A stretch of 64,000 nucleotides of DNA from Lentinula raphanica (lineage: Eukaryota; Basidiomycota; Agaricomycetes; Agaricales; Omphalotaceae). Made by a program: the position numbers and the translations under genes. Below the pieces are notes generated by a model. The model searched no databases. It was not told the DNA's origin and saw only the letters and a list, made by a program, of their open reading frames with translations. Shown here one piece after another: positions 1 through 64,000 of this stretch (its first letter is position 1; each line of letters starts with the position of its first letter). The stretch lies in assembly GCA_027919835.1 (NCBI GenBank), contig JANVFP010000053.1:1-64000 (forward strand), given 5' to 3'.

Positions 1-739
1 AGGTCAAACAGTGATGTTGACTCAGATAGTATATATGGTGAGGAATCAGAAGTGAACAATTTTCAGCCCAATCCAGTATCACTGCGGGGATCGGCCGATT
101 TTCTTGCAGCGGTTATCCAGCGGTTTAGTACAAAACTTACCAAAAATGATGTCCACGTTTTTTGTGTAGGTTTTCTGACTTTCCTCGCAGCGGTTACGGT
201 GAACCTGGGTGGGGGCGCGGAAATTCTGAATTTCCCTTTGATATAATCGACCTAACCTTGAGGCGAACATTTACAATGTCCGCTGCCATGTTTTTGTACA
301 TAACAACCTCATATAATCAGCCTTTCAGGACCAAGTCAACGGGTCAATCCCCGCAGTGTATGTTCCTTAATATATCTTAGCCATCTTTAGTTCTGTTGTG
401 CTTATGAGTCCATAGCAAATGTTTTACGCAGGTCAGAAGGCAGCCATCAATGAGCAGATAGGCCACTGTATAACTCAGGAAGTAGTTGCACTTCTGCCAA
501 AGCTCACTGGTCTAGATATCTTGTTGAGAGATGCCTCATCTCTCTCAGATTCCAACCACCTGCATCAATTTCGGAACATAATTGAATCCCTCTCATCACA
601 CCTCTTGCAGCTCAATGTTTTCCTCAATACACCTGCACCAATCACTCTTAGATGCACTCAAACTCAAGCTTCTTTTGACTGCCCGTTTCCCAAACATTCT
701 CGGCTTCAACTGAGAGCTTCATCTCCTGAAGCCAAATAG
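1..739 (+). pseudogene. Fragment of an unrecognised gene
   Basis: Two open stretches on the plus strand look protein-coding but match no family I know. The first (1-246) is open from the window edge and begins with an acidic, serine-rich stretch (SDVDSDSIYGEESEV). The second (419-739) encodes about 106 residues, with a leucine-rich helical part (LLPKLTGLDILLRDASSL) and a stop at 737-739. Between them, 247-418 has several possible splice acceptors (for example the CATAG near 415), so the two could be neighbouring exons. The fragment lies just outside a TIR element that starts at 831. It could be the 3' part of a transposon protein or of a host gene whose start is outside the window. No function is assigned. 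Confidence 0.25.
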
Positions 740-982
740 AAACGGAAGGCCTCACATGGTAATCTTTAGCTACAAAAAGTAAATACAAGTCAATGTTATT
801 CAATCTGTTCTATCTAAAAGTTCGTCACTGATCAGGAAAAAACCTTTGGCCTCAAAGTAACTTCAAGTTAACTCAGGTATAAACTTATACTCAGGTTACT
901 CAGGTTACTCAAGACAACTTCAGTAACTTGAGAGAACTTGAGAGAACTTGGAGCATTTGCCTCTACTCAAGTTAGCCTGGTA

Positions 983-1215
983 CATCAGGAAAAATACCTT
1001 AGGTCCAGAGAGCCTAGAGACACCCCCCAAAAGCTTAGGCTTCCCAGGCTTCCCAGGCTTCCCAGAGATTCTCAAAGATTTCCAAAGATTTTCAAAGCAA
1101 GTCAGGTAAGCCTGAAGACATAAGGTTGACTTAAAATCATTTCAAGAACTTGAAACTGCCTGGAATTTTGGGGGTGTCTCCAGGCAACCTGGGCCTAGAT
1201 AGATTTTTCCTGATG
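983..1215. mobile_element. MITE, CATCAGGAAAAA family, copy 1
   Basis: It starts CATCAGGAAAAATACC and ends TTTTTCCTGATG, with internally palindromic arms: ACACCCCCCAAAAG on the left and GGGGGTGTCTCC on the right. It has no coding capacity. Its sequence is close to the reverse complement of the copy at 17214-17437. Confidence 0.75.
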
Positions 1216-1309
1216 TAAGATTCAGTTTTCTTGAAATAGCACAAAGTATAATATGTATTTATAATGAGACAATGATATTTATGGTAAGGTGCAAGTGAGT
1301 ACATCTACA

Positions 1310-2000
1310 AATTCCATTACTTGATAAAGGCTAAATGAGTATATTTGCAAGCTATATTTGAAGGCCTCAAAATGCCTCAAAGATGCTTATAGATAAATAG
1401 AAATAAAACAAGATTTGCAGAAACTTTGTGAAGTATTAGCTGTGAATAATAGTGAGCAGTCAGTGATGATAAAATCAGGATCTTTTGATGAAGTATAAAT
1501 GCATATTATGTAGGCCTCATTTGAAGACTTAAAAACGCCTCCAGAACACTTAGAATCAGATCAGAATACAATGAAATATATAAAAAACAAAGTACTCATT
1601 ATAGATAATAATAAACAAGCAATAACTGGATAGTGAAATCCTTTGATGAAGTGTCAATGAATATGTTTGAAAGCCTTATTCAGGAGCTTCAGAATGCTCC
1701 CAAGATACCCAGAATTGAATGAAAACAAGACAAAATATATAAAAAAGTGAGGTGCTAACTGTAATCAATAAGTATAATAAGGATTTTTTATGAAATACAA
1801 AGAGATACATCTGAAAGCTTTATTTGAGAGTCTCACAATGCCCCCAGAATGTTTAATATTGAATAAAATTTAGACAAAGCATGTATAAAACAGATGCTTG
1901 CCATTGAAAAATATGAACAGGCAATAATAACATGACGATACTAGCTGATGGAATGCAAGTAAATAAAATAAATAGCCCTCTTTCAGGGCTTTCAGATGCA
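1310..2000. repeat. Degenerate tandem array, about 145-163 bp period
   Basis: Similar units begin near 1320, 1483, 1642 and 1787, each opening with a TTTGATGAAGT-like motif. Each continues with a GCCT(C/T)ATTTGA-like and an AATGC(C/T)CC-like segment. Spacings are 163, 159 and 145 bp. The units are strongly diverged. The array lies inside the 831-3316 element and has no coding signal. Confidence 0.55.
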
Positions 2001-2504
2001 CCTAAGATCTCTAATAATGAATGAGATGAAAACAAGATATGCAGAAAAGTGATGACATAGTAATAAATCATGTGCAGGTCATGTGAACCAACTTTTTTAT
2101 TGCCTCTGACATCGCTGTTTCCTTTTATATCTATGAGCAACATTTTTGTTTTGCTCACTGACAATTTTTAAGTTTTTTCAAAACTCAAACTGTTATCAAC
2201 CTGATATATCTTACACTCAATATAGACACCCTTGTAAAATAATCAGCTAATTTTTTATGCTTTTTTCTTACTAAAAGTTATATGGTCAGCAAGCTTATGT
2301 TACTCTTTGGGTGTCAAAGTATTTGTCCCAGTACTTTGACACCCAGAAACAAATTCACATGATAGTTGAACTTATATCTTGTTGACTGGTTTGACGCTTC
2401 TTATCTTTATACTCCCACTATCCTCACTTTCACTCTTTCTTACTTTTTTCTTTAAAGCTTAACAATTGTTTCTAGATGCTCAGGCTATTGAGTAAGTATT
2501 TATT

Positions 2505-2985
2505 CAACTGCTTAGCTCACTTTATAACTAATATTAATACTCAAGGCATTTTCTCACAACGTAGCAGTCTATCTTATCCAAGTACAAAGAGGAAAGCATA
2601 TAGGTTCCCAGGTGAGTTCTTATTCAAATCTCTTCATGCTAAGCTCAATTTAAAGCTGTTACAGAATGATAACTGGTTTTCAAACTGTATCTTCACTGCT
2701 CAAGGCATTCTCTCATAATGTGGCAGTCTATCTTATCCAGGTACCAGGAGGGAGGCATATAGGTTTCCAGGTAAGTTTTTATTCAAATCCCTTCATGCTG
2801 AGCTCATTTTCACACTGTTATAGGGTGTTAGCCATTCCCCAAATCATATCTCTACTGCACCAGGTATTTTCTAACAACCTGGCAATCTATCTTACTTAGG
2901 TACTAGGAGGAAGGCATCCAGGTCTCCAGGTGAGTTCTTGTTCAATTTCCTTCATGCTGAGCTCATTTTGGAGTTATCATAGGGT
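2505..2985. repeat. Three tandem units of 159 bp
   Basis: The motif GCA(G/A)TCTATCTTA recurs at 2564, 2723 and 2882, exactly 159 bp apart. It is followed each time by a GGAGGRAGGCAT-like motif, then CCAGGTGAGTTCTT and CTTCATGCTGAGCTCA. Each unit carries a CCAGGTRAGTT string resembling a splice donor, but the units hold no long frame. The array is inside the 831-3316 element. Confidence 0.75.
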
Positions 2986-3296
2986 ACTGTTTCTTACACT
3001 GCTTGAGTCTTTACTGTTACTGCTCCAGTCACTATACCTATGTATTCCTGTCATAAAAAATAAAATGTTTTTATGTGCTTATACCAATATCTTCATGATG
3101 TCCTGAATTTACTTGCTGAAATTGATATAAACTTAAGTTGCTTTGAAAGAAACTCAGGTGGTTCAAGTTAACTTAGGTCAACTTTAGGTTGACTTGAGGA
3201 TGGAAAAAATCTGAACCTTGATTCAAAAGTGAATTGGTTGACTTGACTGCCTTAAGGCAATTTATGCCACTAGGGTTGACTCATTCTGACTTAAGG

Positions 3297-3713
3297 CTAT
3301 GGGGTATTTTCCTGATTGGCAATGGTTGAAAAGTTTCTAAGGCGTTCCAAGTAAGCTGTATGTTTAGCATTCTGCATCTCCTCATAGCGCTCTGGATCAA
3401 CTTGTTGTAGCTCTTTTTCAGTCATACAACCGTTCTCTACCCACCGAAAGATAGGACCAGCTGTGTACTGAGTAAAAGACATTCATATATCCCTCCCATC
3501 AATGGGCATGTTAGAATGGATAACAATGGCAGAGGAGATTAGAACAGTAGCAGCATGTGGAAAATCGATCACAAATTTCAACTCCCAAAGAATGAGATGT
3601 GCATTTCTGCTGGGCTCGAACTTTCCCAGTGCAGTTATCGCACACCATCCAAAAGGCCAATTCAAGAAATCGTGATGTTTGAAGGTCCATACTTTTCCAC
3701 CAAGGTTGAAAGC
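3297..3713 (-). pseudogene. TET/JBP-like 2OG-Fe(II) dioxygenase, 3' half (disrupted)
   Basis: The minus-strand frame carries the family core seen in many Agaricomycete proteins: NLGGKVWTFKHHDFLNWPFG, then CAITALGKF, LILWELKFVIDFP and VIHSNMPI. HHD gives the HxD iron-binding pair and VIHSN the distal histidine. A stop (TGA, 3483-3485) interrupts the frame just before SFTQYTAGPIFRWVENG. As I recall the family, an arginine normally sits at that place, so CGA to TGA is likely. The upstream half lies at 13670-14792, beyond the FB1 insertion. The 3' end runs into the right TIR of the 831-3316 element. In other organisms such enzymes oxidise 5-methylcytosine or thymine in DNA; activity here is lost. 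Identification is from remembered motifs, not a search. Confidence 0.75.
3708..3713. repeat. Target-site duplication, left flank of FB1
   Basis: GAAAGC at 3708-3713 is repeated at 13670-13675, directly flanking the foldback element. On the minus strand the two halves of the dioxygenase frame join through one copy of GCTTTC, restoring the family motif (VFAAAAF followed by NLGGKVWTF). Confidence 0.65.
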
Positions 3714-4977
3714 GCACAGGATACAGTAAAGTTTTTGTGAAAAACATTGATAAATTAGTGGGTACCTATTACAAATAGTTGTGATAACCCGGAGGGAGTC
3801 CCAGAAATGACCCCGAGGGGTGGTCATGCCTATCACTACCTAGCACATATGACTTATATTTATAATCATCTAGATATTAAATAAGCAGTACATTTTCAAA
3901 AAAAAACCCCGAAAATTCATAAAAATTGATAAAAAACCTAAAATGGCCTGATTAGATCAGATCGGGATATGTAAGCAAATGACCTCATATAATAAAAAAT
4001 AATGTAGGGCCAATGTAGGTACTAAAAATAGCTCAAAAAATTACTAAAAATGCAAAAAATATTTAGGGATAGTATGGAGCCTATTGCAGGCCCAGGCACA
4101 TCAAAATTACCAAAAAAGGAATAAATTGATCATGATCTCATCTCGTAGCAAAAAATCTGAAAAAAATCCTAAAAATAGTCAAAAAATTCAGGGGTGCCTT
4201 GTTGGCCCTGAAAATGCAAAATAAAAAAATATGCGACAAGTGTAAAAAATTTTATCACTCCAAATCATTCCAAATCCACTATACAGTCAGTATATATGAT
4301 GTATATGCTATATTTAGCATCCTAGTACCTTTATTGGGCTAAAAATAGAACTTGATCTCATCTGATAGCAAAAAATCTGAAAAAATCATAAAAAATACTC
4401 AAAAATTCAGGGGTGCCTCATTGGCTCTGAAAATGCAAAATAAAAAAATTTACATGACACAATTGAAAAACAACATCACTCCAAATCATACCACATCCAC
4501 TACACAGTCAGTATATATTATGTATATGCCATTTATAGCACCTCTAGTACCCTCAATCACTTATATCACTCAAGAATCATACCAAACTGAATAATTTGGG
4601 GAGTACATATATTGTACATAATATTTTTAGCACATCTAGTATCCTTGATAACTTAAAACAATTTATATTACTCAATATGTTCAGTACACTTAGCACTTAT
4701 CACACCTAACACATTAAAACTTATAATAGTACTTATATATATTATACTTAACATAGTTGACAATGAAAATACTTAAAACAGTGTTATCAGTCACTATATT
4801 TAACACACTTAACAGTCAAAAAGTCGAAACAATGTTATTTTATATACATAACACATTCATTGTTATATTATAACACATTCATAACAACCAGTTTTAGGCG
4901 CTTATGGGCGCTTATTTGGTGTTTTTAAGTCAGAATTCATTGATAGCACACTCAATAATTTTTGTGTGGGCTCTAGT

Positions 4978-5175
4978 CATCAGGAAAAATGTTCCTGGCT
5001 CTGAAGTCTTCTGAGACACCTCCCCAAAGCCTGGAGACACCGGAGATTTTGAAAGCACTTTAAGTTTCTCCAGGCATCCTCAAAGTGCTTTCAGATTCTC
5101 TGGAGCACTTCAAAGATCTCAGGGCTTTTGGGGAGTGTCTCTAGAGTCTTTGGAGCTGAGGTATTTTTCCTGATG
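4978..5175. mobile_element. MITE, CATCAGGAAAAA family, copy 2 (198 bp)
   Basis: Ends are CATCAGGAAAAATG and TTTTTCCTGATG, with inverted GACACCTCCCCAAAG / CTTTTGGGGAGTGTC arms. It is inserted in the left arm of FB1. FB2 has the uninterrupted site at about 16128 (GCTCTATATTG). It is nearly the reverse complement of the copy at 60460-60657. Confidence 0.8.
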
Positions 5176-5869
5176 ATATTGTGTAAGAATGTTGTTTATA
5201 CCATACTACACTTGATACAATTCAAAGAACTCAAGATTACAGCTTTTGGGACTGGCTATATTGTGATCTTTTGTGATATAACAGTGTGTTATGTAAATGT
5301 CAATGCATACACCCATGTTATGAAGTCAAACTGCTACTGGGTCATGAGAGGAGTCATCCTACAACCTATTCTATGCTAACTCTATGTGATACAGCCAAGA
5401 GATCTGTAATGGGGGTCATTGAATATGACATCTATTGTTACATGTAGGTGTAGACATCTATAGTGTACATGAAACATGTATATGTATATAACAGAGTCCA
5501 ATAGTCATAGTAAGTATCTGAGCCATGTCCAGACACTTCTAGTAGACTGTAGGTATTAGGGGTGATTCCTTCATGAACCACCATCAGTATACTTGCATTA
5601 CATGGACATATGCATTGATATTTACATAAACTTACACTGTTATATTACAAAAGATCACAATATAACCAGCCCCACAGGTTGAATTTTCGAGTTCTCTGAA
5701 TTGGATTTAGAGGAATATGATATAGACAACATCCTGACACAGTATAGAGCCCAGTTGAAAATTATTGAGTGTGCTATCAATGAATTTTGACTCAAAAACA
5801 CCAAATAAGCGCCCATAAGTGCCCAAAACTCATTGTTATAAGTGTGTTATGGTATAACAATGAGTGTGT

Positions 5870-5877
5870 TATGTATA
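5870..5877. repeat. 8-bp direct repeat flanking the Crypton-like element (left)
   Basis: TATGTATA at 5870-5877 is repeated at 12533-12540. The opposite arm of the same foldback (near 4850, read on the minus strand) carries one uninterrupted copy, GTGTTATGTATATAAAATAAC. That defines the empty site and the element ends. Confidence 0.8.
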
Positions 5878-6817
5878 GACAGTTTTCGAGTCGCCAGCGG
5901 ACTTCCCACGGACCCGCTGGGTACCGTCACGTGAGGTAACCTCCCGCCATTCGGAACCTCCGGCGGATGACTCATCCCTCCCTGGTTACCTCGTCCTCTT
6001 TCCGCTCGTCGCGCCTTCCGTTTCCGACTTCGATCGCTCGCTCGGGCTCATTTCGAAGACGCCAATCGAGGGCCTTATATCTTTTCGCCTCGTTCGACTC
6101 ATTTCAACACCTCGATTGTGACGATCGTTGCATTTGGACTACTGATATTGACCCATTATCTTTTCTTCGCTGGTTTACACCCTTCTATGCCTCATATCTA
6201 CACATATTATCATCAATAAAGGCTTTATGGACTATCACTCATATGCATCACACTCGAACAAGCAAGGAAAGTAAGGAATGATTTGAGCATCACCAGAGTA
6301 GACATCACACCGCCTTGTTCAAGGGTTTCGGAGGTAAGAAACTCCTCGATTGACTTAAAACACCTCCTCATTTTCTCAATTGGGGCTTCTCAGATAATAT
6401 TGTGTCAATCGGTCTTGGTTTAACCTGTAATATCTCAATTGGGGGTGTTTGAGGCGGACTCATCTCAACTGGTGTTTTGCAGACCTCAAAGCTCTCGATT
6501 GGTATGATCAAGGCTGAGAGATCTCAGACGGGGTGTTTTCTGCAATGGAACTTGTTGATCAGGGTGGTTTCGGTGAAACAGACCAATCGTGTTGTTTTGG
6601 ACCGAAGTCATCAAACAAAGTCAGAAGATCCCAGACGGTATGTTTTTCGACGCCGGAACTTAGTGATCGAGCTGGTTTTGGCAGTTGGACAGACCAAACA
6701 TGCTGTGTTTTGGGCTGAAGTCATACTAAACGACGTTTTCTATTTCAGCAGCCTTGAATCCCAATTAGCAGAGTTTTATTCTCAGAATTGGCTCATTCGT
6801 TCTGAAATCTGTGCGCT
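5878..6817 (+). promoter_or_regulatory. Left non-coding end of the element with an imperfect 108-bp repeat
   Basis: This 940 bp stretch precedes the cargo gene. CTCAATTGGGG motifs occur at about 6375 and 6434, with weaker versions near 6460 and 6490. From about 6513 to 6730 a unit of about 108 bp is repeated imperfectly; CAGACGG recurs at 6524 and 6632, each time followed by a GAACTTGTTGATCAGG-like stretch. A 104-codon frame at 5967-6281 has no coding look. The stretch probably holds the promoter and recombinase binding sites. Confidence 0.5.
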
Positions 6818-8531
6818 ATGTCACACAACCAGGAGCATCCTCAAAGAGACTACGTTGATGTAGATTTCCCAAAGTATGTGTTTTGTCTCAACTTATCTTG
6901 CATGCTATAGCCTCACGGAGTCCATATCAGAACTTGGAAGAAAGCAGATTATGTTGCACTAGTTCAACGCCAACTCTCGAGCTGGCCCAATACCGAAGCA
7001 CCATTCAGCCCATCAAGAACCAGCATCGCCGATATCAAACGGGTCCTGAAAGACTCCTCGACGCAATTCAAAACCTCAAAGCCCTTACCAACAGCTCAAG
7101 CTCTGATTCCCGGATACGGCGTTGCTTCGAACTCATCGAAACATGCCAAGACAGTGCTAACGCATCCTGCAGTCAAGGTGAGAAGCACGACTGAATTCAT
7201 TAACGTAGTTGTTTCATTGACCTTGACCTTGTGCGCAATGTCAGAACAATCAGATTGGAGCCCACTCAGATATTGAGTCAATGAGCGATCCAACATTAGT
7301 AGTAAGTTTTGCTTATCATCATAGTACACGACTCGAATCTCAGCATTGCCAAAGTCAATTACTCTCCTTATTACGGACAAACGTTCCGGCGAAATATCAT
7401 GCATTTCTCAAGAAGTTGTTGTAGCTTACGTTGACAATCTTGGATGCAAGCCAAATGAAGTCCGTGTGAGGTCGCGAGATGTTCTCGATGCTCTACAAAA
7501 TACTCCTGCACGTCTCGAAGGTAGGATTATCAGACAATTTCCCCCATACAATGCAATTGCGCTTACATGTTTGAAGACTCGGGTCAGCTTCTAAAGGCAG
7601 ATCCACTACACCCGGGTTTCAACCAGATACTCATCAGATCGGGAGAGTTTTCAAGTGCGATTCCCAGCCCCGACATCCTTGTCATTCCAGAGACAAGGGT
7701 TATCAACTTGATTGTCGAGAAGGTATGTTTTCAAAGAGTATTCGAGCTGTTATGATGGATGTGTTTTCAGGATCGTCCAAATGCTGTTCTTAAAATTGAT
7801 AGCCAGCACCCGGTCAAGCCTGCTTCTGTCATTGGTATGCTTGTTTGTGCCGCACAAGTTATTGTTCTGCTAACTGATTCACAAATTCAGAACCATCTTC
7901 AAGCTCATCCAATCCTCTCCATGATCATTCGCCATCGGATCTTGACTGGAGTAAACAAGGAGATGAGATGACACCTTTAGAGTTTGCTCGAAAGATCAGG
8001 CCTCAACGGAAGGAGCAAAACACAAAGCACAAAGGTGAACGGAAGCAGCGAATGATTACTTGGTTGCGTGGCGAAGCGGAGAAGCTACCAGGGTTTGAGG
8101 AATTTCAAAGTTCCCGTTGTCATCGGTTGTCGAATTCTGCAATCGCTGCACATTGGACTTTTGCAGCTGAATTCTCGGAAAGCAAGTTTCGCAAGAAATG
8201 CGAGGTAACTGTAAGTAGTTTGAAACCTGCTATATGACATTCCGTTAAGATCAATTTTGGTTAGGAATTGACGATCACCAAGAAGGTCATTGCAAAAGTC
8301 CTTGGTTTGGGGGAAACCTCCCTCGCGACTGCTGAAGAAGGCCACGATCTCCTCAAGCTTTATGGACCAGGTGGAAGCCATGTGGCTCCAGAAGTGATAC
8401 GTGCTGTCGAGGGTGAGGATACTGACGTATCTGGAGCAACCGAACTGCTCAACTTTCTTCGGGAATGGGAACTCAACCATCCTGTACCAGAGTCAAAAGC
8501 AGCAAAGCGTCGACAGCGTCGACAACAATGA
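6818..8531 (+). CDS. Unrecognised cargo protein of the Crypton-like element (8 exons)
   Basis: The start at 6818 (MSHNQEHPQRDYVD) is followed by a 51-bp intron (6860-6910). Exons run 6818-6859, 6911-7177, 7245-7301, about 7344-7520, 7577-7722, 7771-7834, 7891-8204 and 8265-8531. All junctions keep frame except that between exons 3 and 4, whose phase I could not resolve. The product is about 445 aa. Its N-terminal part (GVHIRTWKKADYVALVQRQL) is helical. The middle contains PKSITLLITDKRSGEISC and DILVIPETRVINLIVEK. A basic helical region follows (ERKQRMITWLRGEAEKLPGF, then AIAAHWTFAAEFSESKFRKK). The C-terminus is very basic (AAKRRQRRQQ), suggesting nucleic-acid binding. I recognise no family. 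It converges on the recombinase gene within the same insertion, so it was probably mobilised with it. Confidence 0.65.
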
Positions 8532-8647
8532 TAAAGCTGCTATGACTCTGATATACTTTCAACTTAGATTTTTATGATGATACAATTTAGATCTCACAAC
8601 GTTATTTGTTACAAAGTCATTGCGAAATATAGATAATGTATTCGACA

Positions 8648-11600
8648 TTATGGATAATTATTTGCTGCTGAAAGAACTGCATTCATGCCCGATCCATCTT
8701 TCTTTTGAAGGTAAGTAATGAAGCTGCGTGCAGTTTTCAACTCCGGTACCCCCTGTGTAGGTATCGGAAAGCGCTCGTCAAGAAATCGCCAGACTAAATC
8801 CATCGTCCAGTTTGGGCGCGAATGTAACTGGACAATGAGCTCATATAGCTTTTTGTACCGGCTCTTCTCAGTCTTCAGCCCGCTTTGATTCCTGCACCAT
8901 CGTGCCTCCCAGCCCTCATTCAACTCCCGGACTGATAGATACCCGTCTCGTCCGATTGTCCATTCCTCCCAGTATTCACGGAGCGTTGGTGGTGTTTGGA
9001 ATTTGTAAATGGGAAGCGGCTCGGCAGGTAGATTTGGTTTGGGTTTCACCCACTCCCACTTGTGTTTGTCCACTTTTGTCTCGCCATATCGTTGTCGAAG
9101 CAGGCTCATAGCAGCTTCTCTTGTAAGGTTTAGTTGCTGAGACTGAGTATCTGGAGCCGGCGAAGAAATACCAGGATGAAAAGCATGTAGCGAAGGTGCA
9201 GGAATGACCGCAAGAGGCTCGGGAACGCTGGGCGTCGACGATGTATCGATAGATAGTGTTGTTGATAGAAACGGTGTTGATGGCGTAGTAGTTAAAGGGA
9301 CAATACCGAAAGGATTAGGGTTGGAGTCAAGTGTCGATGACTGGTCGATGATATTTGTAGTTGCAGGTATTGTAGTTATTATTGGCGTAGGGCTTGGCCC
9401 TGATGGTAGAGAATGTTCGATATCTAGAGATGAATTACTAACTAGCTGAAGCTGCATAGAGAATATCAAACATACCTGCTTTACGTTTACGCTTCCGACT
9501 CTTTGATTTCACGCTAAGATTGTTCGACAATTCCTCCGAAGTTTGCTGAGCGAAGAGGTCTTGGCGTAAAAGTTGATGTTGGCGATGAAGTTCAATCTGC
9601 TGGTTCATCAATATACCATGTAAACTTCCGACGAGATAATCCGGAAGGTTCTGGAATTGTTCGCGTGCACATGCTTCGGCGCGCTCAACAACAGAGACTG
9701 CAGTACTAGCCCAGTTACGAAAGATGTCGGAGTCGAATGGCGCAATAGAGAAGACAAAGGAGTTTGGGAATTCGGTATACAGGATTGCTGCATCTTGTAG
9801 TAGAACTCGCCGAAGAAAGAGTAACAGATTGAGGAATTGGATGAGGGCGTAATCTTCAGCGCGTTTTCCATACCGGTCTCGTCTTGCGACCAGTGCAGCT
9901 TGTTCAGCCTCCACCCAAGGAAAAACTTCATGAAGAAGATTTGAAGGTGGCTCTAGACAGTCTCGGCTACAGGTGTAACTTTCAGGTCGCTTCGCATCAA
10001 ACATAGCGATCCCAAGCATGGCGTCGATAGGATGCTGATGGTCATATGCATTTTCAAATGCTCCACGACCTTCCTTCCATTTCCCGACCGCCTTCCTGCC
10101 CTCGAGCGAAGCTGAATGGTCTCCGGCAACTTTAGGTGCATAGTGCCGACCGCCGTGTGTGACCGATGAGACATGAACGTTGTTCAATGTATAAAGGAGA
10201 TTCGTTCGATTACGCTGGTCTGTGTGTGAAAAGAGTGAATACGGTTGCTTGCTGCAGAGAAGAACCTACTCACTGCCGTACGACATTTGGGAAGTTTCAC
10301 CTTTACTGCCATGATAGAGAATGAGTTTCCACCAATCGCGCCGCCCAATTTCTGGATAGTCTGGGTCCGCAAAGTCTGGAGCAAAGTCCGGGCAAGGTTT
10401 TCCAAGGACATGATATTGGCTGAAGAGATAAAAAGCCAAACCGCCAATCCCACACATTCGAGCGTCAAGATGGCGCAACGCTGCATGTTGCTCAGTACGG
10501 CCTTCCTTGTTGTGTTTCCCATTGTCCCGTGTTGCGGTTATGATCTATAAATGCAATTTGTGAGCATCTACATAGCATGACATCGAATGATTACTTACCT
10601 TGACTGTGTACCCGGGCTTGATTTGGGGTAGCGGTAGATCTTCAACACCAAGATCAGATAGCTGGACGGCACGAAGGGAATCACCACGAAAAGCGAACAT
10701 CGAGCACATGAGGATCATGGAACGATCACGAAGTGCTTTAGCGAGTGATGTGCGAGAGGGATGAATGCTATCAAAAACGGACATGGCAATTTTCTTGAGC
10801 TCTTCAGGAGTATATGTAGCTGATTCACGAAAATCAATTGGCAGCACTAAACAAGTGAGAAAGCACCATACCAGATAGAGGTCCAGCTGTTTTCATCTTT
10901 TGAGCATTTAAGGCTCGTAGAGGCTCATTTCGTCTTGCGGCTGACTCGAAAGTTTTGATCCGGATATCACTTCGAAGTGGTTTGTGAGATTTAATATTCG
11001 CCACATAGTGAGGCAAATGTTGCCGCTCGGAACGATGTTTTTCGAGGGCACTAATAGTCTGGCTGATAGATTCAGAGCCGACCGAACCAGTGCCTCCCTT
11101 AGCCTGAGATGTTCTGATCAGTACAGCAACGACTGACATACAAAACACATACACACCTTTGGCCGACTAACTTCATATTTCAGAAAAATAGCCACCTTTC
11201 CTGCGGTGATTGGTTCTGCGGTCAAAGTTCGATGTCGAGAGGGATTCGCCTCCAAACGTAACTGTTGCTGATGTTCGATCCAATCAAAGTAGGCATTTAC
11301 ATGCCTACTGTAATTGTCCTTCTTGGAGTTTCGGTTACGAGCCTCGTCCTGCATTTGAAGCCGATAAGCATGTGTTTCGCGATCTATTTCTTCATCTTCT
11401 TCATCAAGTCCCAGTTCGAGCTCGGAACAGTCGGCAAGAAAGGAAGAGTCTTGAATAGTTGTGAGGTCTGCCAGCTCGTCCTCGTGAAGATCGGATATGA
11501 GCGTGAACTCTTCACCAGTAGTTTCGGTCGAGCTTGTGACAGAAGATGACAACGTTGGTGGTGCTGTGTCAGGGGAAAGATGAGCATCGATTCGAGGTTT

Positions 11601-11759
11601 CTTGCTTGGTGGTCCATTTATTTGCTGGGAACTCGAGCACTGTTCAGATAGTGATGTCGAAGATTTCATACTCCCTGGACCGGAAAATGATACAAGAGGA
11701 TCCAGCTGGAATGTATGATAGTGAGAAAACTGCGAGACGTTGTCAGAATCTGCAGACAT
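8648..11759 (-). CDS. Crypton-type tyrosine recombinase with GCR1_C domain (952 aa)
   Basis: Six exons: 11155-11759, 10872-11113, 10599-10819, 10274-10544, 9476-10219 and 8648-9423. All five introns (41-54 bp) keep frame, giving 952 residues. The start at 11759 (MSADSDNVSQF) is the first Met ahead of an acidic, serine-rich N-terminus. Catalytic residues of the family are visible: the box I arginine in FRGDSLRAVQLSDL (about residue 327), HxxR in THGGRHYA (about 467-470) and the probable nucleophile in NAYDHQHP (about Y504). The stretch MCGIGGLAFYLFSQYHVLG resembles the Ndc10-II/DUF3504 fold. A basic KSRKRKRKAG lies near 690. The C-terminal region TLREYWEEWTIGRDG to RYKKLYELIVQL (about 841-895) fits a GCR1_C DNA-binding domain. 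The gene appears intact and should mediate excision and integration. Assignment is by motif recall. Confidence 0.85.
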
Positions 11760-12532
11760 GTTCAGAAAGACTCTCAAACTCACTTTTGCCTGATTATAAG
11801 ACCTCCCTGAACAATGACAGTGCTTGGACCTCAGGAAACTGTGGCCATGCCAAAAATTGGGCTCGCAAACAATGGACGGGTTTCCGGGTGGCCACACTTG
11901 TACGAATGAGGATAACGATGATAGATTGAATCGAGATGACGATGATAACAGGGCAGATAGATATGTACTTGTTGTTTGTTTGAAAGACCAACAAAGGTCA
12001 AAATCAAGGTGATCGAAGAAAGAGAAAATGGTGGAGATGAAATAGGTAGTCCCGATCGTTGCAGTCATACCGTTATTGGCCGAACCCTGTGATAGTCAAT
12101 GAGTAGTGTCTTCCAGAGAGTCAAATGAGCACTCGCCTGAGCTGTCCAGAGAACAATCCATGCCAATCTCATATCAAGCATTGAAAGGACTGAGATGTTC
12201 GAAAATTTTTCTGAATGGGCTCAACAATGCTGATCATTTCAGCAAGTGAACGAGGATTAACTTCCAGAGCTTTTCAGTGGAAAAACAGACGTTGGTCAAT
12301 AATACACAATTTGCCAGTGAGCTGTAGCCGTTGGATAGAATGTAGATGTCGACGACAACAAACGAAGAAACCTCAGGTCACACAATCCCACGATTGGGGT
12401 GTTCCGGGCCTTGCCATATTAGGAGTGTCCCGATTGGGGTGAATTTGGGTATTTTCACTGGTTACATGCCCAGCACCGAATTCTATTGTTCGTTGGGGTG
12501 CCCAAGGGCACTGGGCACTACTATATACACTC
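11760..12532. promoter_or_regulatory. Right non-coding end of the Crypton-like element
   Basis: This 773 bp stretch lies between the recombinase start codon and the right boundary. CGATTGGGGTG occurs at 12391-12401 and 12431-12441, and TCGTTGGGGTG near 12491. These resemble the CAATTGGGG motifs at the left end of the element and have the same orientation. The recombinase promoter must be here. I see no TATA box that I trust. Confidence 0.45.
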
Positions 12533-12540
12533 TATGTATA
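12533..12540. repeat. 8-bp direct repeat flanking the Crypton-like element (right)
   Basis: TATGTATA, the partner of 5870-5877. FB1 arm sequence (TAAAGTAACATTG) resumes directly after it. Confidence 0.8.
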
Positions 12541-13669
12541 TAAAGTAACATTGTTTTGACTTTTTAACTGTGAAGTGTGTTAAGTATAGTGACTGATAAT
12601 ACTGTTTTGAGTATTTTCATTGTCAACTGTGTTAAATATAATACATATAAATACTATTATGAGTTTTCATGTGTGAGGTTTGATGAGTGTTAAGTGTACT
12701 GAACATATTAAGTAATATAAATTCATCTGAGTTATTAAGGATACTAGGTGTGCTAAAAATTTTACTGAATGTTGTCAGTCTGATATGATTCTTAAGTGAT
12801 ATAGAGTGATTGAAGGTACTAGAGGTGCTAAAGATAGCATATACATGATATATACTGACTGTGTAGTGGAATTGATATAATTTGGAGTGATGTTGTTTTT
12901 CAATTGTGTTGTGTAAATTTTTTATTTTGCATTTTCAGGGCCAATGAGGCACTCCTGATTTTTTTGAGTATTTTTTATGATTTTTCCAGATTTTTTGCTA
13001 TTAGATGAGATCAAGTTCTATTTTTAACCCAATAAAGGTACTAGGATGCTAAATATAGCATATACATCATATATACTGACTGTATAGTGGATTTGGAATG
13101 ATTTGGAGTGATAAAAATTGTTACACTTGTTGCATATTTTTTTTTATTTTGCATTTTCAGGGCCAACAAGGCACCCCTGAATTTTTTGACTATTTTTAGG
13201 ATTTTTTTCAGATTTTTTGCTACTAGATGAGATCATAATCACTATTTTCCTTTTTTGGTAATTTTGATGTGCCTGAGCCTGCAATAGGCTCCATACCATT
13301 CCTAAATATTTTTTTGCATTTTTAGTGATTTTTTGGGCTATTTTTAGTACCTACATTGGCTCTACATCATTTTTTTATCATATGAGGTCATTTGCTTACA
13401 TATCCCAATCTGACCTAATCAGGCCATTTTAGGTTTTTTATAAATTTTTATGAATTTTCGGGTTTTTTTTGAAAATGTACTGCTTATTTAATATCTGGAT
13501 GATTATTAATTACCCAAAACAGTAAATATAAGTCATATGTAACAGGTAGTGACAGGCATGACCACCCCCGGGGCTATTTCCAGGACCCCTTCCAGGTTAT
13601 CACAACTATTTGCAATAGGTACCCAATAACTTATCGGTACTTTTTACAAAAGTTTTACAGTATCAGCTG

Positions 13670-14792
13670 GAAAGCAGCAGCAGCAAATACACCAGCGAGG
13701 AAGTTTCTGGGCAACTGCGGTAGTTTGTCATGCATCACGTTGCTCGCATGCTTGTATTCAGCATATACACGAGGAGCTCAGAGTGAGAATGCAGCTGTGA
13801 CAGCACCAGCTTGAGTGTGCATAGAATGTGAGAAGGGGAACGGCACTCACTATTTTGAAAATTGGCCATTCGTCAGACAGTTTTGTGGCTAACCAGACTG
13901 TCGAGTATCGGCACCATGACTCCTGCTTGTAGCGCAACAGGAGTTGGGGTGCCCATACCCATGGTCGCACCACAATTCAATGCAGGGAAGAAGCCGCATT
14001 TGTGAGGGCCACCTGGAGCTTCCGCTCAAAGCCCAGCCTTGTCACCTGCATCTATAAAGAGATTGAATGCCTCCAAAAGCTCCTTAGCATAGTCAGAGGT
14101 GGGCTGGCCTGCGAACACTGCAATGATACGCCCAGATCTGTCCACGACGGGGATTGGAGTTCTACAGAATGATTAGCTTAGTACGACAGTAGGGGAATGG
14201 CGACGTACATCCCGACCCAGTTGATATGCTCAAACTCCAACTTGACCAGTTGCTGAACACTAACCTCTTTGTGAATTTCAGTCTGTGAACCAAGCTTTGC
14301 CGCTGTCCCGGGTTTTTCTGTATGAGCTCCTTTGGCACTATTGAACTGACTAGCATCCAAATCGACCTCAACGCAAGTGCCATGGGAGAGGACGTGCGAC
14401 AATGTACGTGGAGTTGACAGGCCTGCGGCTATATCTGCCTGCCATTTCTTGGCTCGTTTACTGTTGGATTTGTTCCAAGTCTGCTGTTGACTATTGGGCT
14501 CCAATGCAAAGGGAACAGGGGTCGACTTCATTGCAGGGCAGAGGGTCAACTTTGTCGCAGGGCAGGGGATCGAGGGGGATTCCTCCAAAACAACAGTTGT
14601 GGTGGAATTTCGGCAATCAGTCACTTTGTCGACACCTTTGCAGTCTGAGCCCTCGTCAGCTAGGCTCTCGTATGAAGCCGTATCGATGGTGGCCTGGAGA
14701 AGAGCAGAGAAGTTGTACGGAGTGGAAGGGGTAAGCGCTGAGCAGTTGAACAATAGTAGGCCTGACCTGTCATGCATCATTAGATAGATCAC
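13670..14792 (-). pseudogene. TET/JBP-like dioxygenase, 5' half (split by FB1)
   Basis: Exon 1 (14209-14792) encodes the N-terminal region, with SNSKRAKKWQADIAAG and QLVKLEFEHINWVG. A 47-bp intron (14162-14208) leads to TPIPVVDRSGRIIAVFAGQP. The region downstream (about 14090-13670) contains GFFPALNCGATMGMG and MVPILDSLVSHKTV in different frames. It ends with VFAAAAF directly at the FB1 boundary (13670). Joined through the GCTTTC duplication, it continues into NLGGKVWTFKHHD at 3713 and below. This N-terminal architecture (a basic segment, then D.SGRI..V.AG.P) is typical of basidiomycete TET/JBP-like proteins as I remember them. Exon borders after exon 2 are not resolved, and frame breaks suggest decay beyond the insertion. 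Confidence 0.7.
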
Positions 14793-16261
14793 TGGATAAG
14801 GGAATGCTAGTACACACTGCAGAGTGCAAATTGTAGCTCATTTCTCATTGAGTTGAGGGGTAGAAGTCTAAGGGAGTATGTTGAGGTAACGCCTCAGCTG
14901 AAGCTGTAAGAACTTTACAAAGTAGACTGAGAAGTCTCCATATATGCTTTGCAAAGTAACAGGAGTGGCTTTCCAAGCTTAAAAAACTCTTCCGGGCAGG
15001 CCAGTAGGGCTCCAGGGGGTACCCGGCTATTTATTATATTTATTAATATTTAATAGTTTTTTTATTATTTAATAAATATATTATAATAAATCTACTTTGC
15101 AAAGCTGTGCTGCACTTCGCAAAGTGACTATGTTTACGACAATTATGAAATCAGGTAAATTAGGGTTACATCATTATGTCATCACCTTCCTTTTTTGGTT
15201 CTTGCCTTTTTGAATAAAAAATGTATAATATGACATCATTGATCTTCAAATGCTAAAAATCACAGGGAACCAAAAATAGCTGCAGTGATGTCCTGGTTAC
15301 CTCAGGCACATCAAAATTGCCTAAAAAGGAAATTTGTCTAAAAATAGAACTTGATCTCATCAGGTGGCAAAAAATTAGAAAAAATCATTAAAAATACTCA
15401 AAAAATTAGGGTTGCTTGGTTGGCCCTGAAAATGCAAAATAGAAAAAATACGCGACAAGTGTCAAAAATTTTATTACTTCAAATGATACTACAACCATCA
15501 GGCATTATGTATAGATGATTTATATGCTATTTTTAGCACACCTAGTGCCTTCAAACACTCAGATAGCCTATATCATTCAATATATTTACTATACTCAATG
15601 TTTATTAAACTTAATACAGTCAACAAGAAAGAATCTTGTAACAGTAACATGTGTGTTATGTTTAACACATTCAACAATGAAGAAGCCTTGGAACAGTGTT
15701 AATGTATGTTATACTCAACACTTAACAATGAAAAACCTTGGAACAGTGTTCATGTGTGTTATACTTAACACACTTGACTCAATATACTGAATAATGAAAA
15801 GAAAAACCTGGAATGGTGCTCATGTGTATTATACTCAACACACTTAACAATGAAAAAAACTCAGATCAGTGTTACTGCATGTCATACTCAACAGACTTCA
15901 TCAATGAATATAACACACTTAACAATCAAAACCTCGAAGTAGTGTTCTCACTCATTATACTTATACACTCAACACACTTCATCAGTAAGTATAACACACC
16001 TTTAATGAGACATTATTATACTATAACACACTTATAACAACGAGTTTTGGGCGCTCATGGGCACTTATTTGATGTTTTTGAGTCGAAATTCATTAATACC
16101 ACACTCAATAATTTTTATGGTAGCTCTATATTGTGTCAAGATGTTGTCTATATCATATTCCTCTAGATGCAATTCGGAGAACTTGAAAATTCAACCTGGG
16201 GGGCTAGCTATACTATGATCTTTTGTGATATAACAGTGTTTTATATAAATGTCAATGCATA

Positions 16262-17061
16262 CACCGTGGGCAAATTGAAGGGTACCATTGCAAAAGGTGC
16301 CTTAACGGCACCTTTCCTGTACCATACTGGGCATGCTGCATCATAGCTTTTGAGCCGCTTGTAAAGAACTTGCATGTATGTTGCTATCTACTCATCCTTA
16401 CAATCAAAACAATGGCAGCCTGAAATATTAACTAAAAATTGTCATTGTTTTTGTGTCATCATGGCATGAAGCCAAGATGAGTGCTGCATTGCACTTCCAA
16501 TGAGCAAACAAGTCTTTGAAAACCCATTTTACAAAGCATGCAATCTCTCAGCATGTAGCACTACAGTGGGCTGATAATGCTTACTTTGCCTTACATCTAT
16601 TGTTCAATATGGATAGTATAGCTGTGTAGAGGGACCCTGCTGCATACTGTTCCTCCGGGGATTTTGGTTTTCACCATGGACACCCTAACACTACTACTTA
16701 GTTTTTCATTGCCATTGAAATTAGAAGTGGAAACTGACATCTGCTCCCATATAGCTCAGTAGTCAATGTTCTTTAATATGATTTCTTATACAAGAAATGG
16801 AGTGCCACAAGTTTTCTTTGTATTCATATCATAAGAATAGCTGCCTGCATAAGCTGGTTACTACATGTTTTTCAAGCACAAATCATCCATATCTGTTTTC
16901 ATATATCTGGAGTTACTTGAGGATGGTAGGTAGCCTAGAGGTAGCGCCTCAAAATTAGGGCGCTCGATCAACTCTCAGAGGCAATAGGGTGCCCACCATG
17001 GTACAGGACAGGTGCCATGAAGGCACCACACGCGATGGTGCCCTTCAATTTGCCCGTGGTG
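16262..17061. mobile_element. 800-bp non-autonomous TIR element inside FB2
   Basis: The left end is CACCGTGGGCAAATTGAAGG and the right end, read inverted, is CACCACGGGCAAATTGAAGG. FB1 retains the empty site (GCATACACCCATG near 5308). Here ATA at 16259-16261 is repeated at 17062-17064, giving a 3-bp duplication; a 7-bp ATACACC duplication is the alternative reading. The interior shows no coding frame. CAC ends with a 3-bp duplication would fit the CMC (CACTA-like) group, which is only an inference. Confidence 0.75.
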
Positions 17062-17213
17062 ATACACCCATGTTATGAAGTTAAACTGCTACTGGGTCAT
17101 GAAAAGAGTCATCCTACAACCTATTATATGCTAACTCTATGTGATACATCTAAGAGATCTGTAATGAGGGTCATTGAATATGACATCTATTGTTACATGT
17201 AAGTGTAGACATC

Positions 17214-17437
17214 CATCAGGAAAAATTGATCTAGGCCCAGGTTGCCTGGAGACACCCCCAAAATCCCAGGCAGTTTAAAGTCTTTGAAATGATTTTAAGT
17301 CAACCTTATGTCTTCAGGCTTACCTGAGTTGCTTTGAAAATCTTTGGAAATCTTTGAGAATCTCTGAGAAGCCTGGGAAGCCTGAGCTATTGGGGGGTGT
17401 CTCTAGGCTCTCTGGGCTGAAAGTATTTTTCCTGATG
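17214..17437. mobile_element. MITE, CATCAGGAAAAA family, copy 3
   Basis: Ends are CATCAGGAAAAATTG and TTTTTCCTGATG, nearly the reverse complement of the copy at 983-1215. The empty site is in FB1 at about 5443 (GTAGACATCTATAGTG). Confidence 0.8.
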
Positions 17438-18180
17438 CTCTATGGTGTACATGAAACATGTATATGTATATCACACAGTCCAACCTCTATGATAGCTATC
17501 TGAATCATGTACAGACACTGCCAGTAGACTGTAGGAGTGCTTTTCTCATGACCCAGCATCAGATTACATGGACATATGCAGTGACATTTACATAAAACAC
17601 TGTTATATCACAAAAGATTGCAATATAGCTACCTCCAGAAGTTGAATTTTTGAGTTCTCTGAATTGTAACTAGAGGAATATGATATAGACAACATCCTGA
17701 TACAGTATAGAGCCACCATAAAAATTATTGAGTGTGGTATTAATGAATTTCGACTCAAAAACACCAAATAAGCACCCATGAGCACCCAAAACTCGTTGTT
17801 ATAAGTGTGTTATAGTATAATAATGTCTCATTAAAGGTGTGTTATACTTACTGATGAAGTGTGTTGAGTGTAAAAGTATAATGAGTGAGAACACTACTCC
17901 GAGGTTTTGATTGTTAAGTGTGTTATATTCATTGATGAAGTCTGTTGAGTATGACATGCAGTAACACTGATCTGAGTTTTTTTTCATTGTTAAGTGTGTT
18001 AAGTATAATACACATGAGCACCATTCCAGGTTTTTCTTTTCATTATTCAGTATATTGAGTCAAGTGTGTTAAGTATAACACACATGAACACTGTTTCATG
18101 GTTTTTCATTGTTAAGTGTTGAGTATAACATACATGAACACTGTTCCAAGGCTTCTTCATTGTTAAATGTGTTAAGCATA

Positions 18181-18432
18181 CATCAGGAAAAATGTTTTAA
18201 GCTTAGGGCATTCAAAGATACCCCTTATTTCTTAGGCCCTTTGAGCAGCTTCAAAGTGCCTAACCAGCTTCAAAGTGCCTAAAGCTCCTGAAAGATCCTG
18301 AAAGATCCCCAAAGACACCTAGGCAACCTCAAAGAACCTCAAAAACCTAAGCCTCCATAGATTACTTTAAAAGTTCCTAAAATTTGAGGGGTATCTTTAA
18401 ATGCTCTAGGGATAAGATACTTTTTCCTGATA
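18181..18432. mobile_element. MITE, CATCAGGAAAAA family, diverged copy 4
   Basis: It starts CATCAGGAAAAATG and ends CTTTTTCCTGATA. The arms are different from the other copies (GATACCCCTTATT / TTTGAGGGGTATC), so it is a separate subtype. It is inserted in the right arm of FB2. TA flanks both sides. Confidence 0.7.
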
Positions 18433-18512
18433 TATTACTGTTACAAGGTTTTTTTTTGTTGACTGTATTAAGTTTGATAAACATTGAGTATAGTAAATAT
18501 ATTCAATGATTT

Positions 18513-21363
18513 TAGTGTTTATCCCGGGTGCGCCGGGTTGGTACGGGTTCTGGGTTGGGTCGGTCCCACTTATGGGCACCCGACACCCGACATTTCATAC
18601 GGCCTTCAAGAAGGCGGGACGGTGTTAGTAGTTACTATTTTAGGTACTGCCACAACCTATTGAATAATTACATGTAATAACAACGGTCATTTTTTTACAA
18701 CCATGAAGCGGAGGGCTCGTACCACATCTGTGCAGAAAAAAAAGGCTAAAAGGGTCCGAATCGACGACAATGACAGCAGCGGTAATGTGTGATTCAAATA
18801 CATATATATATAAACCATCTGATGTCCGCTGATACAAAGATACCAAGCCACCTCAAAAAACTCCACCGGTCACAAGTGATAACGATGACAATGACAAGGA
18901 GCAGGCCAGTGATGAAGAACTCGAGGATGTAACTGAAGAGAAGGAGAATGCTAAGAAAAGCGCGATTGAAAAAATTAGTATGCTGACTATATCTCAGAGG
19001 AAAAAAGAAACTCACCTATCATTGAACAGAGCGAGACGTCGCTCGACGAAAGTCAAGCGTATATGCTTTTTTCAATCCCGAGCCCGAAATCGGCTTCAAA
19101 AAGGATGGCACGACCCCAGACTACTTGGTCTTCTCTTGTAGTCATTGCCGAATGAAAGTTAGACAAGGCCTCAATACCTCGGACAAAGGGTCGACTGGAA
19201 ATTTGATTATCCATGTCAAAAAGTGCTGGGGGGAGGAAGCCTTCAATGCTGCAAAGGACTCGAGTCTAGAAAAAGCACGGTTGGCTGTCAAGACATTTGG
19301 AAAGAAAGGCCAGGCAAAACTCACTGCTGCTTTGAAGACAACAAAGAGCTGGGCAAAAATGTTCTCGACTCATCCTCCAGAAAAGGAAATGATTCGGTAC
19401 GAGCCCCGCATTTGTGTGAATAGAGATGACAACTGAATGATTACATTGAAGTGTTGTGACAGCGCGTTGGATCGCCGAAAATGCTCGCCCATTTCTGACA
19501 GTTCAAGATAGAGGATATCGTTGGCTCCAAAAGGAAGGTCAACCGAATCACTACGTTCCCAGCAAGGATACAGTCGCGAGAGACGTGAAAAAGCTGTACA
19601 AAGCAACGAAAGCAAAGCTAGCTGACGAACTACAAGTAAGTGATTAAGCATGTCAAAGGGAGAACATCATACTTACAGGACTCTGGAGGTATGCAAATAC
19701 AAGCTCGCTCTGGCTCTTGATTGCTGGACGTCACCTAATCACCATGCAATCATGAGCATTACGGTCTCATGGGTCCGCAAACATACAGAAGATAAAGAAG
19801 AACTTACAACGAAAATCCTCGACTTCCTTGAGCTGCCCTGTTCCCATACGGGCGCGAACATGGCGGAGGCGGTGCTGAAAGTACTAAAGGAATTCGGTAT
19901 CCAAGACAAAGTAAGTATGTGTAGTCATTGCATGAATTGTTGTTGACTCACCTGGCTAGATAATGGCTATAACGTGTGACAACGCATCTGCTAATACCTC
20001 TCTGATGGACGAGTTGGAAGAAATCCTCCCCAGGTTTCCAGGCCGAAAAGCGCATGTACGTTGCTTTACCCATACAGTGAATCTCATGGCCAAGGGTGTT
20101 CTTCGCCCGTTCGAGCCAACCAAATCCAAAACAGCCACCAATGCCGACCTTGACAAGCATACCGGTCCAGAGAATATAGTTCTAGAAGAGCTATATGCAG
20201 AGCTGAAAGATATTGAGGAGTTTGGAAACCAAGATAAGGATAATGTAGAGGGTTTTGTAGCTGTGCTAGATGAGATGAGCGTTGAGGAGAAGGAAAACTG
20301 GCAATGTGCAGTAGAGCCTGTGAAGAGTGCCTTGTTCAAGGTATGTAAAAGCCCTAATTCTCCCGCATGGTCTGTGCACTCCTGTATTTCAATACATGAG
20401 ATCCGAGTGGTCCCGCATTTCTATATGTGATACGGGTGCGCAGCAGTGGTATTTTAGGTTCATTTGGTTCTTTTCATCTTTCACCTCCCATTTCCAACGT
20501 TATCTCCTTCCTCCTCCTTCTCTATTCTCCACATCTCTGACTCCATGACAGATCCGCAAGATATCGTATAAGCTCATCAACTCTTCAATGGGGCTCCTGC
20601 CTAAATGGCGGGAGCACCTCTCAGATACCGAATTCGCCGGACGTACCCTTCGTCGAGATGTAGCAACATGATGGAATTTGACTCACAATATGCTCGAATG
20701 TTTTCTGGAAATGAAGACTGTAGTCTTGTCATTCCTCGACTGTGCCTCCTATAAGGTTTCAGAGTACATGCTGAGTGACGAAGAGTGGGATGTGATCAAG
20801 GATCTTGTGACGGTACTGCAGGTAAGTGTTGTCACCATTTCTCAGTGCTTGCGCTCACTCTCGGCCATAGATTCTCAACAATGCCACTCTCTTTTTTTCG
20901 ACAAAAGGAGCCAACATTGCCTCTGTCATCCCGGCAATGGATGTCATTGACGAAGCATTTGCCAGCGGGATACTCAGCGAAGATGTTCAAGTTACAGAGC
21001 CAATTTGACATGCTCTCTCTATTGGCAAAAAAACTCTCAACAAGTATTATTCTTTGACGGACGACTCTGATCTCTACCGCGTGACTATGGGTACATTTTT
21101 GCTCAGTTAATTCATCTACTGCGCCTACTGAAATGTTCGTTGACAGTTCTTCACCCTTCTTACAAACTGGACTACTTTCGCAAAGCAAAATGGGTTCAGG
21201 AGTGGATCGACGCTGCTTCAGCTGTTACATGCAGGGTCTGGGAAGATGAATTCAAGCCAACAGCTGACAATTCCCTGCCTTCGTCTACGGTGCGTATACA
21301 AAAATTCCATCTTCATCCTTGAATACTGAGGCTCCTGTAGCCGGATACTGGCGCCCTCCTCTG
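18513..21363 (+). mobile_element. hAT transposon, 3' truncated
   Basis: It begins TAGTGTTTATCCCGGG, a hAT-like terminus. The same TAGTGTT start is seen in the MITE at 42701. It contains a BED-finger hAT transposase and stops at 21363, where an LTR element begins. The right terminus and 8-bp duplication are not in the window. Confidence 0.7.
18703..21320 (+). pseudogene. hAT superfamily transposase, inactivated and truncated
   Basis: Starts MKRRARTTSVQKKK at 18703, with an intron after DDNDSS, then an acidic linker. A BED-type zinc finger follows (FSCSHCRMKVRQG to LIIHVKKC, about 19130-19230). The RNase H-like core follows: LALDCWTSPNHHAIMSI (first Asp), MAITCDNASANTSLMDEL (second Asp) and RCFTHTVNLMAKGVL. 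LHPSYKLDYFRKAKWVQEWI is the late conserved block. TGA codons at 20669-20671 (before WNLTHNMLE) and 21006-21008 (before HALSIGKKTLNKYY) fall where the family has arginine, as I recall, so both fit CGA to TGA. The C-terminal hAT dimerisation domain is absent because the LTR element cuts in at 21364. A dead copy; it cannot make a full transposase. Confidence 0.85.
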
Positions 21364-23019
21364 TGTTAGGGTGCTCGACGCTCTAACCCTCGACGGCACC
21401 ACAGACGGAGGCTACGAGCAGTTCGTCCAAACAAACGTCGTAGACAGCTGCTAAGCAGGGAAGATCTACACCGAAAGGCTGGACTGAAGGATTGTTGTTG
21501 TTGTTGTTACACCTAAAGATACACCAGAGACTAGAGAGAGAGAGTAGAGCAGAAACCAATACCATTGAGGAACCTATGAAAATAACCGATCTGGGGATCA
21601 GGTACAAGAATTACATAGGGTTTATATAGGTATTTTGTAGGTAAGTATATAAAAGGAAACTGTATTTAAAAGAATGTCGGCTGTGGGACACGTCACCACG
21701 ATGATAATCGTGATGACACGCCCCTGTGCCGGGACGTGCTAACGCGTCGTCACTGTATAACGACGACGCGTTATGAATGGCAATGACTCGAAACGACACG
21801 AACCGACGTGACTACGCGTCGATCCGGCTGTTTACGAGTGTAAAAGAGTGAATGTAGAATCAATAGGAAAAGTATCATATGACAGCAGACAAGGAGTCGT
21901 CTTGACTCGGCTTGACTTGTCTGCTGTGCCAGAAGACCCACTAGGTGCCGGAGCTACATGCTAATCCAAAAGGAGGAGTCGAAAGGCTTGGAGAGAGTCG
22001 GCGGTACGCGTAAGGAATCCGAATCAGGAAACTTGAAGGGTAGGAAAGGAAAACTGATGACACGCATAAACGAGTCGACGGCGACGCGATTTAAATAGAC
22101 GAGGGCCGAACGAGGCCTGGTTGAGCCTGGGATGTTGAGAGTGGGGGTTGGGAAAGGTGAACAACACAAGATAGGGTGCCGAGGTGAGTATGGTCATCAG
22201 GGATGACCAAACGAGGTGTAATGAGCCGGAGGATGACGGTAACGAGTTGACGAAGTGCCGAACGGAAGGACGGAGGGGTGAGGACGAGCTTGACAAGGCG
22301 GAACCGAAGGTGTAATACAGAATATGGGTTGCCGGCTGTGTATTGTCATCAAGGATAACGAAACGAAGTGGATCCGAGCCGAGGATGACGAAAGCGATAT
22401 GGCGGAGCGTCGAACGGAAAAACGGGAATGCGAATACGACGTTGACACGTCGGAACCGAGGGGTATCGTCTACAGGAAGGAGCGGGGCCGACATCGGGTT
22501 GTTGTGGATCCGGGAGGCGTTGTCGAGAGTCCACGAGCGTCAACACGAGTCAACGGTGGTCCTGTGGGACTTCGTTAGCGTGTTTGTAATCCGTTCGATG
22601 AACGGATTACGCACCATTGATGGATTTAGTTGGCAGGCCGCGTAACTGCGGCCTCCAACCCTCTAGATGTGCCCCTCGTCGTCTCTTCGTGCCCTCCATC
22701 ATGTCTTGTGGTCATTGAAGTTGTTCCCGCAGTTCCATGACGTTGAGAAGTCGAGGATGAGGTTGAGAGGATGGGATCGAGGAAGAAGAGAAACTGTGGG
22801 AAAAAGAGAAAGGCGGCGCTTCCACGTTTAGATGCCGAGATGCCGAATAAGCGCCAGCTCGGCGTGAGCTCGGCCAACGTTAAAAGGGGCTTGTAGGAAT
22901 TGTTTAGGCCCAAATAAATGATGGAAAAATATGGAAAAATACCAGAAAATTAGGGAAAATTCAGGGGTATAGGGTGGATGCTTGTGAGGATGTTAGAGCA
23001 CATGTTATGCTTCATAACA
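21364..23019 (-). repeat. 3' LTR (complete, about 1,656 bp)
   Basis: Starts TGTTAGGGTGCTC and ends TTCATAACA on the plus strand, so the ends are TGTTA...TAACA. It has a GTT microsatellite at about 21493 and two related units of about 152 bp near 22195 and 22347. Compared with the other LTR over 866 bp there are five differences and no gaps. Confidence 0.75.
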
Positions 23020-25144
23020 TTACTCCCTCCTCCAGGCTAGTCTCCCCTCCTTGTTCTGATAGGCTGGGAGAATCAGTGTCATAGCCTGTATCCTCTAAAT
23101 ATTCCTGATCGGGTGATTCTTCCATATTTTCATCAATTTCCTGATTGTGTAAGCCAAACTCTTCTCTATATTCATTTCTTCCAAAGATTTCTTCTTCCAA
23201 TGCACAGTCGTCGCAGTAGTATGTGTCTGCTTCTGTGAACTGATTTTCGCACTGGAAACAGAACTCATTGGACATGCCTTCACCCTGGTCAGTAGCAGTG
23301 TCATCATCTTCATTTTGCCCAGGACCCATTTCCTCTACTTCGACAATATTTGTGGTATTGGGTTCATCATCATCTGTGTTGGAGTCTTCCTGCAAGTCTA
23401 CTGTTGTAGAAAGCATGTCATCAATGACTCTGTTTGGACTTGTAGAGCTGTTCCATTGATAACCTTGGGAGTAAGGAGAGGAAGAACGGGAGCCTGCAGA
23501 CTGGTGATGTGAGTCCACAGATGATGACACAGATAAGGCAAATGATGGGGGTGGTTCAGGAGGTGGTGGAGGTCCAGGGACCATGTTACGAGGAGCAGAA
23601 TCCATGGGAAAAGATGAGTTCCCAAAGTTATAGTCCTGATGTCCCCAGAAATGTGATCGGAGACCATTACCATTGCTAAAAACCAGACTCTGCCCAGTGG
23701 GAATGTTGGCATAGCGGTAATCACCTTTTTCCAAGTGATGTAACAGCTTGTCATTTCCAGTTGCCAACTCCTGTATTCCTTTCCGATTCCATTCTCTATT
23801 ACTCTGTTGACTCCATTCATCAGCTTTTTGGAAGAGACCAGGGTCACTAATTGGCTCCATAGCCCTTGGTGGTACTACTGTATGCTGAGCTGTCAGAGTT
23901 TCAATCAGTGACTGCACAACACTGACCCGAGGCTTGGAAATATTCAAATCCTGTGGGTTCTCCAGAGTAGACGCAACAGTCTGGCTAGTTGATCTTGTCG
24001 GAATATTAGTTTCAACCTGCAGAGAATTATGGGACATATCTAAGTTTTGCCTAGGAGAAACCGCAACAGCAGGTTTTTGTTGAACAGGAATTTGATGGTC
24101 AGGATATAGGGTATTTATCTGCTGAACAACCTTGTCAAACTCCAATTTGACATGATCCTGTTGTAAGGCTCTTTGAAGAGGCAAGGGCCGATCCATGTCA
24201 AGCTGAATTACTAGTCTGATCCAATCTTCCTGTAAGCGCTCCGGATGATCCCGTAACCTAATCATCAAAGCCAGTTGACGACACCGGAAAGCTAACAAAT
24301 CAATAGTTACTTCTTCCATAGCATCAACAGTGGATTGTGTTTGTTTGATTAGTATAGGGGCTTCAGAAAATTTCGGAGCAGGTACTGACTGGTTTCCTAC
24401 GTTCCCAGAAGTGCGACAAGCCCAGGGCTGTGCCTGTTTGTTTGGCAAACTAATATGGGGCCATGAGTGTGACTGTGGAGGTAATGGAGTAGCATCTTGC
24501 TTCAATGGTTGCATAGCTCGGGGAACAGCGGGTCGAGAGTCATGAAGTGATGTCATCAAGGGGTAGGACGATAGTTGTGCAGGAGATGACGATCTTTGTG
24601 AGGGCTTCTTGATATCGGAAGAATACTCCCATCCCATATATGCACCACCAGACTTCTTGGGTTGTGACATCGGAGCACGCTGAGGGGAACTTGGGACAGA
24701 CCTCTGTCTCAACTCAAAGTCATAGTGTGATGGTACTGCCACAGACTTTATAGAATAGTTATGTGGTGTAGGAAGATGTAAAGGGGGTGGCTGCCATTGC
24801 CAACCTGAATGGTCCACTGGTGGTATATCAGGTGAAGCAGCCTGATGAGGTCCGGAATAAGTGATATAAGTGTTGGATGGCATAGGCATCATGGAATATA
24901 AAGATTGAGGCCGATGTTGTCCGCCCAACACCTGTTCGGGGTTCCAGGATGATCTAGCATATCCCGGAAGGTATTTGTCAATAATTGTAACAGGAGGTCG
25001 AGTCTCGTCTCCGAACTGGAAGGTTGTCATTGGTTCAACTACCAGGGGAAGACGACGACTTGTATTGAAGTTTGAGACACCTTCTGTCATGATGGAAAGA
25101 AATATATCAAACTGAATTCTCCGTCCAAGGAGTGGTATGAGCAC
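23012..25144 (-). CDS. Gag-like protein with a C-terminal CxxC-CxxC zinc finger (710 aa)
   Basis: A single uninterrupted 710-codon ORF fills the internal region. The N-terminal two thirds is rich in Pro, Ser and Gln. A helical stretch near the middle (TIDLLAFRCRQLALMIRLRD, then WIRLVIQLDMDRPLPLQRAL) could be the capsid-like part. Toward the end an acidic region contains FCFQCENQFTEADTYYCDDC, a CxxC-x11-CxxC zinc ribbon rather than the usual CCHC knuckle. The stop (23012-23014) lies inside the 3' LTR, so the frame also encodes the polypurine tract. An inner Met near 25090 (MTEGVSNFN) is another possible start. A captured host gene is a second possibility. No relative is recognised. Confidence 0.65.
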   Translation of the reverse strand: MLIPLLGRRIQFDIFLSIMTEGVSNFNTSRRLPLVVEPMTTFQFGDETRPPVTIIDKYLPGYARSSWNPEQVLGGQHRPQSLYSMMPMPSNTYITYSGPHQAASPDIPPVDHSGWQWQPPPLHLPTPHNYSIKSVAVPSHYDFELRQRSVPSSPQRAPMSQPKKSGGAYMGWEYSSDIKKPSQRSSSPAQLSSYPLMTSLHDSRPAVPRAMQPLKQDATPLPPQSHSWPHISLPNKQAQPWACRTSGNVGNQSVPAPKFSEAPILIKQTQSTVDAMEEVTIDLLAFRCRQLALMIRLRDHPERLQEDWIRLVIQLDMDRPLPLQRALQQDHVKLEFDKVVQQINTLYPDHQIPVQQKPAVAVSPRQNLDMSHNSLQVETNIPTRSTSQTVASTLENPQDLNISKPRVSVVQSLIETLTAQHTVVPPRAMEPISDPGLFQKADEWSQQSNREWNRKGIQELATGNDKLLHHLEKGDYRYANIPTGQSLVFSNGNGLRSHFWGHQDYNFGNSSFPMDSAPRNMVPGPPPPPEPPPSFALSVSSSVDSHHQSAGSRSSSPYSQGYQWNSSTSPNRVIDDMLSTTVDLQEDSNTDDDEPNTTNIVEVEEMGPGQNEDDDTATDQGEGMSNEFCFQCENQFTEADTYYCDDCALEEEIFGRNEYREEFGLHNQEIDENMEESPDQEYLEDTGYDTDSPSLSEQGGETSLEEGVML
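23020..23036 (-). other. Polypurine tract
   Basis: On the minus strand GGAGGAGGGAGTAA lies directly before the 3' LTR (TGTTATGAAG). This is the expected place for plus-strand priming of an LTR element. Confidence 0.65.
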
Positions 25145-25237
25145 AACTAGGGCAGGAGATCAAGGATGATCAATAACGGATCCTTCGTCCAGAGGGTAGT
25201 ATGAACTTCCCTGGGGGCAGCAAGAGATCGGTTATTA

Positions 25238-26103
25238 TGTTAGGGTGCTCAACGCTCTAACCCTCGACGGCACCACAGACGGAGGCTACGAGCAGTTCGT
25301 CCAAACAAACGTCGTAGACAGCTGCTAAGCAGGGAAGATCTACACCGAAAGGCTGGACTGAAGGATTGTTGTTGTTGTTGTTACACCTAAAGATACACCA
25401 GAGACTAGAGAGAGAGAGTAGAGCAGAAACCAATACCATTGAGGAACCTATGAAAATAACCGATCTGGGGATCAGGTACAAGAATTACATAGGGTTTATA
25501 TAGGTATTTTGTAGGTAAGTATATAAAAGGAAACTGTATTTAAAAGAATGTCGGCTGTGGGACGCGTCACCACGATGATAATCGTGATGACACGCCCCTG
25601 TGCCGGGACGTGCTAACGCGTCGTCACTGTATAACGACGACGCATTATGAATGGCAATGACTCGAAACGACACGAACCGACGTGACTACGCGTCGATCCG
25701 GCTGTTTACGAGTGTAAAAGAGTGAATGTAGAATCAATAGGAAAAGTATCATATGACAGCAGACAAGGAGTCGTCTTGACTTGGCTTGACTTGTCTGCTG
25801 TGCCAGAAGACCCACTAGGTGCCGGAGCTACATGCTAATCCAAAAGGAGGAGTCGAAAGGCTTGGAGAGAGTCGGCGGTACGCGTAAGGAATCCGAATCA
25901 GGAAACTTGAAGGGTAGGAAAGGAAAACTGACGACACGCATAAACGAGTCGACGGCGACGCGATTTAAATAGACGAGGGCCGAACGAGGCCTGGTTGAGC
26001 CTGGGATGTTGAGAGTGGGGGTTGGGAAAGGTGAACAACACAAGATAGGGTGCCGAGGTGAGTATGGTCATCAGGGATGACCAAACGAGGTGTAATGAGC
26101 CGG
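25238..26103 (-). repeat. 5' LTR, truncated to 866 bp
   Basis: A direct repeat of 21364-22229 with identical length. All five substitutions are CpG transitions. The primer-binding site after the LTR is not obvious: the following minus-strand sequence is TAATAACCGATCTCTTG, not a TGG start. Confidence 0.85.
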
Positions 26104-28128
26104 TGTTGCGCGGTTTTTCCGCGCAGGCGTGCAATGATCAAAAAGATCTACTTAGACCGTTGCATAGTATCAATAAGGACTGTAGTGAGCCCGAACTAGC
26201 AGTCAAACTTGTATCAGTATAAGCTAGGATACAGATCCTTTGGCAGGATCAGCCATGAATATCCACTTAGAGCTATTGCTCGCACCCTTGGTCGGGGATC
26301 CTTCAAGAAGGCTGACTACTGGTACGAGCACACCAAGGGAATATCGACTTAGTATCAAGATCTGCCGGATCGGCACAACTGAGTTTGGTACTTGGCTGTG
26401 ATGACGGAAATTTCACTTGATCTAGCAGATCAGACACGATTAGAGCCTATCCGGACGAGTTACCACACGGAAACCCTACGCAAAGTAGCGGAAACCGTCG
26501 GAAACATGATGATCTAGCCTTTCCGTGGCAGTACGGGTGAAACCCGCAGCGGAAACACGCATATGTTCAAGTTCTAAACTGGGATATAGCGTACGCTATG
26601 TACAGCTTTGACCAGCACTCACGGAAACGCGCGGAAACCTACGGAAAACACTTCTGAAGTATTTATCTTCGTTGTCCGCTCCAGAACACCAGGCTATATG
26701 CATACCGTTCGAAAGCTACGGACCAGACCTACCTGATCCGCGAGATCAACCACTGTTACGAGTCTAGCTCATTAACTTGGGGAGACCACTACTATTCCGC
26801 GGAAGCAAATTCGTCGGAAACACTTGAGCAACACAGGCAGGAGCCACTCTGACGAGTTAGGCACCCTAGCATGTGGATGCCGCACAGACCATGGTCGGAA
26901 CTTGCTTGGTCTTCTAGATCTGGCGAAAGTACGACGAAATACGGACAAGTTTCATCTTTTTCTCTGTTTTCCTTACAATTTCCTTGCGTGTTGGTATCGT
27001 TTCAGTCATATTTTACTATTTAAGTGTATATTATCGGACTCCGTCCGTAGAAATAGCTAGATCTACTAGATCAAGGACAAATACGGGTATTGGACTTTTC
27101 GTAGTGTACTTAAAGACCTGTATCCGCACAAATGAAAGAAGTTTCGCGCCCAGATCTCTCTGAACTGGTAATCCTTTTCATCCATACGTGGGAGTAAAGG
27201 CTTCTAAGCCGTACCGGACCTTGCAGATTAAGTGTGTTACTTCATCGCGATAAGCCCGACTTTTGAGTGGTTTGACTTGGTGTCTGTCACTTGCTAGTTG
27301 AAGGTAGACTCCGTTCCGGAGATACAGAGGACTTGGTCTCAGGTTGTGCCGAGTGAACGTGCAGAGTTTTGGTGGCTCTGTTCAAGTTGACACGTAGTGA
27401 TTGGTGATCTGCGTGATCTTCGAGGTTTTACTGAGAATAGTGATCAGTACTGCTTCACCCGGGAGCGGAATCGATTGGTCTACCATAACGTCTGGTACCC
27501 CGTTGCTTTCCGAGCCTAAAAACCCTTATCCGAGTGGAAGCCGCTCAAAACAAACCCTTTAGTCCAGATCTTACGACTGGTATATCCGTGTCACTTCGTT
27601 CTGCTGACCAGTATTGCTGATCTAAAAGATCTTACAAGACTGCGTTCGACTTGAGATATAAGATAGTGCGGAATCTCTGACAACGCCCCACACCTCGCTA
27701 TAAATACGATTTGATTGACGAATCCGTGAAGTCGTACTCTGTGTTAGTGCTAAGTGACCTGTCATAAGGCATTATACTAAGAACCGACTTTATACCTCGT
27801 TATCTGGAGCCCACCGCGAGGGGTGGAATCTATATTTTGGTCGAACTCGAGAGATCTTCTTGATTTCTCAAAACTACTGCCTTTGATCGAATTTATTTGA
27901 TCATTAAAAATAGCTCCAAGAGCTACTCGGACTTCGAAGAACGCGGGCTCAGCAGATTTCTTTGATCCAGCGATACAAGCTTCAGATCAGCGAAAGCGCG
28001 CAACAAAGAAACCCTCTGTACCTGTTTACGATCCGAGAAACCTCGGAAGAGCGAGTACTAGCAATCCAGATAACGGGAGAGCTCCTAGACCATCTTCGGA
28101 ACAACCAGTAACGAAGAGATCTAACGTA
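26104..28128 (+). repeat. 5' LTR and leader of the gypsy element
   Basis: There is no partner LTR, so the inner border cannot be fixed. A TATA box (TATAAATA) lies at 27699-27706, and a primer-binding-like TGGAGCCCACCGCGAGG starts at 27805. These suggest an LTR of about 1.7 kb followed by a leader of about 320 bp to the gag start. The stretch holds no other ORF of note. Confidence 0.5.
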
Positions 28129-29817
28129 GTGCCAGGAAACGGTAGACAAAAGGCAGCTACTGTTGGACCAGATCCGCAATCTAGTTCAGATCCTACATTA
28201 CAACCCGAACCATTTGATTTGATACGACTGTTTTTACCCAACAATATGTCCGAAGTACATAACGGAAATGATCAGGGAGCCGCGGGAGCGAATGCTAACG
28301 CACCAGCAAACCCGGCTGCCCAACAAAAACGACCGGAGGATCAACTCGACATCATAAGGATGCTTGGTCCTCCTGAACTGACTCCTGCGGAACAAGCAGA
28401 GTATAACAATACCAAGTTTCCGCTTACGCACAAAACTGCTATGATCCTGGACTTGGCCAATCCGAGCATGATCCCCGAGTGGGTGAGGTTCTGTTTGAAC
28501 ACGTTCCAGGCTACGGAAGTTACCTCAGAGAAGGTGAAGATGCAAAAGATCTTTTCTTGGATGACCCTTCAGACCAAGCAGGCTCTCGAGCATCTTCCCG
28601 GCGCGCAGGAGGGAAGGGAAGACGCGGACTGTTTCCTGCGTTCCCTGTGTGAAAGATTTCCGGCATCTCTAGGGAGACCAATGGGTTCGAAGAATACGCT
28701 CTTGCAGATCGTACAGAACTATGCTCCTTTGGGTGTCCGGGACGGAGATAGGTTGCTCGGATATTGTCTGTTGATGGAGGTAGAAGCCAATAAGTTGTTG
28801 AAACCGCCTCCGGCGATAGGAAACACGGAATTGGTGTCTCTTTTCCTGTCAGCATTCGATGACGAGTTACGGAAAGCTGTGAACCGTAAGGTTCAACAGC
28901 AGGTACCTGCTTTCCGCGTAGAGAAACGTCGGGTCGATGATCCATATCTGTTCATAGAGTACAAGGAAGCAGCAGAGGCCGTAGCAAGGCACCCACCCTT
29001 GGAATCGTTGTACCGTACGGTTACAAGTCGGGATGGTGTGGTCTTCAATGCGGAAACCCATTCAAGAGGAGGCGTGTACGTTCCGATTGGTGGTCCTCCG
29101 GTGATCAAAGAAGAAGTACCGGATCTCTCGCATTTCTTCCGGTCTCCAGCTAAGCCCGTTGAAGTGAAACGAGAAGCTTCCGAGGAAACGGAAAGAGCAC
29201 TAGCTGCAAATCGGGACCAGTACAGTGTGTTGGTCAAAGATTTGGGAGCACTTAAGGCTACCTACAAAGAGGAACTTGAGACGTTGGCTCAAATGCTGGC
29301 TAACATCAAGACCGGAAATGTTCAACCTGCGCAACGGGCGCAGCCCCATACTGTCGCTTCTGGTAGTGGTAATCCCGGAAACAGTGGGCCTCCCCGCGGA
29401 ATCATTAACACGAATCCGAATAATGCACCAGGTCAAAGGTCTGAGATGTTGTGTTTCCTGTGTCGGGAACCGAATCATATGATGCAAAGCTGTCCAATGT
29501 TCTTGGAACTCTTAGGGAAAGGTTGGATTATGCGTGATCCGCAAGATCCAAAGCGTCTTAAGTTGAAGGATGGGTCTCCGCTACCGAATAACTTCGGAAG
29601 TGAGAGTAGATACCAAAAGATCATGAAATATGGTCAGGCCAAAGGATGGCCCGAAGTTTCGACGATGATGAACGAGATGATCCCGGACAATGAGGATTAC
29701 TCGGAACAGTTGGCCGGATCCCCAGCTTGGATGGTCATTGCCAATCTGGCGGAGATGGTGCAAGGGAGATCTAGCAATGGTGTGGCTACGGTGTACACGA
29801 ACGAGTCGGGAAACTGA
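28129..29817 (+). CDS. Gag polyprotein (562 aa)
   Basis: Starts at 28129 (MPGNGRQKAATVG). The central part contains a retrotransposon capsid-like region (NPSMIPEWVRFCLNTFQATE, then KQALEHLPGAQEGRE and DRLLGYCLLMEVEANKLL). A CCHC zinc knuckle, CFLCREPNHMMQSC, lies at about residues 440-454 with C-x2-C-x4-H-x4-C spacing. The frame ends ESGN-stop. The last sense codons are GGA AAC, forming the heptamer GGGAAAC directly before the stop, so a share of ribosomes could enter the protease frame. The structural role (particle assembly, RNA packaging) is known for the family. The ORF appears intact. Confidence 0.85.
   Translation: MPGNGRQKAATVGPDPQSSSDPTLQPEPFDLIRLFLPNNMSEVHNGNDQGAAGANANAPANPAAQQKRPEDQLDIIRMLGPPELTPAEQAEYNNTKFPLTHKTAMILDLANPSMIPEWVRFCLNTFQATEVTSEKVKMQKIFSWMTLQTKQALEHLPGAQEGREDADCFLRSLCERFPASLGRPMGSKNTLLQIVQNYAPLGVRDGDRLLGYCLLMEVEANKLLKPPPAIGNTELVSLFLSAFDDELRKAVNRKVQQQVPAFRVEKRRVDDPYLFIEYKEAAEAVARHPPLESLYRTVTSRDGVVFNAETHSRGGVYVPIGGPPVIKEEVPDLSHFFRSPAKPVEVKREASEETERALAANRDQYSVLVKDLGALKATYKEELETLAQMLANIKTGNVQPAQRAQPHTVASGSGNPGNSGPPRGIINTNPNNAPGQRSEMLCFLCREPNHMMQSCPMFLELLGKGWIMRDPQDPKRLKLKDGSPLPNNFGSESRYQKIMKYGQAKGWPEVSTMMNEMIPDNEDYSEQLAGSPAWMVIANLAEMVQGRSSNGVATVYTNESGN
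29808..29814 (+). promoter_or_regulatory. -1 frameshift heptamer GGGAAAC at the gag stop
   Basis: In the gag frame it reads TCG GGA AAC TGA, i.e. G GGA AAC (X XXY YYZ) with the stop next. A -1 slip continues CTG AGG AAT CCA ATG into the protease frame without a stop. A perfect 7-bp stem (TGAGTTG at 29831-29837 with CAACTCA at 29875-29881) lies downstream, although its spacing is long (16 nt). Confidence 0.65.
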
Positions 29818-29825
29818 GGAATCCA

Positions 29826-31304
29826 ATGATTGAGTTGACCTCTGGGCCAAGGACACGGTCTCAGCAACAGGCAACAACTCATGAGGGTGCCCCAAAGCCT
29901 AACTCACCAAAAGCAATACCTGCCGTCAAGAATAAACGCTTTGACGGGGTGCATATACCCATAGATCGAAATAACCCTAGTAAAAACAAAACATCCGAAA
30001 AACCGAAGTCCAATCCGGACAATTCTACGCCTAATCATGACCGATCTGCTGGATCAGACCCCGATTCTTCTCAATCACTGAGGGAAGCTGCTTTGGAAAG
30101 GATACAGTCAGTGACCATTGACGATTTAACGGATGAGAGTGCTTTAGGCTCGGGACGCGAGCCTGATCAGACAGATCAACGGAAATCGAAGCAAGTACGA
30201 TTCCGCGATCCGTCACCTCCTCGTACGGAAAATCCGAGAAGACCATTTGATGATGTTCAGCCCAGAGAAGTTACACCTCACCCTCGAAATCAACCAAAGC
30301 CGGAAAAGGTACCTGAATCTAAGGGATCTTCGAAGGCACCAAAATACAGGCTGCAGAATGAACTGTTCACGCCTGGTCTAGAGGAAGAGCTTGCTGACCG
30401 GATAGTGCGAAAGACGATTGAATTGACTTCTTCCGAAGCTTTACAGCTTTCGGGGAAGATCAGGCAGATCGTAGCACGAAAGATACGGAATAAGCGAGTA
30501 CTTCCGCAAGATCGAAAGAAAATGCTGCTGAACTTGGCTGATCAACAAGATCTAGCTACGGAAACACTTTCAAATGATGATTCCGAAGACGAACAAGTCA
30601 TTTCCGTGGATGATCTAGCATTACCCGAAGCTTGGGCTTTTGAAAGATTATCTGAGGATCGGGATGGGATGAAAGCAGGAGCGTTTGTTCAAGTAGATCC
30701 AGTAGAATCATTCTTAAGTGATGTCGACGAGAATGATGAACGACGAGATATGACCATAGTTGCTACCATAGGCAATGGTCTCCGTGCAGTGTGGCCTGTT
30801 GTGAATGATCGGGAAGATCTCGAAGTAGAGAACCTCCTGGACTCAGGATCACAGATAGTCGCAATCGACATGAGCGTGGCGTTAGGCTTAGGTCTAGGTT
30901 GGGATCCCGGAATCACCATACAGATGCAAAATGTACATGGCGGGATCGCGCGGACCAAAGGTTTAGCCCGAAATGTGCCCTTTCGATTTGGACCAGTCAC
31001 AGTGTATTTGCAGTTACATGTTCAAGAAAAGGCTCCCTTCGAAATACTGTTGGGACGTCCGTTTGATGTGTTAACTGAGAGTGTCATTCAGACATTTGGA
31101 TCGGGTGATCAGGAACTTACGATTACGGATCCGAATACTGGAAAACGGTATACCATGGGTACATATCCGAAAGGACATGGACCGAGAGCACCAAGAAAGG
31201 TGGTGGAACGAAAAGTATCACAGCCAACTCAACAGTTGCAACCCGAATCAAGACGGGAAGACACTCACGAGGAGGCAGAGAAAGTTCCGCAACCAAATTT
31301 TTGA
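29826..31304 (+). CDS. Aspartic protease ORF (492 aa)
   Basis: A long charged linker rich in Ser, Pro, Lys and Asp precedes a retropepsin-type domain. Its catalytic motif is NLLDSGSQIVAIDMS (Asp at about residue 339). The flap region QMQNVHGGIARTKGL and the FEILLGRPFDVL motif (about residue 405) follow. The frame is -1 relative to gag and the first ATG is 9 nt after the gag stop. The protein is therefore probably made as a gag fusion by frameshifting, with reinitiation at 29826 the alternative. It ends QPNF-stop, where CCA AAT TTT TGA contains a second heptamer. The protease matures the polyprotein. Confidence 0.8.
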   Translation: MIELTSGPRTRSQQQATTHEGAPKPNSPKAIPAVKNKRFDGVHIPIDRNNPSKNKTSEKPKSNPDNSTPNHDRSAGSDPDSSQSLREAALERIQSVTIDDLTDESALGSGREPDQTDQRKSKQVRFRDPSPPRTENPRRPFDDVQPREVTPHPRNQPKPEKVPESKGSSKAPKYRLQNELFTPGLEEELADRIVRKTIELTSSEALQLSGKIRQIVARKIRNKRVLPQDRKKMLLNLADQQDLATETLSNDDSEDEQVISVDDLALPEAWAFERLSEDRDGMKAGAFVQVDPVESFLSDVDENDERRDMTIVATIGNGLRAVWPVVNDREDLEVENLLDSGSQIVAIDMSVALGLGLGWDPGITIQMQNVHGGIARTKGLARNVPFRFGPVTVYLQLHVQEKAPFEILLGRPFDVLTESVIQTFGSGDQELTITDPNTGKRYTMGTYPKGHGPRAPRKVVERKVSQPTQQLQPESRREDTHEEAEKVPQPNF

Positions 31305-31340
31305 ATAACCTCTGGGATCTGAGTAGCGACCAGGGAGAGG
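31295..31340 (+). promoter_or_regulatory. -1 frameshift signal (AAATTTT plus stem-loop) at the protease stop
   Basis: The protease frame reads CCA AAT TTT TGA; A AAT TTT at 31295-31301 is a canonical X XXY YYZ heptamer. Slipping -1 gives TTG AAT AAC CTC, exactly the start of the reverse transcriptase frame, which has no ATG there. Seven nt downstream, CCTCT (31309-31313) can pair with AGAGG (31336-31340). Confidence 0.65.
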
Positions 31341-33258
31341 TAGAAATCGCTCTTAGTGGGTACTGGGATGCTCAAGCGGAGGAAGTGGTTATCGAGTCGA
31401 ATCAGGTGAAACGAGGTACCTTCTCAGATGAAGAATTAGCGGACGTGTATGTACAGTGCTGTCTGCCAACGATCGAGAAGTCGCACCCCGGAATTGCCGA
31501 AACCATATCACTATACCTGAACAAAGGTGTAGATCATCAACAAAATCGTGTGATCAACCCATGGAAGGAAGGATTTAGAGCTGATCCGACCGTTGAGGAC
31601 CTGAAGGAGACCTTTTACCAGTCCATGACAAAGGACGTTAGGTGGAAAGACTTACACGGGTTAACTCGTCCATATGATAACACGGAAGATCTACCAGATC
31701 AAGGAGATCAAACAAAAGATGCGGAATTGTCTTCAATGACCCAAGATTTGGAGGCTGCGATGCATCGTGTTAGGCTCTGGGAACTCAAGAACGAGACGAT
31801 TGACCAGCATACATGCGCATATAATGATGTGTTTTTGCCAGATCAGCCAGTTTCGGTCTTCGGTTCTCGAAAATATAAGCCTGTAGCGGTGAAAGTTCGC
31901 CCTGTCAAGGCTGATTTACCGGAAGAATTCCGTGTGCGGAGACACATTTACGGGGATCCTTTGGCTGATCTACCAGATCTACCAACTCATCCTCCGGAAT
32001 TCACGCCGGGTATTCGGTATACGCAAGAACGGAAAGAGATCATCGAGAAAAACCATGCGGAAGGTTTCCTTACGGACGAGGAAATGAAGCTAGTTCATCA
32101 TATGATGAAGTTGCAGGAAATGGGTTTTGCTTGGGAAGCTTCCGAGGGCGGAACATTCAGAGAGGACTTCTTTCCTCCCGTGAAAATTCCGGTCATACCT
32201 CATGAGCCCTGGGTCGAACGAAATATTCCAATTCCTCCTGGAATCTTCGAAAAGGTTTGTAAGATCATCAAGGATAAGATTGATGCTGGAGTTTATGAAC
32301 CATCTTGCTCGAGTTATCGTTCAAAATGGTTTTGTGTGGTCAAGAAGGACGGAACGAGTCTTCGTTTAGTACATAGTTTGGAACCATTGAACAAGGTGAC
32401 CATTCAACACTCCGGGATTCCTCCTGCTACCGCGGATATTGCTCGTCATTTTGCGGGTCGTGCCTGTGGTGGTTTGTTGGATATCTATGTGGGTTATGAT
32501 GAACGACCACTCGATGTTAGTTCGCGAGATCTAACGACATTCCAAACTCCGTACGGACCACACCGTCTCGTAAAGTTGCCTATGGGTTGGACGAACTCTG
32601 TTCCGATATTCCATGACGATGTAACTTACATGATGCGAGATGAAATTCCGGAATATACGATTCCTTACGTCGATGATGTTCCTATCAGAGGCCCCGGGAC
32701 TCGTTATGAATTACCGGGTGGCGGATACGAAACTATCCCTGAAAACCCTTTGATCAGACGATTTGTCTGGGAGCATCTACAAAATGTGAACCGAATCATT
32801 CAGCGGATGCGGTATTGCGGCGGAACCTTCTCGGGACCTAAAGCATTCCTGTGTTGCGCTGAAACAGTAGTGGTTGGACACCGTTGCACGTACGAAGGAC
32901 AGAAACCGGAAGATAGAATCGCAACTACGGTTCTAACTTGGCCTCCGTGCTCTTCTAAGACACAGGTCCGAGCCTTTCTGGGAACTGTTGGTCAGCTCCG
33001 GATGTTCATTCACAATTACGCTAAGAAAGCCTCACCTTTGACCAAATTAACGGCGAATATTCCGTTTGAGTGGAAGGATGAGCATGTCATAGCCATGGAC
33101 CTGTTGAAAGACGGAGTCCGTAATGCACCAGCCTTAAGAGTCATAGTATATGACTGGGAAACACACTTAGCAGTGGATAGTTCTTACATGGGTACGGGAT
33201 TTTACATCTATCAGATTGATCCTGTAGATCAGACCACTGGCAGGGAACTGATATATAT
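31301..33258 (+). pseudogene. Reverse transcriptase with truncated RNase H
   Basis: The frame is open from 31301 (TTG, the frameshift entry) to a stop at 33316. About 280 residues of spacer precede the RT domain. The domain reads WVERNIPIPPGIFEKV, KWFCVVKKDGTSLRLVHSL, then GGLLDIYVGYDERPLDVSSR (first catalytic Asp), TPYGPHRLVKLPMGWTNSV and IPYVDDVPIRG (YVDD at about residues 456-459). The RNase H region begins with ETHLAVDSSYMGTGFYIYQI. It loses family similarity after GRELIYM, near 33258. The rest of RNase H and the integrase are absent, so the element cannot complete retrotransposition alone. The codons after 33258 belong to flanking sequence. Confidence 0.8.
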
Positions 33259-36200
33259 GACCCGTAAAAGGCTTCAACATAGAGGGCATATATTGCAGTA
33301 TAATTCCCTGATTTAAACTTTGTTACAGCAATGATATAACTTTCGAGAAATGCTCCGATGAATTGAATATTTTACAAGATATTTAACTTCATAAAAAGCA
33401 TCAATTTTGCCTCCTGTATATTCTTGCTTTAACAGCCTATTTTACCTGAATAATATCCATGATTTTACCTTTGGAATATTATACCTTTTACTGGCCATTT
33501 TACCGGCATAATATGGCATCTTTTTCGGTTGCGAAAAGCAACGGGCGAGAAACGGGCGATCAGTGGGCAGACTTCGGCTTTTCTTTGCCTAAACAGTGGG
33601 CAAGTAAGGTTGCAGAGTGCTGCAATGGGCGATGTCTTCGAGTGTGTGGGTAATTCTCCGTTGACATTTCGATTCAATCAGCCTTTCTTTCTTTACGCTT
33701 TTCACTAGTACTCCGGTTCATTCCTAACCTCGAAAGTTAAAGATATCATGTCGTGGAAGTGGGATCCTCAGGGAAATGTTCGTTTTCTCATCCTAACTTT
33801 CGTTGCACTTAGTAGGTCCATTCAAAATAGAGCCTACGGAAACCATAGCTCCGTAGCTACCTGTTTCTAAGCAGCTATAGCTATGAAAATTACGAGTAGC
33901 TACAGAGCTACGAATTCCGTAGGTCCTATTCACCGAGAAATCCTCCCAGGTTGGCGCGCGCCGTGGAAGAGTTGCTGCTGTTTTCATCCGGATGCGTGTG
34001 TCACTGTATGGAAACTGACTGCTGCTGGCAAATGTACCCAGTATTCTCCATCAACCTTACGCCGTCATTTCTTACAAAGGTGGCCCGCTTCTGTACCGAC
34101 ACTCACGATGTCTTTGTTTTTCACGATCGGGCAGATGTAAGCCGCGGTTTATTGATCCATTCTGATTTCCCTAAACCCTTCTTCCAAGATATTGAATTAT
34201 AAGACTGGCAACGCTAAAAATGCAAGAGCCAGGGACCTAGCATGATGTCGGTGGTTTGTTTCTTCGATGAGATACCGGGGATCAGTCGCTTTAGACCAAC
34301 AAACACGTTACAGCATGGACCGCCGAAGGCTTTCAAATTTACCATCTCAAAACTTCAAGTTTGGAGCTGATCCAGAACTTCGAGACGCAGCCCTATCGTC
34401 CACTTTCCGAAGCCTGTTATTTTGGTGAAAACCATTAGATCATCATTAATGGCCCCGATCGTGGGCCGTGGCCATATCTTAGTATTCGATGTCAGTACTG
34501 GTAAAATAAATCAGACTTTAGGCTATCCTCGAGGTGGTCTTGCGCAACATGTATCCGTGCGTCGCTATCTCAGTCATTCCCCGACGTTCATCTGAACTTT
34601 TCACCAGGCTATTTCTCACTTGGACCACCATCTCTGTCTCGGACTCCAATAGTCGTCCTGATTCTCCGAGCTCAGCCAGCATTCGACTACAGACTCTTCC
34701 TCGAAAAAGGGACCCAGGAAAACTCACCTTCATCCTTCTGATGCCGCGGAGGACAATTACCATCAGGACCACCACTTCAACGTCGTCCGGGGCACCGCCG
34801 AAACTTTGTCTTCATTCGTGCCTTCGGCTTCCTATGACAATCTACCTCATGGCCACGTCTTTCCCCATCCAACAAGGTCTTATAGAAAGACCAACGGAGG
34901 AGTAGTGCTGAGAGGGATGGCGCCTGAATTGAAGACGTGTTTGAAGTTCGCTTTTCGGACGTCTAAATTCCTTGAAACAAGGAGATCGTAATGGAGCTGG
35001 AAAGCATGGATGACGAGGGCAGCCGTGCAAAGACCATGAGTTGCCCCAGATTATGAGCTCACCGTCTTAACGATCTCAGCCGATGAGAGGAGAGGCTGTA
35101 TTGTCACATAGGCTTTAATCGTTATTTTATTCACCCTCCTTTCAACTCTTCCTCTTCTTTTTCATACGAACTCATTGTTCAATACCGATCTGCTCCACTA
35201 TCTGCATTACCTCTAGGGATCTACAGATGAAGAGATTAAGCTCACTTATAATATTGAAAACGCTGTTGCAGAAGTCGTGCTAAAGGACCTCTTCCTATTA
35301 GTTTATATATGATCCGCCACCTATGACCACTAGTTCTACGGCGGAACCGAAGAAACACCAGCAGTTTAGGCAACTAGCCTGACGGTGACGGAGGTTCGAC
35401 ATGTTTAACTAATTACGACTGACTGCTAATTGCTAGCTCCTTCAACGTATCTTTGCTGGTAATTCCCTCGGATATTTTGATGCTCAAACACAAGAATGAG
35501 AAACAAGCAAGACAAATCAATTCAACGCACAAGAAATATCTGCAGCCTCTCGCTTCTTCTGAATTTCGTCATTTTCCTTCTCGTTGTCATCCGTACCCTT
35601 ACCTTCGATACTACCGGTTAACTGCTCCTCAGGTGCTGGATCTGAATCCTGAATCCCAATGCCATCCTCTCGTTAATCATGCACATGTCCCATGCCTTCT
35701 CAAGCCACAACTTCCTCGGCGCCTGGATTTCGTCGTTGGTTGGTTGAGCGACGCCAGTTACAACAGGGTCGAATCCGGGTTGAAGTTACAGTTGCTTGAG
35801 ACGAAAACAAGCTTCGAGCATCGCTAGAATCCTAACTTATGCATCCGTGGTGGCCCAATGTTTATTATGATTGCTGCAGCATTCTTCGAGCAAAAAATCC
35901 AAACCGTTACAATAGCCAGAGATTGTAGGGGAACAAGTCTCTCAGGGGCTTGGCTGATTTTCGGAAATATCTGGTGTACAAATCAGAAATATCCAAAGCC
36001 CTGAAAATACAAAAGTTCATTTGCACCTTTTCATTTTCTGCCTTGCTCCAGTATTCACAATCCTTTTCGAATCATCAATATGAAAAGTCAAGATATAACC
36101 TCTAGGTTGCCGTCCTCGCCATTGGATGTGAAGGGAAGAGCCGTAAAGAGTCTACAACGCAGCTCTTAGCTCTAGATGTTTCGAAGAAAGAATTCAAGGA

Positions 36201-36374
36201 TTGCACGTACCTCGAAAAGTACGATTGAGATCATGATGATATTCAACGTGGGTGGATTCTGATGTATCGATGAGAACAAATGTATGTGCATATCGTTCCT
36301 GCTTTCCAAGATATACTATGCCTGCGAAAAGATTAGTATCTGTACTCATCAGTCTTTTAAAAGCGCGCATACCC
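33259..36374. other. Unrecognised stretch, no supported gene
   Basis: Just after the gypsy break, 33430-33520 repeats ATTTTACC-like and AATAT-like words. Several 60-124-codon frames exist, for example 34534-34905 and the overlapping 34806-34991. None matches a family I know and they overlap in different frames. A missing RNase H-integrase region and the missing right-hand parts of the nested elements would be expected here, but nothing like them is seen. Confidence 0.5.
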
Positions 36375-36882
36375 TCATACCGCTGCTGCTTTTTCGAGCC
36401 GCGGCCTCACGATTACTGTCCACACCCAATACCAATGTCCAGCCGAGCCGAAATCGAAAAGCTCGATATGTGTCCTCCGACCTAAGCCAATATTCATGTG
36501 AGATAACACAGTTCGAGTCAGTGATACATACAGTTCCGACAATGAATACGAGGCCTTTCATCACACATCATCTCGCACAAAAGATGTGCAAGAGACTCTG
36601 CCAGCGGTTAGGATAAACACAAAAGGTTAATCGATCTTCGGTACCTGCTCTTCGTCTCCTAGTAGTCCTAATTGGCGGCAACCACACACGAGCAGGGCAA
36701 GGGCACTGTTTATTCCATTGGGCTTGCCGGCGTGCAAACTCCTTCGCCATTCCTATTTTCCAATAGCGTCCATAGTCGACATATGCGTACAAGACCCCAG
36801 GCCCATCTGCCAGTGATGCGGGACGAGCTCGACGCAACGCGTAGAGTGAACGTAGTTTGTGTTTTGTTCGACGTTTCGCCAT
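36375..36882 (-). CDS. T5orf172 (GIY-YIG-like, MUG113) domain protein
   Basis: Three exons (36645-36882, 36532-36597, 36375-36481) with in-phase introns of 47 and 50 bp give about 136 residues. The start MAKRRTKHKLRS is at 36882. The domain runs from GVLYAYVDYGRYWKIGMAKE through RRQAQWNKQCPCPARVWLPP and RRRAESLAHLLCEMM to RIHCRNCRRTHIELFDF. This matches the pattern I recall for small Agaricomycete T5orf172 proteins: Y(A/V).(V/D)...WKIGM, CPCP, RRRAESL.H, C..C..TH.E.F. The first block is the GIY-YIG-like strand pair. The cellular role of these proteins is unknown. Flanking DNA has no linked gene. The recovery of the C.NC.RTHIE motif across intron 2 strongly supports the model. Confidence 0.75.
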
Positions 36883-39349
36883 TGATCAAGATTAGCGAAT
36901 GCAGTAGAATTGAGACGCGGATGAGACGCGGTGTGGAACGAGAGGGTGACTGCGTCGGGCTGAAGGCGGGGGTTGCAGAGTGAAAGGCAATATGCAACGA
37001 GAGCAGGGGTAGCGTGACGATAGTGGCAATAGGTCAGGATGCAGGGGACTCCTGACCTGATCTTGCACCGAGTGTCTTGTTGAACAGCAGTTACTGACAA
37101 GGAAAATCAACTTGATGATTGGCGGATGGAATTGAGCGATAACGCACCCAGTCAGCAGGATTCAAACAGCCATTTCTGAGCAAACCTTGCTCTAGATAAC
37201 TTGAATTAGGAGAGGCGGTGTCAGTAATCCAACTAGGTTACGCAGGTCCTTTGACTTCGTGGTTGGAGATGAGGGTGAACGCGCAAGCCTCCTCAATTCT
37301 TGAAGCTGGTTGTTGAACTCTTCAATTTCGACAGGACAGACTGAGTTTAAGCAGAGGAGCTAGTTGACGAATAACATTGCGTATACATAATCAAGTAGAT
37401 ATGACGGGTAAACCTCGACCGTAATTCGACTTGTCTGTGTGAGTTCTATTTCACGATATGCCCCCTAAAGATCAGCAATACACAGGAAAATGAGACCTGG
37501 GGGAAAGGATTTCGACGAATTAAGCGTAAGAAGAACCAGCAGATATATCGTGGGTGTCGATAGCTTTCTTGAATGACCGTGATTCGAGACGGCTCTATTG
37601 CAGAAACAGTCATGTTGATCTGGGCAATTGACAAGGTCTGTGGCAAGACCACACTGCTTAGATAAACTGCTGGTCAAAGCTGGCCAACCTTCTTTGCTTG
37701 TTCGCCCGATGCATGCCGTGCTCGCGGTTCTATCCTGTTTGACTGGTCCCTAGAGTGCAACCAACTTACATCGAGTCTTTGCATGCCCTCCTTTGAGTAA
37801 TCTAGTAGGTCCATGCCAATTGCCATCAGTCATTGTTGGGAGAAAGATCACCGCAGGGATGGAACAGTAGGGAAGGCCGTAGCCTATACTAGCTACCTAC
37901 ATTACTACAGAAGGACGAAACCAATTGTAGAGGTAGAGCGAAGGATCAGGAATCAATCGCCATGAGTTTTGATGTGTCGGAGGTGACAAAAATGACCAAG
38001 GTGCAGTCCAGAATAGTAGAGGAACTATCCGTATTGACTTACATGTCTCCGTCCTCTCCATCCTTTCCCCGTCCTCAACCCCACAGAAGAGGAAGATTAG
38101 ATCTATACCGTGATCGATCAACACCTGTTTCTTTCCTTGAAGGGAACAACCTACCTTGTATTCTCCGTCTTCCCTTACGGCTGAGCAATCATCTTTTCTT
38201 CAGGAATGGGATAGCGGTATTGTATGTCGAGCGGGCAGGAACAATGGGTAGCTTGAGATTGCTTTTGAGGCAAAATTTGAGGGGAGAGTGGGACATCACC
38301 GTCCTCAGAGTCTACTTCCTCAACCAATGCAAAGCGAAAGATGAGATCATCTTCACGGCCTCGAGCTCCTCTCTTCCAGCATTTGGACCCGGCTTTGGCT
38401 GCGTTCTATGGAATCGGCCTCTCGTCTCCGTTCTAGATTCTCGATATTCGGTTCAGAACTGAGGCATTCGATTCTGTCGTATGGTAAGACTCAGAGTTGA
38501 TCCCGTTCGGCGATCGCGTGTTCAATCCAGGTCCGACTCGAGTGCCTCAATTTAATGAGCATCTCCCGTACTCGATGTGTTTCCTCTGCTCTCCACAAGA
38601 TACTGCAGACATCCAATCTCCGCGGCGTTGTATTCCAGTAGGCCCCAAACGTTCTCGAACTCTTCCTCAAGCTCTGCGTTCCTCGCCCCAGCTTTTCCTA
38701 AGCATCACTGGACACATAGAAACAGGAGTGTCTAGTCCGGAATGTCCCCCATCTACTCTTTTCCACATGAACAGAGGGAGTATCGAAGTTTCCTTCAACT
38801 CCAGTGTCTCCAGTGAGCTCGCGTGAGAGGGAGGGTTCTTCTTTCCGGCGAAAGATGATAGAAGCAGGAGGAGGAGGCGTTGATTCAGCAGCCAATGATT
38901 GAGCAGTCATTTGCAATGTCGCAGACGGAACTGTACGGCCTGGTCGTGGAGGAGCAGAGAAATCGGAAGGCAATAAACCAAGTGAGCTCGGGATTGCCCA
39001 GAGGTGTTATATAGCCAGCTGAACACGTTAACCGTATTCACAACGTAGTTTCGACGACGGGCCGGGATTGGTGTTGGCGGCGACGAATAGCCTGGCTAGC
39101 CGTCTCTGGTTCGCGAAGAGTAAACTTGTTCGTCCGACGTCGAAGGGTGGTGAACGCGAATACACGTGATCGAAACGTCGTCGACCGGATCCAGCCGGAT
39201 CCGATATGCACTTCATCGCGGCTAGTCAGACTCATAACCGCAATTGCCAACATCTTGGCATCAGAAAACATGATATCAGACTCATGAATCATAATTTTCT
39301 GTATTGAAACTCCCTCAAAACAAATGGCTGATTCTTCATCGCGTTCCCC
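36883..39349. other. Mostly unrecognised; one weak minus-strand candidate
   Basis: A 91-codon minus-strand frame at 38698-38973 starts MPSDFSAPPRPGRTV. A TATA-like CTATATAAC lies about 35 bp upstream (near 39010). It could be the first exon of a gene, but I cannot extend it or name it. The plus-strand frame 37962-38462 (166 codons) lacks recognisable motifs. Nothing else is supported. Confidence 0.3.
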
Positions 39350-41976
39350 ATGCCATTGGGCAAAGCTCTCACTGCCGTATTCACATTACTTTCCTCAAGT
39401 CTTCAAGCGGTCCAATCTCTGAGCTCATATGGTGTAACCACGGACCCATCTGTGGCCAACAGACAGTCCTTTGACCACATCGTCGTCGGTGCTGGATTAG
39501 CAGGCACAACTGTAGCGGCCAGACTTGCGGAAAACTCTGATGTCACGGTCCTTCTTGTGGAAACTGGCTCTGACAATCGTACGGATGATGTTGTGTATGA
39601 TGTCTACGCGTACAGCCAAGCATTCGGTACGGCTCTGGACTGGGCATGGCCTACAGACCAAGGAAAGACGATCCAAGGGTTGGTTTTAATTTTCTTCGCG
39701 TCCGAATCGTTGAATCGTGCCATAGTGGAAAACACTTGGTGGAAGCACCTCCATCAACGGTGCCCACTATATACTCGTGGAATGGGAGCTCAATACGATG
39801 CTTGGACAACGCTTCTAGAATCCGATACTGACGCTGGCTGGAATTGGGAAGGAATTTTCAGTTATATGCAAAAGGTTCGCTGAACAATCTAAACGTCTAT
39901 CATCCTTCCCTTTCTAAGTACAACCCCTCCCTTTCATTCAGTCCGAGGCTTTTTCTCCGCCTAACGATCAACAAGCTGCAAAAGGTGCGCGAGAGCGTTG
40001 CGGATTATCATGGATATTCCGGACCTGTTCAAGTTACATACCCTGATGCGATGTATGGTGGTCCTCAACAGCCGGATTTCATTTCTACCATCGTGGATCT
40101 GACGGGGATCGAGCATTGCCCAGATCTGAACGGATGGCGCTTGAAGCAATTGTGTTTCGATGACTCCGTTGGTGAGTTCTATATTCTATGACTTGATTCT
40201 CATCAGCGATCATTTGGTAACATCATCCCCAGACGATCAACTGGCACGACAACGATCATCGTTCATCTTCGTATTTCACGCCTGTAGAATCCCAACGCAC
40301 AAACTGGGTGACTCTAACTGAGCATCTTGTGAGTTATCGTAACTCCCTCATCATTCAAGGTTCGCTCTCTGATAAAAATGTTGCAGGTAACTGAAATCAA
40401 CAGGTCAAACTCCGGCAGCATACCTCTTACCGCGGCTAGAATCGAATTTGCTCCTTCGAGTGGGGGAAGTACGAGGTATACTGCTACAGCGCTCAAGGAA
40501 GTCATCGTCGCAGCCGGTGCCATCCAGGTAAATATATGATCGTCGATTCTTGTGATCGTAACTCAATGAATAATCCTCCTAGTCTCCCGCTTTGCTTCAA
40601 CTATCTGGTATCGGTGATTCGTCTCTGCTTAGCTCATTAGGTATCGAAACCGTCCTCAACATGAGAGGTATCGGGCGGAATGTCCAAGAACAGGTGAACA
40701 TTCCCTGCTTCATCATCAGCTATCCGGTCGATTATTGCCCACAAAACCATCATCTGATAGACAATGAACTCCCTCGGTGCCGGTGACAACTTCGACTATG
40801 GCGGTAACGGACCTTCGGATTGTATCGCGTACCCGAATCTGTACCAGGTCTTTGGGTGGAAGCTGGAGACGGTTGTCGGTCAGTCGAACGATAGTAATAC
40901 GAGGAGTAGTTGGGCTACGAGTCAGGTGGCATCTGCGTATAGCCAGGAGGCGTTGTAGGAGATCTATGAAGTGCAAGCTGGATTGATTCTTGATGGCAAT
41001 GGTCAGTGAATATTTCAACCTGGGCTGATTGAATGTTCATATTGACTTTGAGCGCGTTTAGCACCCGTGGTCGAGCTTTTCTACGACACTGGATACCCAA
41101 AGTACGTATCCCTCCACTTCGTGTTAGAGTTCATCTGGATATCTCTTTCAGTGACATTGGTATCGACTTGTGGCAACTCCTACCTTTCAGTCGGGGAAAC
41201 GTCAGCATAACCGTGAGTTTCTCAACACTTTCGATTTTGTAATTCTATGAAAGATTGCTAATTTCTGAAATAACACCTATCACCTACATAGACCAACGAT
41301 CCGTTCACCAAACCGACCATGAACGTGAATCACCTTGGCGTTGACTGGGATTTCGATGTCCAAATTGGTAGTGCGAGGTTAGCACGGAGGATAATCGACA
41401 GTTCGCCATTGAGGTGAGTCGGGGCTTCGAGGTAGTTATCCATACTCGATATCTGATACCGACCACTCTACCTTCTCTACCTGCTTCTTCTCTCTCCTTC
41501 CCTCTTTCCAATTCCTCTTTGAAACAGCCCCCTCTCCACTGGCAAAACCAACCCGGGAACCTCTGTCGTCCCAAACACCAACGGCGACTACGGTTCAGAC
41601 GCAAGCTGGAAATCCTGGATCCTAGATCCCAGTGCTGGCTTTTCAGCTGTGAGCCATCCGATAGGCACCGCTGCGATGATGAGGCAGTATTTAGGCGGTA
41701 TGTGTCTTTTCTTCTTTATACCTTTTCAAATCTCCTCCACTAGTACTGGAAATCATAGACTCGGAGTGTGTACTGACCAAAGCATTGTTATAATCTATAG
41801 GTGTCGTCGACGCCTCCCTAGAAATCTACAACACCACCAACGTCCGTGTCGTTGTCGATGCGTCTATTCTTCCGATGCAGGTCAGTGCGCACTTGAGCGC
41901 GAGTCGCGACGTTGTATGGTGTATGGTGTTGCAGAAAAAGGGGCCGCGGATATCATCAAGGCCGCAGCGAATTGAG
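39350..41976 (+). pseudogene. Secreted GMC oxidoreductase, frameshifted copy
   Basis: Starts with a signal peptide (MPLGKALTAVFTLLSSSLQA), then the FAD-binding motif FDHIVVGAGLAGTTVAARLA and LLVETGSDN. Later exons show GAQYDAWTTLL, YHGYSGPVQVTYPDAMYGG, TINWHDNDH, TPVESQRTNWVTLTEHL, EVIVAAGAIQ, LLQLSGIGDSSLLSSLG, ELFYDTG, the catalytic-histidine region VSHPIGTAAMMR and VDASILPMQVSAHLSAS. The stop is at 41974-41976. At least six short introns can be traced. Frame is lost by small indels: one A missing near 39731, a TA duplication near 39770, one extra base near 39988, and more near 40135. Intact relatives oxidise alcohols or sugars outside the cell. Sequencing error could explain single indels, but not so many. 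Confidence 0.75.
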
Positions 41977-42109
41977 AAGGATTTTGGCAAAGTTATCTCG
42001 AAGGAGGTGATCAAGGACTCGCAGATGATCAGGCTCCCGTCCCTGCTTGCTACTTGCTGACTCAAAGGATCCTCAATCTTATTTGCTTATATACTTAGTA
42101 CAGTTGGAA

Positions 42110-44133
42110 CATTGCTAGAAGTTGTATATGCCCATATCATATCCTTTTATAATGTTGCTTTAGTGGATCTCAACGACGAGTTACTCCGGCTTCTTCACAA
42201 AACTCTTGCTTTGGCTGATGCTGAAGATGCGGCCTTGCTTGGCAGAAGTAATCCGAGGCAGGGCATGATCGAGATGACCAAACTTCGGGTGTCTTGTATC
42301 AAATTGTTGACTGCTTCCATGCCTATGACAGATTTCTTCCAGAAACACCCTCAGACAAGGCAAAGGTATGGTATAGTGATCTCCCTTGCGTCTTTCTGAA
42401 GATTAACGGTCAATTCTCAGAGTGACCGGAGTGTACTTTTAAATCTTTATATTCTCCTTCCTCTGAAGTCAAGGACGTTGCTCATGAGGGCCTCAGAATG
42501 GTCTTAGCTCATCAAAGCAGGTTACCAAAAGAGCTTTAGCAAACTGGATTACGCCCTATCTTGATGAACTTGGCTGACCCCAAGCGTTTGTCTGTCCCTG
42601 GGCTGGAGGGTTTGGCTCGGCTGTTGGAGCTCTTGACCAATTACTTCAAGGTTGAAATAGGGCACAAGCTACTCGATCGTTTTCATTTTGTCGCCGATCC
42701 TAGTGTTGGGGAGGGTTGGGTCACTGACCCTCGACCTGACCCGACCCAACCCTCAGCAAGGGTCATTGAGGGTCAAGGGTCAGGGTCAGGTTTTCTCTGA
42801 CCCTCTACCTAGGGTCAATGGTTTTGGGTGATGCTTCCCCTATAAATGATCCTCTGACCCTCTGACCCAACCCAACCCAACCTGTCCCGACCCCAGCTTT
42901 AGGGTCGGGGTCAGGATTCTGCTTGACCCTGACCCCCTTGACCCCGACCCGACCCTCCCCAACCCTAGCCGATCCTCAAATGCTGCAGGCATCATCCAGA
43001 TCACCTTTGGGCGAGAACGAAGGCATTACAAAGCTTGTCCGGCTTGCAAATATCTTCCATCTCTTGCCTACTGCGGCTAATATATTCCTCAATAACCTTG
43101 TCAATGCTATTGTCCAAAAAGAGGCCCAAATGCATTTCTCCAGTCAAAAGTCCTTTCTCCAAACCACTGGCCAAATATCTGGATAGATATCAGGATGAAG
43201 GAGTGCAGTTCTTCATTGACAATCTACACCTTCCTCGACATCTGAGAACTTTGAGAAGCATCCTTCAGGCTCAGCTTGCTCTGAATGCACAGCATGTCCT
43301 CGCATCTCATACGAACACCATTCTGGCCATTTGTATACACAGTAACGATTGCATAATCCCAGCTCTTTCGCTCTTCGCAGATCTGGCTGAGCTCGATCAT
43401 TGTTGGATTTTAGACCATGCCAACGTGATGGAATTGTTGCTTGCTTTGTGGGACACAGGGATGCAACAACCTGAACGAGAGGTCATACAACGTCACAACC
43501 TGATGATGTCAATTTTCTGTTCAGCACTCAAAGCTTCCCCTCGAATAGATCTCATCTTCGCGCTCATTGCAATTTATACCCGCAACCTCAAAATTGACAT
43601 GGTCCAAACGATACATTTTCTATATCAACATGTCGCACTCAGCAGCGACACCATCTTCCAGTGAAACCTACTCCTCCGCTTCCTGACCTGGTTCGAAACG
43701 AGTACCTGCTCTTCGTCTCATAAAGCATACTTTATCTGCTATATCGTATCCCCCATGCTGCTCGTCCAGCCCAACAAAACTCCTCCAAGCAGCATCTTTT
43801 GGACACCTCATTCATCGATCATCTCCACAGCCTAATTTGGCGCCGCATTCTGGAGGGAAATCCCTTCACAGAGACGGATGACATGTTCAAAATCGAGCTG
43901 TTGCTCCTCACTACTATCCTAGTCCAACATTTTCCTTCATTAGTGAGCCATCTTCCAAAAGATATCCTCAAATGTGCTTGGCATTTTGTTGGATCCTCCA
44001 ATGATCCAATCATGAAGGAGACTGCCTTTCTTCTGAATGCTCGTTTCTTTGTTGTTTTCGGTATGCGCTTCTTCTTGCGCGCACTTGATACGGTATGTGA
44101 GAAGTTGGGCTTTCAACATTCTCTATTGACCCC
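42110..44133 (+). pseudogene. TRA1: TRA1/TRRAP fragment, copy A, HEAT-repeat part
   Basis: The frame follows the conserved TRA1 region: DLNDELLRLLHKTLALADAE, KLRVSCIKLLTASMPMTDFF, ADPKRLSVPGLEGLARLLEL, VRLANIFHLLPTAANIFLNN, then AIYTRNLKIDMVQTIHFLYQ and ILKCAWHFVGSS. TRA1 is the very large PIKK-like scaffold of SAGA and NuA4; only a few hundred of its more than 3,500 residues are here. An intron is retained (42366-42419), so the copy came from genomic DNA, not mRNA. Damage: an extra T near 42433, a stop at 42537-42539, a 267-bp MITE at 42701-42967 and CGA to TGA at 43662-43664. Copy B is its closest match. It begins near an intron acceptor just after the GMC pseudogene. Confidence 0.85.
42701..42967. 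mobile_element. hAT-type MITE with perfect 8-bp target duplication
   Basis: Starts TAGTGTTGGGGAGGG and ends CCCTCCCCAACCCTA. GCCGATCC is duplicated at 42693-42700 and 42968-42975. Copy B has the empty site (GTTGCCGATCCTCAAATG at about 48798). The interior is repetitive GACCCTGACCC-like sequence. Confidence 0.9.
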
Positions 44134-44496
44134 CAGCTGAGGCTGTAAGATTAATGCATAACGACTGGACAACTGTCCCCACTCGTTATGCATAATGAAT
44201 GGACAGCTATCCAGGAAATAAATGAATTATCCATATCTCCTGAAATAGCCATTTTTGGAAAAAACTGACCCCCCCTATAGGGGGTTTTCTGTTTTGGGCT
44301 ATCAATATAACCTCAGATTTTAAACCCTAACCCAACCCCTAACCCCCTAAATAGCTAACCCTAACGGTAGGGGCCTGATTCATCATTCAGTGCTAAATCC
44401 CAGTTGTACAGTGGTGGAATAACTGTCCATTCATTACGCATAATGAGTGGGGACAGTTGTCCAGTCGTTATGCATTAAACCTACAGCTACAGGTGC
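44134..44496. mobile_element. 363-bp MITE sharing termini with the foldback family
   Basis: The left end is CAGCTGAGGCTGTAAGATTA and the right end, inverted, is GCACCTGTAGCTGTAGGTTT. Long palindromic arms then share TTAATGCATAACGACTGG. GACCCC is duplicated at 44128-44133 and 44497-44502. Copy B is uninterrupted here (TTGACCCCTTGCTAGG at about 49961). The same insertion is present in copy C (63693-64000), inverted. Confidence 0.8.
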
Positions 44497-45925
44497 GACC
44501 CCTTGCTAGGGCGATATGAACACGGAACCAGCTCTAGCCTCAGCTGTGGCATCAGCCAGAGTACTTCAAGCGATAGCATCCGAGCAGAGTAAACAGTGGT
44601 GGAACTCTACTGTTCAATGCTTTCCTTGAACTTGTGTATGAAATTTACACAGAGCCTGCTCTACGGCAAAGCGATTTGACCGCTCGTCTAGAACCGTTGT
44701 TCTTTGTCAGATGTCGCTCCACTGATTTCTCGCTCCGGGAGTGTTTCTTGGACCTCCTAGATGTCAGCGTACCTTGGTCACTCTTCAGCCGTTTGATGTA
44801 TATTTATGCAGTTCAGAGCTGGGAATCTGTTGCTAATCATAACTGGCTTCACATCGCACTTCATCTCTTTCTCGGTGCCGCTAATCAGGATGTCACTCTA
44901 TCACACGAGCGTAGGCCGGTGATCTCAGCTGTCTTTCGCCCAAAAGCTCAGGACTTAGTATGCCCAATGCTGCGTCTAGTATCGGCCACACCTCAGGGGA
45001 CTCACGATATGTGGGTATCTGTCTTCCCTGCCGCTTGGGCATGCCTTTCGTGGCGGGAACAAGGGAACTTGACACAGTATATGATCAATCTGCTTAGTAG
45101 GGAGTATCACATCAAACAAGCCGAGATGAGGCCTAATGTTATTCAGACTCTGCTCACTGGTCTACATGCATGCGTGCCACCTGTGGTTCACCCTCCTCAC
45201 CTCATCAAATATCTTGCGAAAACATATGGTGCATGGTATATCTCATTGGAGATTCTTACAGACTCGCTGGAATATTTGAAGGACGACAAATTGACGCTCC
45301 AAGATAATGTCCTGGACTCTCTTGCTGATATGTATTCTGAGATTGCTGAAGATGACATGTTCTATGGCCTGTGGTGACGGCGCTATCTCCAGCCGGAAAC
45401 GAATAACGCGATTGCCCTAGAACAGAATGGTATGGGGGATCAGGCAATGAACGCTTACGAGACAGTACAGCAATGTGCACGAAGTGGCGCCATACCTTAC
45501 ACTGAACAGGAGTACTGTTTGTGGGAAGATCGTTGGATCCTCTCAGCAGAGAAACTCCAACAATGGGAGCTTTTGTATGAACTCGGTCGAATCGAAGGGA
45601 ATTATGATTTGATCTTGGAGAGCGCGTGGCGGGTAGAGGACTGGCTGGAGAACCAAGAGGCCCTTGAAGATCACATCGCTCAATTACCCAAAGCGCCTAC
45701 TCCACATAGGCAAGTCTTCAAAGCTTTCCTTGCATTGCTGAAGTTGCCGTCACCCCTTAAGAAGAACTCCGAGCTCACAGTCATTCTTGAAGATGCCATG
45801 CAATTACCACTTCGGAAGTGGGTTTCATTACCTCCACATCTGTCTCCCGCACACGTCCCTTTACTACAGCACTTCCAACAATTTGTTGAACTGCAAGAGG
45901 CTGTGCAGATCTTTGGTTGCCTGGC
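44497..45925 (+). pseudogene. TRA1: TRA1/TRRAP fragment, copy A, FAT-domain part
   Basis: Contains SKQWWNS followed, by an internal deletion, by FNAFLELVYEIYTEPALR (about 44610). The FAT region follows: RSTDFSLRECFLDLLDVSVP, YAVQSWESVANHNWLHIALH, YLAKTYGAWYISLEILTDSL, MYSEIAEDDMFYGLW, then YCLWEDRWILSAEKLQQWEL and VPLLQHFQQFVELQEAVQIF. One stop (TGA at 45375-45377) lies directly after DMFYGLW, where copy B reads on as RRHYLQPE (CGG or AGA in place of TGA). The same WWNS/FNAF junction occurs in copy B, so that deletion predates the duplication. The fragment ends at 45925, where a foldback arm begins in mid-arm. It is non-functional: no kinase-like domain follows. Confidence 0.85.
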
Positions 45926-47292
45926 TGTAACACTACTCCGAGTTTTTGATTGTTAAATATGTTATATTGATTGATGAACTGTGTTAAGTGTAACACACAT
46001 GAGCACTGTTCTGAGTTTTTTCATTGTTAAGTGTGTTGAGTATGTTAAGTATAACACACATGAACACTGTTTCAAGGGTATTCATTGTTGAGTGTGTTGA
46101 GTATAATATACATTACTACTATTCCGAGTTTTTTCATTGTTAAGTGTGTTAAGTATAATACACATGAACACTGTTTTGAGGTTTTTCATTGTTGAGTGTG
46201 TTGAGTATGATATACATTACTACTATTCCGAGTTTTTTCATTGTTAAGTGTGTTAGGTATAATAAGCATTGAGTGTGCTGAATATATTGAATGATATAAG
46301 CCATTCTGAGTGTCTGAGTGTACTAGGGGTGCTAAAAATAGCATGTTCATCATATATACTCAATGTATAGAGGATCTGGTATGATTTGGAGTGATAAAAA
46401 TTTTTACACTTGTCGCGTATTTTTTTTAATTTTGTGTTTTCAGGGCCAACGAGGCGACCCTGAATTTTTTGAGTATTTTTTATGATTTTTTCAGATTTTT
46501 TGCTACCTGATGAGATCAAGTTCTATTTTTAGACCAATTTCCTTTTTAGGCAACTTTGATGTGCCTGGGATACCCTATATGTTTCCTATATGATATTTCC
46601 TATTTTTAAACACTCATACACGGCCAAGGCTGAAACTGTTTTCTTGCTTCTCATACATTTCCTCTGTCTGTGATGTAATAAAGCCTCTTCGTAGTCCCTT
46701 CTATAGTGTCAATATACTTGCATTGCTCAATATTCATGTGGATCAAATGAGCATATAACAGTAATCGGAAAGCACCAGGAAATTCAAGGAGGAAAGCAGA
46801 AAATCTGCTTCCAAGGCAATATAGATTGAGAAAATTTGGTTGTAATCCAGTTTTGATTGATTTCATTCTTAAAAAAGTGGTATAGGTTGGATCTGGTCCC
46901 ATCCCTTATCAAAAATAAACCAGACTCAAATTGCTTTGGCACTCATATACATCAAACTGGATTGAATCTGCACTGAAGTCCTGACTGTGTATGCACTCTC
47001 ATGACCCCTGGTTTCAATATAAATCTTTTTTTTCCCAAAAAGGCAAATCAATGATGCAGATCTCATCATTTGGGCTGATGCCATCATTTGTGACATTTGC
47101 CACACCGCTTCGCAAAGCTGTATATTTTTTTTCTATTTTTTTTAATGGAAAATCCAATTAATATATATATATTATTAAAAAATAATAGCCCCCAGAGCCA
47201 AAATTTGACCCTTCGAGAGAGTATTGGTGTACTTTGCGAAGCTGTGCTCGAGACTTATCGGAGTACTTTGGGTAGATTCTACAGCTACGGGT
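45926..47292. mobile_element. Foldback element FB3, right arm only
   Basis: It enters abruptly in the middle of an arm (AACACTACTCCGAG, also at about 17889) and continues outward through the FB2-type arm. It ends TTCTACAGCTACGGGTG, related to the right terminus of the MITE at 44134. AT-rich, with an AATTAATATATA tract near 47155. No genes. The left half is missing. Confidence 0.65.
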
Positions 47293-47840
47293 GAGCCAGA
47301 GTACTTCAAGTGATAGCATCCGAGCAGAGTAAACAGTGGTGGAACTCTAACCGGGTTGTACTGCAAAAACTCTTCTGCAAAGGCTTGCTGACTGAAGAAT
47401 ACGGTCTCCATGACGCTCTTCATCCAACCTTCGATTACCTTGCTCCTATGTATCCTCTTCCCAAAGAGGATGAAGATCCTCAAGGTGGAATGGGCGGGTT
47501 CCATTCCTGGAATACCGCTCTCTGCCATTATATTCTGGATCTACTCAAATCTTGGTGTCTCGTGAAGCGGGAGATCTACCCTACGATGAAGGAAAAGGCC
47601 TCTCTACTACTCAAAATGGTACATTTCGAGCACAAAAGTGATTCTCTGTTCAACGCTTTCCTTGAACTCGTGTATGAAATTTACACAGAGCCTTCTCTAC
47701 GGTGAAGCAATTTGACCACTCGTCTAGAACCGTTGTTCTTTGTCGGATGTCGCTCCACTGATTTCTCACTCCGGGAGTGTTTCTTGGACCTCCTAGATGT
47801 CAGCGTACCTCAGTCACTCTTCAGCTGTTTGATGTAGATT
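47293..47840 (+). pseudogene. TRA1: TRA1/TRRAP fragment, copy B upstream piece
   Basis: Encodes SKQWWNSNRVVLQKLFCKG, YLAPMYPLPKEDEDPQGGMG, YPTMKEKASLLLKMVHFEH, FNAFLELVYEIYTEPSLR, then a stop (47703-47705). It continues as PLFFVGCRSTDFSLREC to SLFSCLM, where a foldback terminus begins at 47841. This piece contains sequence between WWNS and FNAF that is deleted in copies A (44600) and B (50080), so it represents a less deleted ancestor. Even so, it lacks several hundred residues found in normal TRA1 between GFHSW and LCHYILDLL. Confidence 0.8.
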
Positions 47841-48404
47841 CAGCTGATACTGTAAAACTTTTGTAAAAAGTACCAATAAGTTATTGGGTACCTATTGCAA
47901 ATAGTTGTGATAACCCGGAGGGGGTCCCGGAAATGCCTCCGGGGGGTGGTCATGCCTGTCACTACCTGTCACATATGGCTTATATTTACTGTTTTGGGTA
48001 ATTAATAATCATCCAGATATTAAATAAGCAGTACATTTTCAAAAAAACCCAAAATTTATAAAAATTCATAAAAAACCTAAAATGGCCTGATTAGGTCAGA
48101 TCAGGATATGTAAGCAAATGACCTCATATGATAAAAATGATGTAGGGCAATCTAGGTACTAAAAATAGCCCAAAAAATCACTAAAAATGCACAAAATATT
48201 TAGGGATGGTATAGAGCCTATTGCAGGCCCAGGCACATTAAAATTACCAAAAAAGGTAAAAATTGATCATGATCTCATCTTGTAGCAAAAAATCTGAAAA
48301 AATCCTAAAAATAGTCAAAAAAATTCAGGGATGCCTTGTTGGCCCTGAAAATGCAAAATAAAAAAAAATACGCGACAAGTGTAAAAATTTTCATCACTCC
48401 AAAT
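47841..48404. mobile_element. Foldback element FB4, left arm only
   Basis: Begins CAGCTGATACTGTAAAACTT, identical in type to the FB1 right terminus, and follows that arm (GGTTGTGATAACCCGG-like, then CATTTTCAAAAAAACCC). It breaks at about 48404 into TRA1 sequence (AATTGTTGACTGC). The centre and other arm are absent. Confidence 0.7.
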
Positions 48405-51152
48405 CAAATTGTTGACTGCTTCCATGCCTATGACAGATTTCTTTCAGAAACACCCTCAGACAAGGCAAAGGTATGGTATAGTAGTGATCTCCCTTGCGTC
48501 TTTCTGAAGATTAATGCTCAATTCTCAGAGTGACCGGAGTGTACTTTAAATCTTTATATTCTCCTTCCTCTGAAGTCAAGGACGTTGCTCATGAGGGCCT
48601 CAGAATGGTCTTAGCTCATCAAAGCAGGTTACCAAAAGAGCTTTAACAAACTGGATTATGCCCTATCTTGATGAACTTGGCTGACCCCAAGCGTTTGTCT
48701 GTCCCTGGGCTGGAGGGTTTGGCTCGGCTGTTGGAGCTCTTGACCAATTACTTCAAGGTTGAAATAGGGCACAAGCTACTCAATTGTTCTCATTTTGTTG
48801 CCGATCCTCAAATGCTGCAGGCATCATCCACTGGATCACCTTTGGGCGAGAATGAAGGCATTACAAAGCTTGTCCGACTTGCAAATATCTTCCATCTCTT
48901 GCCTACTGCGGCTAATATATTCCTCAATAACCTTGTCGATGCTATTGTCCAAAAAGAGGCCCAAATGCATTTCTCCAGTCAAAAGTCCTTTCTCCGAACA
49001 ACTGGCCAAATATCTGGATAGATATCTGGATGAAGGAGTGCAGTTCTTCATTGACAATCTACACCTTCCTCAACATCTGAGAACTTTCAGAAGCATCCTT
49101 CAGGCTCAGCTTGCTCCGAATGCACAGCGTGTCCTCGCATCTCATACGAACACCATTCTGGCCATTGGTATACACAGTAATGATTGCATAATCCCAGCTC
49201 TTTCGCTCTTCGTGGATCTGGCTGAGCTCGATCATTGTTGGATTTTAGACCATGCCAACGTGATGGAATCGTTGCTTGCTTTGTGGGACACGGGGATGCA
49301 ACAACCCAAGCGAGAGGTCATACAACATCACAACCTGATGATGTCAATTTTCTGTTTAGCACTCAAAGCTTCCCCTTGAATAGATCTCATCTTCGCGCTC
49401 GTTGCAATTTATATCTGCAACCTCAAAATTGACACGGTCCGAACGACACATTTTCTATATCAACATGTTGCACTCAGCAGCGACACCATCTTCCAGCGAA
49501 ACCTACTCCTCCGCTTCCTGACCTAGTTCGAAACGAGTACCTGCTCTTCGTCTCATAAAGCATACTTTATCCGCTATATCGTATCCCCCACGCTGCTCGT
49601 CCAGCCCAACAAAACTCCTCCAAGCAGCATCTTTTGGACACCTCATTCATCGATCGTCTCCACAGCCTAATTTGGCGGCGCATTCTGAAGGGAAATCCCT
49701 TCACAGAGACTGATGACATGTTCAAAATTGAGCTGTTGCATCTCACTACTATCCTAGTCCAACATTTTCCTTCATTAGTGAGCCATCTTCCAAAAGATAT
49801 CCTCAAATGTGCTTGGCATTTTGTTGGATCCTCCAACGATCCAATCGTGAAGGAGACTGCCTTTCTTCTGAATGCTCATTTCTTTGTTGTTTTTGGTATG
49901 CACTTCTTCTCGCGCGCACTCGATACAGTATGTGAGAGGTTGAGCTTTCAACATTCTCTATTGACCCCTTGCTAGGGCGATATGAACACGGAACCAGCTC
50001 TAGCTTCAGCTGTGGCATCAGCCAGAGTACTTCAAGTGATAGCATCCGAGCAGAGTAAACAGTGGTGGAACTCTACTGTTCAACGCTTTCCTTGAACTTG
50101 TGTATAAAATTTACACAGAGCCTGCTCTACGGCAAAGCGATTTGACCGCTCGTCTAGAACCGTTGTTCTTTGTCGGATGTCGCTCCACTGATTTCTCGCT
50201 CCGGGAGTGTTTCTTGGACCTCCTAGATGTCAGCGTACCTTGGTCACTCTTCAGCCGTTTGATGTATATTTATGCAGTTCAGAGCTGGGAATCTGTTGCT
50301 AATCATAACTGGCTTCACATCGCACTTCATCTCTTTCTCGGTGCCGCTAATCAGGATGTCACTCTATCACACGAGCGTAGGCCGGTGATCTCAGCTGTCT
50401 TTCGCCCAAAAGCTCAGGACTTAGTATGCCCAATGCTGCGTCTAGTATCGGCCACACCTCAGGGGATTCACGATATGTGGGTATCTGTCTTCCCTGCCGC
50501 TTGGGCATGCCTTTCGCGGCGGGAACAAGGGAACTTGACACAGTATATGATCAATCTGCTTAGTAGGGAGTATCACATCAAACAAGCCGAGATGAGGCCT
50601 AATGTTATTCAGACTCTGCTCACTGGTCTACATGCATGCGTGCCACCTGTGGTTTACCCTCCTCACCTCATCAAATATCTTGCGAAAACATATGGTGCAT
50701 GGTATATCTCATTGGAGATTCTTACAGACTCGCTGGAATATTTGAAGGACGACAAATTGACGCTCCAAGATAATGTCCTGGACTCTCTTGCTGATGTGTA
50801 TTCTGAGATTGCTGAAGATGACATGTTCTATGGCCTGTGGAGACGGCACTATCTCCAGCCGGAAACAAATAACGCGATTGCCCTAGAACAGAACGGTATG
50901 GGGGATCAGGCAATGAACGCTTACGAGACAGCACAGCAACGTGCACGAAGTGGTGCCATACCTTACACTGAACAGGAGTACTGTTTGTGGGAAGATCGTT
51001 GGATCCTCTCAGCAGAGAAACTCCAACAATGGGAGCTTTTGTATGAACTCGGTCAAATCGAAGGGAATCATGATTTGATCTTGGAGAGCACGTGGCGGGT
51101 AGAAGACTGGCTGGAGAACCGAGAGGCCCTTGAAGATCACATCGCTCAATAG
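48405..51152 (+). pseudogene. TRA1: TRA1/TRRAP fragment, copy B
   Basis: Parallel to copy A from KLLTASMPMTDFF to LEDHIAQ, without the two MITEs. It has the longest surviving frame (50100-51152, 350 codons), which includes DMFYGLWRRHYLQPE and EYCLWEDRWILSAEKLQQWE. Stops: 48644-48646 (a codon that is also a stop in copy A) and CGA to TGA at 49377-49379, where copy A keeps CGA. Copy A in turn has TGA at 43662-43664, where this copy keeps CGA (49497-49499). The WWNS/FNAF deletion junction is shared with copy A. Homology ends at 51150. No promoter or N-terminus is present. Confidence 0.85.
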
Positions 51153-52733
51153 CTGATTCTCATTAGTTACAGTGGGATAGATAGAAACATCAATTGTATT
51201 AATCCATTAGTTGTAGTTTTCACCTTCGAGCACAAATATCCAGTATGAATAATGCACGCAGCATGAAGACTCGTGAGATAAGTACTACAGAATCCCATCT
51301 GCATCCCCTCTCTAACGAAGCTCCCCAGGACTATGTATCGCAAGGCGGGTGTCATCAAGATCAGGACCTAATCACCACAGGCAAATCTACCAGTACACAT
51401 TTTCTGCTCTCTCTCTCTCTCTCTTGCTTACATCTGGCCCAACAAGCGAAGTCGATGTATAATACTCTCAGTCGAAATCTAAGCAGACGAGTCTCCACTC
51501 AAACATTCTATGTCAATATCATTTAGATTAAATCAGTATGTAAAAAGTAAGTCGCGGTCTCAAATGGACCTCTTCATTTCGTGTGGAATAGAGGTATGAG
51601 TCTGATGTTACACCTGCTAAAAAAAGTCGAAGTCCAGTTTGGCAGTGCTAAGATGAGTCGAAGTCAATTGTCGAAGTCACGATTTGAGTCGAATTCAATG
51701 GTACAGGTCCGAAAAGCCGGTCAATGTCAAATATTGTCCAAAAACCTTCTTCATATTATGCCAGCCTATGTAGAGCACTAGTGCTAGTGCTGGCTGGATC
51801 CTCCCCCAACGACTTTGTCAAATCATACAGGCTGGTGTAGGAAGTTTGCCCGGACAGGCGATGCTTGGACCTAGAGGTACAGCACCTCTGAGAGGAAATG
51901 AGTCGCGGGTTACTAGGAGGATGAAGGACGCTATATCATTATGATAAATTTCGAAAACAACAATTTAACTCATCATTATTTCCCTCTATTACTAGTCCAC
52001 AGAAAAACACAGTTCAGTTGACGGTCAAACCTTTCTTTCACAAAATCTGGATACAAGACCAAGTCATCTTTCTGGATCCACTAATAGAGCCTGCTAAAGC
52101 TTGGATCAAGCAATTGCACAACTGGCTTATCCTTCCTTCCATCCATCGCGTACTCTCCCTTCTTCATTCTCTGCATCAGGGGCAGTCCGGGTATGGTGGT
52201 CAATGGCATATTCAGAATAATACTCTATCAACAACAATCGCCATTTGTAGTCCCGATCAAAGTCAATTGTAGATGTGGACTTGGATACAAAATTTGAGAT
52301 TATCAGTGAATATCATGATCATGAGCGCTTGAGCGTCTAATCCTCGAGTCTTCGGCTTTACAACTTGCAAGGAGGACATAATCGATTTCAAACCTCGGCC
52401 TCATAACTTCCTGGACTTGGACCTACATAAGAGTCTGTAACCTTTTCCCTTATCAGTTGGTATACTGTTGTGGGCGGCTGAGACCATACTTGTCAACGAG
52501 TCAGAGTCGCTTCTTGAAGTAATCGTCGACGGAACGCGGCAACGGTGTACAACTTCAGGTCGACTCGGATAGCAAGGCAAATACCAGGGAGTTCATCAGA
52601 AGCATGACAGCGGGTAACACAAGCAGCACAAGACGTTGTGATTCAATAGTACAAGACCGGGACAAAGGCCCTGATGTGGGTTTAACATAACTAAGTATAC
52701 TCTGTTGATTATCACTGAAATCATCGAAACTAG
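51153..52733. other. No recognised gene; CT microsatellite
   Basis: Contains a CT-repeat run at about 51407-51424 and otherwise unique-looking sequence. ORFs up to 93 codons (51245-51526) lack recognisable motifs. The 3' part may hold the first exon and promoter of the F-box gene. Confidence 0.5.
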
Positions 52734-54092
52734 AGGACCAGTGAACAACACTTTGAGGGAAAAAATCTAGTCCATCAAGTCCAAGTCTCGTCCATCTCCT
52801 TCATCGACCAGCTTCCGAATGAACTTCTTACGCTCATATTCTTCTTTGGCTCGCGACTGCCTCATCTCCAAGTCAGGCTTAAATACCCAGACTCTGCAGT
52901 TCCTCCTATTAGATCGCCCACTTTCATCGAGACTGCGATAAAAACGTGCCGACGGTGGAGGCTATTGATTGAATGCACGCCTTCTCTCTGGACAAACATC
53001 TTGATTACACGTTCCCGGGGCTGGAGTGGTCGCTACTACCGCTTGCACCCCATAGATGACCAAGTGTCGATTTCCAGTCTCACTTCTGCACTACAGAGGT
53101 CTTCGAATCTTCTTCTCGACACCACGGTAGACTTTACATACGTCTTAAACAAGACCATTATCCAGGAACTAGTATCTGAAAGCAGGAGGTGGCGCAGCCT
53201 ATCTATTCTAGTCCGTTCTTCGCAGGATTTGCCTGCGGCCTTATCCCATTTCAAGAATTTGCACACCCCCGAGTTGCAGACGTTGGAGATTACCGCCCAT
53301 ATTCCTCTTGATGGTGAATATTCCTACTCCTCTCCACCCAGCTTTATTGAATCCGCACCTCGGCTCTCCACAGTACGTCTCAACCGTGTGGGTCTCCGCT
53401 GGGGTGCAAGTACGCTCTTGAACCTCACAACACTGGAACTTCGCTTCGTCGTCTTCCCAAGCTACAGTGAATTACAGGCTCTATTCATGAACTGCCCGAG
53501 GCTTCATACTCTCAAACTTCACTTAGATGATTCATTCACTCGCTCGAATGAGAATCACATTTCCGATACCATGGCACTCCCATTGATCAAGATACGTTGT
53601 CTGCGTACACTCGAGTTGAGATTCTTCTTTCACTCATCATCCGTGATACCTAATATGACAAAACCGTTGCGAATATTCTCGACACCGGTGCTTGAAGAAC
53701 TCATTCTGAAAGATTGCGGAATCACGGAATGGTGCCAGTCGTTGATGTATTTCCGCTATCATGCGAGAGCATACCCGAAGCTCGTGCGTCTCATCCTAGA
53801 TGGAGTCAAAAAGCTCATCTATGTCGATTCAAGTGTCGTGAAGGCATTCCCACATCTCACAAGCCTTCACCTTAAGGGCCTATATGCCAGTGCTTTCTGT
53901 CGCTTGTTGTGCAACCGAAGAATTCAAGATTTGGGCTGGGCCGGACAGACCTCTTTTAGCATTGAGGTTTGGCCTTCGTTGGAGGAGTTAATTATTGAGA
54001 AGGACCAGGAAAGGAAGGTCGAGGTGATCGCAAAAATGACACGCGCTAGAAGACAAATGGGTTGGCCACTCAGGGTGATTCAGTTAGATTGA
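52734..54092 (+). CDS. F-box / leucine-rich-repeat-like protein, 5' end unresolved
   Basis: The frame is open from 52734 after a TAG at 52731-52733. It begins with an F-box-like motif, SISFIDQLPNELLTLIFFFG (52791 on), then TCRRWRLLIECTPSLW. No in-frame ATG precedes the F-box; the first is at 52965. An upstream exon is therefore likely, with a possible acceptor at the CTAG near 52733. The rest consists of diverged LRR-like segments such as LHTPELQTLEITAHIPLDGE, LLNLTTLELRFVVFP, CPRLHTLKLHL, RCLRTLELRFF and FPHLTSLHLKGLY. This layout is typical of the large Agaricomycete F-box families. Such proteins select substrates for SCF ubiquitin ligases; the target is unknown. The frame is intact to the stop (54090-54092). 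Confidence 0.7.
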   Translation, partial: RTSEQHFEGKNLVHQVQVSSISFIDQLPNELLTLIFFFGSRLPHLQVRLKYPDSAVPPIRSPTFIETAIKTCRRWRLLIECTPSLWTNILITRSRGWSGRYYRLHPIDDQVSISSLTSALQRSSNLLLDTTVDFTYVLNKTIIQELVSESRRWRSLSILVRSSQDLPAALSHFKNLHTPELQTLEITAHIPLDGEYSYSSPPSFIESAPRLSTVRLNRVGLRWGASTLLNLTTLELRFVVFPSYSELQALFMNCPRLHTLKLHLDDSFTRSNENHISDTMALPLIKIRCLRTLELRFFFHSSSVIPNMTKPLRIFSTPVLEELILKDCGITEWCQSLMYFRYHARAYPKLVRLILDGVKKLIYVDSSVVKAFPHLTSLHLKGLYASAFCRLLCNRRIQDLGWAGQTSFSIEVWPSLEELIIEKDQERKVEVIAKMTRARRQMGWPLRVIQLD

Positions 54093-54299
54093 CTGGTTTT
54101 TGGACACAGAACAAATATGTCAGGGGACACTGCCAGGCTGGGCGAAATAAGCTTTGAACGTGATATGTATAAATCGCACTCCATGCGTTAGCCTCACTAG
54201 GGGAAGTACTAGTATATGTGACCAATATAAATGATGACTGAAATCAGAGAAACAAAAGCAGAACTCAAGGGAGCACAGGAGTTTTGTAAAAGCAGCCTT

Positions 54300-55375
54300 T
54301 GAAAGCAGTGGCACAAGGAGGAAGTCTGCATCATCGACTGAGTCATCCAGAGTCTGTTACCCTTTCACTCTCAAAGTCAATCATCATCTCGACCTCGACC
54401 TTCGTCTCGTCATCCGCGTACGAAAATTCGTCCAGACCTTTCGCTGTCCTCGTCCTCTGTCGGTGGTGTCAGAGTCAATTGGGAAAAGGAATGATATTGT
54501 GCAAGTTGGAATCTGGATTGGGTGGCTAGAGTCCGAGGGATTCATCGGACGACAATGCTGAACAGGTAAACAAGGGAAACTTTGGGAATGAAAGGCGTAT
54601 CGAAAAAAGACTGGCCTAGAAAATAGAAGGATTAACTGCCACTGACCTCGTCCTCCATTGGTGGTGCCGGAGCCTATGGGCGTGAAGAAGTGATTGTGGG
54701 CAAGTAGGAATCTGGATTGGGCAGATAGAGCTTGAGGGATTTATCAAGCGACGATGAAATGTAAAACGCGAGTATACCTGTCATACTTCCCCACTGTTTG
54801 ACTGTACTGCTTCGTCATCTTCACCAACGCCGCCATCATCCTCGCTAATTAGAGCACTGTCATATGAAACAAGTCGACGACTGGAACGGTGAAACAAGGC
54901 TCCTAAAGGGTTCTCCTATGAGCAGAAAGCACATCGAGAATGAGGATTGGACCTAGTATTGAACCTGTCTCCCTTCTCGATTGAATTTATGGCCAATCAG
55001 GATGTGTACACAAGATCTAACGTGCCATCGATCTAAGAGCATCAAGAGTATGAGATTCAATATGTCTCTACATTTGAGGAACTAAGAACATGCCTTCATT
55101 TCATTCGAGTTGATCACCAGCACCTCCCCTTGAACAGTCCCTGAAATGAAAGCAGACTGACTATCCCACTTGATGATACTGAACTGAGATGTGCGTCGAT
55201 GAATCCAGCTTTTCCGGAAATGCGCGACCATATCGAATACTTGAATGGTACCCTCCTTACTCACGATTCCCAAATAACGATGATCGTTTGAAATATCCAG
55301 CGCAACAATTGCACCTTCGGAGGTCTGGATGGTTTCCGTAAGATAGAAAGACATATCAGTGCTCTTTACTGACAC
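54300..55375 (-). CDS. Possible WD40-repeat gene with acidic tail (partial model)
   Basis: The minus-strand frame 55375-55082 encodes two WD40-like blades: EGAIVALDISNDHRYLGIV, then KEGTIQVFDMVAHFRKSW, SQFSIIKWDSQSAFISG and VQGEVLVIN. A possible acceptor (TGTCAG) precedes it. Downstream on the same strand an acidic stretch (SEDDGGVGEDDEAVQSNSG) lies near 54810-54860. Two related units of about 110 bp follow (54647-54752 and 54449-54557, both with PNPDSN/Y), then DEFSYADDETKVEVEMM. Exon borders are not established, so this may be a fragment or a decayed gene. Confidence 0.35.
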
Positions 55376-57560
55376 AAAAGAAAGACAGGAGTGGCACTGG
55401 CCTCGTGTTGACTTACTATGTACTACCCTAGGTGGCGCAGGGCCAATGAGCGTCCGATGAGCGTCCGATGATCATGAACCGCTTCGAGCTCACTAGACAC
55501 TGCCTGGAAAGCACTCCTCAAGGCTCGTACAAAAAATAATCCGCCTTCAGGTTCTATTGATTCGTCTTCAGAAGCTGTGCCTCGATGAGCTCGTCATGAC
55601 CGCGAAGTCCGTGGACCTAAGTACATGCAAAATACCTTTACACATTTGAACTTCCTCCCTCGCTACATATTTGGGATCTCATCCATAGTTAGTGTAAATT
55701 CGCACTTTTTTTTGGCACACAGTTCATAAATCAGATTGCAATTTTACACGACGTGAACTGTTACCTACGGTTACATCCACGTTAGGCAAGTTATCCAGCG
55801 GGTCTTACGAAAACCTTGGAATGTGCATCATCGGAGGTAGTGAAAATTTGTCCGGGCGGCGGAATCCACAAGGACATCTAAAGCTCAACTAAAGGAGCTA
55901 CAAGAATATATGTTACCAATGTGTAAGCATACGCTGACAGGCAGAAGAGATTTCACCTCAAGGACGTGCTCGTTGATCCTTAGTCTCAACAGCCACTACA
56001 ATGTGAACTCCACTTTCATCGTGTTCCAATCGAGACACAGGAAGCCTTACACCTCAACACTAAGTATTCCAAGTTCATGAAAGTTATCAGGATGCAGGAA
56101 AGGCGATGTTTCAGGCGCACCGCGTCGGAGAGACGGGTCAAGGAACCCGCATCCGTCATATCAAGTTACAGATTATGAAGATCATCATCATCGCGGCAGA
56201 TGCTGATAGCGTTGAGATGCAATGATCTTGCAATTTTCAGGAGCTTTGAGGTTACGATACCTGTGTACTTGATATGTGATTCAGATCAGATTCCCTACTC
56301 ACGCGACTAGTATCAAACATTCACGTACTGAATTCCTTCACAACTCTGTGCATGTTACTGCTCTGCGCTATCCAGCGTCGTCCTTCGATTCTAAGCGTCC
56401 CATCATCGAGCATGTAGAGAAGTTCTTAGCATGGGTGTCCTATTCCATGATGTTACACGCAACTGACTCTCCGAGGATCACTACCTGCAAAAGGCATCAG
56501 AAACTGGAGAATTCTGCGTCAACTAATTGGAAGAGGATGAGAGTGACATGAATGACAGGTCAGACTTGATCAACGGATGATATACCGTAATGCTATAATC
56601 GGCATAGAGTGTCAGCTATGGATGTTTTCGAATTTGAGGAAGATTAAGAACGAGCTTGAAATTGATAGCTCAATCGGATCGGGCATTTTCACCACAGCCA
56701 GGGATGGCCCATCTGTAAGACTGGACGCACGGATAGGATGGGCGGATGAATTTGGCGAAACTTGAGTGGGCGAAACAGGCGCGAGAGGGAGAGAGGCCCG
56801 TGTCGACGAGTTTTTGAGCTCTTCGTCGTGCTGCATACTGAGCGAGTGAAGAACGCTTCTTCGGAGACTTAGATGTTTCTTCCATGGTGGGAGACGTGGA
56901 AGGAACAACAGTTAGTGGTGCATCGGAGGAAGATCATGCTATAACGTGAAGTAAATGTTAGCAGTCGAAAAGTCAAGTTGAAGCGAACTTTGAACGAACT
57001 AGACGAGGATGGCTCGATTGAGTCGGACTCTATCCACGGGGCCTTGAGCAATGATTCTACATCTGCGCCTTCCTCTAAGTCTATGATTTGGTCCAGCGTG
57101 GGGCGCTAGTACGTACTCGTCTCCGAATACTTCCTCCAATCTGTTCACACGTCCGAATGTGTTACAGACGACTTCAGCAAGAGATCCTTCACAACTGCCC
57201 ACCCTAGACTTTCCAGTGAGCTCATTTTGATCCAACCTTTTCTGGATTCCTAGGTGAAGGTGTTTGTGAGCGGCCGTCCAGCGTCGTTGGCGATTAAAGT
57301 TCAAGATAGATATACAGAGGATTGAGTGAGGTGATAGTCTAGGCAGTAGCCAAAGCTACCCATTACAAAAGGACAAATCCAGTTGTAACGCGAAAGATCA
57401 AAGACCAATCGCGAAGAACGTTGAGGATGGTGAACATCGAACTTAAGAGAAAAATTCTCGAGTCAATCCTCTCAAGTTTAGGCGCTCAGATGACTAAGCA
57501 TTTCGACTTGGCCTTTTTTCCAATTCATCGCACTTCAATCCTTCTCCATCTCCTTGCTAC
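55376..57560. other. No supported gene
   Basis: Frames below 105 codons only. A minus-strand frame at 56670-56885 starts MEETSKSPKKRSSLAQYAAR and looks protein-like. So does the minus-strand 56999-57304 frame (RRWTAAHKHLHLGIQKRLDQ). Neither extends or matches a known family. Confidence 0.35.
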
Positions 57561-59480
57561 TAGGTAGGCTTCAGCCTTCCGTTTAATAGACAGGCTTTTG
57601 GCCTCTCTGTTTGTGTAGCTTGGATGCCTTAGCTCGCTTTCTCTTAATAGCTCTTTATTTCGTACATCGTGTGGCAGTCCAAGCTTCAAGCTTCAAGTTT
57701 CAACTTGAAGTACCTCCTCTGCCACTGAGTCTACGAGTCGGTGACAGTCTGACTTTGTCCTATCTCTGTGATCTGAGTACGTTGCTTTTCACGACGACTA
57801 TACGCTAAGTCTTCCTCTGACCTTTTCGTCATTTATCCACTCATCGGGTTAGACTGGTGATTCTTTCAACGCTCATTTGGTTGGCTACAGCCTTCTGTTT
57901 GATAGATGGGTTTCGGCCTTTCTAGTTGTGTGGTTGAACGTTGCTTTCGTTCATGCCCTATTCTTTGTTTACGCTAGGTAGATTGAATGTTATGCCCCAT
58001 TCGAACATAACAAGTCACTAAATGTCCTCTTCTGCTAGGCTTTTGGGGCTTCTTTGGATAGGTTGGTTTCGGCCTCTTATCTATCTATGCGATTTGGCTA
58101 GGTTCATTTCCATACGAGCTCCGACCAGCCCTTGAACGTTATCCAATGAGTTGAGCAAACTCCACAGTTTCGTCGGCTTCGGTCTTCTGTGCTACTAACG
58201 ATTGGTCTTGGCCTTTCGACCGGTATGATTTGGCGATGTCCCTTCATGCCTTGGCTCTTTCGTTGGGCTTTTCTTGGCCCTTGAATGCTAGATGTTGCTC
58301 GTCAGCTTGTTTTCTGGTCTTCTGTCGGATAGGTAGGCTTCGGCCTCTTATCTATCTATGCGATTTGGCTAGGTTCATTTCCGTACGAGTTGAGTTGAAG
58401 TCTACTATTTCGTTGGCTACGGTCTTCCAGGCTACTAATAATTGGTCCTGTCCTTTCTGCTGGTATGATTTGGCAATGTCCCCTCATGCCTTGGCTCTTT
58501 CATTGGGCTTTTTGTGGCCTTCGAATGCTAGACGTTGCTCATCAGCTTGTCTTTCTGGTCTTCTGTCGGATAGGTAGGCTTCGGCCTCTTGTCTATCCAT
58601 GCGATTTGGCGAGGTTCATTTCCATGCGAGTTTTGGATAGCCCTCGAACGTTATCCATTGAGTTGAACGAACTTCAAAGTTTCGTCGGCTTCGGTCTTCT
58701 CTGCTACTAACGATTGGTCTTGACCTTTCGACCGGTATGTTTTCGCGATGTCCATTCATGCCTTGGCTCTCTCTCTAGGCTTTACATGACTCTCGAATCC
58801 TAATTTTTAACGTCCCTCGTCAGGTTGCCTGTTTGGTCTTCTATCGGATAGGTTGGTTCCGGCCTCCCTCCTATCTGCTATCTATGCGATTTGCCCAGGT
58901 TCATTTATAGACGAGTTTTGGATGGCACTCGAACAGTATTCACTGAGTTGAATTCTATTTTTTTTCCACAACCAGTTCCTGTTCTACCAACGATTGGTCT
59001 TGACCTTTCGACTGGTATGTTTTGGCTCTCCCGTTGAGCTTTTCGTGGCTCTTGAATGCTAAATTCTACCGTTGGTCATCTAGTAGGCTCTTTGGTCTTC
59101 TGGTGGATAGATTGGTTTCGGCCTCTCTCTCAGGCTATCTATGCGATTTGACCTAGTTTATACGGCCTTCTGTACTACTACGCAATGCTTATGGCATTCC
59201 TACCGGTATGTCTTTGCGATTTCCCTTCCAGCCTCGCCTCTTTTGTCGGGCTTTTCGCGACTCTTAAATGCTGCTCATCTCTTTCATGTAGTTGGCTATG
59301 TATGACTCTCTGTGTTGCATTCGGTAGACCTCGGGTATGACTGGTCGCTTGCATGTTTATCTCATCTCTCTCGTCTGGTTGGCCTTTTAGCCTTCTGTGT
59401 GATATGTTGGTTTTGGCCTTCCCTATGTGAGTTTCGCCTACTCCTTTTCCAGGCCATATTTTAACCTGGGCTCTCCTGGT
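57560..59480. repeat. Degenerate tandem array, 240-285 bp units built on a TTCGGCCT motif
   Basis: The motif CTATCTATGCGATTTG recurs at 58081, 58352, 58593 (one mismatch), 58878 and 59135. Between copies are segments such as GTCGGCTTCGGTCTTCTG, ATTGGTCTTGGCCTTTCGAC and CATGCCTTGGCTCTTTC. Related shorter motifs (GGCTTCAGCCTTCCG, GTTTCGGCCTTTC) extend to both sides. The plus strand is T-rich. ORFs here (58230-58577) are by-products of the repeat. Confidence 0.7.
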
Positions 59481-60459
59481 CCTCCTTCCACCGGCGGCGG
59501 TGTGCCTTCATGAGTCTTGAGTAGTCGTATTTTTCATGGCCTTCCATGAACGCACGTTTTTTGCTCTCTCTTGTGTCGTAGGTTTTGGCTGTCTCTTCAA
59601 CCGGTTGGTTTTGACCTTTTCCCTGTCCATGTACTCTAACTCTACATTCACAGTTTGGCCTTAGATTTATCGTGGCACTTCTTCTTTTGATACTTCCACT
59701 TTCCCATTTGACGCGCATCTACATTGACTGGTGAATCAACGACCTACAGCAAGGAATTGTTACAATTCCCGACATTGGGGCGTATCATTGTAAGGTCATT
59801 TACAAGGATACGTTCTATAGCCGACATTATCTTTTGTAAAATACTGTGACCGATATCGTTGTGTCAACATTTGATTGTGGAGCACAAAGATATCCACTCT
59901 GGTGTCCAATGCGCCCTTAGCGCAGTCACCCCCTCGCTCCTTTCTACCTTCTCCTCTGTCTTCTTGCTACCTCTCACTACCTCTCGCAGACTCTCCCATC
60001 TCTCATTCCAACGTGTTTTTGGTCTCAGTATCACAAATTTCCTATAGCATACATATGGGCTTGAGAGTACTAGGGTGTACGATGGCTGAAATATGAAACG
60101 TTGTAGTTACGAGCTTTTTTGAGTCCTCTTATACTGTCCCTGCATTCTGGTAGTTTTCTACTAGACACTGGATGAGGGCTTGAAGTATCGAAAAGCTGAA
60201 GGGTACTACTTCCAGACACAACCTCTCTAGCCCGCATCGCACCTGATCCTCGCATTTCCATGGCAGCAAATATTCAAAGAGGCTGTGATTAGCGCGGATC
60301 GAAGTGGCCTCCAATGCAGCTTCACAACTCAAGGTAGCTGGAGGGGAAGGGCAGAGGCAAACTCAAGAGGAGGAGCTTACCAAAGGCTGGGCACTGTATG
60401 TAGTAGTATATATCATAATGGCATGCATGGAGTACATGGTTTCCTCTTGGATGATACAC
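59481..60459. other. No recognised gene
   Basis: Holds the tail of the TTCGGCCT array and then unique sequence. ORFs up to 85 codons have no recognisable motif. Just before the MITE, 60300-60459 may belong to the TRA1 copy C locus, but I could not confirm it. Confidence 0.4.
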
Positions 60460-60657
60460 CATCAGGAAAAATACCTCAGCTCCAAAGACTCTAGAGACAC
60501 CCCCCAAAAGCCCTGAGATCTTTGAAGTGCTCCAGAGAATCTGAAAGCACTTTGAGGATGCCTGGAGAAACTCAAAGTGCTTTCAAAATCTCTGGTGTCT
60601 CCAGGCTTTGGGGGGGTGTCTCAGGAGACTTCAGAGCTAGGAACATTTTTCCTGATG
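60460..60657. mobile_element. MITE, CATCAGGAAAAA family, copy 5 (198 bp)
   Basis: Ends are CATCAGGAAAAATACC and TTTTTCCTGATG, nearly the reverse complement of the copy at 4978-5175, with the same length. Confidence 0.8.
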
Positions 60658-60769
60658 ACCCTGAGTTCGCCGTCCTTCAGAGCTACCCATCCTTGACTCT
60701 CCAGTAAGCCTATGCCAGCTCGTTGCTTTTCAGTGAAGGTGATAGGGTTGTGAGTAGCCATAATTTCAG

Positions 60770-61663
60770 CTCTTGTATAAAGAGGTCCTTCCACTATTAC
60801 CAGAAATGCTTGAGTGTCTCAACCAACAATTTCTCTCATCAGAAGGACCCACTCGTGATATGATAGTGGAACTCTGCCTTACAGTCCCACTGCATTTGAC
60901 TCACCTTCCTCCATATCTGACCTATTTATGCAACCTTTGGCTGTTGCTCTACGAGGAGGACCTGAACTTGTAACTCAAGGATTACGAACCTTAGAGCTCT
61001 GCATCAACAACCTCACCCCTGACTTCCTGGACCCCACACTCAACATTGTTCTGAGGGAACTAATCGATGCTCTCTCCAGTCATTTGAAGCTATTGCCTGC
61101 AAACCATCACCTCGCACACACCACTATATATCTGTATCCTGGGGAAGCTTGGTGGGTGCAACCACAAGCCCCTAGCGAAAGAGCCTGCTTTGGAATACAA
61201 ACATTAGTGCTTGGATGATCCTACAATGACTATTGCATTCCTCGGCATTGATCAACAAATTCTTATGCAGCCTGGAGTAGTCTTGGCTCGCCAGAACTTA
61301 GCAAAAGGATCCACAACAATGGCAGTTCCTGCATATGATTTTGTAGAGGCAGTTTTGTCTTCTCTTGTGGACCAAGTGAGTTCAGCGCCCAATTATTGCA
61401 ATGTATTGTATTGACACTTCTACCTCTAGGGCATCAGAGGGTGCAAGGCCGAAGAACTTCTCATCTATACCTTGCTGCATATCTTGAAGGACCTCCCAGC
61501 AGATCTACCTGAAGATGTGGATGGTATCATCAAAGTTCTGAAGGAGGTTTTAAGGATTGGAAGCTCCAATATCAACTTTCATTCAGATGCTGCAACTCAA
61601 CCGCAGAATAAAAATAAGCTCATCGCTCTAGTCAGTGTTTTCTTCCCGAGCTTCAGAGTGTGA
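60770..61663 (+). pseudogene. TRA1: TRA1/TRRAP fragment, copy C, N-terminal HEAT part
   Basis: Encodes [59 protein letters not shown] and [20 protein letters not shown], then [20 protein letters not shown]. After a likely intron near 61375-61430 it continues KAEELLIYTLLHILKDLP. Frame shifts occur near 60930 and 61130. Normal TRA1 has these blocks well upstream of the region in copies A and B. Here they end near 61663 and the sequence turns into an inverted C-terminal fragment, so the locus is rearranged. Confidence 0.8.
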
Positions 61664-61759
61664 TACCCAAATTTTGGTACAAGTTTCTGAATCTTGATGA
61701 AGTTTTGATTGTTGTCTTTGTCCTGTAACAGTTGTGAGATCGAATTGGAACACTATCTA

Positions 61760-63692
61760 TATCACCTTCGTACCTTTGTATATTGCCCAGAAATGTCTAG
61801 CTTGTCTACCTTACTGTATTGGAATTCAGTGAGGTAGTGGCTTAGACTATTGAGAGACTGGACCCCTGGATGGCTGTCAGAAAGTACTTTGTATTTGTCC
61901 TGCCACTGTTGTAACCATTGAATGCTTTGCTGTAGTTGCCTGATTGTGTGCATGACATTCAAGGCATTTCTTGAGGTAAGTCAGATTTGTCTTGATCGGA
62001 AATGAGTTCACTGGGCCTTTGTACTTGCAGTGTGAACATTTCCTGATGCTGTCTGGCTCTATTGTAGATCAGATACATCATTATGATGTTCTTCTTTCGA
62101 GGTTTGCTAATTGACATACCTTCGATTGGTGCTGATACAGCTGAAGCGTCAAGATCGCTCCAGATACTCGTCATGGAGATTAGGGAGACGCTCTCTCTAG
62201 GCTTGCAAAACCATCTTGAGTGTCGAAGATTTCTTCTCTAGGTTCTGAGCATTGGTTTCAGCCAGGCAACCAAAGATCTGCACAGCCTCTTGCAGTTCAA
62301 CAAATTGTTGGAAGTGCTGTAGTAAAGGGACGTGTGCGGGAGACAGATGTGGAGGTAACGAAACCCAAGTACTTCCAAAGTGGTAATTGCATGGCATCTT
62401 CAAGAATGACTGTGAGCTCGGAGTTCTTCTCAAGGGGTGACGACAACTTCAGCAATGCAAGGAAAGCTTTGAAGACTCGCCTATGTGGAGTAGGTGCTTC
62501 AGGTAATTGAGCGATGTGATCTTCAAGGGCCTCTCGGTTCTCCAGCCAGTCTTCTACCCGCCACGCGCTCTCCAAGATCAATCATGATTCCCTTCGATTC
62601 GACCGAGTTCATACAAAAGCTCCCATTGTTGGAGTTTCTCTGCTGAGAGGATCCAACGATCTTCCCACAAACAGTACTCCTGTTCAGTGTAAGGTATGGC
62701 GCCACTTCGTGCACGTTGCTGTACTGTCTCGTAAGCGTTCATTGCCTGATCCCCCATACCATTCTGTTCTAGGGCAATCGCGTTATTCGTTTCCGGCTGG
62801 AGATAGCGCCGTCACCACAGGCCATAGAACATGTCATCTTCAGCAATCTCAGAATACACATCAGCAAGAGAGTCCAGGACATTATCTCGGAGCGTCAATT
62901 TGTCGTCCTTCAAATATTCCAGCGAGTCAGTAAGAATCTCCAATGAGATATACCATGCACCATATGTTTTCGCAAGATATTTGATGAGGTGAGGAGGGTA
63001 AACCACAGGTGGCACACATGCATGTAGACCAGTGAGCAGAGTCTGAATAATGTTAGGCCTTATCTCGGCTTGTTTGATGTGATACTCCCTACTAAGCAGA
63101 TTGATCATATACTGTGTCAAGTCCCCTTGTTCCTGCCGTGAAAGGCATGCCCAAGCGGCAGGGAAGACAGATACTCACATATCGTGAATCCCCTGAGGTG
63201 TGGCCGATACTAGATGCAGCATTGGGCATACTAAGTCCTGAGCTTTTGGGCGAAAGACAGCTGAGATCACCGGCCTACGCTCGTGTGATAGAGTGACATC
63301 CTGATTAGCGGCACCGAGAAAGAGATGAAGTGCGATGTGAAGCCAGTTATGATTAGCAACAGATTCCCAGCTCTGAACTGCATAAATATACATCAAACGG
63401 CTGAAGAGTGACCAAGGTACGCTGACATCTAGGAGGTCCAAGAAACACTCCCGGAGCGAGAAATCAGTGGAGCGACATCCGACAAAGAACAACGGTTCTA
63501 GACGAGCGGTCAAATCGCTTTGCCGTAGAGCAGGCTCTGTGTAAATTTCATACACAAGTTCAAGGAAAGCATTGAACAGTAGAGTTCCACCACTGTTTAC
63601 TCTGCTCGGATGCTATCACTTGAAGTACTTTGGCTGATGCCACAGCTGAGGCTAGAGCTGGTTCCGTGTTCATATCGCCCTAGCAAGGGGTC
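61760..63692 (-). pseudogene. TRA1: TRA1/TRRAP fragment, copy C, FAT part, inverted
   Basis: On the minus strand it matches copy A from EIYTEPALRQSDLTARLEP (63550) through YLAKTYGAWYISLEILTDSL, VPLLQHFQQFVELQEAVQIF and ETNAQNLEKKSSTLK. It then jumps to a segment normally much nearer the C-terminus: LQQSIQWLQQWQDKYKVL and SLSHYLTEFQYSKVDKLDIS (61762-61962). Several frame breaks and a shared TGA after DMFYGLW (62815-62817) tie it to copy A rather than B. The same 363-bp MITE follows at 63693. The kinase-like and FATC domains are absent. Confidence 0.85.
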
Positions 63693-64000
63693 GCACCTGT
63701 AGCTGTAGGTTTAATGCATAACGACTGGACAACTGTCCCCACTCATTATGCGTAATGAATGGACAGTTATTCCACCACTGTACAACTGGGATTTAGCACT
63801 GAATCAGGCCCCTACCGTTAGGGTTAGCTATTTAGGGGGTTAGGGGTTGGGTTAGGGTTTAAAATCTGAGGTTATATTGATAGCCCAAAACAGAAAACCC
63901 CCTATAGGGGGGGTCAGTTTTTTCCAAAAATGGCTATTTCAGGAGATATGGATAATTCATTTATTTCCTGGATAGCTGTCCATTCATTATGCATAACGAG
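63693..64000. mobile_element. MITE sharing termini with the foldback family, cut by the window edge
   Basis: Starts GCACCTGTAGCTGTAGGTTT and continues as the reverse complement of 44134-44496, at the homologous TRA1 site. The CCCTAA-like words inside it are part of the element, not telomeric repeats. Confidence 0.8.

Follow-up and report, generated by a model that had tools for sequence, protein, structure and literature searches.

A two-gene CryptonF element with a 7-bp recombination core in Lentinula raphanica

Is a second gene found beside the recombinase of a Crypton a passenger picked up by chance, or is it a part of the element itself? The locus described here raises this question: it lies in a window of 64,000 nucleotides (the whole stretch of DNA that was analysed) from Lentinula raphanica, a relative of the shiitake mushroom, which the initial annotation had read as harbouring a precisely bounded, recently active and cargo-carrying Crypton in a basidiomycete. 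The assembly comprises 49 Mb in 75 contigs; the window lies on its contig C53, and the other contigs are named likewise (C6, C38 and so on). The host is an agaricomycete and hence a basidiomycete, the latter as that reading supposed, whilst the view of the second gene as cargo has had to be revised.

The insertion had been delimited by direct repeats and by an empty site in the opposite arm of a foldback repeat, and both borders hold: when the flanks are joined through one copy of the repeat, they match the reverse complement of the opposite foldback arm at 88% identity over 1,257 bases, and the alignment is gap-free at the junction (Table 1). Alignment of the ends across several insertions, which had been proposed as a check, gave the same result: a copy at C6:791673-798327, 99.2% identical to that of the window, exhibits identical start and stop bases in unrelated flanks, and the copy at C38:5537-12119 starts and stops at the same bases, likewise in unrelated flanks. 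The element is without TIRs, as initially noted, with the best 30-mer match between its ends reaching 16 of 30 positions, a value also reached by 88 of 200 shuffles. Each end carries a candidate recombinase site, and in the C27 family the palindrome near the right end differs from that of the window. The foldback repeat, one copy of which received the Crypton, has arms of about 1.1 kb (window 3720-5877 and 12533-13664) and occurs widely across the assembly (at least 43 matches on at least 21 contigs; best 40 of 898 candidates scored). Further inverted repeats (409 nt, 94%; 203 nt, 97%) lie at window positions 15332-18510, a region that has repeat families in common with these arms. Elsewhere in the window, segments of a Tra1 gene recur in two to three copies at 42438-51152 and 62371-64000, in direct and inverted orientation and mostly at 96-100% identity, and an LTR retrotransposon probably lies at 27901-33316, where ORFs match an aspartyl protease and, just short of the cut-off, the RNase H of a reverse transcriptase.

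Table 1. Features of the Crypton locus (window coordinates).
Feature	Position	Strand	Description	Basis
Two-gene CryptonF element, unique part	5877..12532		6,656 bp; 6,663 bp with one core	Ends shared with C6 and C38, whose flanks are unrelated; empty site
Left recombination core TATGTAT	5870..5876		Direct repeat	Left copy is xATGTAT in 6/6 two-ended insertions
Right recombination core TATGTAT	12533..12539			Right copy starts TAT in 6/6 two-ended insertions
Empty-site core ATACATA	4844..4850		Opposite foldback arm	
Left subterminal inverted repeat CCAGCGG...CCGCTGG	5894..5920		Candidate recombinase site	Read from sequence
Right subterminal palindrome GTGCCCAAGGGCAC	12498..12511		Candidate recombinase site	Read from sequence
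Gene 2	6818..8531	+	8 exons, 440 aa	Family unassigned
Gene 2 exons	6818-6873, 6931-7177, 7245-7301, 7355-7520, 7577-7722, 7771-7834, 7891-8210, 8265-8531	+		Gene model
Tyrosine recombinase	8648..11759	-	6 exons, 948 aa; NDC10_II and GCR1_C	Putative tetrad R323, H464, R467, Y501

Of the long direct repeat first described, the repeat itself is real, but its reading as an 8-bp duplication does not stand: it is a 7-bp recombination core, and the eighth matching base is due to chance, because the base that follows the right core differs among copies (A at C53, G at C6, C at C38 and T at C29). The base following the left core (A, 5877) is invariant in all three window-family copies that have a left end, and the element begins with this base rather than at 5878. 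Six insertions retain both ends, with left/right cores of TATGTAT/TATGTAT (both C53 and C27), GATGTAT/TATGTAC (C6), TATGTAT/TATATAT (C38), AATGTAT/TATGTAT (C10) and AATGTAT/TATATAC (C49); ATGTAT occupies positions 2-7 of every left copy and TAT positions 1-3 of every right copy (6/6 each), and the two cores of a single insertion agree at four to seven of the seven positions. At each of the seven positions where left and right core disagree (in four insertions), the base of target type sits where a single crossover between core positions 1 and 4 would put it. Random sides would give seven out of seven once in 128 trials, a figure that is post hoc, the element-type base having been deduced from the same data. 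Two further cores come from copies with a right end only: TATATAC at C29 fits the crossover pattern, whilst GATGTAC at C50 does not. As read from these junctions, the mismatch pattern fits tyrosine recombination, and it is one that target-site duplication would not predict.

The recombinase is of the CryptonF type. Its assignment to the Cryptons, initially made for a recombinase with R, HxxR and Y motifs, is supported by NDC10_II above the Pfam cut-off, by GCR1_C (PF12550; 31.3 bits against a cut-off of 23) and by the tetrad, which we take to be R323-H464-R467-Y501 from positions assigned by motif. Among the rows of the recombinase comparison that have a letter at these positions, the residues are conserved in 14/15 (R), 12/12 (H), 10/12 (R) and 14/14 (Y), the exceptions being C50 and C49. 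DUF3435, the domain of the Starship captains, was absent from the matches listed with an E of 1 or lower, with the recombinase exons matching NDC10_II and GCR1_C instead, and no transposase domain was found in the 10 ORF pieces scanned. A PDB sequence search yielded three weak matches, two of them to CBF3 subunit A (E 0.34 and 0.65). Between the window and C38, dN/dS of the recombinase (NG86) is 0.116 over 948 codons, and the C38 copy is free of stops. Five more distant NDC10_II matches lie at C1:789913-790332 and C1:799081-799500 (9.2 kb apart), C20:953843-954262, C20:64399-64665 and C40:7993-8259, possibly in other Crypton families.

A whole-genome DNA search with the element returned nine matches, of which the C6 copy and the C38 copy (in three pieces, a mosaic) are full-length members of the same family; the former, given its identity to the window and its different flanks, supports the recent activity that had been proposed. 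The recommended search for the two proteins side by side recovered the pair at C6, C38, C27, C10 and C49. Gene 2 and the recombinase lie tail-to-tail in the window, and gene 2 adjoins the recombinase in the same convergent arrangement at C6 and C38 and in three diverged insertions, C27:475825-495561 (three units), C10:936406-943359 and C49 (about 94828-102426), with recombinases only 36-40% identical to that of the window. In strain F5878 the two proteins (P0015 and P0002) have neighbouring locus numbers, both on 15,613-bp contigs. Parts of both genes also persist in a relic at C27:208-216 kb, which is interrupted by another copy of the foldback repeat; an inner stretch of it, flanked by two 548-bp inverted copies, has been flipped, and when this inversion is allowed for, the gene order is the same. 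The inverted copies themselves (C27:212092-212637, L061, and C27:214038-214585, L030; about 548 bp, 99.5% identical) belong to a short element whose inverted ends measure 121 bp.

No intact copy with the recombinase alone, nor any with other ends, was seen among the genome copies examined. The C49 and C50 copies are degenerate; at C50 the right end alone persists, the recombinase match breaks off at residue 523, and the 9.9 kb examined there yielded no gene 2. C3 is a 0.5-kb fragment and C29 a right end only, both lacking gene 2; the copies without gene 2 are incomplete copies. A lone gene-2-like fragment, 30% identical over 74 residues, is present at C25:291304-291513 (L033). The reading of gene 2 as a picked-up passenger was dropped because the gene is present in diverged lineages: it is conserved and selected in two deep lineages and is found in the diverged relic as well. 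From these comparisons, gene 2 appears to be a functional component of the element rather than cargo acquired by chance.

That the second gene is a multi-exon gene was confirmed by independent NCBI models: P0012, from another strain, agrees with its start and first intron, and P0009, assigned to the window contig, with exons 6-8, whilst P0003 equals our model of the C27 gene 2 save for one extra intron. The NCBI models assigned to the window copy itself (P0009 and P0022) are fragments. Comparison of window and C38 (NG86) gave dN 0.147, dS 1.32 and dN/dS 0.11 over 351 codons; gene 2 is under purifying selection. No Pfam family scored above its cut-off (sub-threshold: HeH/LEM, E 0.015; DUF6930, E 0.016; Spore_SspJ, E 0.096), PDB sequence searches gave zero matches, and a viral fold library gave none at E 0.001 or better. 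The predicted fold opens with N-terminal helices, continues through a beta-grasp-like middle and closes with a helical C-terminal domain. With a second gene-2 model, the best Foldseek matches were staphylococcal superantigen-like proteins (E 0.05), a likeness that would reflect the common beta-grasp shape only; the DNA-binding domains of ParB, Noc and KorB were the candidate counterparts considered for the predicted C-terminus. We infer from the models that the product is probably a DNA-binding accessory factor.

The C38 copy diverges from that of the window in steps: identity is 95.9% at 5878-6600, 67% at 6601-8650, 86.6% at 8651-10050 and 97.5% at 10051-12532, with steep changes at both edges of the gene-2 segment (about 6600-8650). 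Synonymous divergence rises from 0.08 for recombinase residues 1-520 to 0.46 (521-694), 0.57 (695-948) and 1.32 in gene 2. A similar contrast is seen in strain F5878, with 98% identity over recombinase residues 1-431 and 69% over residues 110-440 of gene 2. We infer that the gene-2 segment was exchanged between element lineages by recombination, rather than driven apart by selection on the protein, because the non-coding parts show the same identity steps; rapid positive selection was considered as a cause and discarded, given the dN/dS of 0.11 and the equal divergence of non-coding sequence. Against C6, the window shows 96.4% identity at 5878-6600 and 99.1-99.9% elsewhere: either the left end was also exchanged or it evolves differently.

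Beyond this genome, gene 2, used as a profile and scored against the 7,996 candidates with the most words in common, found 12 proteins, all from L. raphanica and with six locus prefixes, and thus no homologue outside this species among the candidates scored. The recombinase profile found 18 proteins, including six of L. raphanica and 10 from ten other mushroom-forming fungi; recombinases outside L. raphanica include those of L. lateritia (C8R41DRAFT_923707), Rhodocollybia, Tricholomella and Pleurotus. In a recombinase tree of 15 rows, six of them from this genome (9 of the 18 profile matches were dropped as partial or duplicate), the two groups that bear gene 2 are not sisters: L. lateritia, Rhodocollybia and C50 fall together with the window and C38, and C10, C27 and C49 are placed elsewhere. 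Two histories would account for this: gene 2 may be an ancestral gene that other species have lost or in which it has escaped detection, or it may have passed from one family of the element to another.

Taken as a whole, the locus is best explained by an autonomous two-gene CryptonF that moves as single-core circles, with gene 2 as a probable DNA-binding accessory, and we hold this to be likely. The recombinase would close the element into a circle in which the two ends meet at a single TATGTAT core, with a predicted junction of ...ACACTC-TATGTATA-GACAG..., and this core would recombine with target sites of the type xATRTAY, such that the left junction would retain base 1 of the target and bases 4-7 of the element, with the reverse at the right junction. 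The gene 2 protein may assist or direct recombination, or regulate the element, and the gene-2 segment would be swapped among element lineages through recombination. The array at C27:475825-495561 is of interest here: it comprises three head-to-tail units with periods of 6,576 and 6,577 bases, one core was read at each of the two inner junctions and two outer borders, and the exons of unit 2 match with the same scores as those of the other units. As judged from its sequence, this is the structure expected from repeated integration of circles into a resident core. An assembly error or unequal crossing-over would make the triple uninformative on circles; tandem copies are a usual assembly hazard, and comparison of 2,000 bases from units 1 and 2 and of 5,262 bases from unit 3 gave 99.9% identity among the units. 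However, both inner junctions fall exactly at the core, two differences (one a 1-bp indel) separate units 1 and 2 within those 2,000 bases, and an initial head-to-tail pair with a shared core would still need explaining, and hence we regard such an origin as rather unlikely.

Going further, one could picture gene 2 as a dedicated accessory factor of a eukaryotic tyrosine-recombinase DNA transposon, a kind for which no report was found at title and abstract level: a fast-diverging DNA-binding partner that steers excision and integration or copy-specific control, its cassette being exchanged wholesale between elements with similar ends and catalytic domains, as are phage modules, and the triple being a snapshot of circles entering a resident core; this joint picture is tentative. 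Slightly less favoured still is the idea that gene 2 acts not in recombination but against the host or rival copies (anti-silencing, or copy and immunity control), with exchange serving a need for new specificities in the manner of phage immunity regions. The 67% identity of the gene-2 segment between far more similar flanks, and the same contrast in F5878, speak for it, but selection on gene 2 is overall strongly purifying and not positive, and the swap includes non-coding sequence, so that ordinary recombination between element lineages explains it; the exchange may be neutral. The capture of a host gene as recent cargo is largely refuted and very improbable: although no homologue was found outside L. 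raphanica among the candidates scored and no known domain above cut-off, homologues occupy the same convergent place beside the diverged recombinases, and the genome matches to gene 2 lie in elements or in the C27 relic, save for the lone C25 fragment. Least credible of all, to a degree that we consider negligible, is the reading in which the recombinase rides as a passenger in a DDE transposon that duplicates 8 bp of its target: a perfect 8-bp repeat is present in the window copy alone, TIRs and a transposase domain in the scanned ORF pieces are lacking, and the repeats mismatch one-sidedly in 4/6 insertions, which refutes this origin unless these are mutations.

The preferred reading, an autonomous two-gene CryptonF, can be set beside known systems. 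The CryptonF elements of fungi and oomycetes are described, in the accessible part of the survey by Kojima and Jurka (2011), as having a tyrosine recombinase with GCR1_C, no TIRs and direct repeats of 4-6 bp, with a circle intermediate proposed by analogy with prokaryotic recombinases (PMC3212892). The Lentinula element shares with these, as they are described there, the recombinase with GCR1_C, the lack of TIRs and short terminal direct repeats, but differs in a lineage-conserved second gene without known domain, a 7-bp core with one-sided mismatches and a tandem triple. The premise that the recombinase is normally the sole gene of a Crypton has exceptions: the same part of the survey lists oomycete CryptonF-2_PS and some CryptonS as encoding a C48 (Ulp1) peptidase (PMC3212892); these resemble the Lentinula element in encoding a further protein or domain, whilst gene 2 matches no Pfam peptidase family and is predicted to be built differently. 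Starships of the Pezizomycotina, according to the portion of the source consulted, are also fungal tyrosine-recombinase DNA transposons with further genes (PMC12134995), but there the cargo is giant and multi-gene, whereas the Lentinula element has 6.66 kb and two genes, belongs to the Basidiomycota and encodes an NDC10_II/GCR1_C recombinase with DUF3435 not listed. A report of the recombinase and gene 2 as a pair was not found in the literature at title and abstract level, most subscription literature lying outside this scope. CryptonF elements with GCR1_C and short repeats and peptidase-bearing oomycete Cryptons are known; within the literature covered, the conserved gene-2 partner appears to be new. 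The natural junctions of six insertions put the crossover inside the 7-bp core. With this conserved partner gene, the question whether a tyrosine-recombinase transposon of a eukaryote depends on a helper or directionality factor can be tested directly.
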